64,000 nucleotides of DNA from Callipepla californica brunnescens (lineage: Eukaryota; Chordata; Aves; Galliformes; Odontophoridae), in contig JALIRH010000002.1 in NCBI GenBank assembly GCA_023055505.1, forward strand, positions 38,883,733 through 38,947,732, read 5' to 3'. This document shows, in pieces, positions 1 to 64,000 of the stretch. Positions within the stretch are counted from its first letter, which is position 1, and each line of letters opens with the position of its first letter. The notes under the pieces were generated by a model. It had not been told where the DNA came from, made no database searches, and saw nothing but the letters and a program-made list of their open reading frames with translations. The translations under genes and the position numbers were made by a program.

Positions 1-69
1 GAGATGGAGAAATGTAATGGGTTCTGCTCATGTTGTCTGAATAGGATTTTTGCTTTCAATACCAGAAGC

Positions 70-645
70 ACAAGACCTGAACATACTGGAAAGTGCCCAG
101 TGTAGGGCCACAAAGGGACTAAAGCATCTCTCCCATGAGGAGAGGCTGAGTGCTGGGCCCATTCAGCCTGGAGAGGGAAAGGCTTAAGGAGGGATCTTAA
201 TGTATATAATATCTGCAAAGAGGACAGAGCCAGCTTCTCAGTGTTGCCCAGCAGCTTTGGGTAGGAAAGACAGAGAGAGCTGGGCCTGTTCAGCCTGGAG
301 AAGTGGAGGTTCCAGGGGATCTCATCAGTGTATGTAGATATCTGAAGGAGGGTGCAAAGAGGACAGAGCCAGACTCTTTTCTGTATTGTGCAGTGCCAGG
401 ACAAGAGGCAGTGTGCACACACTGGAGCTCAGGAGGCTCTCTCAGAGCACCGGGAGCACTTCTGTGCAGTGCAGGCGATGGAGCAGCGGCACAGGCTGCC
501 CAGAGGCCGTGTGTGGGGTCTGCTCCTCACAGACCTTCAGCAGCCGCCTGGACGTGGGCCTGGGCCCCTGCTCTGGTGTCCCTGCTGCAGCGGGGTTGGG
601 CCATGCCAGCCTCAGCCATTCTGGGATTCTGTGATTTTGCGAATT
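70..645 (+). repeat. CR1 LINE fragment with internal duplication
   Basis: It contains the CR1 stretches gggccacaaagg, catctctcccatgaggagag, ttcagcctggaga and the 3' block ending attctgtgat. A segment running from gctgggcc/ttcagcctgg to caaagaggacagagccag occurs twice (about 150-235 and 275-371), so the copy is rearranged. No intact reverse transcriptase. Confidence 0.85.
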
Positions 646-1286
646 GGAAGACAGTGATTGTAATTAAAAACTGATGAATAAGACATCAAATAAACCACTA
701 TTTTTCATTAGCTTTATGTTTTCTCTCACTGTGTGCATGTCTAGAAGAGTCACGGGCCGTGAACTACAGTATGCCTCTCATTTCTTATTCCTCATCCTGC
801 TGTAATGGTAGCTGACATCATAATGTAGTGTATCAAGTGCTCTGTAATCATTATACATATCAAATACTGACGCTAATGAGTCAGCAACATAATGAAATTA
901 CACCATAAAGATGTTGCATTTGATATTACCAGCCTCAGGGCTTCTTCCCAATGATGGTGCAATTATACCTGTTTTCAGGTGCTGAATTTCACTCACAAAT
1001 TTACAGAGATTTTCTGTTCATTAGGTCACTTTTTGTACATGTCCTGGATAAAATTGCATGCCTCGACTCTCATAAAAGCGCAGATAACAATAATGTAATC
1101 CCATTGTATTGCTTCATCAAGAGATGTTAGTGTTCTGAAATGCTTCTGGATTCTTACATATGGGATATACAAGAATATGTGTCTATATACATTTATGTAT
1201 TCATATTATCTTTGGTTTTTTCATCCATATTTTAACAGAAGACTAATTGCTAAGGTGAATCTGTGAATAGGGTGTAAATTATTTAG

Positions 1287-1308
1287 TTATTATTATTATT
1301 ATTATTAC
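1287..1308. repeat. (TTA)7 microsatellite
   Basis: About seven TTA units in non-coding sequence. Confidence 0.85.
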
Positions 1309-2369
1309 TTGTTTTCTTTTGTAAGGATCATGTGATACAGGGAGGAATTGGATTTTTGCATCATTCTGTGAAATACTGCCTCTCTCTTAAGCATCAAAAT
1401 TCATGATCACGTGACTGCTTAGCACATTTGGTACAGAACTCCTGTTCTGTATCCCTTATGCAAACTGCAGCCTGCCCTTTTGGGACTAGAGCAGTTTCTT
1501 TGGGCTGGACAGAGGTTTGGGTGCACTGCCAGGCAGAGATCCCTCTGGGTGAGAGTTCTGGCTACTGTTTATGAAACACAAATGTTTGTACACATACACA
1601 AAGAGATGTAGCAAGCAAAGCAAAAAAAAAAAAAACAACCCAAACAAATAAACAAAAAAAACCATGTACCAATCAACTTCCTTGTCATGTTAGAAATCCT
1701 TTGAATATGGGTGGTTAAGATTCCTTTTGTGTGTTCCTTGAGAGTGGACAGGACTTGCTTTTTAGTGGGGTTTGCGCTTTTGCCAGTCTAGGCAAGCCTC
1801 TAACTTTACAACAGTAAATTTGTATCTGCCTTCTGATATCCCTTGCTCAGTATTTGATCATATTTCTGTGTCCTTTTCCATCACTTTTCTTCATCGATGT
1901 GTTTGAACATGTTCCATTACACAAACTCTCTCCCTGAGGACAGGTTAGGCAGCACCCTTATTATAACTGCTGTTGACTGAAAAATGTTGCTGACTTCCAG
2001 CATTACCCCTCTCCACCTCTCTCTGCTCTGAGTGCTAACATTCCTGCCAACAGTGAATCAGATCTATCTGCATACTGAGCAGGAACTTAACTCTTGGGGC
2101 CAGCACATTACTTCTTCTTGCTCCCGAATGTGCATCTCTCTCAGCAGTAGTGTGGCTCTGATGTCTCTCACAGATCCCACATTTCGAGCATGGCCAGTCA
2201 GCAGATGAGGCCATCAGCCTCTTACTCCTGGCAAGTGGGACCATGGGATGCAGGAAGTTAATATGAGCCTTCCATGCCCTGGCAGCAAAGAGGGTCAAGA
2301 GGACTCTGGGTTGTATAAAAAGTGACATAACCCGAGAGAAGTAATTATTTCCCTTTATTTGGCATTTGT

Positions 2370-2585
2370 TAGGTCATATCTAGAATACTGCATCCAGTTT
2401 TGAGTCCCCCAATACAGGGAAGACATCGACAAAACTGAGCAAGTTCAACCACCAAGATGGCTGAGGCTGGAGCTCTTCCTCTGTGAGAAGAGGCTGCAGT
2501 ACTGAAGCTTGTTTGGCCTGAGATGAATCAACTCTGGACATAGCTAACAGCTGCCCTCCAGTACTGACCTTCTGAGGTCATTTCT
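2370..2585 (+). repeat. Old CR1 LINE fragment
   Basis: Degraded match to the CR1 region reading tactgcatccagttttgag, then accaccaagatggctgaggc, then tgagaagaggctg. It is clearly older than the copies at 70-645 and 57822-58500. Confidence 0.65.
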
Positions 2586-5500
2586 GACCTGAATTGCCCT
2601 GTTATCTCGAGGCAATGGCATTGCTTTGCGAGCAAGATGATAGGCCACTAGCAGGGATGACTCCCTCAGAGCAGCCCATCTCACCCTACAGCCTCACGTG
2701 CCCCATAACCTCATGGGATGTGTGGTATGTGGCCTGCTGTCCGCATCAGGATTCCTGAAAATGGAGTGGGATGTCTGAATAATGAGTAAAGATCTTTGAA
2801 GAAGTAACCATAGCACAGTGGTCTGCATAACAACAACTTCCTAGCAACTTAATGATGTTAATCAGAATTGCTGAGGTGTCCAAATCATCGCATTGGATTC
2901 TGAGTATTTTTCTAGGAGTAGTTTAACTTGGTTTGGTTTCCTGACTGTGAGTGTGAACAGGCTAATGGAATCGAAGGGGGGAAAGTCAGAGGACGATCAT
3001 TTGTATCTGAGGATGCAATTGCATGCTCTCCACCCTCTGCCCTTCTCCAGGCTCAGTTACAAACCCTTTTCTTCTGTTTCCACTCCAGTGTAGGCTTCAG
3101 CCCTAGATGTCTTAGAGGCTTATTCCTCCTGGTCTTAGGTATCAGTGACCTATCAAAATATAGATATATGGATGGGCTAGTCCAAACTGAGCAATGGCAC
3201 ATAAGAGATCCAAGTCATTTACTTATGAATAATTAACTAAATGATGGTATAACATAAAGAAATTTCATTATTAAAAGTACCAGACTTGTGTATTGGAATA
3301 TATCAGCATTTCTAAACTGCTGAACATTTGGAATTTATTTGGCATCCACAATGTTATATAGCTGTGTTTTGTTGTCTTATGGTTTACTTCTCACCTTTCC
3401 CTTTGCGAAGCTTTTGTTAAAACCCCAAACCTGTGACATCTCCAAGCCTGTAAAAAGACACATAAAGTAAAATTAAAAACCCTTGTGCTTAGTGCATGAT
3501 AGGAACCTGAAAAGTGGATAGAAGATTATTCCCAGATGTTTCAATATTTAAGTGTTTTCTTTAATTTTTGTGTGGTTACAACAATTTAAAATACTGAGGA
3601 GAGAATGTTTGGATTACATGATTATAAAATAACTTGCCAGAAGTGGGAATTGTTACTGAGCTCTCTTAAGTTGCAAATGTGTCTGGGGTGGATGTGTTTG
3701 CTTGTAGGAAGAGAGCAGACATCACAATATCTATGTTCTTTAGGTATGTTCTTGTGTTGCTATTAGATGGTTCTCATCTTTTCTCTGTAGGAACAGCTAG
3801 TGCTTTATTACACTGGAGGCTTATAAATTCACACGAAATGTTGTAAGGATCACAGACCATGCATTCAATGTATTGCAGCCTAAACTATGATTGCTACCTG
3901 ATATACAGTTGTTTTGAACATTAATTTGTCCAGGAAATAATTTTTGCAGCCTTTTCATCTCGTCTTATTTATTTAATTCATCCTGCACAAGTGAGCTCAA
4001 GTACAAAATAGAGCTAATCTGGGTGACTTCTTTGAATACACTGGTACTGATATTGTTTAGAATGAAATTGTGTCTATAAACACGATCCTTCTAATAGTAC
4101 TGAGGCTGTATCCTTTGCTAGATGCTCTTTGGATGAATCAGTGCTCATCTGTGCCTCAGTCTTGTATTATGTCCATTGGAGATAATAAGACCTGTGATAA
4201 ATGACAAAATTATTGCATATTTTAATGAACAGGTTGGAGCAGGTGATTTCTGGGCAGGAAGGTAAACCATAGAATATTTGTCGCTGCTAAGGTGAAGTCA
4301 ATACCAATGGAGTCGTTATGATGTTAGCAATTCAAACATAAACAGTTCACATCAGTTTTGCTGTGTCTCTGAATGGAGGTGGCTGTATCACACAGTATGG
4401 TGCAATCTGGAGTAATGTCATTTGTCTGCTAGCTTAAAGACCAATTTGAACTGAATAACTCTCTCCCTGCACTAAATGCAGCTACATGTCTTCAGCTTAG
4501 TTTCTTTCCTGACTCTGAAGTTTGCGTAGACATGCTTTATATTTTTCTCTTTGTTTCAAATTCTGTTCTTGTGTTGCTTCTGTAGTGTAGTTCTAGAGAG
4601 GGCCAGGAAGCTGAGCGAAGATCCAGCTTTCCACTCTGATTAATGGTTAGCTCACTCCCTCCTTCTCTTTTCTTTTCCATTTTCTCTGCAAGGCTATAGC
4701 GGGATTTTGTTTTGGAAATAGTCAGTTCTGGAGGTGTTGTGCGCCGTTATGTGTCTTTCACCATTCTTCAGCCCTCTCCCAACCTGGACATTTGGATCTT
4801 TGAAAGTTCACTTACAATGTAGTCTCCAGGTTGTTTCGGTTTCACAGGAACTGAAACAGACTCAATGCTAATGAGGTGTGAACTGAGCAGATAACAAGGC
4901 CTCAGACCCTTCTGCCAAGTGTGGTGAGGTGTGGATGTGACCAGCTGACAGCAGCTGGAGATGTGTGGATGACATCCAGAAAGTAAAGCTTGTCTTGAGT
5001 TCAGCAGTGCAGACCTTGGTCATGGAGGCTGCTTTTGACTCACCGATGAGCTGGCTCTGCTCTTCCTTTCTGGATAAGTTATCTCCTGTTTACCCATCTC
5101 TTCTCTCTTCTGTGTTACCAATCTTTGCTTCTCCTCACTGCCTTTTCTCTTATTTTTCTTGCTTACTTTTCTCCCTCTACCCTTACATTTCCTACTGTTT
5201 CAACCTTCATTCCCTCACCTGACCCCCTGAACGCCTCAGTCTCGATGATGTGCTGATTAGAGATCAGCCTTCAGGAGCTCAGTGAGAGCACATCTTACAT
5301 GTGTCACACACATATATGTGTGTCTGTGTGCATTGCTGCCTGTGCATCCTGCCCACAGTCCACACTGTCCTCTCTTCTAGCTCTGGCAGAGGCCATTCCT
5401 AACAGAGAGGGAAAGCAGATGGCTTTCAAGGAGACATCAGCTATTTTAAAATACACAAGAAGTATTTTTGAGCCTGGGAGTAAGACTGGATAATGCCACT

Positions 5501-7992
5501 TTTCCTGTTCCCCTCCTACTGCCATTCCCTCCCAGCTATTGCAGCTTTCTATTTGTGATGATTAGTAAAGCTTTCCGGTAACTCCAAGCCCTTCTTGATA
5601 GAAGCACAAGGACAACCAGGACCCCTTATCTAGTGCAGGAAGGGATTGCTGGGGAGTGCTTAGCACTTGCATCACCCTTGCACTTAAACACCTGCAACAA
5701 TCTTGTCCTCCACTGTGGTCTCTTAATGTAAGTGTGTGCTGTGAAAATGACAGAGCCCTGCAATAGCAAATTGCAGTACCTTTTTCACATAAAGTTCTGT
5801 CGCACTCTCACGTTAGTGTTCATGCATTACAATAAGGATGTTTTACCAAGGTATTTGCTTTTCTGAGATGTTGCCGACATTAAACTCCTGAGGATTTAAT
5901 GACCTTGAGGTCAGTAGCTCCTTTGGAGCGGAGCGTTAAACTGTATAGCAGATTTTATTTGTTAAGTAACTGGAGCATGTTTTTTCCATCTGCATTTCCT
6001 TTCATCTGACTAGAAGAAATTACAGAAAGAGGGAAGAGCAACTTTCCATTCTTCTTCACATCTCCTTTACGCTCTTTCCCTTCCCAGGGGACTGTGGTTC
6101 ATCGGCAGACAGAAGGAGGTTCAGTGCGAGGATTCTTGGAACGTCTCTTGTAATGTGATAGCACCTGGCTGTAATCCTCACTTCTTTTTTTGTTTTAATT
6201 AATGAATAAGGACTATTTTGATTTTTTGTTTACTTGACTTTGGAAATCATCAAGGAAACAAACATTTGACTGTGTCTTTTCCAAAATATATCTATGTAAG
6301 AGCAAGAAAATAGTTCCAAATAAATGAGACTATTTTTCCTAGTCTCCTCTTGGGAAGAAGCAGTGGTTCTGGAAAGCCAGTGTGTACACTGGGTAGAAAG
6401 CCTCATTTTGCTGCTGTTATTTAGTGAGGATTTTATGATGTTATTCATGGCTTTGAAAGGCTAGGGTGAGGAGAATGAGAAGGCCAAAGTGGAAGGATCA
6501 GGAGCTGAGGTGTCTTATCTCAGCGTGTTTGAATTAACTGAGTTTGCTGGTCACTAAGTCATCGCATACCTCAAGTAGTCTTTGAATAACAGCTGTAGAA
6601 AGAAAACAAGTGCCGCATTAATGCTAATGAATACTTCAATTTTTCCCCCATTTTCAGAGGATCTCCTCCATTCTCATGTGAATTAATCGCTACCTGACTG
6701 TTCTGTTAGCATAAGGATTTTATGGCTTTGTATCACTGTTATTTCTGGTGTTAATATGGTCTAAGTGCGTGGACGGTTCAGACTGGGCTGCTCACATGCT
6801 ATCAAAAAATCAATCTGTTGTAATAAGCAGTGTTTGAATGATACAGTATAAAAGACTGCATGTGGAGCTGCAGATACGTACATAACAGCAAGAACTTCAG
6901 TTTAACCCATAATTTTGCAAATGTAATGTTTTTAAGAATTTTAATATATATTTTGACAAAAAAAAAAAGCTGCTGCTGTTATAATTCTCTCATGTTTTAA
7001 ATAATATGGTTGGAAGCAGCAGAGAAAAATGATAGGCATAACTGACACTTCTTTATATATTTTTAGAAACATATTGGTGATGTACACTTCATTAAACTGC
7101 ACATTTTATTCCCAGCAGAAAGTTATTCTGCCTTGTCTGACTGGTACCTGATAGATATTTGTCCTTTTGCATTCACAACATGTAGCTGTGTTCTAATGAT
7201 TTTACAAGCATGTTACTCTTACAGTCTGTGATAAAGAACACACAGATTTAAAAATAACTAATTACATGTTCTGTTTTGCCCAGAAAGGAATTAAAATATA
7301 TCCTTTGTATGCAGATAGAAAAAGGAAATGTGGTAAAGCCCTTTGTAGCCTCTAGAGATTGGAACTATTGGGTGAAAAATCATAGTCTTTGTGCACTTAG
7401 AAATGGAGTCATGCTGCATGAATCTTTTGTCCTGCTCGCACTTATGCCCTGAAAGCTGCTTGACAGCCCAGATGTGTGGGTTAAATGTGCGTGCTAAGGC
7501 TTGGAAAGTGGGGATACCGAGATGGAGATGAATACTGCCAGACCTCTGTCAGCTAAAAGGTGCCTAAGTTTATGATAAGTATCAAGGCTTCTTTGAGAAC
7601 TAATGAATTTAAGCAGGTGCTTCCAGAGCATGGGCTCACCCTGAGTGTAGCTGGCTTAGACAGAAAAATGAGCTATAGAGAGAACATGCAACTAGCTGTT
7701 AGTTAAACCGATGTGAAATGAAAACCTCTCCATCATCAACTTCTCTGTGTGTGGATGCCTTCAACAAGTCACGGTCTGATGCCTCACTCTCATTGCCCTC
7801 ACACAGCGTTTAACAGAAGTGGTTATAGATGCATGTGAATTTTTTAGGGAGCCTCATGTGTCATGCAAACTGCATACACCATGTATGATCTTTCAAAGTC
7901 CATGGATTTCTGAAAAAACTGTATGTTCACCCCAATGACTACTAACTTCCTACACTTCAGAAAGTGCTTGAGAACTTGGCAGTAAGCAGCAA

Positions 7993-8310
7993 TGTCATAG
8001 AACCACAGAACGGTTTGGTTTGGAAGGGACCATAAAACCTAGCCAGTTCCAACCCCCTGCTATGGATAGAGCTGCCCCCCACCAGCAGAGCTGCCCAGGG
8101 CTGTATCCAACCTGGCCTTGAGTGCCTCCAGGGACGGGGCACCCACAGCTTCTCTGGGCAGCTGCGCCATTGCCTCAATGCCTTCTGAGTGAAAAATTTC
8201 TTCCTAACATCTAACCTAATCCTCCTCTCTTTTAGCTTAAAGCCGTTCCCCCTGTCCTATCGCTGTCTGTCCACGTAAAAAGTTGTTCCCCCTCCTGTTT
8301 ATAAGATTCC
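7993..8310 (-). repeat. CR1 LINE 3' fragment
   Basis: It starts with the reverse complement of the CR1 3' end (atagaaccacagaacggttt, then ggaagggacc). It continues through the typical cctggccttgagtgcctcca and ttcttcctaacatctaacct blocks. Its 3' end faces left. Confidence 0.9.
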
Positions 8311-8630
8311 TAATCATCAAGTAAAATACATTAGAAATGCGGAGTCTTATGGGATAGCTTGTAAAATGAGGATGAATTTAAAAGTAAAACATGACTTAGG
8401 CCCAAATCTTTCTGTTTGTACATAGAGATACCAGCAAGAGAAATGTAAACCAGGTCAGTGCTTTCAAATTAAATTCAAGCTGTAAGACTGGTTATCAGAA
8501 TGAAGGACATTTGCACCTGTCACACCCAGAATTATTTTTCTTAGATGCTGAATGCTATACAGTGATGGAAAAATATGTATTGTTCAGTGCTTTGTTTAAC
8601 ATCATTGCTTTTTTGCTTTTTTCCTCACAG

Positions 8631-8699
8631 TACAGTGCTGTGGATACAAATCCTTTGTCAGTGTACATTATGCAGCCCATCTGGAACAAAATTATTAAG
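8631..8699 (+). CDS. SELENOI-like: EPT1-like exon 2
   Basis: A 23-codon, phase 0-0 exon that starts [10 protein letters not shown] and ends NKIIK. The acceptor is ttcctcacag and the donor gtaagag. It encodes the cytosolic N-terminal helix region that follows the short exon-1 peptide in SELENOI. The donor is followed 14 bp later by a perfect 30-bp tandem duplication. Confidence 0.93.
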
Positions 8700-11600
8700 G
8701 TAAGAGTCTTACTAAACAGAAACATCATACAATACTGGAATAAAAACAGAAACATCATACAATACTGGAATAATTTAAGTACAAGAAGTATTTTCATTTA
8801 AAGATACTTATTGATCAGTAAAGCTGATATTAGGACATCTATATGAAAGAATGCTCATTACTGGATACATAGCTATATTTAAGATTAATATGTTTGGAGT
8901 TAGAGGTGCTTATTTAGAAAAGCAAGGGTTGTATTTTTTTTCCTTACCATTATGCAAAAAGCATCAGTTTCTGCTACATCTTACATTAAACAGCTTTGCA
9001 GACATTATAGGATGTAACTAGTACACATTATTTTTGCTCAGCATATGCCACCTAACAACAGCATGACTGAACCTCTGCTACACAAGTGATTTTATGCAAG
9101 TGCTGTCTCATTTTCTCCCCTGGGTACTTGCTCCAGGGAGCCAGACGTTTCTCTAAGAAGCTGAAAATGAGAGCAGTTACCATGATCACCGTAACGATTG
9201 GGAGATGGCATCTCTTGAATGCATTATGATCTGCACTTCTTGAATATAAAGCTGCTCACAATTAGTTTTGCTGCTGTTGGCAGAAGCGAAGGCTGGATCT
9301 CAATAATCGTAAACTTTATTGATCTTCAAGGAAGCAAAGACTGCTGCATCTGTCTCTGAAATGGAAATCTTTGGATTGGAGGAGACTTGAAAGGAAATGT
9401 ACATGCAAGAAAAATGATTGCGTGTGGTCAGAATCTGCCATATTTGGGTTTTATAATCCAGCTGTTGCTTATGCTTGGTACAGCAGAAAATTGTAATCTC
9501 GTGCTCATTACCTCAATGCAATTTCATAAAACAGTTTATGTATCCTAACTTTAGAACTAAAGAATAATTGGAGCTGATATGAAAGAAATTCCAAGATGGG
9601 AAACTGAATTCAGTGATTCAGCTGTGAGAGATTTGTTTCCATTTCCTCCATAATGTGAGGCAGAAAGACACTATCCCCACTCCAGAGTTCCGTGCAGGAA
9701 TGAGCAGAGGATTTGCTGTGTTGCTGTACTGTGCTTTTGGGGACCCACAGGTGTTCCACTGCTGTCAGACTGAAAGGAGAGTGTTACAGAGACAAAACTC
9801 CTTTGGGGTTGAGTTCTGGCAGCTGCAGAATTTTAGAATGGTAGGATCACAGAATGGCTTGGATTGGGAGGGACCTCAAAGATCATCCAGTTCCAACTCT
9901 GCTGCCATGGGAGTTTTCCTCTAAGGAAGGCAGTGCTCTGCTTGTTGTACCCACTGAGCATGGGGTGATAGGTCCTTTGAAAAGTTTTCTCTCTTCAGAT
10001 ATCTTAAAGCTCCTGGTATGCTAGCTGAGCATGATTTTGTTCAGAATAGAAACCAAAGCATAGCACAGGGCTGAAAGTGGGAGGTAGGGCTGTAGAGTTG
10101 CTGCCTGTAGCAGCTTTTCCACTGCACAACAGTCAGACCTGTGTGAAAATACAGATTAACAATTAACTTTTTCTACATTATTTAAAAGTATTCTGATTGT
10201 GCATCTATAGACATTTCTTCTTAATTATTTAATCCATTGCATGATTCTTATGCCTTTAATTAATATTTGTGTTTTATAATAAATAACGATTACGCACTAT
10301 CTGGCAGATAGTAGGCAGCATTACTTGGCTGCTGCACTCTCCTTCCTGCATTTGTATTCATGAGGAGTCATATTTGTGCGGGACAATAAAAGGGGGAAGT
10401 CCCACTAGCATACACAGGTGCATGCCATCTCCACTGAAGTCAATTAACCACTGCCCCAGGTCCCCTTATGAACTTCGATTTGATCATTAGAACTGCACAC
10501 AAGTAGAATTTTAGTGGTCACAGGTGAACTACTTAAGGAATATTTCAAGTTTGAACAGAGTCTTGTATAAATACAGGTACTTCATAATTCATTGTCCGAA
10601 TAGGCAGTTGATTATATTGAAATATTTGTTGTTTGTGTTAAGGCTTTTAGCATGACTGACCGTGGGCCTGTTAAAACAGGCGTCGGTATTTGTAGAAGTA
10701 GGTTTCTTAAAAGGTTGAAGCATGCAATGATTTTGCAGGAGAGCAGATGCGATTCCTCCCAGTGGAGTCTCCAATTGTGTTAATCAAGCAGTGCATGGAT
10801 GTGTTAGCTTTCTGCTGTCTGTTAATTAGACAGTAAAGATTCAAAGGTGTTCTTAATTGGGATACTATGATGCTAGTAAAGTCAGGCTTTGTTTTTCCAG
10901 TGTGTTTGAGAAGTTATTTTTTACCACCCCGTAATTTATGATTTATGAGATAGGGCAATAGTAGGGTATTGCTTAATGAAAGAATAAGGGGCAATGAATA
11001 CAAGAGAAGAGATTTCACAATTGGGAAACTTTCCAAATACATGGACAGTTTAGGTCAGTAAAGGATCAGAACAGTGACTCTAACCAGGTAAGAGGCTCTT
11101 TTCCTGAGAAAGAACAACTCCTGTCACTGGTTTTCATTGCACGTCTGCTAGCTAAAGGGATTGCACCTGTAACAGCACACAATCCCTAAAATACAAGTTA
11201 GCAAGAAAGTGGGTTAAAGTAATGTCTTCATGTTTGCACCATGTAAGCATAAATCATTTCCCATAATAACTTCATAATGGCATTGAGGCTATTTAGAATG
11301 ATGAACCTAATGAGAAAGCAGAAATCTGTGGTGTCTCACTTTATTTAAGTCAACAATTTCCATGAATCATACAGGAGAAATCAGTCATTTTAGAACAGTG
11401 CATGGTATGGTATCTATATATCCGTGTAAATGATTTGTACACAGGTTGCCTTAAAGCACTGGCTTGACCTATTTTAGGGTAAAAGAGACCAGTCCAGAAT
11501 TTCTTATTCAGCAACCGTCCTTACGTCCTCTAAAAATCACAAGCAACAGATGAGTCCCTTAATGGGAGATTTGTACCAAACCTCCACCTTGCTAAGTTCC

Positions 11601-14600
11601 AATAGGATGAGAGGGAATGACCTTAAGTTGCACCAGGGGAGGTTCAGGTTGGATATTAGGAAAGATTTCTTCTCATAAAGAGCAGTGAGGCAGTGGCACA
11701 GGCTGCCCAGGGAGGTGGTGCAGTCTCCATCCCTGGAGATGTTCAAGAAACACGGAGATGTGGCACTGAGGGACATGGTCAGTGGGCATGGACCGATGGT
11801 TGGACTAGGGGATCCTAGAGGCCTTTCCCAACCTTATTTTACTTGATGATTCTGCATGCTTGGGTACCAAAAGCATGAGATGTGTGCAGCTGTTTTACTA
11901 AGATGGGCCTGTGCAGTGAGTTCATCCTCAGGAGCTCTCTGAAAGGAACTCCAGTAAATATTTACTGTCAATTGTTCTTATGGATTCAGAACCGAGATTT
12001 TAAAAACTTCAAATGATATACAGCACACATACATGTGGTAGTTGTGTGCATTACATTATATACTTCAGTTACTGCAAGATCTGATATACAGTATTTTAAA
12101 ATCAGTGGTCAAATCTTAGTCATAAAGAATGCAGCTATCAGATTCAATATCTTTTCCATTGTTATTAAATAAAGCATTGAGGATACATAGCTGAAAAGTA
12201 TTCAGAAATTTTCATCTGAGCTTTGAGAGTTTACAGCGTACACTGTCAGTAGTACTGATTATCTGGAATATTGTTCCTTGGTTGTACTGTACTAACACAG
12301 GGACGATCTAATCGTGAAGATTAATCTGTCCACTGTTCTTATTTTATACCCAATTTTTAGGATAGCAGAAAAGTAAGATGAATAAATAGCAGCTTATACA
12401 CATTTATCTGTTCATTTACCTACTCCAAACCAATCTGCTACATCTTCTTACAACATTTATACTTTTTCTAATATGTTATAGTGTTGAAGTACATCTTTAC
12501 ATACATTTCCAGTCCTAAAAACAGTCCACAGAGTTTGATTATAAGCCTCCAGTGTTTCTGTAACTTACATATGTTGATATGGTGTTTGAGTAACAGCAGT
12601 GGCTGCTGTTCACACAGTATTTGTAATGCAGAAAGCTGTATGTATAGCTTCAAAAAATGTTTTGGGGCAAACAGGCATCTTGGAGAGAGCATTACCAGAG
12701 TGTCCCTATGACAGGGAAAGGAATACCTTAAAGCCACAGGAGATGAATAGCTGAGGACAGTTAGTAAAACAAGGAATTACTGGCTTACGAGGTGCCAGAG
12801 TCCTTTTCAGCACTCCACAAAGTAAAATGAATTAACATAGAGTTTATAATTTAGAGCTAAAGATGGAGACCCTGCAGAAAGTTACCATCTGGAGAAGCAG
12901 GGAGCTACTTGCAGTACGGAGCTCTTCCAGATCTCCAAGCATCTGATTCTGGGGCAGTTCTGAGTTGGGAATTATTAACCTGCTATAGCAGAAGAGATTT
13001 CCTTGCTGCAGCTGGGAGTAGAAAGCCTGACAAAACCCTGTCACGTTGGTGCTGAATTGCCACACTGGGGTGCTGCAGTCCTCTTTTGTTTATGCTGTAC
13101 AGAGCAATGAGAAGCTTTCCCTTGTGTTGGTGAAAACAGGGAGAGCATGTAACTGAGAAAACACATTTTTATGTCAAGCTTTTACTGCAATCCTAAAGAT
13201 GAAGACGTGTAGAGAGAAACTGTAAATTCAAAATGGAAAAACACGCACGAATCTAAACATCACCGATGCCATATACAGCCTGCTCCTTTCCTGAAGGAAA
13301 CGCAAAACATCTCATCAAAATAGGACTTCTAATTTGAAACCTGATTTCCTGGATTTCTCTTTTTCTCTTTTACAGATAGTGCCTTTGTGGATTGCTCCAA
13401 ACCTGCTAACGTTCTCTGGATTTGTCATGATTTTAGTTAATTACTTTCTAATAGCTTTTTACGACTGGGACTACACTGCCTCAGGTAAATATACTCATAC
13501 TGTATTTTTTTTTCCTCAGAACTACAGAGCTGCTTATATCACACTTCTGAATGATGCCTGAATCTCCTTCTCATTCCCTTAACGCACATATGTAGGAGGG
13601 ACTGACCTCACATGGCATTATAAATTTAGATCATTTTATTGGAAAAAGCTTAATTTCATAGCTAAATATGAGTTTTCACATGTGCTGTTTGAACTCCGTG
13701 GGAATGCCATTCTATTTAAAGTGCATGCTGGGATTTTCATGAGCACTCGAAGAACACCCTAACATTCTTCGTAAAGTTTTCATTGGCTTCACATTTCCTA
13801 ATAACTGAATCTGTGCCATGAATGCGTTATTTCCCCTTTCACTATTTCATCCTTCCACCGTTTGAGACAAAGAAGAAATAATTTCTAAACAAACAGATCC
13901 TGAAGTCCTCTCACTCTTAGTCCAAACCTGTATTTCTTCCTTATGAGAAATCAAGTCAAAAGCTCTTCGGAGCTGCTCTCTCAAGTGTAGGCAATGTTCG
14001 GTTCTGGACTTCTCAGACCAGTTGTTGAAAAAAGAGCCTACAGCCAGTAGCAAGCATCTCCCAGGTGACTGATACATAATGCCTGCTTTTCTTTAAGCTA
14101 GAAAGATTGGGGAAAGTTCAGCACATTATGTTCTGACATAACTGCATTTGATTTACTAATTACTTTTAAATTCTTATTCCTGTGGTTGGATTCAGGAGTT
14201 ACTCTTTGGTTAAAATGTTGGTGACAAACTTAGTTGTGCATGTAGGCTGCAGGCCTGCTCTTAGCTTCACAGGAGAACAGCATCCGTTAGTTCTGAATTG
14301 ACTGAAAGTGTTCATGCAACCCAGTGAATCTTCTGAGTATCATATATCAATTCCATGCACAGGAACAGAAATAAAAGGCTTAATTTCCTGGACAGCTGTC
14401 TTCCATTCTGCAGTTTGAAAACGTGCAGCCACCAGGAAGTGCCACCTCTCCTGCAGGCAAGGCGAGGTGCTGAGGGATAGGTGGTCGGGAGCCCTGCCCC
14501 AAGTGCCAGCCTCCCCTGCACCCCTGGTTGCAGGCCATGCAAATATTTCACCCTCTCTGATACTGGGTGCTTCTCAGTGGCAGCTCATTCATCTGTACCT

Positions 14601-17600
14601 ACCTGTCTTGATGGAGTGCTTTGATATTAACCACTGCCTCAATGCCTCACTGCCCGATTTGTTTCAGGTACCAGTCCGGGACGTGTTCCAACCTGGGTGT
14701 GGCTGTTCAGTGCTTTTACCACCTTCTGTGCTTATGCCTTAGGTAAAGTACAATGAGACGATTTATGCTTCACAACTTTACCTACTACCTCACTAGTATT
14801 GGCTCCAAAATAATCATGATGGATAAATTGTTGATCTCCCTCCAAAACTGTTCCGAGTTGAAACAAAAGAAAGAAAGAAGTAAGATTTTAAAAAATTGGT
14901 GTGAGAAGTATTCCTAAGGATACTTCCGGGCTCCTGTGAGCACAGCCCTTCTCTCTCTTCAAAGTGAGAGGTACAACATAAAAAAAGATCACTGCACAGC
15001 AGCAGTCATTGCTGTTGGGTTTCATAAAAACCTTTTGGCACACAGCAGTGGTGTTCTGAAAAAGCACCTGACGCTTGCATTTTCAGAGATTGCTTTCAAA
15101 GTCAGGGAAAATAAAGGACAAAGCAGAAAGTTAACGTAGCATTTCAACCCGTGAGGCGCTTCAGTGCATATGGTCTGTGTCAGCAGAGAGGGTGAGGGGA
15201 CCATCCTGAGGCTCAGATGGAGATGATGGTTTTCTTTAATAGCCCTTTAACATCACTTTCGGTTTTACATACCGTATTTACTTTTCCCATCATGCCAAGA
15301 TAGTATTTCTAGGTCCAGCACACCTTGCTGTGCAGTTGTGTGAGCTCAGCAAGTTCAGGCGCAGACAGAAACTGGTGCAGGTATCAGAGTGACATCCATG
15401 CCAGATGGATGCTTTCTCTTGCAAAGCTAACTCATTTCAAAATAGAACTCAGTACAACAGAGCCCATTTCAGAGGGACTGGTGCTGGTATATTTACATGG
15501 ATTGCAACGCATCATGTAAGAATATCATCTCTTTTAGAGCCAGTTCTTGTAAGGCCCCACATTGTGCGGCATGGTCCTGTAGTTGTGTGCCATACTCCAG
15601 ATACCTGGGCTAGATATCAGTGTGTCCCATGCATTCTGAGCACTTTTAGTGTCAGACTCATGCACGTGGAGCCATCTTCATTAACCATGGTGTGTTCCAT
15701 TGTACAGGCATATCCCTCTGCACTTCGAGTACCTTAGCAGTTTATATTCAAGTTGGAGTTTGTGCCAAAAGCACTTCCTGCAGAATTTCTTCATTTTTGA
15801 TTGTACTATAAGCATCACTGGGACAGCCACCACTTGATTACCTCCGAAACAGTTCTCCTTAATCACTATCAGATACAGCAGCTTTTCTTTTGTGCAAATT
15901 ATTTGCTATGTAACTGTGAAAAAGTTAATGAAGCAGCTATTGTTTTGTAAGCAGGAATCTCATGTTGGAGCTGTTGTTGTATGACACCTCAAAAAGCTCT
16001 TTGGAAACAGAGTTTTGGAGGTTCTTGCTAGGGAGGCCTATAGCTCCTAATACTTGGAAGACAGGGAATAATGATGCTAACAGTGAAAGCTGTAATGAAC
16101 TGATGTATATGTAGACTTTCATGTCTGCTGTCCAAGCCACTACATGAAATATATAGTCTCAGATTTAATTCTCTGTGGCCAAAGTTTTCCCTTTGGAAGA
16201 CTGCAGAGAGCTGTAATAACTAACCAAATATGCAACTTAAATCTCTCTCAGTTTCTTTTTAATGACACAGTTACTCTCTCCAAATTCCCTAACATGCTGC
16301 TCTTTTTTTTTCCCCTCTTTGTTAAGGTGGTTTGGTTTATTTTCCCTTCCCATAAAATAGTCTGTTCTTCACTATTATTTTGAATTCCACTATTTAAAAG
16401 TTTCATAAACTAACAAAACTGAAGACTTGTGAACCTTTGTGAGCAATAACATAAGAATTTTAAGGCAGTGGAAACGTGAAGCTATACATACTCACTACAC
16501 CACACAGTTATTGCCATGTATGATTTCAAACTAACACGTAGAACAGAAAATGTTTTCAGTATCTTAAAAACCTAGTAAAATCAAATGGGAAAAAATGGAT
16601 AAAGATTTTGTAGAAGTCCAGTCATAGGCACAGAGAAACCAATGAAAGAATCTGCTTACCTTCAGGAGGCCACAGATAGGCAGGGATCTCCAGCAAGATA
16701 GCCTCACCTTCACTGCCAACCCTTAAATGAGGTCTGGGATGGGGTTGATCCTGGCTCCACCCTGTCCAGTCATCCAGGCACACTGCATGCACCTGAGCTC
16801 CTGTGGGTCGGCCTCACATTCCCACCAGCTGCTCAATCACTGGGTCAGGCTGTGATTTAGCATTTCTGCTGCAATAGACGTAGACCAATCTTTTATCATC
16901 CTTTTTTAAGAAATCACACTAAAACTGAGATTTCTCTGATCTGGGATAGATGTTCCTAAAACATGAAAGGCCATACGATGCTTAGAAATGTTTAGACACC
17001 TGATTGCTAGCTAGGTTTCAGAAGCACTGTTTAACAGGCTAAAGAATTTTTGCACTTCTAACACATCATTCAGGTAACCTCAGGCTTATCCGCAAGGTTT
17101 TCTTTCTGCACATTTCAGTAAGGTGCTGCTAACTCAATAGTAATGTTACTGGAGAGAGAATGTGGCTAGAGAAGAGAGCACTACGAGATGTTTAGTTTTT
17201 AGAGCTATGAGAACTGCCTCAAGAGGTTTGTATTTGAGCTGAGAATATCTCACAGCTGTGTAGGTATGACAATAGGGAGATAGTCTAAGATCTGTGACAA
17301 AATGAAATTCCATGTTTTTCTGGTTTAGATCCCTGAAGTATATTTACATTAAACAAAACCCAGAGTGCTGCCAAATAATCCAGAGAAGTTGCATATGATC
17401 TATAGCAGCTGTGGAGTTTTGGTCTCGCTCTGCAGAATTGTCTTTTCGGTCAGCTCTGTGTTAATAATGTCATCAACAGCCAATAATTGTTGGCCATGGT
17501 ACCTTCTAAGTAAAATAATAATAAAAAATATATTCTTCATGCTATTACACTGAGTAAATGTTAAGATTTTTTCTGTTTACTCTTTCTGAAGAGGTTCATC

Positions 17601-20600
17601 CTGCATTTTAGCACTGAACTTTGAAGAAGAAATGACTTCTAAAATCCTCACCAGCGTGGCTGCAGAGCAGAGTCTGAGGGCAGGATCTGACAATAAAGCT
17701 AAAGCCCTCACAGAGCCAACTCGGTTCAGTGACCCAGACCTAGAAGAAAACTCAAGGTCTGGCTGTTTTTCTGCCAGCTGAGCAAGCTGCGTGTCCTCCC
17801 CTGCTCAGCAGAAGGAAAATCTCACAGTGGCTCAGGCCGCACTGCTATGCCCTATTGCAGAGTGAGAGCCATTACAGCACTTGGGCACCTTTCAAGCAGC
17901 AGCTCCTCACAGGGAGCAGAAGGGCGGTGCTGAGCTCTGCTCTCTGTGACAGCAACAAGACCTGAGGGAACAGCGTGGAGCTGTGTCAGGGGAGTGTCCG
18001 GCTGTTTGTTAGGAAAAGGTTCTTACCAGAAGGCAGTGGGCGCAGCCCCAGGTGCTGGAGTTCAAGGAGCTGATGTAGGGCAGACCTGCATGGAACCAAG
18101 GATTGGACTCAATGATTCTTGCGGGTCCCTTCTAGTTGGGGATATTCAGTGATTCCATGAAATGCTTTAGTGACTCTGCTCACAAACACTCTCCATGAAA
18201 TCTCAGAATGCCCACAGCAGCAACACATGGGCGTGAAGCCATGTGGGCACATTTATGCACTTCCCCTGAGAAACTGGCTGCACAGGCTGACATGAAGGAG
18301 TGTTAAGGCCATTGGAGACAAATGTTTCTGAATGTTCCTAAAGGCTGTAAGTTAAAAGTTGGCTTTTAATAGAACTGAGGTAAGAATGACCTTACATAAG
18401 AGGCGAAGAAAATACTTTATGAGCGGTCCCAATACATTGGTGTTCAGATGGTCGTGCTTCAGTTTGCTGTCACAAGTGCATTTTTCCCAGGTATATATAG
18501 CAGTAGAATTGTATACGTATATATATATGAATAGATATGTAGTAAATTGTATGTGAGAAAGTTACTCCTGTTGTTGTGTTCTAATCTTTTGCTTCTTTTT
18601 CTTCTCCAACCCTTCCAGATTCCATAGATGGGAAGCACGCTCGAAGGACTCAGTCCAGTAGTCCTCTGGGAGAACTGTTTGACCACGGGCTGGACAGCTG
18701 GGCTACCTCCATTTTTGTGCTCTCTTTTTTTTCTGTCTGTTCCCGGGACAATGGGAAGACTGGAGTTTCTGTATATACAATGTATATGTATTTAAGCATT
18801 GTCTTGTTTAACTTTATGTGTTCGCACTGGGAGAAATATAACACAGGAGTTCTTTTTCTTCCTTGGGGATACGATCTAAGCCAAGTGGTAAGTATTTATC
18901 ATTCCTGTTTTATTTTTATTTTTTTAAACAATGTTAGTGTTTTCACAATATTACTGAAAAGGGAAAAAATATAGCTCAAGGCAAATGTGTTTGGCTGAGA
19001 GTTGAATGTGAAATAGAATAACCCTAGAAGTAATTCAGAAAAATTTCCTGCATTTGCAAAGAAAGGACATTCTCGAGTAAATTGTCAGCATCAGGGATTC
19101 ATTGCCTTGTAGGATAAAGAAGGCTTGCAGCACGCCTAGCAGCCAGATGGGATGCGTGAGAACGTCATTTAACTGCATTTGATCTGGAAATTAACAGGAA
19201 TTGTTATGCTCTCCAAAGTCTTAAGCAATTTTCTCACCAAAACTAGGTTCTGAGGCACTGTGCAAATTAACCCAAAGAGTATTTATTGAAGTAATTACAC
19301 AGGTGTACGTTACTAGACCTGGCCAGTTCTCCTATGCCTTACGCTGAATGTGGCAATATAAACAGCATCGTACCTATACACTGAGCATTAACTGTTGTCA
19401 CCTGATTTCTGCCCTTGAAGAATGTTAGATTTCTTCTTTGGGAACGGTGTAAACGTGATTCTGTAACAAGAATAACGTATGAGTCCACAAGTAGTTCACA
19501 GCTAACTTCTTGCCCAGCTTACAGCCCTACCACTAGGTGGTCATCTTCACAAGCACGAGCAGTGAGGTCAGCATTAGCTGCAGTGACATCACCACACCAA
19601 TGAGTGGTAGCAGTAGCAGCAGCAGCATGTGCTGCCAGGGGCACTGTGCTTGGATTCTGGGGCTGCTGAGTCTCTGAGGTAGCCAGGCTCTCCCATCCTG
19701 AAGAGCAAACTCCCAGCCTTCTGAGATTCCTGTCACAGGCGTGGGATGAAAGGGACAGCCAGCGAGACATAATTGAAAAGAAGTCTGACAAACACTCAAA
19801 TGCGTGTTTTAATGGAAATGTAGTATTTGAATTAACGGCTGCAGATGTATTGTTGTAAACATAATCAGAATCCAGTGGTTTGAGAACAGCTCGGAGACGG
19901 TGGTCCAGCTGTGGTGCATCTGTTTCATCTCCTAGAAAATAGGTTCTGAGGGAAGCAGTTGGCTCAGCTCTGAGACATTAGGCAGCCAGCTGGCCCGTGA
20001 GTTTCTGCCGTATCTGTGCAAGGCTTCTCAGTGAAGTCCTTTCAGCCAGAGAGGAATGGCCGTGTTCAAACCGATTTCACTTGTTGCTTGGATGATCACT
20101 GCAGATAAATATGTGCACGTTTAGAAAGACCTTTCTGATTGCAACATCACCAGAATTGTGTTAGTGCTCAAATGTGGGAGCGGATATCAGCTAATGGAGC
20201 AGTGCTGTTCACTCTGCCAGTGCCTTTCAGTGACCTAGGCCCCTGCAGCAGCTTTCCCATCTGGGAAATAATGTAATAACATTTCCCCGCCTCGCAGATT
20301 TGTGGTGAGGTTTAATTTCAGTAGAGTTTGTAAACTATTTTGATTATCTTGGGTGCAAGGTGCGAACAAGTATTACTTCCTCTTCCCCTTTGATGCTGAA
20401 TTGCTGTCCTGTGCGCTTTCCTTCTAGAAACTTCTGTGATGACTTGCTTACAGTCAAAATGAGAAACATATAAATGTAAGGATTTATTAATGCTTATTGG
20501 TAGCACAGTCATCAGCAGCGTTGGTGGACTGTACTACTGTGTGCCCATTTTTCCATCTGCAAAAATCAGCTTTTGCAGGTGTGGTTGTCTATGAACAAAA

Positions 20601-23600
20601 ACGCGAGACGTAACATGTAGATCGAGGTGGTATTTTTTACATTAGTTCAAACCAAGAATTGTGCACACCGGAAAGACCCACACATATTCTTTTTTCCAGC
20701 TCTACTAAGTAGCCTAGTGAAAGACCTTCTTTCTGTGACAGACACTGCCTTTTTCTTGTTTTGCAGACTGGTCCAACAGCATGGAATGATAGGTGCACTC
20801 TTCATAGAATCACAGTACCGTAGACTTGCTTGGGTTGGTAGGGACCTCAAAGATCACCCAGTTCCACCCCCCCTGCTGCAGGCAGTTGTCAGCCACTAAA
20901 TCAGACACTAGATCAGGTTGCCCAGTGTCCCATCCAACTCAGCCTTGAACACCTCCAGTGACTGGATACTGAGGACAGTAGCAAATGTCCAAGGAGGAAC
21001 CGGAAAGATAATGCTCTCCTTACTGCTTTGTTTTTTCCCCTCAACTTATCCACCAGAAATTGCTCCAGTCACGTTCAGAGGAAGAGGGTGAGGCAGCACT
21101 TGCAGATTGTCTCCAGGCTGCTCCCAGGCTCACTATTTCCTCCATGGCATTCCCAGCCAAGCTGCTGTGCAAGCATGCCTCTGTGCTCTGTCTTAATTGA
21201 TTGCACTGGCAGTGTGATGCGATTACATTGGCATGCCAAACATTCAGGTGGTTCTCTGCTCCTGACTTTAAAATGCATGGCATCCAAGAACTTTAGACTT
21301 CATTATCATTACAAAGCTCAGAAAATACTGTTTTTAATGTAATTGTGCAGTTAAGTAACTTAGAATCATTGAATCACCACTTGGGAAAGGCCTCCAAGAT
21401 CAACTAGTTCAACTGACCTCAAGTATTTCTCTACTAAGCCATGTTCCTTAGTACAGCACCTAAATGTCTCGTGAACACCTCCAGGGATGATGGCTCAATC
21501 ATTCCTCCGGCCAGCCCATTCCAGTGCCTGACCATTCTACCACTCTTTCAGGAAATAAATGTTTTCCTAACATCCAGCTTGAACACAGCACTGCTGCTGA
21601 GTCAGCTCCATTGCAGATAAACGCAGACAGTCCTCTGACTGGCTCTGCATTAACTGTGGTGCTAAAAGAGCTGTTGTTCGCTGGGAAAAACTATCTAATT
21701 ACAAACAGAGATGTTTGTGGAACTTTTGCTGATGACATTTTTCAGTGATTTGAGGACTCATTAGAACTGGTGACCTAATTTCAGTAGTTGAGCTGTAGTT
21801 GGCACTCCAATTAGCTCTGATTACAGCAAACAGCCATTTATGGGAAGCTATGGCGTGTAAAACTGAGATACAGCTCTGATAAATCTGAAGGAGAATCAGT
21901 TGGAGGGCTGAATGTTGGTGGGACCAAAGTCAAGGAACAGGGCGCAAGGCTGCCTTGTGCTTACTCCTCTGCAAGCACAGAAGGGAACAGGAGCAGCCTC
22001 CTGGCACCATGTTGTCCTGTCCATTTCTGACAGAAGTCCCTTGCAACTTATTCGTTGATTCTATGCCATATTAAAGGACCACAATGGCTTCTCCTCCTGC
22101 CTGCTCCAAAAGGAGAAAGCCACGGCATCTTTCTGGGTGCTGTGAGGTGTTTGGGCCTAGAGATTTTGTTGGAGCAAATTGATACAATGGATAGAGGGTT
22201 AAGCCCACGTCCTGCATCAAATCTCTTCTTTCTGAACCACTTGAATATGATTCAACTCAAATGCTTCCTGCTTAATTAATCTGGGCGTGTTTGTTGTTCA
22301 CCTGCCACATACAGCGTGTCTAAATGCAAAATGAGCTCCTCTAACACACATAAGAAACCATTTTTATAGGCAATTTATGGCACCTTCAAACTATTCATTG
22401 AAAGAACAAATACTTGGAAAAGAGAAAAACAAAAATTACACATCATGCTAAAGCTGAAAAGTGAAATCACTTGTAGGAAATGATTAATTTTTATCCTTTA
22501 AGGAAAAATAAATTTAGTATTTCAGTGTAAAACTTGCATTTATGTGACTGAACTCCCTAGATGTTCAGTGTGAGTACTGTGTTAATGGAAAGTATTCCGA
22601 GGCATAAACAATTAATACTGTTGTAATACATTAGTGACACTGAATATTACCCTACAATTAATGTCACTTCTTGTGGAATCATAAAAACAGCATATCCAGC
22701 ATATTTTTAACAAATATGATGAGAAAATGTTTGAATTTCTTTTCTGTATAGTGCAACATTCATTCTATTCAATGAACGTGTATGCAAAACACATTAACCT
22801 ACAAAATAAGGCCATCTACTTTCAGATTTTTGTCTCCATTAAGTGTTACTTCCTCCTCATGGACGAGATCTTGACAAACCTGAAATTGCCTTTGTCAGAA
22901 GCTATGGAACCCAACACTGTATATCTGACACTCACATTCAATACAGTCTTCTGTTACTTGAATTTGAACCTCTCATTTTACAAAAGCTTGTCATCATGTT
23001 TATTTGCTCACAACTAGCTTTATGTATGAGAAGTACTAAGTCCAATCCGTAAAAAGCTGTCCATTTTTATTTAGGTAGGATAACATAGTTGCACTTAGGA
23101 ACACTGCTGTGCATTTGAATTATTATTACTTTTTTTTTTTTCTTTTTACCATCAGTACCTTTTAAAATAGTCTACAACAGATACAGCTTTTCAACACATT
23201 TAGCTTCTGTCCAGTAATTTTTGACAATCTTCAATTTCTGCTAGACAACTTAGATCAAGGGACACAGCCCAGCTTGCTAGAAGAGGTCTTGTAGAGTGCT
23301 GCAATTAATTCACGTGGTTATTCCCACCAATTCCAGTGGTAGCAGGGGTTCAGTTACAATTCCCTAGAAACCAAAATACCAAAGGATTGAAGCCAAAGAG
23401 TGTTTCTCCTACATAACATCTGTTAAATGAGAGACATCCTCAGCCTGGGAGCACTGAATCCCCCAATCCCAGGGCAGGGGATTCCCCAGACAGCACGTTG
23501 CCTCAGTGCTCCCGTTGCTAGAGGTGTGCTAACATCTGACAGTGATACCCGTGAGTGTTCTGCCAAAAATACTGACTGTAATAGCGGGTAATACCGAAGC

Positions 23601-26600
23601 TCCCCTTTCATCACTCGCCAAAAGTATCTGTTCAGAACGCAACGTGTGAGGGTAAATTCAGGCTCTGTCAAAGCCAGCTGGAGTTTTGCCCTCAAATCTG
23701 ATGGAGCTAAGAGTTCATCTGTCATGTCTTATGGATAACATAATGCAGTTTCCTTAGGGAGCCAAACATTACCTCTGTTGTAGCGGGTTGTAAAACCCAT
23801 TATACATGTCCTTCATTTAGACCAAAGCTTCTCAGTGTCCTAAGACATGATTTTCGTTCAGTGCATGCCCTTCCCCAGTGCAGATCTGCCAGTGGTTCTC
23901 ACACAGGCAGTTGTGCATGCAGCCCTACAATGCCCTGCTTAATAAAAGTCTTTAAAAGCTGTGTATGATGGGACAAGAGCCTTGAAATCAGATACAGAGA
24001 AGTGAATGAAGTCAAATACAGTGATGTCTAAATGGGAAGTTTAATTGGCAGCGGTGTTCTGCCACTAGTTTGTGATACTAAATGGCATGTTACCTAAAAA
24101 CACCAAACACTACCGTGTTTCTTCAAATTAGAGCAATGAATATAATGCTCAAGAATGGAAAAATGTTGACAAAAAAAAAAAAAAGAATCCCATAAATACA
24201 CAGTTTTTACTAGGTTAAACAAAAAAACAAGCTAAGCAGAAAGATAGTAAAATCTATCATGTGGTCAGGCTGGAAAATATTTGTGATCCCAGAGTGAGAA
24301 GCTGTACTGAATGGAAGAAATTAAAGTTACTGAGTGTTGCCTGGGAGTAAATAAGTGAACATCCAGTCTCCTTAGCAGCGTTACAAGTAATGTGACTGCT
24401 TGGATGTTTGCAGAAGGATTAAAAACACGTTGTTCTTTTCCTGTAGGTGTTAATAACAGCGTATCTGCTCACCGGCATCGTTGGTGTGGAAGTTTGGCAG
24501 CAGCCTTTCCTGTTTGGTTATTACATTACCGATGTATTAGTGATCTTGCTTATAGGTAAGTGCCTGGCTCCATGGATTTCATTATTTCGATTAGATAATT
24601 CCTTATATTGCCTATACATTTCTTTTTCCTTTCGTAAGCATTGGCCAGTCCCAAACTGACATGAATAGAGGTGATTAATAGGAGTCTTACTGGTAAACTT
24701 AAGCTGGCAGACCACTCTGGAAACATTTTTCCTCACTGAATTCATATCTGTTGTATACAAATAACACATAAATTGTTCCTTAGTTACACATGCAGATCAG
24801 TGTGCTTTACTGACTGTTTTCAAACTCTCACAGACTTCTAATATCAGCCAGATAAAATGTTGTTCATGTTTACATATGGTAAAAGATTAGTAGTTCAGCC
24901 TGCAGCACACTGTGATCCAAAGCATCATGAATAAAAAGAAGAAAGGTATTATTTAAATAACGGCAGGCGGCACAGCTGTAAATCTAGATGATTTCTAAGC
25001 TCTGTTTTTAGAATTACCCTCAGACCAGAAGCATGCATTTCTCACACACAGCAGTGACCAGTTTGCTCATTGCTTGACACTGCCAGTGTCGCTTGAAGTA
25101 AGCACTGAGCACCTCCCAGCTGCTATAGCTACACAGAGAACATGAGTTACGTTACAATGAGGTAGAACACAGCAGTCTTAGCCACAAAGGTGCACATGTG
25201 GAATAGCTTCAGTACGTTGATTGGAAGGTGACAGCATCAGCTTATATATTTTTTCAGGATTTCTGTATGAACATAGAAGTCATGACAAGCAGGCACAAAA
25301 CAAAGGGTTTGGCACAGGTGGGACAGGCAGAAACACATTTGAGCCTTGAGTCAGATAGAGAACTTGGGTAAAGGCCATCACCCAACTCCAGATCCAGCTG
25401 GGGGCTACCAGACTGCTTCCTGGTGCTGCCTTTGCACAGCTTCTCATCGTCACCTGTCTGCAGCATCTTAAACTGACCCCACGTAACCGAGGTTGAGCAG
25501 CCTTTTTATTTGTCAGGCCTGTTCTGTGTGCACAGAGAAAAAGAAAGAAAGGGCAAAAAGAGCAGCTGCCCTTTCGGCAAGCAATGCAAGGATCGGCCTG
25601 GCTGTGCACTGAGAGGAAATGCCCTCTGGTGGGAACAGGGAGCTCTGTGTGCTCTAGGAGCCATGCTTCAGGGACAGAGAAAGGTGCTGGCTTGTGAGTG
25701 AGCTGTGCTGCAGAGCTCCATCCACACTACGCACATCACTTCTGCTCCTCTTGTCAAGAGGTATGATAGCTGCCTCGGTGAGGAGCTGGATGCACTTGGG
25801 AAGTCATGGGTGAAGGCTTAACTCAAACTTAGGAAGACCTGTACTTGGAAAGCACATAGGTGTGATAAAATTCACTTAAGTGAGCATCTTTCTTCATACT
25901 GTACTGAAAAGCAAAGCTTGATGGAATGTTCCTTTAGATTTTGAAGGAAGCACTGTTTCTGTCTAACACAGTATACTTGCATGGCTGGATTCATAAGCAG
26001 GGAACTGAGTACTTCTTCCATTACTGTCCCAAGCAGAGGAGGCATAACTGAGAGCCAAAACATTTTAAAACACTGCTTCTTGCACTCTGTCCATAACGCC
26101 ATTAGCAGGGCAACTTTCGCAGCTGAATTATAGCTTTAATAGAGGTTAATAGTATGCAATGGATGATTTCTATGTATTACATAGTTTACTAGCTTAGTGA
26201 TTCTCTTAAAAACACACACTATGCTTAAATATTTAGAAAGCAACATCCTTCTAATTAAGATCATCCTGATCCAGAGCACACTGGTATGAATCCCACTTCA
26301 ACAACAGTGTTTGAAGCGTTTTATCACTGGATAACCCGTGTGCAGTAAATCTGGATACACAAAGCTCTTAGAAGCTTGCAGTGAATCCCAGGGCCCCACT
26401 GTGCCTACTGAAAAAGCACTGACCTAGTCTACAGCAAGGGCAGAGCACGCCTTGCTTGGACAGACCTGTTTGTCTCAGAGCAGCTCCCAGCAGCGCTCAG
26501 CCCTGTGCCTCTGTGGCCACTCAAAACACAGAGCAATACAGTAGGGCCCCCTCTGCTTTTTACAAGTTTGTTTCCCAGAACCCTGAGAGGAGCTGTAAAG

Positions 26601-29600
26601 CCCTAACTGGCTATCCTTAACCATCTGATGGCATTTAAGAGTCACCAGTTCTCACTCTTAACAACAGACCCGCACTGCTCCATCAGTGCTTGGCCAGGAG
26701 CACGCCTGCAGTTTTGTGCTTTTACTGTTCTGTACGCAACAGGAGTTCAACCGCTGAGCTGTCACTTTTCTGAGCACAGCTGGGCTTCAGCTAGTACCTT
26801 TTATAGTGGGAAGAAATCCAAACAAGAAGCACAAGAATGGAGTTTCTCAGATGCGTTTCCTGGAGTTTCTTGAAGAAAAAAAAAAAGAATAGTCCACATA
26901 TAACCCGAGGATGAACTCTACTCTAAGCACATCCTCAGTGGAAGCTGCGGTATCACCAGGTGACATTCACTCCCCCAGAATACAATTTTTATCAGGTGCC
27001 AGAACACACAAAGATATACATAAAAACCACAGCGATACCGGTGTTTAGATTAGAAGCTGTACGAAAGCCTCCCGAGAGAGCTTTGTGTACATCCCTGGGA
27101 ACTGTCTAGCGCACAGTGAACACCTGTAGGAATGTCAGCTCTTGGGCTGCTGAAAAGTGCCCTCCGAGGCCTTCCATGTGAAGCTGAGAAACTTCAGCAG
27201 AGCATTCTGTGGGAATTCTGCTTCCCAGTGAACAGGAAAGCCTAATTTCTGCAGGATGTGAATGCAATGCCTGAAGCTCCAGTCCTTATGCCCCCCAACA
27301 CACACCTAGCTGAGCACCAAACAAACTAAAAAAGGCTGTTCTCCATTTCCAGAGCATGTTATCCTGCCTTCTGGACAGAAATACCTTTGTTGTTTTTTTT
27401 TTTTTCCCCTCTTAGCATGAAAGTAGCCAGACCTTTCTAAAGTTATGTGCCTGTGTGCTCAGCTGGAACCAATTACTCCTGCTCTCAGCAAAGCTTTTGT
27501 GGATGACACTCCAAAAAGCCCCACTGGGATTTAACCACAACTGTCCCATAGCATTATCTGGCTAACGAGGGTCTGTTCAAAGGGCACCACTGGGGGTGAG
27601 ACCATCATTTATTTTCACCCCTCCAGGATGCCCCAAATACCAGGCATTCCCTGTCGCTGCCTTGTAAGTATTTGATATGGCTCTCAACCTGACAATAAGC
27701 ACTCTACGACAGTCAATTCACTACATGCAGTCCACTACCAATAATGATGTTGGCAGATGCTAAAGACCTCATACAAGGATATTCACCAACACGTAAACAT
27801 CAGCAGCTTAAGGAGCAGCATTACTTGCTATGGTTTCTGTCTCACATTGCAATTAAGTGACCTGTGATGGGTGCAGCTTCTGAATGAAGCATTTTCGTAT
27901 TCATGACATGAATACTAGCTCTATGGAATCTCTGGAACAGATTTTATAACGTGCAATAAAATTTGAGCTCAAGCTGCAGTCTTCTCACCTGAAACAGTCA
28001 CATAGCTGCTTTCCTTTACTTGACTGTTTATTCCCAGGCAACTTACAGGAAATTTCTTTCAATCTATTAAACTCTCTCAGAAGTGACCAGAGGGTTCAAA
28101 ATTGACAGTGGGAAGCAGATGAACAGGCAATGTGTTATCAGTCATATCAGCTTCGTTCCTTAGGGTGCCAGGTTGGAAAAATTACTCCTGGAAGCACAGA
28201 AAGGTTCCTACTCCTCCTCAGGAGGAATTGTCTGAGGAACTAAGCTTTGTGGTTGGAAGATCACCAGAGCATAGAGCAGATACGCTGTGCTTCACCAGTG
28301 CATGGCATGTGGTGCAGGCAGTTCTACCATCCAGACCCAGGGGCACATTTGAGCCTGCTCTATCTGGTGGGCAGCAGAGCCCAGATCTGGGTTGTGAAGC
28401 CTGTGGCAAAGCTGGCGCACATTTTTAAAGTACAGATTGAATATGAAAAGTTCAATGCAGTACTAACAGCCATCATAGATCGGAAACTTGAACTTCCTCT
28501 TAGAGACGTGGCCAAAGAATTCAGAATTATTTCCTACAATGGGTACTGGATGGGGTCCTGTACTCTGCAAGGAGTGCATGTGCCTTGAGGTGGCTCATTT
28601 CTCTGAGCTACTTAAGGATGTGAAATAGGGAGTAAATACATAAAAGAAAACACAGTAGCAGCAAAACTAAAACTGAGGACCAAAGCAAACCACATCTAAA
28701 GAGTACCACATATTTGAATTCGGTAACAGTGAGAAAGCACAGTTCGCCATCTAAAGCAGTTCTGAAACAACTCTGCTGCATAGATTGAAGGAGGACAGAG
28801 AAGGCCATGCAGCTGGCAGTTATACAGCAGCCTGCTCTTTCTTTCACATTAGAAAATTCAAGAAGGCCATGGTCAAACAGCCATCATCTGGAATACACTG
28901 TAAGGTACGAGGTTAACATAACGAATAATGCTAAGTGGTATTACAGCCAAGGTACTTCATAGACATTATGGTAAGACAGATTGTCATAATAGAAAAGATA
29001 CAACCAAAATAAAGGGAAAATAGTCACCTGTATCCTAAGTTCATGATAGAATCCTCTAAAGAAGCCATTTCCAACAAGAGATCCTTCCCCAGTGGTGGTC
29101 AGCCCTTAAATGGGGTCTGTGAGAGGTGGAGTCAGACTCGAGCCCTTCTGGTCACGCAGTGCATTGCCTTCACCTGTGCTCCTGTGGCTGACTCAGTGCT
29201 CACCTCAGGTGATCAATCAGTGGCTCAGGCTGTGATTCAGCATTTCCCATACATGTACATTCCTTTAGTTAAGTATGGGCTTTTTTGGCCCAAGTCAGTG
29301 TTACAGTTGAAGCATGCCTGCTATTTTATTCATTTTAATCTATCTCCAAGTCCTTCAGGCTGGCCCTTGACAAGACATTTATTCCCATAAGCAGATCTGC
29401 ATCACATCAGGCAGGCAGATTTCTTCTGGCTGGAATAATCTGGACATGGTCCTCTACCTCTTCTCCAGGGCATGGTTGCCAGTGAGGTACCTTGCCTTCC
29501 CATGGAAAACTGGTGATGCTGAGAGCCTTCATAGCAATACAAGGCAATGATCACAAAGACTTAAATGCACTTCCAATGGTAGAAGGGATTTTTCTTTTTC

Positions 29601-32600
29601 TTTCTCACATATATTAATTGTATATTTTTTTTCTGCTTCATGCCAGTAAATCATTCTCTACTGATTTCACATAGTTCCCATTGCAAAGTAGCTGATTGTT
29701 CTGCCTCACTGGCGTACAGTTAAGTGATTAAATGTTCAGTGATATGTTTTCTAAATGTTATCACTCCTTCAGGCCCTGACTAGCCTTGTTTTAAAAGTGT
29801 AGTTAAATGTGAGTTGGCTTCTACTTCTGTCACCAATTTAACATTTATTAAAGCATTGTTGTGACAGATTGTACAAGGATTCGTTGAAAAAGAGGGTGTG
29901 AAATATTCATCTGTCACTCCGGGTCTATATAATATACACTGAAGTTCACGTCTGGAGTAAGCCATCCGAAACAGCCACAATAACACAGAAAACAAGAGCT
30001 CTGGGGGCCTGTGGCAGTTATACCCTGAACCTCTGTGGTGAACCCTGAGCCTCTGATCAATGGTGTTGACCAGTGGTGTTGATCCCATGACGGTGACTGT
30101 AACAGTGCCATGGATTCATTTCACAGGCAGTGAGAGCCCCACAAGGGGACTCACCTGGAAGGGACCTTCTGGTGGCCAACCTTAGCTTTTCAAATAAGGG
30201 CACCATTCCTCAGGTGTTTGATTCTTGCTGTATGCAGGAAAAGAGAGTTAAATGTCCATGCTTTGTAAACAAGACTACATCAAAGCAGCAACTACATCCG
30301 TAAGCTAATTCCTCAGTCTCTACTCAAGCCCTCCAAATGCTAATTGTTACCTTGCAGCTCAGTTCAAAGAGATTAATGCACTGTGTTTGTAGACTTTGAA
30401 AATAAACTACAAAATCAGTAAGCATGATAAATGCATTCCTTTACATCTTTATACTCAGTGTCTTAGATGCTAACCATCCCAAATATGCATCAACTTTGTG
30501 CATGAATGCAGTATTCATGCTTACACAGTGGCCTTAATCGTGTAAAATCCTCTGACAGAGTGTAGATGTGTTCAGGTTTCTATTTCATCTGTCCTTAAAT
30601 TATTTATTGTGTTCAGAATTTAGAGGCTCAATTAAGTCTGAAAATAATGAGTTCGCTTACTAAGTGGTTATCAAGATAGCAGTTTAATATAATAGCAAAA
30701 AAAGTAATTTTATAGTGGTCTGGACAACTGAATGTGCAGTCATGTGTTTGCACAACCAATTAGGAGCTGTCTTCCCAGGAAATGCATGGAAAAACCACAC
30801 AGTTCCACAAAGGGCTGCAGCTCCTGTTGCAAAGACTCCTTGCCATGGCAAGATAAGCCTTGTAGTCCTCAGGTCATCAGTTGCTTTGGGGCGTGTTTTA
30901 AGATGCCTTCGTGTAAGTGAACTTAATACATCGCTGCCAGTCTGCTGTTACTGCCAGATGAACATAGTGGACAAATGTACTGCACTGTCCAGCACTTGCT
31001 TGTCTTTTTTCCCTATTTTTGTTTTTTATTCACTCAGAAATACATCACAACTGACACCCACAAATCGTGGAATTGAATTCGAAAGCACCAAAGGAAATCT
31101 GCAGTTGTCAATAGAATTGGTGGGAATTATCTTTTTGTCCTTCTCACGCATACATAAGTATGCATGTGCTTGAGTACGTGCCTGGCTGTATGTTTATAGA
31201 TATGTATAGATATACATATACTATATAGATACACATATATAGACACGTTTGGAATACAAGATAGGCCTTCACTTCGGACATATCTGTGATCCTGCCTGAA
31301 TGCATTGTTATTGAGTCTTTTTTGTAGTTGTTTTTTAATATGGACAAAATAATTCCCCATAAAGAGCTTTGCAAATGCTGATTTCTCTGAAAAGTGAGAC
31401 AAGATATCAGAAAGCTCAGGACTGAGCACAGGATTGTGGCTAAATCCCAGGATTTGGGCTCCATGCCCGGTGTGACACAACAGCTCCCTGTGTGTCTGTA
31501 TCTGTGCCACCCATCTGTGCTTCGTACTTCTGCCCTCAGAGCAGAGCTGTTTTCGTACCTTTGGGATTCAGGATTTAACTCAGCAGGGAAAAATAATAAA
31601 GGTGAAACTAAACAAAATGCTGCAACAGTGGTGATATTTTTAACAAGCACTCGAGGTGTTCTATTGTCTGTAGTGCATAAAAAGCTTCTAATGTACTGAG
31701 CTGGACATTGTTACGATTTTTAAACAAAATAGGGTATAAAAAAAATAGAAGAAAGCACTGAGGCCATCCCCTGGGCCGTGTGGAGCTGGTCCAGTGCCTG
31801 AGGGACAGCCTGGTGGCTTTCCAGGCTGCACCTTTTGTTCCCTGGACCAGCAGGGAATGGCAGCAATGCGGAAGCAGTAATTTAGCTCCCGGGCACAAAA
31901 GGCTTCGTAATGCCAATTAAAAAGCAGACTTAATGAGTACCAAAAGCAGCCCCCTAGCCAGGCCTCCTCAGCTAGAAGACGATGGGGGAGAGAACGTGTT
32001 GTAGGAAATGATGGAATTTTGAAAATCCCGTAAGAAACAGGGGAACACCCTTTGCCTTCCCTGCTGCATCCTCTGCGCTCGCTCCGTTAAAGGGAAGCTG
32101 CCTAAAAACACAGAGGAGTGGCTGCTGTAACTGCCCGGTTCCGAAAGCAGACTTGCAGCTCTGGCTTGGGGATTGTTTGTGGTCAGCGTGTTATTTCTAA
32201 CTAAAATGGCACTTCATAAAAATAACAAATCGTTGGCGACCATTGGTCTTTGAATTCTATTTCTAGTCCCAGTCTCTATTTCTGTTCCTCATGGTTGCTT
32301 TTCTCCTAACAAATCAAACTTCAGGACTGCAGCAGGAAATTTAGATTTAACCTCAAGAGTCAGTGTTTTGTCTCATGTCTGCTCTAATGTGATGCAGATG
32401 TTGGAACTGCCGTACGTTACTCAAGCTTTTATTGAAGCAGCCCTCCCTGCCTAATAGAAAACATAGATAACTGCAGAGCACATGAAACGCAGATCACTCC
32501 GAAGGCACAAAGCTTGCAAATGTTGTAAATATATTTACAAAATAGTCGGGCTGTTGCTCCAATTGCACAGCCTTCGGCTGCTGGGTACAGAGGTTCTGCC

Positions 32601-35600
32601 ACGGCAAAGAAGCAGAACTCTTTATCTTATCTGTTTTAAGAAGCAGCAAGAAGTAAACACATGAAAACGCAGTACCTGAAATGACTTGCAGGCTGGATGC
32701 TCTTTTCCACTTCCATGTTTCTACCTCTTTAAAAGACAATCAGAAAGACTGCAGAAATAGAATATCCACTGTATCCCTTTCTAATTCTTTTCTGTTCCAG
32801 TAATCCTGATCTCCACAATCCCCACACGCTCTTTTACTTTTCCTTCTCGTGTGCGTTGCCGCCCTGGCCATGCTGGGAGTTAGCTGTGTCTCTGATGAGG
32901 GCTGACTGCTAAGCACTGATACTTCTTGAGATTCCATTACGACACGTTGACCCCGGTGCAAAGTAATCTGAAATAGTTCTTTTCTGTGCCCGTTCCTGCT
33001 GCCTTGTCATTGGCAGCGCTTCTAATAACGAGACTGAAGTGTGCTGCACTGACCGTGTACGTGAGGTTTTAAGGGTAAAGCAGAAAGTTGCAAAATCAGT
33101 ATTATCCTTCCCCCTAATGAAGTATTAATTATGTGTGCATTTAGTGCTCCCTTGATGATCTTTAAGTATTATATTATAAAAGCTGGGCAGAAACGTGCTA
33201 CCAAGAGCCATCTCTGAGCAGCAGGCTGTCCAGGCAAAGGCACTTGACATAGGAAAGCAGGAAAACCCAAACCAAACAGCTCAGTGAGATGTAGAAAATG
33301 GGCGTCACAGATCAAAGAAGGGCAGTACACATGCTCACCCGGTAAGGCTGACTCATGCTGCTGCTTTCTCAAAGCACTCGAATGCTCACCTGTTGCTGCA
33401 GTCCTTCTCTGCACCTTGAATGAACGCGTTCTGCGTGGGGGTGTTGCACAGGGCACCACCTCAGCCAGCTCCTGGGTCCCCGGCAGCAGAGACACAGAGT
33501 TAACAGAGGCAAATTCCTTGTCCTTGATTGGTGAAAGCTGAGCTCCAGAAAGGTCACAGCTGTATTTAAAAAAGAAACCAACTCGTCCAAATGATGGCTA
33601 TATCGTGAAAATTAATTCACTTACACCATTGTCTCAGCAAAGCCGCTCGTTAATTGAATCTCAGCATATTGGACTATAAACCTATTATTTCCCCACTGAT
33701 GTGGGCAGTGCTGTTGGAGATTAATTATCCTTATATATTCCACTGGAAAGCTTTTGGTGTCAGACTTGTCTCTTTCTACATGAACAGAGAGCAGCTCATG
33801 CAAAATGGGGCCGTGATCTTTCCTGGGTCCTGCAGGGGAACCCGCATCACGCACAACCGATTGCACTGACTCGTGGCATCACGTGTCTTATAAAGCTTCC
33901 AGCTCTTGTCACTCACTGCACAAGAAAATCTGTATCAGCAGCTACTTCAACAGCAAACTCTTGGGAAAATAAGGAAGGTTATGCTATTGCCTGAAGCCTC
34001 TGGATTTCGTTTGCATCTTGTGATGAGTAGTAGAATACCGAGTTGTTTCTACAATGTCTCATTGGCTCTTTTGTCACACGAGTCTGTGGGACTGTCAACC
34101 TGGCACATCTGTAAGTCACTGCATATCCATCTCTTTTCTCTTCCAGGCTTCAGTTTACTTCTTTCATTTCCACAAACACTATACAACATCCACAGGTAAG
34201 TGGACTAACGTTAAGTAAGTTCTACCACCTCCCATTTAATCCTGTGTTTTTGATGTTTTTTTTGTATGAGAAATACATGGAGCCAGCTGCCCTGAGATGG
34301 TACTGTAGCTTTTTTCTGTCCAGCTTTCAGCATCCGACTGGCTTCTTTCCCATGTAGCCTCTCTGGTTTCCCTTTCACTTGCTGTTCTCCAGGCAGTCTC
34401 ACACTGTTCCTGGATGGCAAATGAATGAAAGGCCCACGGATATAAACAGTGTGTTTTATTTGTGGCCAAATGTGATTCCTGACTTCTACCTGCTTTAAGC
34501 AAAATCCTGTTGCTGACCATCTCCACTCCAGAAAGGAGTTTATTGTCTTTCAGATCCTCCTGTAAAACTCCTCTGTGTATGAGAGCTGCGGACAGTTGCC
34601 ATCAGATATGGGCTAGGCAGGTGGCAAGCTGTGATTACATCTAAGAGTTGGCTTGCTGCACCTAGCTATTTCATGCACAGCTCGCTTATACTCTCTCCAG
34701 CGGCCTATTTTTATTAATGCTGTCTGCCTTCCTCTAGTATTTGCTAGCTCATTTCCCTCACCTGTCACATCAGGTCTCTCAGATCCCACATTTCCTGGAG
34801 GAGGGGCTGTCACTCCCTATCTTCAGGAATTAGTGGCAATGAATATTAGCACGTCAATTTTGGAGAGACTCTAAGATAGTAACACAGAGTTCCTGAGAGG
34901 GTCCCTCCCCCTGTGAGGAGCTGTGGGTGGGAAGGGCTGAGGGCTTTGCACCAGGGAGGGCCAGGCGGAGGAGGAGAGCACTGTATTCTTTCCTCTGATT
35001 CTGGGACTTTTGCTTAGCATTCTCCTCCTCGTGTTATCGTCTGACACAGGCCTTCTGGCAGGTTTTAACATTCCTCTAAGCAGAAGTGCACCATAACTCT
35101 AACCATCCAGCTGGGCTTGCTTGAAGGATGCACATTCAAGCTATGTGCTGGTGAGGGGTTTGAGTTTTCCAGTAATGCTCATTCTCTCCATCCTGCTGCC
35201 TGTTCTCAGCCATTAATTCATCAGAAGAATATTCTTTTTAGGGCTGAAGAAAGTATTTATTGGCTTTTTGTCTAGCTGCATTTATAAACACAGATAGTCA
35301 GAGATCTTCAACGGGATGTTTCCCAGTACACTTCAAACAGAGAATTGCTCATGTGAAATCTGTGTATGAAGAAATAGTTTAATGATAGTGAACTTTAGTA
35401 CATTAAAGCTCCTGCTGCTTTTATAACCCCTCAGTGAGTTCTGCCTGAGTGAGAATGCAAGCTAGATGCACAAGGTACTGATGCCACATTTATCATTTTC
35501 CCAGCTGACAGAAAATAGTCCTTCACTACGTTTATTTGGCACTATCTCTAAAAAACAGCTTAAAACACCCAAGAAAAAAAAAATCACAAGTTTTCCATTA

Positions 35601-38600
35601 CTTTAGTTAGCAAAAAAAGGTGCCCCTCTACCTGTAGGCTGCACTTTGCAACTGCTGCGGGGCTGTCCAGCACATCCCCTCTTGATCCAAGCAACTGCAG
35701 TACCTGCCAGCCATGTGCTCGGCTGTGCTGTCACTGTTCTAGCTGAAGTCATTTCCTGTCTTATATTAGAAGGTTAATCTTCTAAAAATATACGTTTTGA
35801 GTTCACAGCAAGTTTGCACGCTGTGCGTTAGATGACACCAGAGCTACCACTGCTCGCTGTGTGCAAGCCAAGGGGTCGGCTGCCAGGCAGTGATGAGGGA
35901 GTGGAGCTGACCAGAAGCTACGTGAATAAAACAGTGTAATTTTAGCCCAGAAATAAGTTCCTTTGGTATCCTACCATTTCTCTTTAAAAACTTGGAAACC
36001 TAACACGTTTGTACAAGTAGTTGTGTTGCAAGATGAATTCTTGGGCTGAGTTCAGGCCGGAGTTACTGTGCGGAAATAGAACGGATAAGTTTTCTTACTC
36101 CATGAAATCATTGTATTTATTTGCAGAGCACATTTAAGGAAAACACTGAAGAATGATTCTTTGTATGAAGGACTCCTACCTCTTGTGTCACCTCTGTTGC
36201 TCTTCATGCTCCTTACAGTCTGGGTGGTTTTATCTCCGGGCAACATATTAGCAAAGCAACCAAGACTGTTTTTGTGGATGGTTGGGGTTACTTTCTCAAA
36301 TGTTATTGTAAGTATGTTTGCGGTGATGGTATTATTTAGAGACAGCTTTGTGTCAGCGAGACTTCTATTTTTATGTGAATAAACAGGAGGAGCAGAAACT
36401 GTAGTTCAAGTTCAGCAGAATCGCCCACACTACACCTCTTCCTCTGTGCTATGCTCCTTACAAAAATACATCACAGCACTTGGCTGGGCCACGGAGCTCA
36501 CAGTTCATTTTACCACAGAAGAACATTTTGATGATGGCTCCTCCTCCACCCTCCGCCTCAGGCTTTTATGAACAACCCAGAGAGGCTTTAGATTCAGAAA
36601 CTGACAGCTCTGCACCAGCACATCAGGAATGGAAGTACAGTAAAACTGAACACAGGCTCAGACTCACCAGCAAGAGCAGGGGGCTGTCCACAGCCTTCCC
36701 CCACTGTTCTGCCTGCTAGCATGCTACACACACATCAGCTTGTCCTGCATCCCCTCTTCACTGCTCAGAATAAGCTTTCAGGGAAAGACATGAAATGATT
36801 TAGGATCACAGCCCCACACCCAAGGACTGCTTACCCCAAGCCACATCAACACTGTTTCCAGTTTCCCCCTTTTAACAACCATGGGGCAACATAAACCACA
36901 TCTAAGTGGTAGCGTGGGCAGCCAGGCAGTGCTGGGGGCATGGAAGGTAACATGGGGCTTTCTTCCTTGGCCAAAGCCTCCTGCCAGGAGGGCAGCAGCC
37001 AGGTAGAGGCAAAGCACAGCGGCGGTTGGGATGGCGGTCTGCGACAGCATCGAGTGCACTGCATTGAATGTAAGGCCTCGTATTTCCTGGAACTGTAGTG
37101 TGAGAGGCTCACAGGAATTAAAAATGGATGTACGTTAGTTGAACATTTTAAAAGCGGGCATTAAAAATGTATGCATATTAGTTGCAATCTCTCACATTAA
37201 AAAGCGAAAGCCGGGCCGGCGTTTCCTCTCACCTCCCCCGGCCTGGCTCCGCTGCAGGGGACGTTGTCATGGCAACACGCATCCTCCCCCAGTGCTCCCC
37301 CAGGCCCAGCTCGTCCTTGTCTGCTCTGTGCGTACCTGCAGTGCCAGGACAAGTGGCCAGGGCGATGGTCCCCCCCAGGAAGGCAGGTGGAAGGCCTCCA
37401 GCCCATCCTCAGAGATGGGGCATTCCCTGAGGTTTTGGTTAAAGAGGCAAAAGGGGCTGGAGGGGAAAGCTGCTGGCCCAGCAGAGGGATGTTCTGCAAC
37501 CCCGCTAGGCACTAAGCTCGCATTGCTCCAAACGCTCACCGTAAATCTTTGTGAAGGATTGAGGAATATACTTAACAAGGTGGAACAATGATTTAAAGCA
37601 GTGTGAAATCCAACCTTGGGACGGGTGCAATTATTCAGTCAGAAATTATAGCCCATATTTGAGAATTGGAGGGATTGCTTTAGTGACGTCTGGAACGAAA
37701 GACTCACAGGATTGGTGCTATTTGAAACATGCATCATCCATACTGATCGTTCATTGTAAGCAAGTAAGTTTACGTTCTGCACCTACACGTACATCTTGCA
37801 TTATTGAAAGGTTTTCATTTTCAGATATTCTTCATGCCATTATTTTTTCCTGGTCGTTAGATTTCACTCAGACCGCTACCACCACTCTTAAGGGGTTTTG
37901 AGCGCTGCACAGGGAAAGGCTTTTTATTTTTTTTCAGTGTTTTCAGGGTGCATAAAATCTGTTTTTAACCGTACTCAAATTCTGAATAATGCAAAAACAG
38001 ATAAAAATTTCCTAAAATTCAGAAGGGAATGTTGTAGGTGAGACAAGAGTCCTAAGGAGGCTCCAACAGTAAAACACTCGAGTATTAAATGGGATAAATC
38101 TGACCTTGAGCCTCATGACCATTCAAGGTCTCAGTAAAAGGAAGCTTTCAGCTGAATGTATTCATACGCTCATTTTCTTTTCTGCCATTCTGGGTGAGAT
38201 TCCTTTCCCAGGGCCCCAGCTCCATCCCATGGCCCGTCGCCATAACTGAGACAGGGGAGCAGTGCTGATCAGGTGGGTGTTGTGGTATACGAAGGAGTGC
38301 CAGAACAGAAAAATAGAATTTGGAAGAAGTCCATTACTTTCCCTACCTTACATAACAGCAAGCCAGAATATATCTGTGTGATTAGAACACCACTGTGCTC
38401 TCCCAGCGATTAAGTGGTGGCAATTTGGTTTGGGATTACAACTTTACGAGGCTGTGTGGAAGCACAAAGTGTCAAACAAACTCCCCTTCTGCAAAACCAG
38501 ACTTCAGCTCATAAAGTGTGGCATGTCAAAACACTGCCTCCCTGAAAGAAGTGTCTATTTTAAATTACCTGCAATAAAGTCCTTAAAGAACCGCAGACAA

Positions 38601-40014
38601 TGAGGCACGAAGGCTGTCGATAGCAGTTTCCTTAGCAGAAACAGGCTCCATTTTGAGGTCTAGCTTATTTTTCCCCGTCGAAAGCAACGTGGAGAGAAAA
38701 TGGTTGCAGGCTGCTAGGAGAGAGCCGGCTGCCCCAGCTCCTCTCACCCATCTGCCTTTCTTCCCACAGTGCAAAGTCATCGTCTGCCAGATGAGCAGCA
38801 CACGGCCCGAGCTGCTGCACTGGTTCCTGTTCCCATTGGCGCTGGTGGTGTACGCAGCCATCTCGGGGCTGCTGGGCCGGGCAGAGGAAGTCGTGCTGGG
38901 TGCATTCACCGTGCTGGTCACGGCCGCACACGTGCACTACGGCGTCTGTGTGGTAAGGGGCTGGGGACAGCTGTGTGGGCTGTGGGGGTGAGGGGCTTCT
39001 GGGCTGACTTCCGTGCTGTCTGGGTGGGGTGTTGTCTGGGAGCCTGAGTGTTAAGCTATAGGTTCCTTACATGTTGTATGTAGTTGATCAACGGGCACGA
39101 ACGCCCTCGTGTCTTTGCTCTTCCTTCTCCTGAGGTTACTTGAGTGAAAAAAAAAAACAAAACAAAGAAGGTAAAGTAGAAATGAAACTGCATCAAATTC
39201 TTACAATAAGGTGGTAAACATTGCTTTGAATCTGCGAGCAAAACAGCTGCTCAAATGTCTCGTCTTTTCATGGCCTTCTATTAGCTTCTCTTAAGCTGGG
39301 GACTCAAATGGTTTTCCAGCTAATTCAGTCTTCCCAGCACATTTCTGTGTCTGCCAGATATCAGTTTTGTCATTTATTGGCATCTGAATTACTGCTGAAA
39401 TTCACTTTTTCTCTGTTAATGCCTTTTTTTCCTCTAAAAAGCATTGTCAAATAATCCTCAGGAAAGTGTCTTAATGGGGGTTCACATTCAGATAAAACAT
39501 CTTGTTTGGCAAAGACCTCATTTAAAAGGGATTTGCTCAGCATTCTTTTATGGAAGATATGCTGTTGGGACACGAGGATTTTTCCTCCTGGCTATGAAGG
39601 AGGCCCTGTTTCCAGCAGATATTGCTGCTGTCGCACACTTTACCCGAGCACCGATGTGAGGCATCCTGTGAGGAGCAGAATGGGATTACTTGGTCAAAAT
39701 CCACTATTGAATGGTTGGGTCCAGCTCCACCACGATTGATGCCATCTGTGGGTCTGGCCCGTAGCGATTTAAGTTCCCATCAGTGTGCTGCGAGAGGAGA
39801 GCCACGAGCACAGCCCTCTTGCTCAGACACCTGAGGGTCCCCACGCACCTGCAGGGCTGGGAGGAGAGGTCACAGCACTGTGACTGGGAGAAGAGAGGTG
39901 CTGAACCGCAGAGTGTGTGCCGAGCTGATCTCTGTTGTTTGTCTTTAGGGGAGGCAGCTGAGCGAACACTTCAACATTTACATCTTCTCCCTGAAGAAAC
40001 GAGTCCAAGAGTGA
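8631..40014 (+). CDS. SELENOI-like: EPT1/SELENOI-like ethanolaminephosphotransferase, exons 2-10 (5' partial)
   Basis: Nine exons (8631-8699, 13376-13484, 14668-14742, 18619-18887, 24447-24555, 34147-34195, 36127-36307, 38770-38952, 39949-40014) join in frame into 369 residues, all with GT-AG introns. The family transfers phosphoethanolamine from CDP-ethanolamine to diacylglycerol or alkyl-acylglycerol, the last Kennedy-pathway step, in ER/Golgi membranes. Seen: the CDP-alcohol phosphotransferase signature DG-x2-AR-x8-G-x3-D-x3-D is complete in the 18619-18887 exon, and about ten hydrophobic segments follow the usual layout. Against human SELENOI as I remember it, the segments align almost without gaps and the pre-TGA length fits (369 plus about 19 from a missing exon 1; human has 386). 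Residue identity is only moderate in late exons, which argues for a paralogue rather than the bird orthologue. CHPT1 or CEPT1 are excluded by signatures such as [10 protein letters not shown] and SHWEKYNTG. Exon 1 and the promoter were not found and should lie left of the window. Family is near certain; paralogue status is inference. Confidence 0.93.
8714..8773. repeat. Perfect 30-bp tandem duplication
   Basis: Two identical head-to-tail 30-bp units (8714-8743 and 8744-8773, starting aaacagaaacatcatacaat), beginning 14 bp into the intron after exon 2. Exact identity suggests a recent duplication. Confidence 0.95.
9831..9914 (-). repeat. Short CR1 3' fragment
   Basis: An 84-bp 3' stub: ggatcacagaatggcttgga, then ggacctcaaagatcatccag, then ttccaactctgctgccatgg. 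Typical 5'-truncated CR1. Confidence 0.85.
11590..11856 (+). repeat. CR1 LINE 3' fragment
   Basis: Reads gagagggaatgaccttaagt, then gccaggggaggttcaggttg-type CR1 sequence, cacaggctgcccagggaggt and ggcctttcccaacctta. Truncated at the 5' end. Confidence 0.88.
13376..13484 (+). CDS. SELENOI-like: EPT1-like exon 3
   Basis: 36 codons plus one base (phase 0 to 1), acceptor ttttacag, donor gtaaat. It encodes [15 protein letters not shown] and the first transmembrane segment. The PxWxAPNxxTxxG pattern is typical of eukaryotic CDP-alcohol phosphotransferases of the EPT/CPT type. Confidence 0.95.
13485..14667 (+). other. EPT1-like intron 3
   Basis: 1.2-kb intron. I see no repeat or functional element in it. 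Confidence 0.7.
14668..14742 (+). CDS. SELENOI-like: EPT1-like exon 4
   Basis: 75 bases, phase 1 in and 1 out, acceptor gtttcag, donor gtaaag. It encodes a luminal loop and the second transmembrane segment ([19 protein letters not shown]) leading into the catalytic motif. The VPxWVW core matches SELENOI; the rest is divergent. Confidence 0.9.
   Translation, partial: VPVRDVFQPGCGCSVLLPPSVLMP
16660..16880. repeat. Unclassified dispersed repeat, copy 1
   Basis: Shares ordered blocks with 29055-29255: cccttaaatg-ggtctg, then ctgagctcctgtgg / ctgtgctcctgtgg, then caatcac/agtgg-tcaggctgtga, then catttc. It is not CR1. It could be part of an LTR or a DNA transposon; I cannot place the family or exact ends. 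Confidence 0.55.
17905..18160 (+). repeat. CR1 LINE 3' fragment (different subfamily)
   Basis: Blocks cagaagggcggtgctgagct, ttggactcaatgattcttgc and gggtcccttctagttgggga are typical of the CR1 3' region. The wording differs from the 11590 copy, suggesting another subfamily. Moderately diverged, with an internal deletion. Confidence 0.8.
18619..18887 (+). CDS. SELENOI-like: EPT1-like exon 5, catalytic motif
   Basis: 269 bases, phase 1 to 0, acceptor cccttccag, donor gtaagt. It carries the active site: D-S-I-DG-KH-AR, then eight residues, then G-ELF-D-HGL-D. All eight signature residues are present, so metal binding and catalysis should be intact. Two further membrane segments follow, then SHWEKYNTG and [10 protein letters not shown], which are diagnostic of the SELENOI branch. 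Confidence 0.97.
20804..20965 (-). repeat. CR1 LINE 3' fragment
   Basis: atagaatcacagtaccgtag, then ggtagggacctcaaagatca, then cagccttgaacacctccagt: the reverse complement of the CR1 3' end. Confidence 0.85.
21362..21590 (-). repeat. Old CR1 LINE 3' fragment
   Basis: agaatcattgaatcaccact, then ggcctccaagatcaactagt, then acctccagggatgatggctc and gtgcctgaccattctaccac. Diverged but unmistakable CR1 wording. Confidence 0.8.
24447..24555 (+). CDS. SELENOI-like: EPT1-like exon 6
   Basis: 109 bases, phase 0 to 1, acceptor ttttcctgtag, donor gtaagtg. It encodes [17 protein letters not shown], a membrane segment ending in the conserved VGVE-W, then QPFLFGYY and the start of the next hydrophobic stretch. 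Confidence 0.94.
28391..28530 (+). pseudogene. Protein-like open stretch, possible exon remnant or pseudogene
   Basis: One frame reads [13 protein letters not shown], then [20 protein letters not shown] and [18 protein letters not shown], inside a longer open frame (28247-28588). The composition looks protein-like, rich in charged residues with helical spacing. No convincing splice sites flank it and I recognise no family. It lies in the large EPT1-like intron. Chance cannot be excluded. Confidence 0.2.
29055..29255. repeat. Unclassified dispersed repeat, copy 2
   Basis: Same orientation and block order as the 16660-16880 copy, including cccttaaatggggtctg, gctcctgtgg and ggctcaggctgtgattcagc. 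The divergence between copies indicates an old family. Confidence 0.55.
34147..34195 (+). CDS. SELENOI-like: EPT1-like exon 7 (49-bp short exon)
   Basis: A 49-base exon, phase 1 to 2, acceptor ctcttccag, donor gtaagtgg. It finishes the hydrophobic segment ([15 protein letters not shown]). It joins in frame to exons 6 and 8, and the joined stretch from exon 6 to exon 8 has the same length as in remembered human SELENOI, which supports this small exon. Confidence 0.88.
34196..36126 (+). other. EPT1-like intron 7
   Basis: 1.9-kb intron. Nothing recognised beyond ordinary non-coding sequence. Confidence 0.7.
36127..36307 (+). CDS. SELENOI-like: EPT1-like exon 8
   Basis: 181 bases, phase 2 to 0, acceptor atttgcag, donor gtaagtatg. 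It encodes the loop [16 protein letters not shown] and two membrane segments ([20 protein letters not shown] and [14 protein letters not shown]). By hand count 25 of 60 complete codons end in G or C, in sharp contrast to the next exon. Confidence 0.95.
36308..38769 (+). other. EPT1-like intron 8
   Basis: 2.5-kb intron. A GC-rich patch (about 37200-37500) contains an RFX X-box-like palindrome at 37263-37276. Open frames of 80-150 codons in the patch are composition effects. Confidence 0.7.
37263..37276. promoter_or_regulatory. RFX X-box-like site in a GC-rich patch
   Basis: GTTGTCATGGCAAC fits the X-box consensus and is one base from a perfect palindrome. It lies in a GC-rich patch of an EPT1-like intron that could be an internal regulatory element. 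Confidence 0.4.
38770..38952 (+). CDS. SELENOI-like: EPT1-like exon 9
   Basis: 61 codons, phase 0-0, acceptor ttcccacag, donor gtaagg. It begins [12 protein letters not shown], one of the best conserved SELENOI stretches, and ends [10 protein letters not shown]. Two membrane segments lie between. The exon is very GC-rich at third positions (51 of 61 by hand count). Confidence 0.95.
38953..39948 (+). other. EPT1-like intron 9
   Basis: 1.0-kb intron, GC-rich at its start. No other element seen. Confidence 0.7.
39949..40014 (+). CDS. SELENOI-like: EPT1-like exon 10, ends in TGA at the selenocysteine position
   Basis: 22 codons including the stop; acceptor tttgtctttag. It encodes [21 protein letters not shown] and then TGA (40012-40014). 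In SELENOI, FSL is followed by six residues and then selenocysteine; here FSL is also followed by six residues (KKRVQE) and then TGA. Reading through would add only four codons (TPAL) before a second TGA at 40027-40029. I treat the first TGA as the stop because no convincing SECIS was found. Confidence 0.88.
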   Translation, partial: GRQLSEHFNIYIFSLKKRVQE

Positions 40015-42235
40015 ACGCCTGCACTGTGATCAGACTCTGACACTTCACACGAGATTTCCAGCTTTTTTGATGTGATCCATAGTGGAATGAATCTGATTAG
40101 AACAACCAAAGAACAGAGTAGCCCAGATACTCGAACCACCGCGACAACGATGTCCCATCTCAGTGGAAAATTCCTGTGTGGCGCAGAGGTGTTTACCAGT
40201 TGTTCTGCTGTCAGTATTTATTCTCTTCACTAATGCCATGTCCCTGATCTGAAGCTTTGGTCTCCGTCCTCCTTGCCCCCATGCCCTGAGCCCTGGGTAC
40301 TGCCGTGCTGGGTCACGTGGGACTCACCATGTTTTATAACCAGCACCTTTGCCTGCTCAGTCCACCAGTGGGACCCTGCAGAGCAGACCCACGCTGTGCA
40401 TCCCCCCCCACTCACACATCTGTGCCTGCTGCGGTTCCATATTTGTTTCCTCACAACTCGTTTCTTCCTCGTGGCCTCCTGAAGGGTTTGCGTACACCCA
40501 TGGTTTTCTTCATCTCTGCCGAATGCGTGAAGAGAATGAGATCAGAAAGTTATGGGCATGCCACATCCATCCTCCCCTTCTCCAGGGTTAGGATGAGCCT
40601 CAGCCGACCCACACGTCTCACATGGGAACTTGCCTTTATGCTTCTGTTCTATGCAGCAAACAGCGTGCCCTCCGAAAGCTGGGGATAAACGTGGCCAGAA
40701 AGATGCTCATATTTCACTGCCTGCCAGCTGGATGCTGATAGGCCGACTCAGCACACAGCTTTCAAGACCATGAAGAAGCAGTAAAAAATGAGCCGCGTTC
40801 TAAGTGTTTTTAAGCCCCATCTCTCAGTGCAAAATGCAAAGCAAGTGATTATTTGCTTGTGTTCTTGATCCGAATTCCTGTGGTATTAGATGAGAGAAAA
40901 AAACAAGGCAAGAATTGTGGAGAGCTTTTTTGCTTTTTAGTATCACCCATCGGCATGCAGATGTGCACTGCTCGCTTCTTCCATAATGTGCGTGTGTTTT
41001 CTGTGTGCCTTGGAGGAAGGCGCAGGAATCTGAGTTCCATCTCTTTCCCTGTGATGCCCTCGCCGAAGGGCCCTAATGAAACTATCTGCCCACTTGCCCC
41101 AATGGGAGCACTTTATTGCATTTCTTGAACAGATGGATGAGTGACTGAGCAGCACGTGTATCCAGCAGGGAACTATCTCAGCCACCAGAAGCAGGGCAGA
41201 AGCAGTTACCGAGTCACTAAGCATTAGATTCATCAACTTTACACGTGCACTGGGGACAAGCCTGCGTGTTGCCTTCCCCTCTTCACAAAGCAGCAACCCC
41301 AGATGAACTTGCAAAGTACCTTGCGCTTTGGAAGGATGCACGTTCCACATAACCAGTGAGCACACTGAGGGCCCCTCCACCTCAACGAACACCACTACAG
41401 ACCAAAGCAAGCTGGGGTCAGGCAGAAGGTGCAGGTGGCCTTGTTCATGCAGTTTTGCCAAGACAGGGAGGCTGCTCCCCCACGAGTGAGGAGCAGCAGC
41501 TTCCAGCCTCCCTCCCTGCTATGGGCTGTCCCGTCCCTGCCCCATGTGGTGCCCTGGGAGCATGGGGCTCCTCCAAGGGTGCCTCCTGAGGTCCCTCAGT
41601 GCCAGGCTGACGATCACTTCACAAAGGATGCTACGAACAGCCCTGCATACACTGTGTTCAGAGGGCAATTATGAGGCTGCGGCAGGTGTGCACCCGGCGG
41701 TCTCACGGTCTGATGGAGTTAAGCACCCATTCAGATTCAAGATTCACCACTGTGCAAGTCTCACCTATTTCAGTAATTTCAACACACCCCTCAGAAGTGT
41801 CCAGAGGAAGCCCTCCAGGAAAAGAGCATGAACACAGAACCCCTAGAGTATGTCTGGGCTGAAAGTGATTGTAGTGAAGAACTCTGTGGATGGCTTTTCC
41901 TCTTCCTTCTGTCTTGTACTTAGTTGTAAAATTACTGGAAATAATGGTCACAGAATCGACACAATTTGATGCACTGTACTGGAGGGCAGTGAAAGATTGC
42001 ATTAATGAAATTGTAAAACTTGAACTGCCACAGCTGCCTGCACTTATCTTCTTCTAAAGAGAAGTACATCAATTTAAAAGGAAATTGAGCACTTTTTAAA
42101 GTAATCTGTCACTACAGTCTATGTAAAGACAAGTATAAGCAGAGATGCACAGTGTATGTATTGAATTGTTAACCATCGTAGATGGTAACTGGTTCAGTGA
42201 AAGAGAATAAAAATGCTCCTCAGTTCAACAGCGTT
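40015..42235 (+). other. EPT1-like 3' UTR (inferred)
   Basis: No coding potential or recognisable repeat is seen between the TGA and the AATAAA at 42206. I scanned by eye for a SECIS core (ATGA, then about 10-13 bases, then AA or CC, then NGAN) and found no candidate with a consistent helix. Open frames inside this stretch on either strand have no start or splice context and no family resemblance. Confidence 0.6.
42206..42211 (+). promoter_or_regulatory. Poly(A) signal AATAAA, EPT1-like gene
   Basis: A canonical AATAAA about 2.2 kb past the stop codon. Cleavage would be expected at about 42221-42240. A second AATAAA on the same strand lies at 42288-42293 and could give a slightly longer transcript that overlaps MAPRE2. 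Confidence 0.55.
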
Positions 42236-42249
42236 ATGAAGAACTACTG

Positions 42250-42255
42250 TTTATT
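42250..42255 (-). promoter_or_regulatory. Poly(A) signal AATAAA, MAPRE2 (distal)
   Basis: The + strand reads tttatt, so the - strand has AATAAA about 1.95 kb past the MAPRE2 stop codon. Cleavage would fall at about 42220-42240. It overlaps the left arm of the inverted repeat at 42251-42274. A proximal alternative AATAAA on the - strand lies at 43719-43724. Confidence 0.5.
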
Positions 42256-42274
42256 ACAATGACAATTGTAATAA
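42251..42274. repeat. Perfect 10-bp inverted repeat between the two 3' ends
   Basis: TTATTACAAT (42251-42260), loop GACA, ATTGTAATAA (42265-42274). The arms are exact reverse complements. It lies between the + strand poly(A) signals at 42206 and 42288, and its left arm contains most of the - strand AATAAA. Transcripts from either strand could form the hairpin. Confidence 0.75.
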
Positions 42275-42660
42275 GTACATATGTTCTAATAAACACAAAT
42301 ACAATGAAAATGACAATTCCCCCATCTGTGGCGATTCCTGGAAATAATTCATTTGGAAAATACGCATTTTTATACACCAGATCTTACTTGTAACCAATCA
42401 TAATTGGGAAGGGTTGCAGCATTTTTGGAGTCACCGGGTGGGATGTGAGCTCAGTGCTGGAGGCACAGCCAGGAAACCTTCAACCCGGAGGGTCCAAAAC
42501 TCATATGCGGGGCAGGGGGAGCAATCAAGGGAACAGAAATACCTGTTCTAATGTCTAGCAGTATTTTATACATTGCCTGCAGCGCAGCACAACAGCAGCG
42601 TTCTCACATTGAACTCAGAGCCACTTAGCTGCAAAAGATTTCTTGGGAACAGAAAGCTGC

Positions 42661-42684
42661 GTGTGTGTGTGTGTGTGTGTGTGT
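42661..42684. repeat. (GT)12 microsatellite
   Basis: Twelve uninterrupted GT units; as (AC)12 it would be part of the MAPRE2 3' UTR. Confidence 0.95.
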
Positions 42685-44203
42685 TGGGAGCTGATTAATT
42701 CAAACCCTTCCAAGGGAAGCATCAGCTGGGAACCTGAGCTTGAGGTTAGGTTAGCTTTAGACCTAAGGAGATTTTGCTGTTCCATGGGCTTTTGGACTTT
42801 TCAGTGGCTGCAGGCTGAGCTGGGACTGCCAAGTACCTGTTTAACTTAGAGGAGCAACTCAGAATTCAGAAAATTGAGAGGCCAAGAATACCAAGCATAA
42901 AATATTCAGAGCGACTAGAATGCACAGTTCTCACAATAAAAACAAGGAATGCTTTATACACTTCAAGATATTTCTGCTGATAAAATACCATCCTTTAGAA
43001 CAGGGTAGCAGGGACCATTCTGGAAGGGAGCACTCTCACCACAGGCAGCTCCAGGTTTGATGTACTCGTGCAGCACGTCAGCCTCGCTGGAGGACTCAGC
43101 CCCATGCGGTGCCCTCAGCTGGTTGCATGGACACACCACCACCTGGAGGACTTCTCAACATCTCTCCACATTTCACAAGCAGACTCGGCAGCCTCAAGGT
43201 GCTCATCACCACTTACATGGGGTTTTCAGGGCTGGTTCTGGGGCTGGTTTCCTCATCCATGCTTGCGCGGTCGAGGCAGCGGGGTGGAAGGAAGCAGCTG
43301 CCCTACTTTGTTCTCTTGTGAGGGTGCGGAGCCAAGTGTGTCAGCAGAGACAGTGTTCTGCAGCTACGCTTGTGTCAAGGAGATTCCTTCACCTCCATCA
43401 GCACCGTGTCCTGTGGAGGTGGAGCTGCAGGCTGGGACAGAATTCCTCAGGAAGGAAGAAAAGCTGGGAAATGTCTATTGACTGGTTAGGAAACCAGGGA
43501 GGGTTTTGAAAAAACTTAGGTGATGTATGTCCTCCAGAAATAAGCCAGAAACATACCATGCAGCTTTCTAACACAAGGTTTCAAATCTCTCCTAGTGAAA
43601 CAGATGCTTTGCCTCCCATTTGGTGAAGGCGGGAAAGGAACAAACGTGAGCAACGTGAGCATTTTCCTCCACAACAGATCTCATCGGTATGGCTTGAACA
43701 TGACTTCCACTGTATCCCTTTATTCCAATTGTTTGACCAAATTTACGCCCCAGGGCAGACGTACGAGAGAACGCCAAAGCACCACACAGTGAGAGACACA
43801 GCTAGTAGTACGGTACTTCTTGCCACACAAAATGCCAATATAAATATGTTAGAACAAGTTACAAGTGTATCATACTTAAGACAAAAAGAAAAAAAAATAA
43901 ATATATATATTTTCTTAAAGAGCAGAACAAATCTCAAGCAGCCAAGTGGTGAAGTTGCAGCGATGTACAGTAGGTGATGTAGCCCTACAGCCTCTCGGGA
44001 GGATACACTGAAAGAAGACTTCTGCAAATGCATCTTGGCAAAGTATGGGTACAGAATGCAGTGGTTGGCTGGCACTCACTATGGTACATAAATGTTAATG
44101 GCAGACTGGGAGTGAACCGATTTCAAGTTTGAGGCCACACATGTTCCATTCTCCAGAAGAAAGTTCTCACACAAAATGAAAATTGTCAGAGACGCTGCGT
44201 GAA

Positions 44204-44275
44204 TCAGTACTCCTCCTGCTGCTGGGGCTGTTCGTGGACCTGCTCTTCGCCTTCATGCTCCTCTGTGTGGCTCTC
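44204..44275 (-). CDS. MAPRE2: MAPRE2 last coding exon, acidic EEY tail
   Basis: 24 codons including a TGA stop (44204-44206), acceptor CTGCCCGCAG. It encodes ESHTEEHEGEEQ, then VHEQPQQQEEY. The terminal EEY/F is the CAP-Gly docking signal also found on alpha-tubulin. It is too short to appear as a simple open frame, and was placed by splice phase and tail similarity. Confidence 0.95.
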   Translation of the reverse strand, partial: ESHTEEHEGEEQVHEQPQQQEEY

Positions 44276-47200
44276 CTGCGGGCAGAAAAACACCCCAAAA
44301 CATTCTTCAGCAGAAGCGTGTCACCTCCTCCCCCTCAGTGCTCGCTCTAGCCTCAAGCTTAATGTTTCATTTTCCTTCCAGTGAGAAGGCAGCGGTAGCT
44401 AACAAATGCAAGGTTGCCACCGATTTGCTTCAACACCCTCAAACTGGCTCCATCTCATTTCCTTGCCTGCACCCAGCATTTCCATTTGGCCTTTCACGAG
44501 GCTGCACCCATATGACCACCTAATAGCAAACGACATGCTTGATACATTATGATGAAGTTAAATTAAGACATAAAACTGACACAAGCGTGAGCTCCCAGGT
44601 AACACAAAGCAGAGCCATTGTACAAGCGGATCTTCCTGTAGCTCTTCTGCACTAAATTCTGTTTAATGGGTTTTAAAACCGTTGTGTTTACTGAAACCTG
44701 TTGCTGCAGCCTATGGAGTGTGGGTAGTGGCACAAAACTCAAATGGAGTAAAAAAAAAAAAAAGAAAATGTTGATGGAGAAATCAGGTAAGTCCACGCTG
44801 GCTTGTTTTCTCAACTGTTCATTGCTTCTCTACGCTTACATTCTTGCACACTGACACAGACAGTCAGGACCGTTGCCTCAGAAATGTAGCATCTCGTGGT
44901 ATTACAATGAAATGCATTTACTCTGCTTTTAATCAGCGTAAAGAGCAGCACTGGGAGATCCCAGAAAGATGTCAGTTTTCAACACTAGGTCCTGGGGGGC
45001 TCCACGTACCAACGCATCCCAGTGTCCTCCCATTTTGCCTCTCCAAGGATTTCTGAGTCTGTCCGCTGCAGTTCTCACACAGCTTTCACTCCAGGCTCGT
45101 ATCACAAAACAGACAAGACACTTCTGCTACTGCTTGCTTTAAAAATTAAACCCAGCCTCGCTTTTTAGGTCAAACGTCGCTTTCCCAAAATGATGCGTCC
45201 ATGTTAGTACAGACCAGAGCCCAAGGGCTACTGAAAACATGGCTTTTAATATTACGCAGGAGGTATTAACCAAAGATTTGCTGATCATGAATGCATTTTC
45301 TTAGAATGAAATTTAAGTCCAGCATTACTGACTGACAGAGCTACTGCTGAAGGCAGGGGATGGTTAACAAACACCTCCCTCTTGCACACAACTAGTATAC
45401 ACACCATTTTCTAGAGCTGTCCTGCTGCATCCTGTTCTGAGAGAAATAGCTGATCAACAGGAGTCCTGGATCTCCGTTGCAGGTTTTAAACAAATTCCAG
45501 TTTACAGCCAGCAGACCTGTTATCTTGCACTGACCTAGATGCACCAGCACTCAGAAAGGCAGGCAGCTGCTTACAGCACTGTTCCTGTATTCCCCTAAAG
45601 CTTCTCCTGGGTGGATTTCCATCTTTTTACAGTGCCGCTCACTGAGAAGATCCGACACATCTACTCCCTGCCCAGCACTCGCAGAGCTCAGCTGTAGGCA
45701 GATTCTAAGGACAGTGCTGTTCCAGCACCCTGAGCTGCCACTCAAAACACGCCGCTGCCAATGCAATACCTCTGCAGAACTCACCTGGCAAGAAAGCTTG
45801 GACAACAGGCTGTGTCCATCAGGACAACTGCACTTCAGCGTCTTATGGCCTGCTGGGGGGAACGGTGCCCTTATTACATGTGGTACCTCAAGCCAGAACG
45901 TCTCCATGCATAGCATCTGTGAACCACATCCTCTCTAATGGGCTGCAGGGGTGCAAGGCTTCTGAAGCACAGGAGCTTCATGGGCAGAGCTGACTGCTGT
46001 GGGAACATGACCTTGCACTACAAGGTGAGAAAGCTGAGGCCTGGATAACCCTAACAAGCTGCGGCCTGCTCTGTTATGCACCTCTTCAATGAGTTCCCCA
46101 TACACAGCTTCTATGAAACACCAAGCAGGAAGCACATTCAGGCAAGGTGTTACAGGTCATCTACGTGCTCTCCTTCCATTCCAAACAGGGACACCCTCCA
46201 GCCATAGGGAATGGCTTGGGAACATACCATGCAGCTCTGAAGGAGAGCGGTGGCTCCTCTCTTGCCAAGGTTACCTTTGATGGAAATGGTAAATCTAATG
46301 TCACTACCACAGATGTTGTTCTGAGAATTGGACACGTGCTTTTCAGTATGCACAGCTTGTATAAATACACGAAATGGGAAAGACAAGAGTCGCTCAGCAC
46401 AATTACCTTGGGACTGTGGAATCTCCTTGAATAGCATCCCCTAATAAGGAAAGCAGTGGAAGGTCTATTTAGAGCATTTATTTCTGACTCAGATCACACG
46501 GCCATGGCCATCTCTGCCTCCTGCTACACGAGATGCTTGCTTTTGGCCCCTCAGTCCATGTGCTTTAAACTATTCAGGTGTGCCTGCAGATGAAAACCAG
46601 CTGCTGTGGGGGTAGGTGCCTTGCCCAAAAGCAGCAGCAGAAGATGTAGAGTCTGCTAGAGCAGAAAGATGCAAAACCAATGGAATTTCAAGCAGTGGGT
46701 TTGGAAATGAGAGTTGAGCAACAGATGGGCCAGGGAGCAACAACCCATCCAGCTTCTGCGTGAACTGAGACACAACTGCCCAAGAAGGAAAGTGGGTGCA
46801 GCACCACTTTCACCTTACGCCAAGACTTACATGGCTCCAGCTGTCATGACACACAAAACCTCTTTTGGCTCTTCAGGCAGCAGCTCTCCTGCTATTAAAC
46901 CAGACTGCCAAATGCTCCACGTTCTCTCCAAGGTCTCAGTCCTGCCTACAGTAGCCACCACATAAGCACTAGAGGCCACTTCCCACAACACACAAACATA
47001 TCCTCTTTAAACACTGCTCTTGGTCAACTTTGATTTTGTAAGTTTTTTCCTTCTGAACGAAGAAGCAGAAAGATTACTAATAAGCATTGTGTATTTAAAA
47101 ATTCCAAAGGATTACAGACTGATTGGCCAGACCAATCCACGTGACACTAGCAGACTCAACATCCCTCTCGCATAAGGCTGACAATGAAGTTAGAACTGAA

Positions 47201-50200
47201 GCATACCAGGGGGAAGAGGAAGAACCTCTGAAAGACAAGGAACCCACACGGACTGATGATTGTGCTCAAAATCCCACCAAAATACAGCGGAAAAAGCAGT
47301 CGAAAAGGCTTGGTCTCTACTGAGTTAACCAAAAGATTACAAAGACTCCTACTTGAAACTCTGCAGTGACTTGAAATTCAGGAAAAATAATTCAACACGA
47401 ACCTAACAAAAATCCCTTCAGTGCAATACTTCAATAATTAAACTTCTGGAGAATGCTTTTTGTAGGAACTTTTTTTTTTTTTTTTGCATTCTGGGTTTAT
47501 CTACGAAGAATTCACCTGACAGCCTACAACTCCCAGGAGGGATCTGGGAGACCTGAGCACTTGGAGTGCTGTCCGGGCTTCTTTTATCTTTTATGAGGAT
47601 TAAATTAACCATAACACAAAATTAGGATATACAGAGAGACTTTTCCCTTCTGAATAAGAGCAGCTGGCGTAAAAAGCAGGACATGATCGCTATGAACACA
47701 ATAAATGCCTGTCAAATTACAGCTAGGAAGGAATAGTTTGAGATTACTATCAAATGCTTATTGGAGCTACCAACTGAAAACAAATCCAAAGTTTGCCACG
47801 ATATTCAATATTGATATGTGTTGGAAAATGGGGCTTTTTCCCACCTGGGGCTTGGGAAATCCAAACTGCTGTTACCAAGGGATTAACTCACAAAATGCTG
47901 CGAGATAAGAGAATCTAGACTGTAACAACCTCATTACACAGAGAGCAAAAAGAACTGAAAGGCAAAGCAGGCTGGAGAGACATAGCGGAGTACAAGAGGA
48001 AGAAGTAGGCATCAGCAAGAAAACACAATCTTTGTTTCTCAGTGTTAATGCACTAGAGCGCACTACAGTCCATCTGCGATAGTGAGGGGGAGAAAAGTAC
48101 CCCAGAAGACAAGGAGAGGAATCCTCCCACTGAAAGGCAGAAAAATTCAAGTGGGGAATTGCCTCTGCATTCTTCCCTGGGAGATCAGGGCTCCTGGAAT
48201 GACATCCACGGCCTCCAACTGGATATGCATTCTAGCTAAAAGCACAGCTGGTGCGTGTAGTTCATGTGCAGGAACTGATGGTGCTTTCAACGGAGAAAGG
48301 GTTGGAGGGAGGAAGCAGATAAAGCACTGAGATGTGGGTTGAAGTAGGACATTTTGTAACGTGTTCTGCCAGTAAGGAAAACTGCAGGGAGAAAAGCAAC
48401 AAATGCATTTCTTGGCTGGGAATCACTTCCTATTTAAGCCAAGTGAGACAGATGTGGTAGGGGTTAGGGGAGAGGAGGGATTTTGCCGTCTTTGCTTTAT
48501 AAATAAATCACTGTTCCTGAATCCAGAAGACATTTTCTCTGACCACTATATATGTGTAATTCTTTTCGCCCGTTATCACGCGTCTGGCAAATGTGTCCGA
48601 CTGTTTACTCCTGTGAAAATAATGGTTTCCTCCTCCTTTTCCTCTCTATCACTCACCCCCAACACTGAACAAATCCTCTTTCCCCTGTCACTTCTAATCT
48701 GAGCAGCAGCCCCTCCCCGTGGCAGCCTCGTGACCCTCTTGCACCCAACACCCGCCAGTTCTCTACAGGTCTCTTTCAGAAAAGCACACGAGCTAGCAGC
48801 AGCTTCAGCACTACTGCTATAAAGTTTTGAGTTGGTTGACTCCAGCAGCTTTCTGGGAACAGATGTAAGAAAGGTTACAGTGCCACAGGGCTAGAAAGAG
48901 ATTAGGCTGATGCTTATGTGCTCTGGAGCCAAAGCTACCGTTCACAGGAGACCGGAGGGGTCAATCGTCAGAGCAGCACATACAGGGATTTAGTTAGCAT
49001 GAATGGGAGTAGCTCAGCTAAATCTGCATCGAATCATTATCCCTCAGTGTATCTGAGGAATTTAACCGGTATCCTTTACAACTCCTTGCTTTGTTCAGTG
49101 TCTACAATGTCATGCCTAAAATGCAGAGAGATTCTTATTTAATCTTGCGGACAATACATTTCTGCAGTTTTGGTAATAGGGGATTACTGCGTTTGCATAC
49201 TGAAGAATTCTGCCTATAGCAACAGGATCAAAAATGCTAAGGAGCATTATCTCTGCAGATATAATTACGTGCTTGGCAACCTGCACAGTGCCTACTGCAA
49301 CTGTGCCACATGTGCAAGAGAAAGTTCACAGCCATTCACAGCAATCTGCACCTCTGCTTTTCAGTCTTCAACAGCTTAAAGAACACCGAGTGGAAGACTC
49401 TTTGCAGAAAGGTAGGAGTAAAACAGAATTCAGGACCGCAGGAAATCAATTTAATATTGTGACACACACACGCACTCCCCTTCCAGATTAACTGTTGCTA
49501 AAGTAGAATACAAAACCTACACCAAAGCAGCAAAAAGCAAGCTGGCTGCCTGAATCCAACCCCTGAGCTGATAGGTCTGTTGTTAGTAAATGCAAGCTTC
49601 CTTTTGGGGGAGGACGCGTGGAAAGCCTTGCTCCTACAGCTCTGCTGACCTACATATTGGATATGACTCGATACTGTGCCAATATTTTTTAATGGAATGA
49701 AGCTGTCTCATCTCGATAAAATACACATTAAATGTGAACTTACGTGTTCTTCTGAAGCATAAAGGACTTCCATTAGCCGATGGACAAGGTCATTATTCTC
49801 TCCCCCGTGTTCTTGGCAGAGAAGTTCAATCTCCCTTAATTTGCCAAAGTAGAAATCCCTTTCCTTCTCCACTCCTTCAAGTGCAAGTTTTAACGAATGT
49901 ACCTGCATATAAACCAGTAGTGAAGCGTCAGTTGTGAGGCATGCTGCAGACAAAATAGCTCAGCCTGAAAGTGCACAATTACACATGCCAACCATCACCT
50001 TAAATAGATATTCCATTTTATTGCTTAACACGAATTCCACTTTTTTGAAGTACTACACAACGAAGAATAAATGTACACCAGGATACCCAATTACACCTCC
50101 TCAATACACCTTAATTTGGAAGTCAGTTTTCTCCATGTTCTCTCTTGCAAACTGAAAACTAAAGTGGCAGTTCAGGAGTCAGTGCTGCTTCAAGTGTGGT

Positions 50201-53200
50201 TTCTAGCCAAGCTGCCAGAAATCTCATGTGATGGTAATTAATAAAACATTCAGCATAGGAACTCCATTACTCTGCCTGGATTAATGTGTAGTTGTTGGGA
50301 AACCCACCATATCTCCTTGCCTAAAAATATGCAGGTCCAAGAGAAAAGCTCATAAAGTGGACTAGCTGAGAAGTAAAAGGTCTTCCAGCTGCAAGTGCTG
50401 CTGTGTTGTTTTCTCACCTCTTTGCTGCCCCTCTGCCTTGCTGAACCACCCCTCAGAACCCACATCTCAGCTCCCCGAGGCTGCTGCTGTGACCAGCACG
50501 CACCACGGACCTTCTGTTCTGGTTCATGTGCTGTCACTATCAACAAATTCCCTCAAATGCCAGTCTTTCCCCACTGCAACCACGTACACAAGTGTCTTCG
50601 GGCTGTACTGTTGGTTTTCATTCCACTGCTAAAGCTGCTGCAAATAATTTATGGGTAACCCAGCTATTAAAGATTAGGCTTCATATAAACCATGACAGAT
50701 GTTGCAGTATATTTTTATACGTACATATACATGTGCACACACACACATATATATATGAAAAAGAATAATTTTGTGGCAGCAAAGGATGAATTACTATCCA
50801 AAGTGGTATAGATGATTGGTGTAACATGTGCAAGTGGCTCTGGGATTTGGAAGACGGCCGTGTATCAACCAATGGCAATAATCAGGGATGAAGCAGCCTG
50901 CAGTAAACACTCTGACCCCAATCATGTCCAAATTACCGTCAAATGAGCATCCATGTTTTAAGGCCTGCAATTACACAAATGAGTTTTCTAAACAAAAATA
51001 TGCTAAATAAATTAACTTGCATCAAGATGACATTTGAGTGAGCAGATACAGTTTAATAGAAAGCTCTCTGCTGCCAGATCCACTGCTAGCTAATTTATTC
51101 CTTTTGCCGGTAAGAACACCATGGGACCTCACACAGTGCTCTGACAACCCACTAAATCCTATCAGTTCATCTTTCCATAACTGCAGAGCTAGCGATGCCT
51201 TCTTCTGACCTCTGCCTGCACTCGCAGAGGTGTCAGACAGCAGAACATCCTGCTGCCAGGGCACGATCTCCCAGCATCTCATTCATGTACAAACCCATCT
51301 CTTAGCAGCCACCTGAGCTTGACCCCCAGCTCTTGGTCATTTGAATCTATCGTTGATACAGTGACTAGTCACCTTAAAATCAGCTATTCAGACACAGGTA
51401 AGTATGAATAGCAGAATGGAACAAAAGGTTACAACAATTGGGTCTATGGATGCGAATCCTACTTCAGCTCAGGGTTATCCTCACATTTCAAACATGTCTT
51501 CTGGACCTGCAGCAACGTGTTCATGGAGAGCAGCTCCAGCATCCAGGTGGAACAAGAACCTAACTACTGCCAGACCTCCTGCTCTGTGCAGCAAAACAAC
51601 CAGCCTCAGCCGAAATATCTGCAGCTAGCAGCACAGCAGCTTCACCTTCTGACCTACTTACCATGAAGGCAGTTTCCTGCTTTCATTGCATCACGTACAC
51701 GCCATTAAGAAACAGAACCATTAAGGCATGTGCATATGCACGCAGCAAATTAACTGCAAGATTCAATAACGTTGTTATAACCAAAGCAAATATGCCTTCC
51801 TTCACTTGCATATTATCTACCTGTCTGTGATGCATTCATTTGTATTCCTTCAGAAAATTAGCACATCTGCATGCTAGCGTTTCCTTGTATTAAGATGCCA
51901 AGAGGCTTATCCTGTAGGAGGAACAACAGATGCTAACTCCCACGTGCCGTGTCCAGACCAGAAGTACCCCTGCAATCCAGTTACCGGGTGCAAAGCAGCA
52001 GCTCTTACTAACTGCTCTTTCCTCTGGCGGTATGAATGCTCCCAGGACTGCCTATCCAGGCTGAAGATTAAGCACCTGCTGTAAACACAGAGCCAAGACG
52101 GTGCTGTTTTCAGATATTATGTCTATGCTAGTATCCAGTTAACTGTCCTGGGACCACTCTCCATATGTAGAGGTCCCTTCTCCACGTGTAATGTAATGTT
52201 CCTGGTCTGTGTTTTCTCCTCAGCTGCACTCAGAAACCCTTTGGGAGCGTGCTAGTTGGCGCAGACCTAAAGCACAGCAGGGACCATTTAGCATTTTAAT
52301 GCTATGGATAATCAAGCTCCAGTGTGTGGTGACATGCCTTGAAAGTGTTTAATTTACTAGCATGGGCCAAGGCAATAGCTCCCACCATTTTAAGAGAGAC
52401 TATAAGATTGTTGAGAGCCATTAAACCAGCAAATGTTATGCGTGGCTTACAATCATTGCGAATAGATCATCGAGCAACCCTATGGGAAAACGTAGCATAT
52501 GGACACCCCCCCACTTAAACTTTTCCACTACGAGTTGCACAGAAGTTTAGATGCCTGAATCTCCCTCAGCTGCCAATTGTGGAAGGGCTCAAATCAAGCC
52601 TGTTAACAGCCAGAATGTGATAACTGCAGATGCCAGTGATCATTTTTTTTCTACCAAGACAGCAAAGGTAGTATAATTGGCTCCTGTCCATGTGTCCTCT
52701 GGTTGCTGGAGAGTGGGGAAAAAACGTGCAATTTGGCTTTTCCAACATGTTCATACTGGGGAGAAGAAAAACCTGGCTCAAAGCTGCTTGCAGCAGAGCT
52801 TTTTTGGCTCACGTTATATGCCTGGGGTGCACAAGAAATCATTAGTGGCAAATGAGATACCAAGTACTGCCAGCATTAAAAAAAAAGAAAGAAAAAAGAA
52901 AAACCGTAGATGGTTCTAGCTAGAAGAGGTCTCTCAGAAACGAGCTTGTAAAACACCTACTTTCAAAATCCTTAGAATTTCTTCTTTGTGATGGAGGAAA
53001 TCATCAATTTTGCTCAGGGCTGTTTGTGTATAAAGCTCAAGGTTTTCACACAGAGAAGCTGCTAGGAATACATTAGCAGAGGACGTGATAGTGACTGCCT
53101 GTTTGCACCTTAGTAAAGATCAAATATTATCTTGCTCGTATCCAAAGTGATTCCTCCTGCTGAGGTGAACACATTCTGACTCCTGCGTACAGATGTCACA

Positions 53201-56200
53201 GTTGAAGCCACATTTAAATGATGTTCGAACTCCATTTAAAATGACATTGAAAAAAAGATTCCAGTTCCATCAGAAGAATACACATCCTTTCTTTGTACAA
53301 TTTTAAAACATTTCTGCTACAGCAACGACCCTGGGAGGCTGCTGAGCTCTGTTGTGCATGCTGCTGCTCAGAATGACACACAGACTGCAGTACATCACGT
53401 TTGGGATGTGGCTGTCCACCACACCTCAGGCATATAAGAGAAACAACAAATTTGCAATCAGTGCCCAAACACACCAAGATCTCTGCTGCTCAGGTCAGTG
53501 GAAGTCTGAAACTGAAATGGCCTTAATTGTGGAAAATGAGGCTTAATCCAGAATAATGACTTTCTGTATGCAGCTGCCAGGCAGCTCTTGCTGCAAAATA
53601 TGAGGCTTTTCCTTTCTGTATTCCCCTGACAAACGCAGCAGTCAGGTCTCATTTATACAAGTAGCCTTGACACCATCAACAGCACGGTCTTGAGTCAGAT
53701 GCAGGTATTAATCCCTGTCCAGAGCAGACACTCTGGTGTGCCCAGGAATGAGAGCCAAATAGCAACAATAAAAATTAAGGCCTTACTTTCATAACACTGA
53801 AGAAATTACAATTTTTTTTTTTTTTATGTTGCAGGACACTGTTTATTAGGTATGTTCACAAAGGTAGACCCATTTTCAAATGAGAAAGGCATATTACCTC
53901 CTGCATGCTTTCGTTCCAGAAAGCAGAGTGCAATGAGCTAGCCTCTGTTCAGCTGCAATTCTCTAACCCTGCCATTACAAACAGGTTTGTTTTCTGCACA
54001 ACAACACATTAAAATGATTAATTTCTGATTTGTAATACACAAGAGCAAAGCCACTGTTGAGCTTTTACCTATCCAAGTGAAATAAAAGATACATTTCCAA
54101 ACCTAATTAATAAAACTATCTGCAATAAAGCTCTCATACTCCACCAGGACTCACCTGGCATTCCTAAGATTCTCCTTCAGATGTACTGGCACAATAGCAG
54201 CCATCTCTGTTAAATGCTATTTTTAACAATAAATCTCTTTTTCTTCCCAGCTGGGCTATTTAAATCTTTTGTACCTTCATAATTCTGGAGGATATCACTC
54301 AGCAGAGGGCAATATTAGATTTCATGCCCGCCTGTGACAGTGAATGCATCTGATTTTATGCCTCAAATAAATTTACCTGTTCGCTGAGCTGTATGACTTG
54401 AGTTTCCAAATCTTTATCTGATTTGGATGCCGAGCTGCTCGGTGCAGCTTTTTTTGCTGAAGATGGGCGAGAAGGTGTTGATCCCGGTTTAGAAGCTGGA
54501 CTGGATTTAGCAGCACCTAAAAAGCACAATCAATAAATAGCAATCAAAACGTATCCCTGGGATAAATACCTCACTATTAATGATGTAGACAGCCATTCTC
54601 ACCATTACTTCAGTGGAAAAGGTTCCAGCGTTCTACCACGGAAAAGGAAAACAAATTTCCATCAGTATTACTTTGACCTTATTACTGAGAAGGAAGCAAG
54701 TCAAACTAAAACATATGAAAACCAGACGAAGAGTATCAAGTTCCCTTAGCTGTCGGCAGCTTTCAGCTTTTAGAAACAGCGCTGTTAAGAGACAATTCCC
54801 TCAGCCCAATGCTTGCTGTACCTATCTAACTTCACCCCCCTGGAGAAAGATGGACCCGGAATAAAGTCAGCTAAACCATTCCTTCACTTTCCTTGTTGTC
54901 TCTATAACCCATCTCTGCGGTGAGGGCGTGGAGATTCAGCCATTGTGAGCAGAACTAAATCCATCAGTGAACTCACAGTTGCCATGGTGACCGAGCGATC
55001 CCTTTTGATCTGCTTAGGCTTCACTATTTGTTTCTAATGAATCGCACAGCAGAGCTGACAGAGCAGAGAGCATTGTCTCCACCTGGAAAACCAGCAGCTA
55101 ACAAGATGCACAGGCAGCCCTTCTCCACAAAGAAGCCTTGCAACCTCTTCATGCCCCTCAGGGCTCGCCCTGCCAGAGCTGGTCCCTCCTGGTTTGCACA
55201 CAGCCTTCCACTTAGTCCAGGTGCCACCAGCACCTTGCTCCCCTCACAGCCTCTTCCTCAATTCTTCCCGCTGGAAACAGATTCACATGGAGTCAGTACC
55301 ATCCTTGCTTGGGCTAAGGACACAGAGAAAAGCCCTGTCCCCCACTCCAGCCTCTTCTATTTGATTCACTAAGCAGGTATGTGTGAGGAGTCTTGCTTTG
55401 CAGCACCCATGCTTATTGCTGGCTCTTCTAAAGAGCCAGCCACAGTTGCACAGGCACTCTTAGGTGATCCATAGCCTTCCTTTACCATCAGCTGTCCTTG
55501 GCTCTGAGTTCTGGGACACACAGGGAGTGAGAGAAAGCCCAAAGGCCAGCTGAGCTCTGAGCTTGTGGTTCACCATGTCTGTAGGGCCGTGCTTCAGCTT
55601 TCTCAGGAGCCCTAACCCCATAAGGCCACTCCAATTGTGACACATTCTGCACTGCTGTTTTCAGAACACATCTCCCAGGTACCACAGCGCTTCAATAGAG
55701 CAGTGTGTAGGTACTGGTGTTTTATGAAGGCATTGCTAGCAAGAAGTCATGGGGAGGCAGAGGGAGGATGGGGAGAAAGAGGACTCGTGACACTGCCCAT
55801 GAGACCGAGCCATAGCCATCGTGCCTACTCACTGACCTACACCTGTATGCAATGGGCCCGTGGAGGAGCTAAAAAATATGAGAAATAGCAGCATCAGTGG
55901 TTACTGAATCCAGCTAAGCCTTATACTTACACAAACTCACCTCTAGCAGATTACAGATGCCAGTACACAGACTTGTCAAAGCTAGGAAAACTCTATGTTG
56001 CCTATGTGCCTGAAGTTACACTGCTTTTTCCATCACGCATAGAATAAATCATTTGTGGAAAATCACTACAAATGCCAAGATTTTTTTGCTGCTATTTATT
56101 TCTGTGGGCAACCTCATAAAATTTAGCATCCTGCCTGTGATATGCTTTTTCCAGGTTCAGTCCATTTTTCAGCTGCTCAAGAAAGGGATTGTTAAAGCGC

Positions 56201-59200
56201 TTTCAAGCCCAGGAAAATTAATTTAATTCAGATTTGCTGATAAACAGAAGAGAATACGTGTCAAAATATGCAAGATAAACACATAAATGAAATAACCACT
56301 CTCATTATAGCATTCTAGTGGGGCATGAAGCTTTTTAATGAATACTTGCATCTCATGCAATTACGTTCTTACTGTATTCCACACATGCACGGAGCAGTTC
56401 AGCTGAGAACTGAATGCTATGAACAAGGTGCGGTCATTCAGATGTGAAACCTTAGCTGGGCAGTGCAGCTTCCCTCTGCTCACTGCCATTCTCCCACACC
56501 GAGGCAGAGCTGGACTTCCTTGCTAAGTGCCTGCACACAAGCAGAGGACAGGCTGCTCAGCTTTGCAGGGGAGCACTCCTCGGCCCAGCAGCTACATATG
56601 GTTTCCCCTCAGGGGCCACGGTGCACGACCCAAGCAAGGCAGGCTGTGCAGCCCCTGTACAGTGCTCCCTTTTGTACCCAGTAGACCCGTGATGAGGCCT
56701 AGTTTTGTGCAGACTGAGGCAGGGATCACAAAAAGCTGAATTCTTAAGGACACTTATCTTTTTCACCTGCAGAAAGATTTAAGGACGGAGCAAGCGCTAA
56801 CACTGAACTGACAGATTTTGTCTCCAATTTGCACCTAAGGAATCCTCCCAAAGCACACTGAGCAAGCTCACATCGCTGCTGTCTGCAGGCTGGAGAGTAC
56901 CAAATTGTGCCATTGAGAATACCATTATGTTCTGCCCTTTGAAAGCTACAAAGCCTTCTGGATTTCTACAGTGAAGTGATACTAAGCTTTCCAAGGCCCA
57001 GACAAATCAAAGGAAATGGACCTTTCTCCCCTCCTCGGGATCAGCTCTGAAATGAACACGATATTCCAATTCCAGTAACACAGTTAAAAGCCAGCTAAAT
57101 AATCTGAGCCTCTCAGATCAGTGACAGCTGGATAGAACTTAATTGCAACAGAGAATGCCTAGGGCTTTCTAATTAAAAATTTCCTGGAGAAGGAAAGGAA
57201 AAAAAAAAAGAAAATCTTTAATGCACATTTATTCTAAATATCAATTCTGGAATCAGCTCAGAGGTAAGCTTCCCGTTTCTAACAGAAGCTTAATTTCATA
57301 AAAGAATTACAAGACGCTGGTTGATAAGGGTTGTGCAAAGTGCTCGAGACAGCCAAATACCTTAATGGAGAAGAAAGATTTTAATAGACGTTAATAACTT
57401 CGCTGCTGAGCACCGCAATGACCCTGAAGTCAATTAGTGTCAGTGTGGAATATCTCCTAATTCGTTGCTCTGGGGAGCTAGATAACTTGAGCAATTCCAA
57501 TTCACATCTTCCATGAAAATATTTATTGTCCATCTACAAAAAAAGTCATGCATTCAGTAAGGCTTTTCTGACATCCCACACTGCCACTGCCACTGCCACA
57601 AAGAAATAGGTTTGTTTCGGTTTTGTTTTGCTAGGACAGCACTCTGTGAAGTTCTATTTCCGTTCTTTGAGAAAGCACAATACCTCACACAAGCATTTTA
57701 CATGCAAAATGTATTCTTATCAGCTTTTTTTCATGGAACACTGATTGAACTGTGTTGTAATCGGTGTCATAAATGTTACCTATTACCGATTCCTTCCCAT
57801 GTTTACCGTCTGTGTTCAAAGAAAAGTGCAGAGTCCTGCACCAGGCAGGAAAAACCCTATGCTCCAAAACGTGTTGGAGGCCAAATGCCTGGAAAGCTCC
57901 ATGGCAGAAAAAGACCTGTGGGTCCTGGTGGACATCAAGTTAAATGTAACTCAACACTGCATCCCCACAGCAAGGAGGACAACAGTCCCTCAGGCTGCAT
58001 TTGGAGGAGTGTTGCCAGCAGGTCAAGAGAGCTGATCCTTCCCCTCTACTCAGCACTGGTGAGGCTGCATCTGGAGAGCTGGGTCCAGTTCTGCCTCCCC
58101 AGTACAAGAGAGATCTGGACATACTAAAGAGCATCCAAAAAAGGGCCACAGAGATGATGAAGGGCCTGGAGCTTCTCCTCTATGAGATAGGGTGAGATCG
58201 GTGCCTAGAGAAGGGAAGGCTCAGGAGGATCTCATCAATGTGTATACATCTGATGGGGAAGAGTTACGGCAACAGGCTTTTCACAGTGGTGCTTCGGGTA
58301 AGAGGAAGCGCTCACAGACTGAAATGCAACAATCTGCATTTAAACACCAGGAGCACTTCTGTGCAGTGCAGGTGATGGAGCACCGGCACAGGCTGCCCAG
58401 AGGCCGTGTGTGGGGTCTGCTCCTCACAGACCCTCAGCAGCCGCCTGGACGTGGGCCTGGGCCCCTGCTCTGGTGTCCCTGCTGCAGCAGGCTTGGGCCC
58501 AATGGACACACAGGGTCCTGCCTGCTTCCACCACATTGCAAAAGCTTCTATCACAGTATACTTTGATTTGAGGTCAATACAGGGTTAAATAAGAATATTT
58601 TTAAAGCAGTGTTGTGGACGAATCCATTAGCACTTGAATAACTTTGTGTTCCTACCTGTGTAACACTAGCAGAGATGGGAACAGTAAGTGAACTTTAGCA
58701 CCGTTTCTAAAAGACAGGTTGTTTTTTTCTCATTCTTAAATAAACCAGATGAAACAGTTCTGAAATGCATTGCAGTTTTCTAACTATAATGCTCCAGAAA
58801 CAACTACTAGTCAGTAAGCCCAGCTTATTATTGTTTTTTGCTAAACATGAAAAAGAAAGATGCATACTTCCAAAATATAAAGCACAAAATGTTGGCGCCG
58901 TGTACATTTTGGGTATAAAGTCAGACTCGGGATTCCAGGTCACTTTACATTGCAAGTGTGGTCTTGCAGACAAGACTCATTTAATGCTTATAGACAACTT
59001 TTCCTTGGAGCTATATGAGTAATTAGTATGCTGTTAAATATTTATGTAAAGTTCCAAGGGAACGCATGTATGACTGCAGTGTGGACGTGTGCGAGAACGG
59101 CATGGAGAGCAGCGGAAGCCCTGAGCAAGCAAGACTTGGCTGAGCTGCTCACAGCTATTACTTCAATTGAATGGGGAACCATTCGCACTGTATCTTCAAA

Positions 59201-62200
59201 TTAAAAAACTGAAATGTTAATTTTAAACTGTAAAGCTTCCTAAAATGAATATTCCTGACTCACGCCACAGAAGAATACACGAACCCACTAAAAGGCTGCA
59301 GAGCTAGCAATTTATTCACTAACTAAAGTATCAGCCCATTTAAAAGAAATGAGTGAGAACAGTAAGCAAATTAATATTCACACACGCTTGTTGTTACAGC
59401 TACACTGGGATGCAAGAAAGTGTTCCATTTAGAGATGCTCAGTGGCACAAGTGATGACAACTGATGCTTAATGGGAGTGAAATGACCTCAGTCAAGCCAG
59501 CTTCCAGCATCCTGAGACACAGCAGTGCAGCACCCAGCCACTTTATGGTCCTGATTTCCCTAAATTGTGGCAGCACCCCTCTACCCCCAGCTCTCCACAC
59601 TGCCACGGCTGCTGGCTCCAGCACAGCCCAATGAGCGCTGCACTGCCAGGGAACTGGCAACGAGACGCCCATACAAAGGTCTGAAATTGGAACACCCACA
59701 AATTTCAACCACGCCATCCAAGAGAGACCATACAATGGAATCTACTGGTTAGATGGAAGTTTTGTTTATGGTATGACTGCCCACGTTCATCTTTAAGAGA
59801 AGGAGATTTGGTAAGCAGGAACTAACCACAGACCTCTCCTGATCACAAATCGTATCTTTAAATATAAAACAACATTATAATGGTAAAAAATAAAAATAAA
59901 AAATTTGCCAGCTGAAGCCCTCGTTTTCTCCAGAAAAATCTTCAAGCATGCAAGCACTCCAGTTAATGAAATCATTTCACATTAGGCCTAGCAGCAGAAA
60001 ACAAAAATGTGAAAATGAAAGAAAAAAAACATCTTTTTTTAATTTTAAACGTATTTATACAATTCTGTAACTACCTGGTTAGCTATAAGGAAATGATCCC
60101 AAATGGAAAAAAAAAAGAAAAAAAGAAAAAAAAAAAAGAAAAAAGCCCTTTCTCCTGATGGAAGCAGTGTTGCTATGTGGTCTCATTCCTCTGCCTCAGT
60201 GGCTTTAAAAATTAAACCCTCCTGATGTGGATAGGAGAGGTCTGATGGCTGAGCTGTTTCCCTTTCCACTTCGCACACGCTGTTCCTGTGGGGCAGCATG
60301 CTCCTTTGGCCTCACATGAACCTGGCACCAAAGCATTTTCAGTTGTTGCCTTACAGCTCTTCCTATCTCCAACTCTACAGCAACGTGCCACGATGGATGG
60401 CATTACCCTCAGAAATACCAACTACCTGCGATGTGGCAAAAAAAGGCAGTGTGTTTTAGTGGAAAGCCAAAAAAAAAAAAAAAAAAGCATCAGGATGAGC
60501 TCTAATCTCCCCAGGATGCTTAATCATAGCACTAACTGCTACAATGAAGATTGCTTTCATTGAATATATTTATCCCTCAAAATTAATTTACAGCACTTTT
60601 GCCGTAGCAGGGTATACCATCTCCCTACAGAATATTGACATTTTTCTTTCATAACTGGCTCCTTGACAGCATACGCATATATATATAGCATCCGTGCACA
60701 AACAGTTCATTCTGCCCTGGTTATTTTCCCTGTCATAGCACGATTATTTTTAGCCCTCATGTGATCCTCCAGTATTTTCCAGTTCTGCTTTAGTCATCCT
60801 GCTCTCACAGAATATTTCAAACTAAGAAGTCCAGCAGCCTTCAGTTCTGAGGACCTCTCGCATTTTTAGCGTATATGTAAATAATTAATTTCATTAATCT
60901 GCCTTCTACTCATGCATTTTTGACACTCCGCTCCCATATAAAATGCTCAGACACACAGGAAGACATTAAGCTAAAACCCTGACAACTGGATCAAAATTTT
61001 CAATTTGATCAGATGAAGCTTTTCAGCTCTTTTTTTTTCTGAGAGGATTAGAAACGGCACAAAGAACAACACGCTAATATTTTAATCCTCACAATAATCA
61101 TGATTCTACATTTGTAGGCTGTTTACCACTGCACAGAGAAGAGCAGGGGGCTGCAGGGGTGGGCAGATGGCATCCTATTTGAAAACAGCTGTGGCCCTGC
61201 CAGCAGAGAGCCCACGTTGGTGGGCTGTGCTGCGGGTCCCCCCACAGAGGGGAAAACGCATTCACCTGCCAGCAGGGAGCTGCATTTACCTGGCCATCCT
61301 TGCTGCACCTGCTGCTTCTAGAATAAATACATACACGTTCCGAAGTCACCTTTCCTTCACAGCACTGCCAACCCTGCAGCAGCAAATCAGCTCTGTCTCT
61401 TGAGAGAGACAGACAACCATGAGGGCGGCACATAAGATTAGGTGGAGGAGCAGTTCATGCTGCCCTGTGAGCTGTATTCTCCTTGATCTGCCTGCCTCAC
61501 CAGCTGGAGTGCTTTCCAAAGGGGTATGGAAGGGGCTGTTGGTGTGCTCACCAATAAACACAAGAATTGGTGCGTTTTCAGACTTCTCAGGTTCTGCTTT
61601 GTGTTAACATCATTTCATCAAATGAAATGAAAACCACATTTGGCATCTGCAGAGATATAGGCATGTGCCTATTTGTGGTACAGAAAGTAGCTATCAGATA
61701 GAGTCACATTAAAACACCAAAAATAATCCTAACTCATTACAGCCACCTTTTAGGGCAAGCTTTCCTAGCTGGCCTTAGGGATTTGACCACTTTTTTGGTA
61801 ACTGAATGACATTATCCTTGTCTACCTCTGAAAATACAGTGTTAGAACTCTAGTTATGAATCATTAAAGAGATTAACACCTCCTAAATCACTCAAAAACA
61901 AAGATCTGGCAAAGGGCATTGGAATAGCTGTTGTGAGGAACAATACGACTCATCTGAACACATATGGAATTGCTAGCAGCTAAATACATTATTCCCTTAA
62001 AAACATTTGATCAATTTGAATCATATATTCAATCAATTTGGAATAGGCTATTTAAAGGCCAGTGACTTCATCTTCTGGGGCTTTTTTAATACAAAAAGTT
62101 AAGCTTGTTTTACTCACATGAGTAGCATCACTGTGGCTCCTGTAACATCTATAATGAATACTCCTTCATTTTCTGTAAAGTGTGAATTTGCATGCACATA

Positions 62201-64000
62201 ATAAGCCTATGTCTGACACTCAACTATGTCACATAATGCCTATAACCCTGGCTCAACAGAAATCAAATTAGTGCCCTGCCTATCATCAATCCAAACAATA
62301 TTTAAATTAATGAGGAAGCTTTCCATGAAAAAGAAAAATTTCACAGCCAAAGAATGTTGACAAAAAACAAAACACCACATATCTCACTTGTCCTACTCCA
62401 TATTGAAGACTCTTGTACAACCAGCAACAGGACATGAGATCACTTCATTACCATCTAAACTGACTGGCTTCTTCCATTGCAGCAGCCATTCTACTTCTCT
62501 AGGATTGTGATCTCCACAACTTTAACTTGGATGACGCGTTTGTGACTTCAGTAAATAGAGACCACTGGCAAGAGGGATCAACAGGCACAGTAAATTCTGA
62601 ACCTAATAAAGGTATATTTTCCAATTTATTGAAAGGACAACGTGATGCTCAGTTGGGTTTTTTGTTTTCAGAGGCAGTGCAAGGCACCACATGGGAAATC
62701 ATAGCATACTAAGCCTTAGAACTCAAAAGCGAAGATACAAGATGATGAAAAAACAATGACATGAAAAATCCAACAGCGATAATAAAACCACAAACAAATA
62801 CTTTAGAATCTCAGAGCAGCACTGCCCAGCTATGAGGTGCTCAGGTTCCTGGGAGTGCTAAGGAGATGAAGGCAGCTGGCCAAGTATGCCCACCTCTGAC
62901 GTCAGAAACAGTCAGAGCAGATTGCTGAAATCTGGGTATGATTTCAGAGTTTAAGCCAGTCTAAGCCTGAGGTTGCCTGATACCAGCCCCTTCCCTTTGG
63001 CCAGCAGTGGTGGACAACCGAGCCAATGAGAAGACAGATCACAGAATTACATCAACTGAAGATTAATTGTTATTTGAGGACTGGAATAGCATGAATAACA
63101 TAAACTCCAGACACACCATAAAGGAACTGAGTGTGCATGCACGCATGTTCCTGTATGTACAAACTGACCCATCTGCAGGCAGCTAACCCCGGCAACACTT
63201 GTTCAAAGGTTACTCAATAAATAAATAAATAACCTCTGTATATCTGCTCTTCTGTTCTCTTAACTCACAGTTACCAAGAAAAATGTCATTGAGTGACCAG
63301 TAATGCTCGTATTAGATAAATACCAAAGACCAGGTTTAACTGTTTACTCCCGTTGCAGAAACACAAAGCAAAATGTTAGAAGACAAATGTATCTTCAAGA
63401 AAGAGCAATAGCTGCTATACTGCTCACTTAGAAGACTAAGCTGTAAGCTGCACAAAGCACAGATTATTTTCTGCTTTTTGGACAGTACATGATTTAGCAC
63501 CATGGAAAAATAATCTAAGGAATTGTTTGTGTTACAAATTTCCTGTTCTTGATAACACATGCACACACTATAACCAGTGATGACAGTACCAAACGTCTTT
63601 TTCTCCACCAGAAGATACTATTAGACTTCACAACACTTATAGCAAGGGTTCAGTGAGGGATATCCCAGAGCTGACAGGGCTGGGTGAAATTAGAGCGCGC
63701 CGTAAGAAGTTAACTTTTGTTATGACAGATACTAAGCCTATGACAACACAGAAAGAATAGCTCATGCGCATAAGGTGGTGGTTTCAAACCAGTATTTAAG
63801 TAAAACTGGTCACAGTTTATAATAATCTTCAGAGACAAAAATAGAATTCTTCACGACACAACATACCTGCAGTAGGAGAGTTTGCATGGTGAGACTTTTT
63901 GGGCAGATTAAAGATCTGTTCACCGGGATCTGGTGGGGGAAGAGCATCTTGGCCTTGTCGAGCTTCCACAGGATCGTACTCCTTCCCATCATAGTTAGCA
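44204..64000 (-). CDS. MAPRE2: MAPRE2 (EB2/RP1) microtubule end-binding protein, C-terminal four exons (5' partial)
   Basis: Four - strand exons (64000-63867, 54516-54377, 49902-49744, 44275-44204) join in frame into the last 167 residues of an EB-family protein. EB proteins track growing microtubule plus ends: an N-terminal CH domain (beyond the right edge) binds the lattice, and the C-terminal EBH coiled coil dimerises and recruits SxIP-motif partners. Seen: the post-CH stretch NYDGKEYDPVEARQGQD, a Ser/Pro/Lys-rich linker, the EBH core VEKERDFYFGKLREIELLCQ, and an acidic tail ending QQEEY, the signal read by CAP-Gly proteins. LALEGVEKERDFYFGKLREIE and the linker match MAPRE2; as I recall them, MAPRE1 and MAPRE3 differ here. 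All three introns in the window are GT-AG. It converges with the EPT1-like gene. Confidence 0.97.
44276..49743 (-). other. MAPRE2 last intron
   Basis: 5.5-kb intron. Only short A/T runs are seen; no CR1 fragment or exon-like segment was recognised. Confidence 0.65.
49744..49902 (-). CDS. MAPRE2: MAPRE2 EB-homology domain exon
   Basis: 53 codons, phase 0-0, acceptor ATATGCAG, donor GTAAGTT. It runs VHSLKLALEGVEKERDFYFG to RLMEVLYASEEH. It holds the EBH coiled coil with the FYFxKLRxIE core and the hydrophobic groove that binds SxIP peptides. Confidence 0.97.
50717..50757. repeat. TA/CA-rich simple tract
   Basis: Alternating pyrimidine-purine sequence (acatatacatgtgcacacac, then tatatatatg). 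Confidence 0.7.
52961..53098 (-). other. Possible cassette exon in MAPRE2 intron (46 codons, phase 0-0)
   Basis: On the - strand this stretch is open for 46 codons with no stop. It is flanked by an acceptor-like TTTACTAAGGTGCAAACAG and a donor GTAGGTG. It encodes an amphipathic, helix-like peptide (ENLELYTQTALSKIDDFLHH, then KEEILRILK). It lies between the linker exon (ends phase 0) and the EBH exon (starts phase 0), so inclusion would keep MAPRE2 in frame. I recognise no family, although part resembles short coiled-coil proteins such as BRK1. No known MAPRE2 isoform that I recall contains it. It may equally be a chance open stretch or an exon of a nested gene. Confidence 0.3.
53812..53825. 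repeat. T14 homopolymer
   Basis: Fourteen consecutive T on the + strand. Confidence 0.85.
54377..54516 (-). CDS. MAPRE2: MAPRE2 linker exon
   Basis: 140 bases, completing the Gly codon and then 46 codons, phase 1 to 0, acceptor TTTTTAG, donor GTAAAT. It encodes the low-complexity Ser/Pro/Ala/Lys linker (SSPASKPGSTPSRPSS) and DKDLETQVIQLSEQ, the start of the coiled coil. The basic, Ser-rich linker is the usual phosphorylation target in EB proteins. Confidence 0.96.
54978..54991. promoter_or_regulatory. RFX X-box-like site
   Basis: GTTGCCATGGTGAC fits the X-box consensus RYYNYY-N(1-3)-RRNRAC exactly. It lies in a MAPRE2 intron. Sequence match only; binding is not shown. Confidence 0.45.
55418..55440. 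repeat. Perfect 10-bp hairpin
   Basis: GCTGGCTCTT (55418-55427), loop CTA, AAGAGCCAGC (55431-55440). Exact inverted repeat in a MAPRE2 intron, too short for a microRNA precursor. Confidence 0.7.
57579..57599. repeat. (CACTGC)3 short tandem repeat
   Basis: Three CACTGC units followed by CAC. Confidence 0.8.
57822..58500 (+). repeat. CR1 LINE fragment with end of reverse transcriptase ORF
   Basis: The longest CR1 copy in the window. Broken frames still spell the C-terminal ORF2 of CR1: EKDLWVLVDIKLN, then SVASRSRELILPLYSALVR, then QYKRDLDILKSIQKRATEMM, followed by the 3' block. The frames shift between these pieces, so it is dead. Its last ~150 bp nearly equal those of the 70-645 copy. Confidence 0.9.
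60106..60144. repeat. A-rich/purine tract
   Basis: Nearly pure A broken by single G residues; it forms a polypyrimidine tract on the MAPRE2 sense strand, far from any recognised acceptor. Confidence 0.85.
63216..63232. repeat. (AATA)4 microsatellite
   Basis: Four AATA units plus one base, in a MAPRE2 intron. Confidence 0.85.
63867..64000 (-). CDS. MAPRE2: MAPRE2 exon (post-CH region), cut by window edge
   Basis: It encodes ANYDGKEYDPVEARQGQDAL, then PPPDPGEQIFNLPKKSHHAN and SPTA, plus the first base of a Gly codon. The donor is GTATGT (63861-63866 on the + strand). The upstream boundary lies past 64000. This is the end of the CH-proximal region and the start of the linker. Confidence 0.95.

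What the first reader, a model, noticed from the sequence alone, without database searches (positions are those of the whole stretch)
40012..40029. Stop TGA sits exactly where SELENOI encodes selenocysteine
The spacing from the FSL motif to the TGA equals that to Sec in SELENOI. Only four codons follow before another TGA, and I see no convincing SECIS in the 2.2-kb 3' UTR. This looks like a former selenoprotein in which the Sec codon became a true stop; the alternative is a short Sec-containing tail.
Basis: partly seen in the sequence, partly recalled or inferred. Interest (0 to 1): 0.8.

Follow-up and report, generated by a model that had tools for sequence, protein, structure and literature searches.

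The report
Selenium-free twin of a selenoprotein gene
A bird gene for a membrane-lipid enzyme ends at the exact spot where its sister gene inserts the rare amino acid selenocysteine, most likely because it kept an old stop signal that the sister turned into a selenocysteine codon, and not because it lost selenium.

Summary
The window holds an intact SELENOI paralogue, "ethanolaminephosphotransferase 1-like" (EPT1L). It ends ...[12 protein letters not shown] (40012-40014), gap-free against ...FSLKKPTPD-TGA(Sec) of the same genome's SELENOI. Four codons (TPAL) follow, then TGA. No SECIS was found 3'; the same search recovers one, weakly, behind SELENOI. So the TGA is very probably a true stop.

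"Former selenoprotein" is less likely than the reverse. (1) EPT1L branches at the base of the vertebrates; 59 of 67 records with a normal last exon, from ray-finned fish to birds, end at this codon. (2) Invertebrate EPT1s end near it: 90 of 121 rows at F+5 to F+10, 20 exactly at F+8, so the coincidence is only about 1 in 6. (3) Cys133, the proposed Sec partner, is in 13 of 13 SELENOI rows and both hagfish copies, but in 0 of 19 EPT1L and 0 of 15 invertebrate rows.

Best reading: the stop is ancestral, and SELENOI turned it into Sec by C-terminal extension. The tree does not settle the order (AU p 0.32, 0.38), and deuterostome invertebrates have longer tails, so Sec loss in EPT1L is not excluded.

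The parts
8631..8699 (+). EPT1L exon 2 ([10 protein letters not shown]...)
   Evidence: gene model; AG/GT ends
13376..13484 (+). EPT1L exon 3
14668..14742 (+). EPT1L exon 4
18619..18887 (+). EPT1L exon 5; [quoted passage not shown]
   Evidence: motif definition read in PMC8540796 section 3
24447..24555 (+). EPT1L exon 6
34147..34195 (+). EPT1L exon 7 (49 bp)
   Evidence: best-scoring AG...GT candidate of the intron (31, next 11)
36127..36307 (+). EPT1L exon 8
38770..38952 (+). EPT1L exon 9
39949..40014 (+). EPT1L last exon, coding part, [21 protein letters not shown] and the stop TGA
40012..40014 (+). stop TGA at the position of the SELENOI Sec codon
40015..40029 (+). four further in-frame codons (TPAL) and second TGA
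40030..42300 (+). 3' UTR (extent inferred from poly(A) signals) without a recognisable SECIS; AATAAA at 42206 and 42288

Best explanation
The gene is EPT1L, an intact, Sec-free CDP-alcohol (probably CDP-ethanolamine) phosphotransferase that split from SELENOI at the base of the vertebrates. Its TGA is the family's ordinary stop codon, kept near its ancestral place. In the SELENOI line the stop at that place was, or became, UGA. A SECIS in the 3' UTR let it be read as selenocysteine, the next stop downstream became the end of a short C-terminal extension, and Cys133 appeared near the active site. EPT1L therefore shows the state before Sec. Shown: gene structure, stop position, no recognised SECIS, distribution of tail ends and of Cys133, age of the paralogue. 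Inferred: the direction stop to Sec, enzymatic activity, and the link between Cys133 and Sec.
For: Own-genome SELENOI with Sec TGA and SECIS as a matched control. 59 of 67 EPT1L records with a normal last exon end exactly at F+8, 50 of the 59 with Asp or Glu as last residue. 121 invertebrate EPT1 rows: 90 end at F+5 to F+10, 73 at F+7 or F+8 (59 of these with an acidic last residue), 20 at exactly F+8, including Limulus, Tachypleus, scorpion and spider. Trees: vertebrate EPT1L and SELENOI together 100/99 against invertebrates; EPT1L 100/100; SELENOI with cyclostomes 89/95 in the 49-row tree, order open in the 61-row tree. Cys133: 13 of 13 SELENOI rows (lamprey included) and both hagfish copies, 0 of 19 EPT1L (window included), 0 of 15 invertebrates; 2 of 121 in the larger invertebrate set. 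Derived sites shared by jawed SELENOI and both cyclostomes but not EPT1L: 6, against 2 for the rival grouping and 0 for the third (cut-offs chosen by me). Selenoprotein surveys place Sec-bearing SelI at the root of vertebrates and did not detect it in amphioxus or tunicates (PMC3316567 section 13; PMC3473315 passage). Gain of Sec by C-terminal extension at a former stop is a published suggestion, for Xenopus SelP and, before that, thioredoxin reductases (PMC2397514 passages).
Against: The nearest invertebrate outgroups end elsewhere: crinoids F+10, amphioxus F+11, brittle star F+14, sea stars F+17 and F+18, hemichordates F+21, F+25 and F+36. The AU test does not reject EPT1L with jawed-vertebrate SELENOI to the exclusion of cyclostomes (p 0.324; p 0.384 with tails cut off in 59 of 61 rows). 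No DNA of cyclostome SELENOI or of non-avian EPT1L was available, so Sec in cyclostomes and the kind of stop in most EPT1Ls are unseen. Part of the invertebrate set came from a search that excluded proteins shorter than 388 aa. The published C-terminal-extension case assumes a UAA/UAG to UGA change, so a shared UGA is not required by it.
Confidence: 0.62

Rival explanations
1. Former selenoprotein. The common ancestor of EPT1L and SELENOI already had Sec; EPT1L lost its SECIS (and Cys133) and the UGA became a stop.
For: Exact positional match of stop and Sec. In the emu the stop is also TGA, forced by the other-frame record P0093. The tree order is unresolved, and the deuterostome invertebrate outgroups do not end at F+8.
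Against: Needs gain and loss of Sec, SECIS and Cys133 on one lineage. EPT1L carries the invertebrate states at 133. No SECIS and no likeness to the SELENOI tail was found, though little trace would be expected after so long.
Confidence: 0.23
2. Independent drift. The last common ancestor ended elsewhere (for instance at F+11 as in amphioxus), and the EPT1L stop came to this codon on its own.
For: Tail ends vary widely in invertebrates (F+5 to F+36), with 20 of 121 at exactly F+8; 8 of 67 EPT1L rows have other ends.
Against: 59 of 67 EPT1L rows from ray-finned fish to birds hold the same end, so it was fixed early.
Confidence: 0.12
3. EPT1L is still a selenoprotein with a four-residue tail after Sec (TPAL).
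For: An in-frame TGA with a second TGA four codons on; many database records of SELENOI too are cut at the Sec codon, so record length alone cannot tell.
Against: No SECIS found, no Cys133, and ends upstream of this codon in alligator and in 6 squamate rows.
Confidence: 0.03

Closest known systems
SELENOI (EPT1, selenoprotein I)
   Same: CDP-alcohol phosphotransferase motif; gap-free C-terminus up to the TGA; 53-56% identity to the SELENOI rows listed; exon by exon match to the own-genome SELENOI
   Different: SELENOI has Sec at this codon, a tail after it, a SECIS and Cys133; EPT1L has none of these as far as tested
Invertebrate EPT1
   Same: Sec-free end near F+8 in most rows, Thr/Ala/Ser at position 133
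   Different: branches before the EPT1L/SELENOI split; Cys at 310 in 1 of 15 rows, against 18 of 19 EPT1L and 13 of 13 SELENOI
CEPT1 / CHPT1
   Same: same fold: the model of the Parus orthologue matches 8gyw with TM 0.85 and 9uet with 0.83
   Different: about 25% identity; weaker matches on contigs C42 and C162 of this genome are probably these genes (names inferred)
Sec gain by C-terminal extension (Xenopus SelP; thioredoxin reductases)
   Same: a new Sec codon where relatives have their stop (PMC2397514 passages)
   Different: the SelP case was seen between orthologues; here it would be between two old paralogues

Membership tests
EPT1-type CDP-alcohol phosphotransferase | CDP-AP motif D(X)2DG(X)2AR(X)7-12G(X)3D(X)3D | tested here: met
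   residues 104-129
EPT1-type CDP-alcohol phosphotransferase | PF01066 domain | tested here: met
   39.5 bits against a cut-off of 22
EPT1-type CDP-alcohol phosphotransferase | fold of CEPT1/CHPT1 | tested here: met
   model of the Parus orthologue P0003, not of the window protein itself (pLDDT 89); Foldseek E 1.5e-17 to human CEPT1
EPT1-type CDP-alcohol phosphotransferase | ethanolamine phosphotransferase activity | not testable with these tools
   needs an enzyme assay
Selenoprotein (SELENOI kind) | SECIS in the 3' UTR | tested here: not met
   control found, weakly,
Selenoprotein (SELENOI kind) | SELENOI-like extension after the UGA | tested here: not met
   TPAL then TGA against LGMEEEKISL; conservation across species seen for emu only, by inference
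Selenoprotein (SELENOI kind) | Cys133 near the active site (proposed Sec partner) | tested here: not met
   Thr at 133
Selenoprotein (SELENOI kind) | UGA decoded as Sec | not testable with these tools
   needs mass spectrometry or 75Se labelling
Pseudogene | broken frame or splice sites | tested here: not met
   388 codons in ten exons, GT-AG at every junction read

The most novel reading that the evidence does not exclude
SELENOI's selenocysteine arose by conversion of the ancestral EPT1 stop codon at the root of the vertebrates. EPT1L is the unconverted twin, and Cys133 is the one cysteine that came with Sec: Cys310, listed in 2012 as SELENOI-specific, is also in 18 of 19 EPT1L rows and therefore probably predates it. 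The two genes of one genome are then a natural before-and-after pair for asking what Sec does in a lipid-synthesis enzyme.
Probability: 0.55. Interest if true: 0.6.

Novelty: new member of a known kind. Interest (0 to 1): 0.42.

Why it matters
The role of Sec in SELENOI is an open question. A 2012 survey found no Cys form of its tail and doubted that the activity of the Sec-less form tells its real function (PMC3316567 section 12); a 2021 review notes that the Sec-less recombinant protein retained Ept activity in vitro (PMC8540796 section 3). EPT1L is a natural Sec-free close relative with an intact active-site motif. Of the three cysteines proposed as Sec partners, only Cys133 follows Sec in the rows compared here, and the gene pair would be an example of a stop codon turned into a Sec codon.

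Tried and rejected
Considered and dropped: pseudogene (frame and splice sites intact); the gene being SELENOI itself (SELENOI is a separate locus on contig C7). The first tree, with human CEPT1 as outgroup, was dropped because CEPT1 sat on a branch of about 10 changes per site. The tail counts came from a faulty pattern and are replaced by those. The search for exon 1 inside the window failed because the exon lies upstream of it. Other-frame reading of database records gave a forced TGA for the emu EPT1L only; I noticed no other EPT1L record with the last exon in another frame when looking at the ends of the 120 rows. No model coordinates were available in the Python box, so the distance from residue 133 to the tail was not measured. 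The gene name EPT1L is in print in passing (PMC7243251, PMC8748702, passages). A discussion of its stop against the Sec codon was not found in the listings (open-licence PMC papers only; I looked into some of the listed papers, not all). One review hit for "SELENOI2" (PMC13059024) gave, in the passages shown, no paralogue of that name; the hit is probably SELENOI followed by a superscript reference number.

Full report
What is there. On the plus strand the window carries exons 2 to 10 of an ethanolaminephosphotransferase 1-like gene (EPT1L). All junctions are GT-AG, and the nine exons give 369 codons; exon 1 (MWRRRYVSGRQLDGFRHYK) lies upstream of the window at C2:38878937-38878993, about 4.7 kb away. 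The protein has PF01066 and the complete CDP-alcohol phosphotransferase motif at residues 104-129. The closest named record is "ethanolaminephosphotransferase 1-like [Parus major]", 93% identical.

The observation. The last exon reads [21 protein letters not shown], then TGA at 40012-40014, four codons (TPAL), and TGA at 40027-40029. The same genome's SELENOI, on contig C7, ends VSQLSRHFNIRPFSLKKPTPD-TGA-LGMEEEKISL and a little further (DNA). The two align without a gap, so the EPT1L stop is exactly at the Sec codon.

SECIS. Rfam, listed up to E 10, finds no SECIS in window 39000-48000 or 40015-42400. The same tool lists SECIS_1 at L009 5562-5495 minus, about 1.2 kb behind the SELENOI Sec codon (21.4 bits; E 2.6 on 10 kb; E 0.46 on 1.8 kb). 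That is below Rfam's curated cut-off of 35 bits, so the control is weak, but it has the AUGA...AAA...GA core. A scan of my own ranks this SECIS first in its UTR (19); the best score in the EPT1L UTR is 11, under the median of 100 shuffles (17). The scan is not specific: shuffles of the SELENOI UTR reach 19 at the 90th percentile. Together these make a working SECIS in EPT1L unlikely, not impossible.

Relatives. Of the 120 rows listed (1,153 passed the threshold), I assigned 83 to EPT1L by rank and identity (P0003-P0082, P0093, P0098, P0104) and 37 to SELENOI; 17, 18 and 23 of the 83 were also placed in trees, with the window. Sixteen EPT1L rows lack a normal last exon and were dropped. Of the remaining 67, 59 end at F+8. 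The other eight are alligator (F+6), six squamates (F+4, F+5, F+5, F+7, F+7, F+7) and one long alligator-lizard isoform. The 59 include ray-finned fish, coelacanth, lungfish, amphibians, turtles, birds, monotremes and marsupials. Record length alone does not prove a stop, because many SELENOI records are also cut at the Sec codon. For the emu the stop is shown to be TGA: isoform record P0093 runs through the last exon in another frame, and its Met-Asn pair forces TGA at this place.

Invertebrates. Searches gave 121 invertebrate EPT1 rows (vertebrate rows left out; unnamed rows judged by sequence). Counted on an alignment, the number of residues after the conserved F is 5-10 in 90, 7 or 8 in 73, and exactly 8 in 20; 59 of the 73 end in Asp or Glu. 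Chelicerates such as Limulus (FSLKKTSKD) and Centruroides (FSLKKVPAD) look like SELENOI up to its Sec. Against this, the deuterostome invertebrates have longer tails: crinoids 10, amphioxus 11, brittle star 14, sea stars 17 and 18, hemichordates 21, 25 and 36. The family habitually ends near the later Sec position, so the coincidence has roughly a 1-in-6 chance (20 of 121) even if unrelated to Sec; rows are not independent, so this is a guide only.

Tree and cysteines. With 49 rows, vertebrate EPT1 genes group against invertebrates (100/99), EPT1L is one clade (100/100), and SELENOI with lamprey and both hagfish copies is another (89/95). With 61 rows, tails cut off in 59 of them and the second hagfish copy left out, EPT1L, cyclostome SELENOI and jawed SELENOI leave an open three-way fork. 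The rival grouping (EPT1L with jawed SELENOI) is not rejected: p-AU 0.324 and 0.384. A count of derived sites favours SELENOI plus cyclostomes by 6 to 2 to 0 (cut-offs chosen by me). One of the six is Cys133, which the 2012 selenoproteome survey picked as the best partner for Sec (PMC3316567 section 12). It is in 13 of 13 SELENOI and both hagfish copies, in 0 of 19 EPT1L (window included), 0 of 15 invertebrates and 2 of 121 in the larger set. The survey's other two candidates do not follow Sec: Cys310 is in 18 of 19 EPT1L rows, and Cys229 in 16 of 19 EPT1L but only 11 of 13 SELENOI.

Interpretation. EPT1L has the invertebrate state at position 133 and an end within the invertebrate range. The simplest history is one gain, stop to Sec with a new tail, SECIS and Cys133, on the SELENOI line, with EPT1L left as it was. 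Surveys date Sec-bearing SelI to the root of vertebrates and suggest a link with the genome duplication there (PMC3316567 section 13; PMC3473315 passage), and the mechanism has been proposed for Xenopus SelP and thioredoxin reductases (PMC2397514 passages).

Function. The AlphaFold model of the Parus orthologue (pLDDT 89) has the CEPT1 fold (TM 0.85 to 8gyw). Sec-less recombinant SELENOI retains Ept activity in vitro (PMC8540796 section 3), though the 2012 survey doubted that this shows its real function. EPT1L is therefore probably an active phosphotransferase without Sec; its substrate choice is untested. A circular RNA from an EPT1L exon is listed for chicken ovarian follicles (PMC7243251, passage), so the gene is probably transcribed there.

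Novelty. The gene is in public annotation under "ethanolaminephosphotransferase 1-like". I found no text that treats its stop against the Sec codon (listings; open-licence papers only). The kind is known; the paired comparison is the useful part.

Noticed in passing
L009 6795-6780 (minus strand): The Sec codon of this bird's SELENOI stands in TGA-CTA-G, a context known (recalled) to favour stop-codon readthrough; the other-frame chicken record P0140 is consistent with TGA there but does not force it.
   Followed up: partly
P0123: A SELENOI-like record without a species name has Trp where SELENOI has Sec (...KKPSTDWLEEEEKIG...). It may be a real Sec-to-Trp change or only a translation with TGA read as Trp.
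   Followed up: no
listing: Named EPT1L rows include monotremes, marsupials and early-branching ray-finned fish, but no placental mammal, cartilaginous fish or percomorph among the 83 rows of this capped list, which may point to several losses.
   Followed up: no
window 448-602 and 58345-58499: Two copies of a 155-bp stretch, 96% identical, a recent interspersed repeat of unknown kind.
   Followed up: no
P0124 and P0141 (hagfish): Hagfish has two SELENOI-side copies, both with Cys133; one ends ...KPNSH and sits on a long branch.
   Followed up: partly
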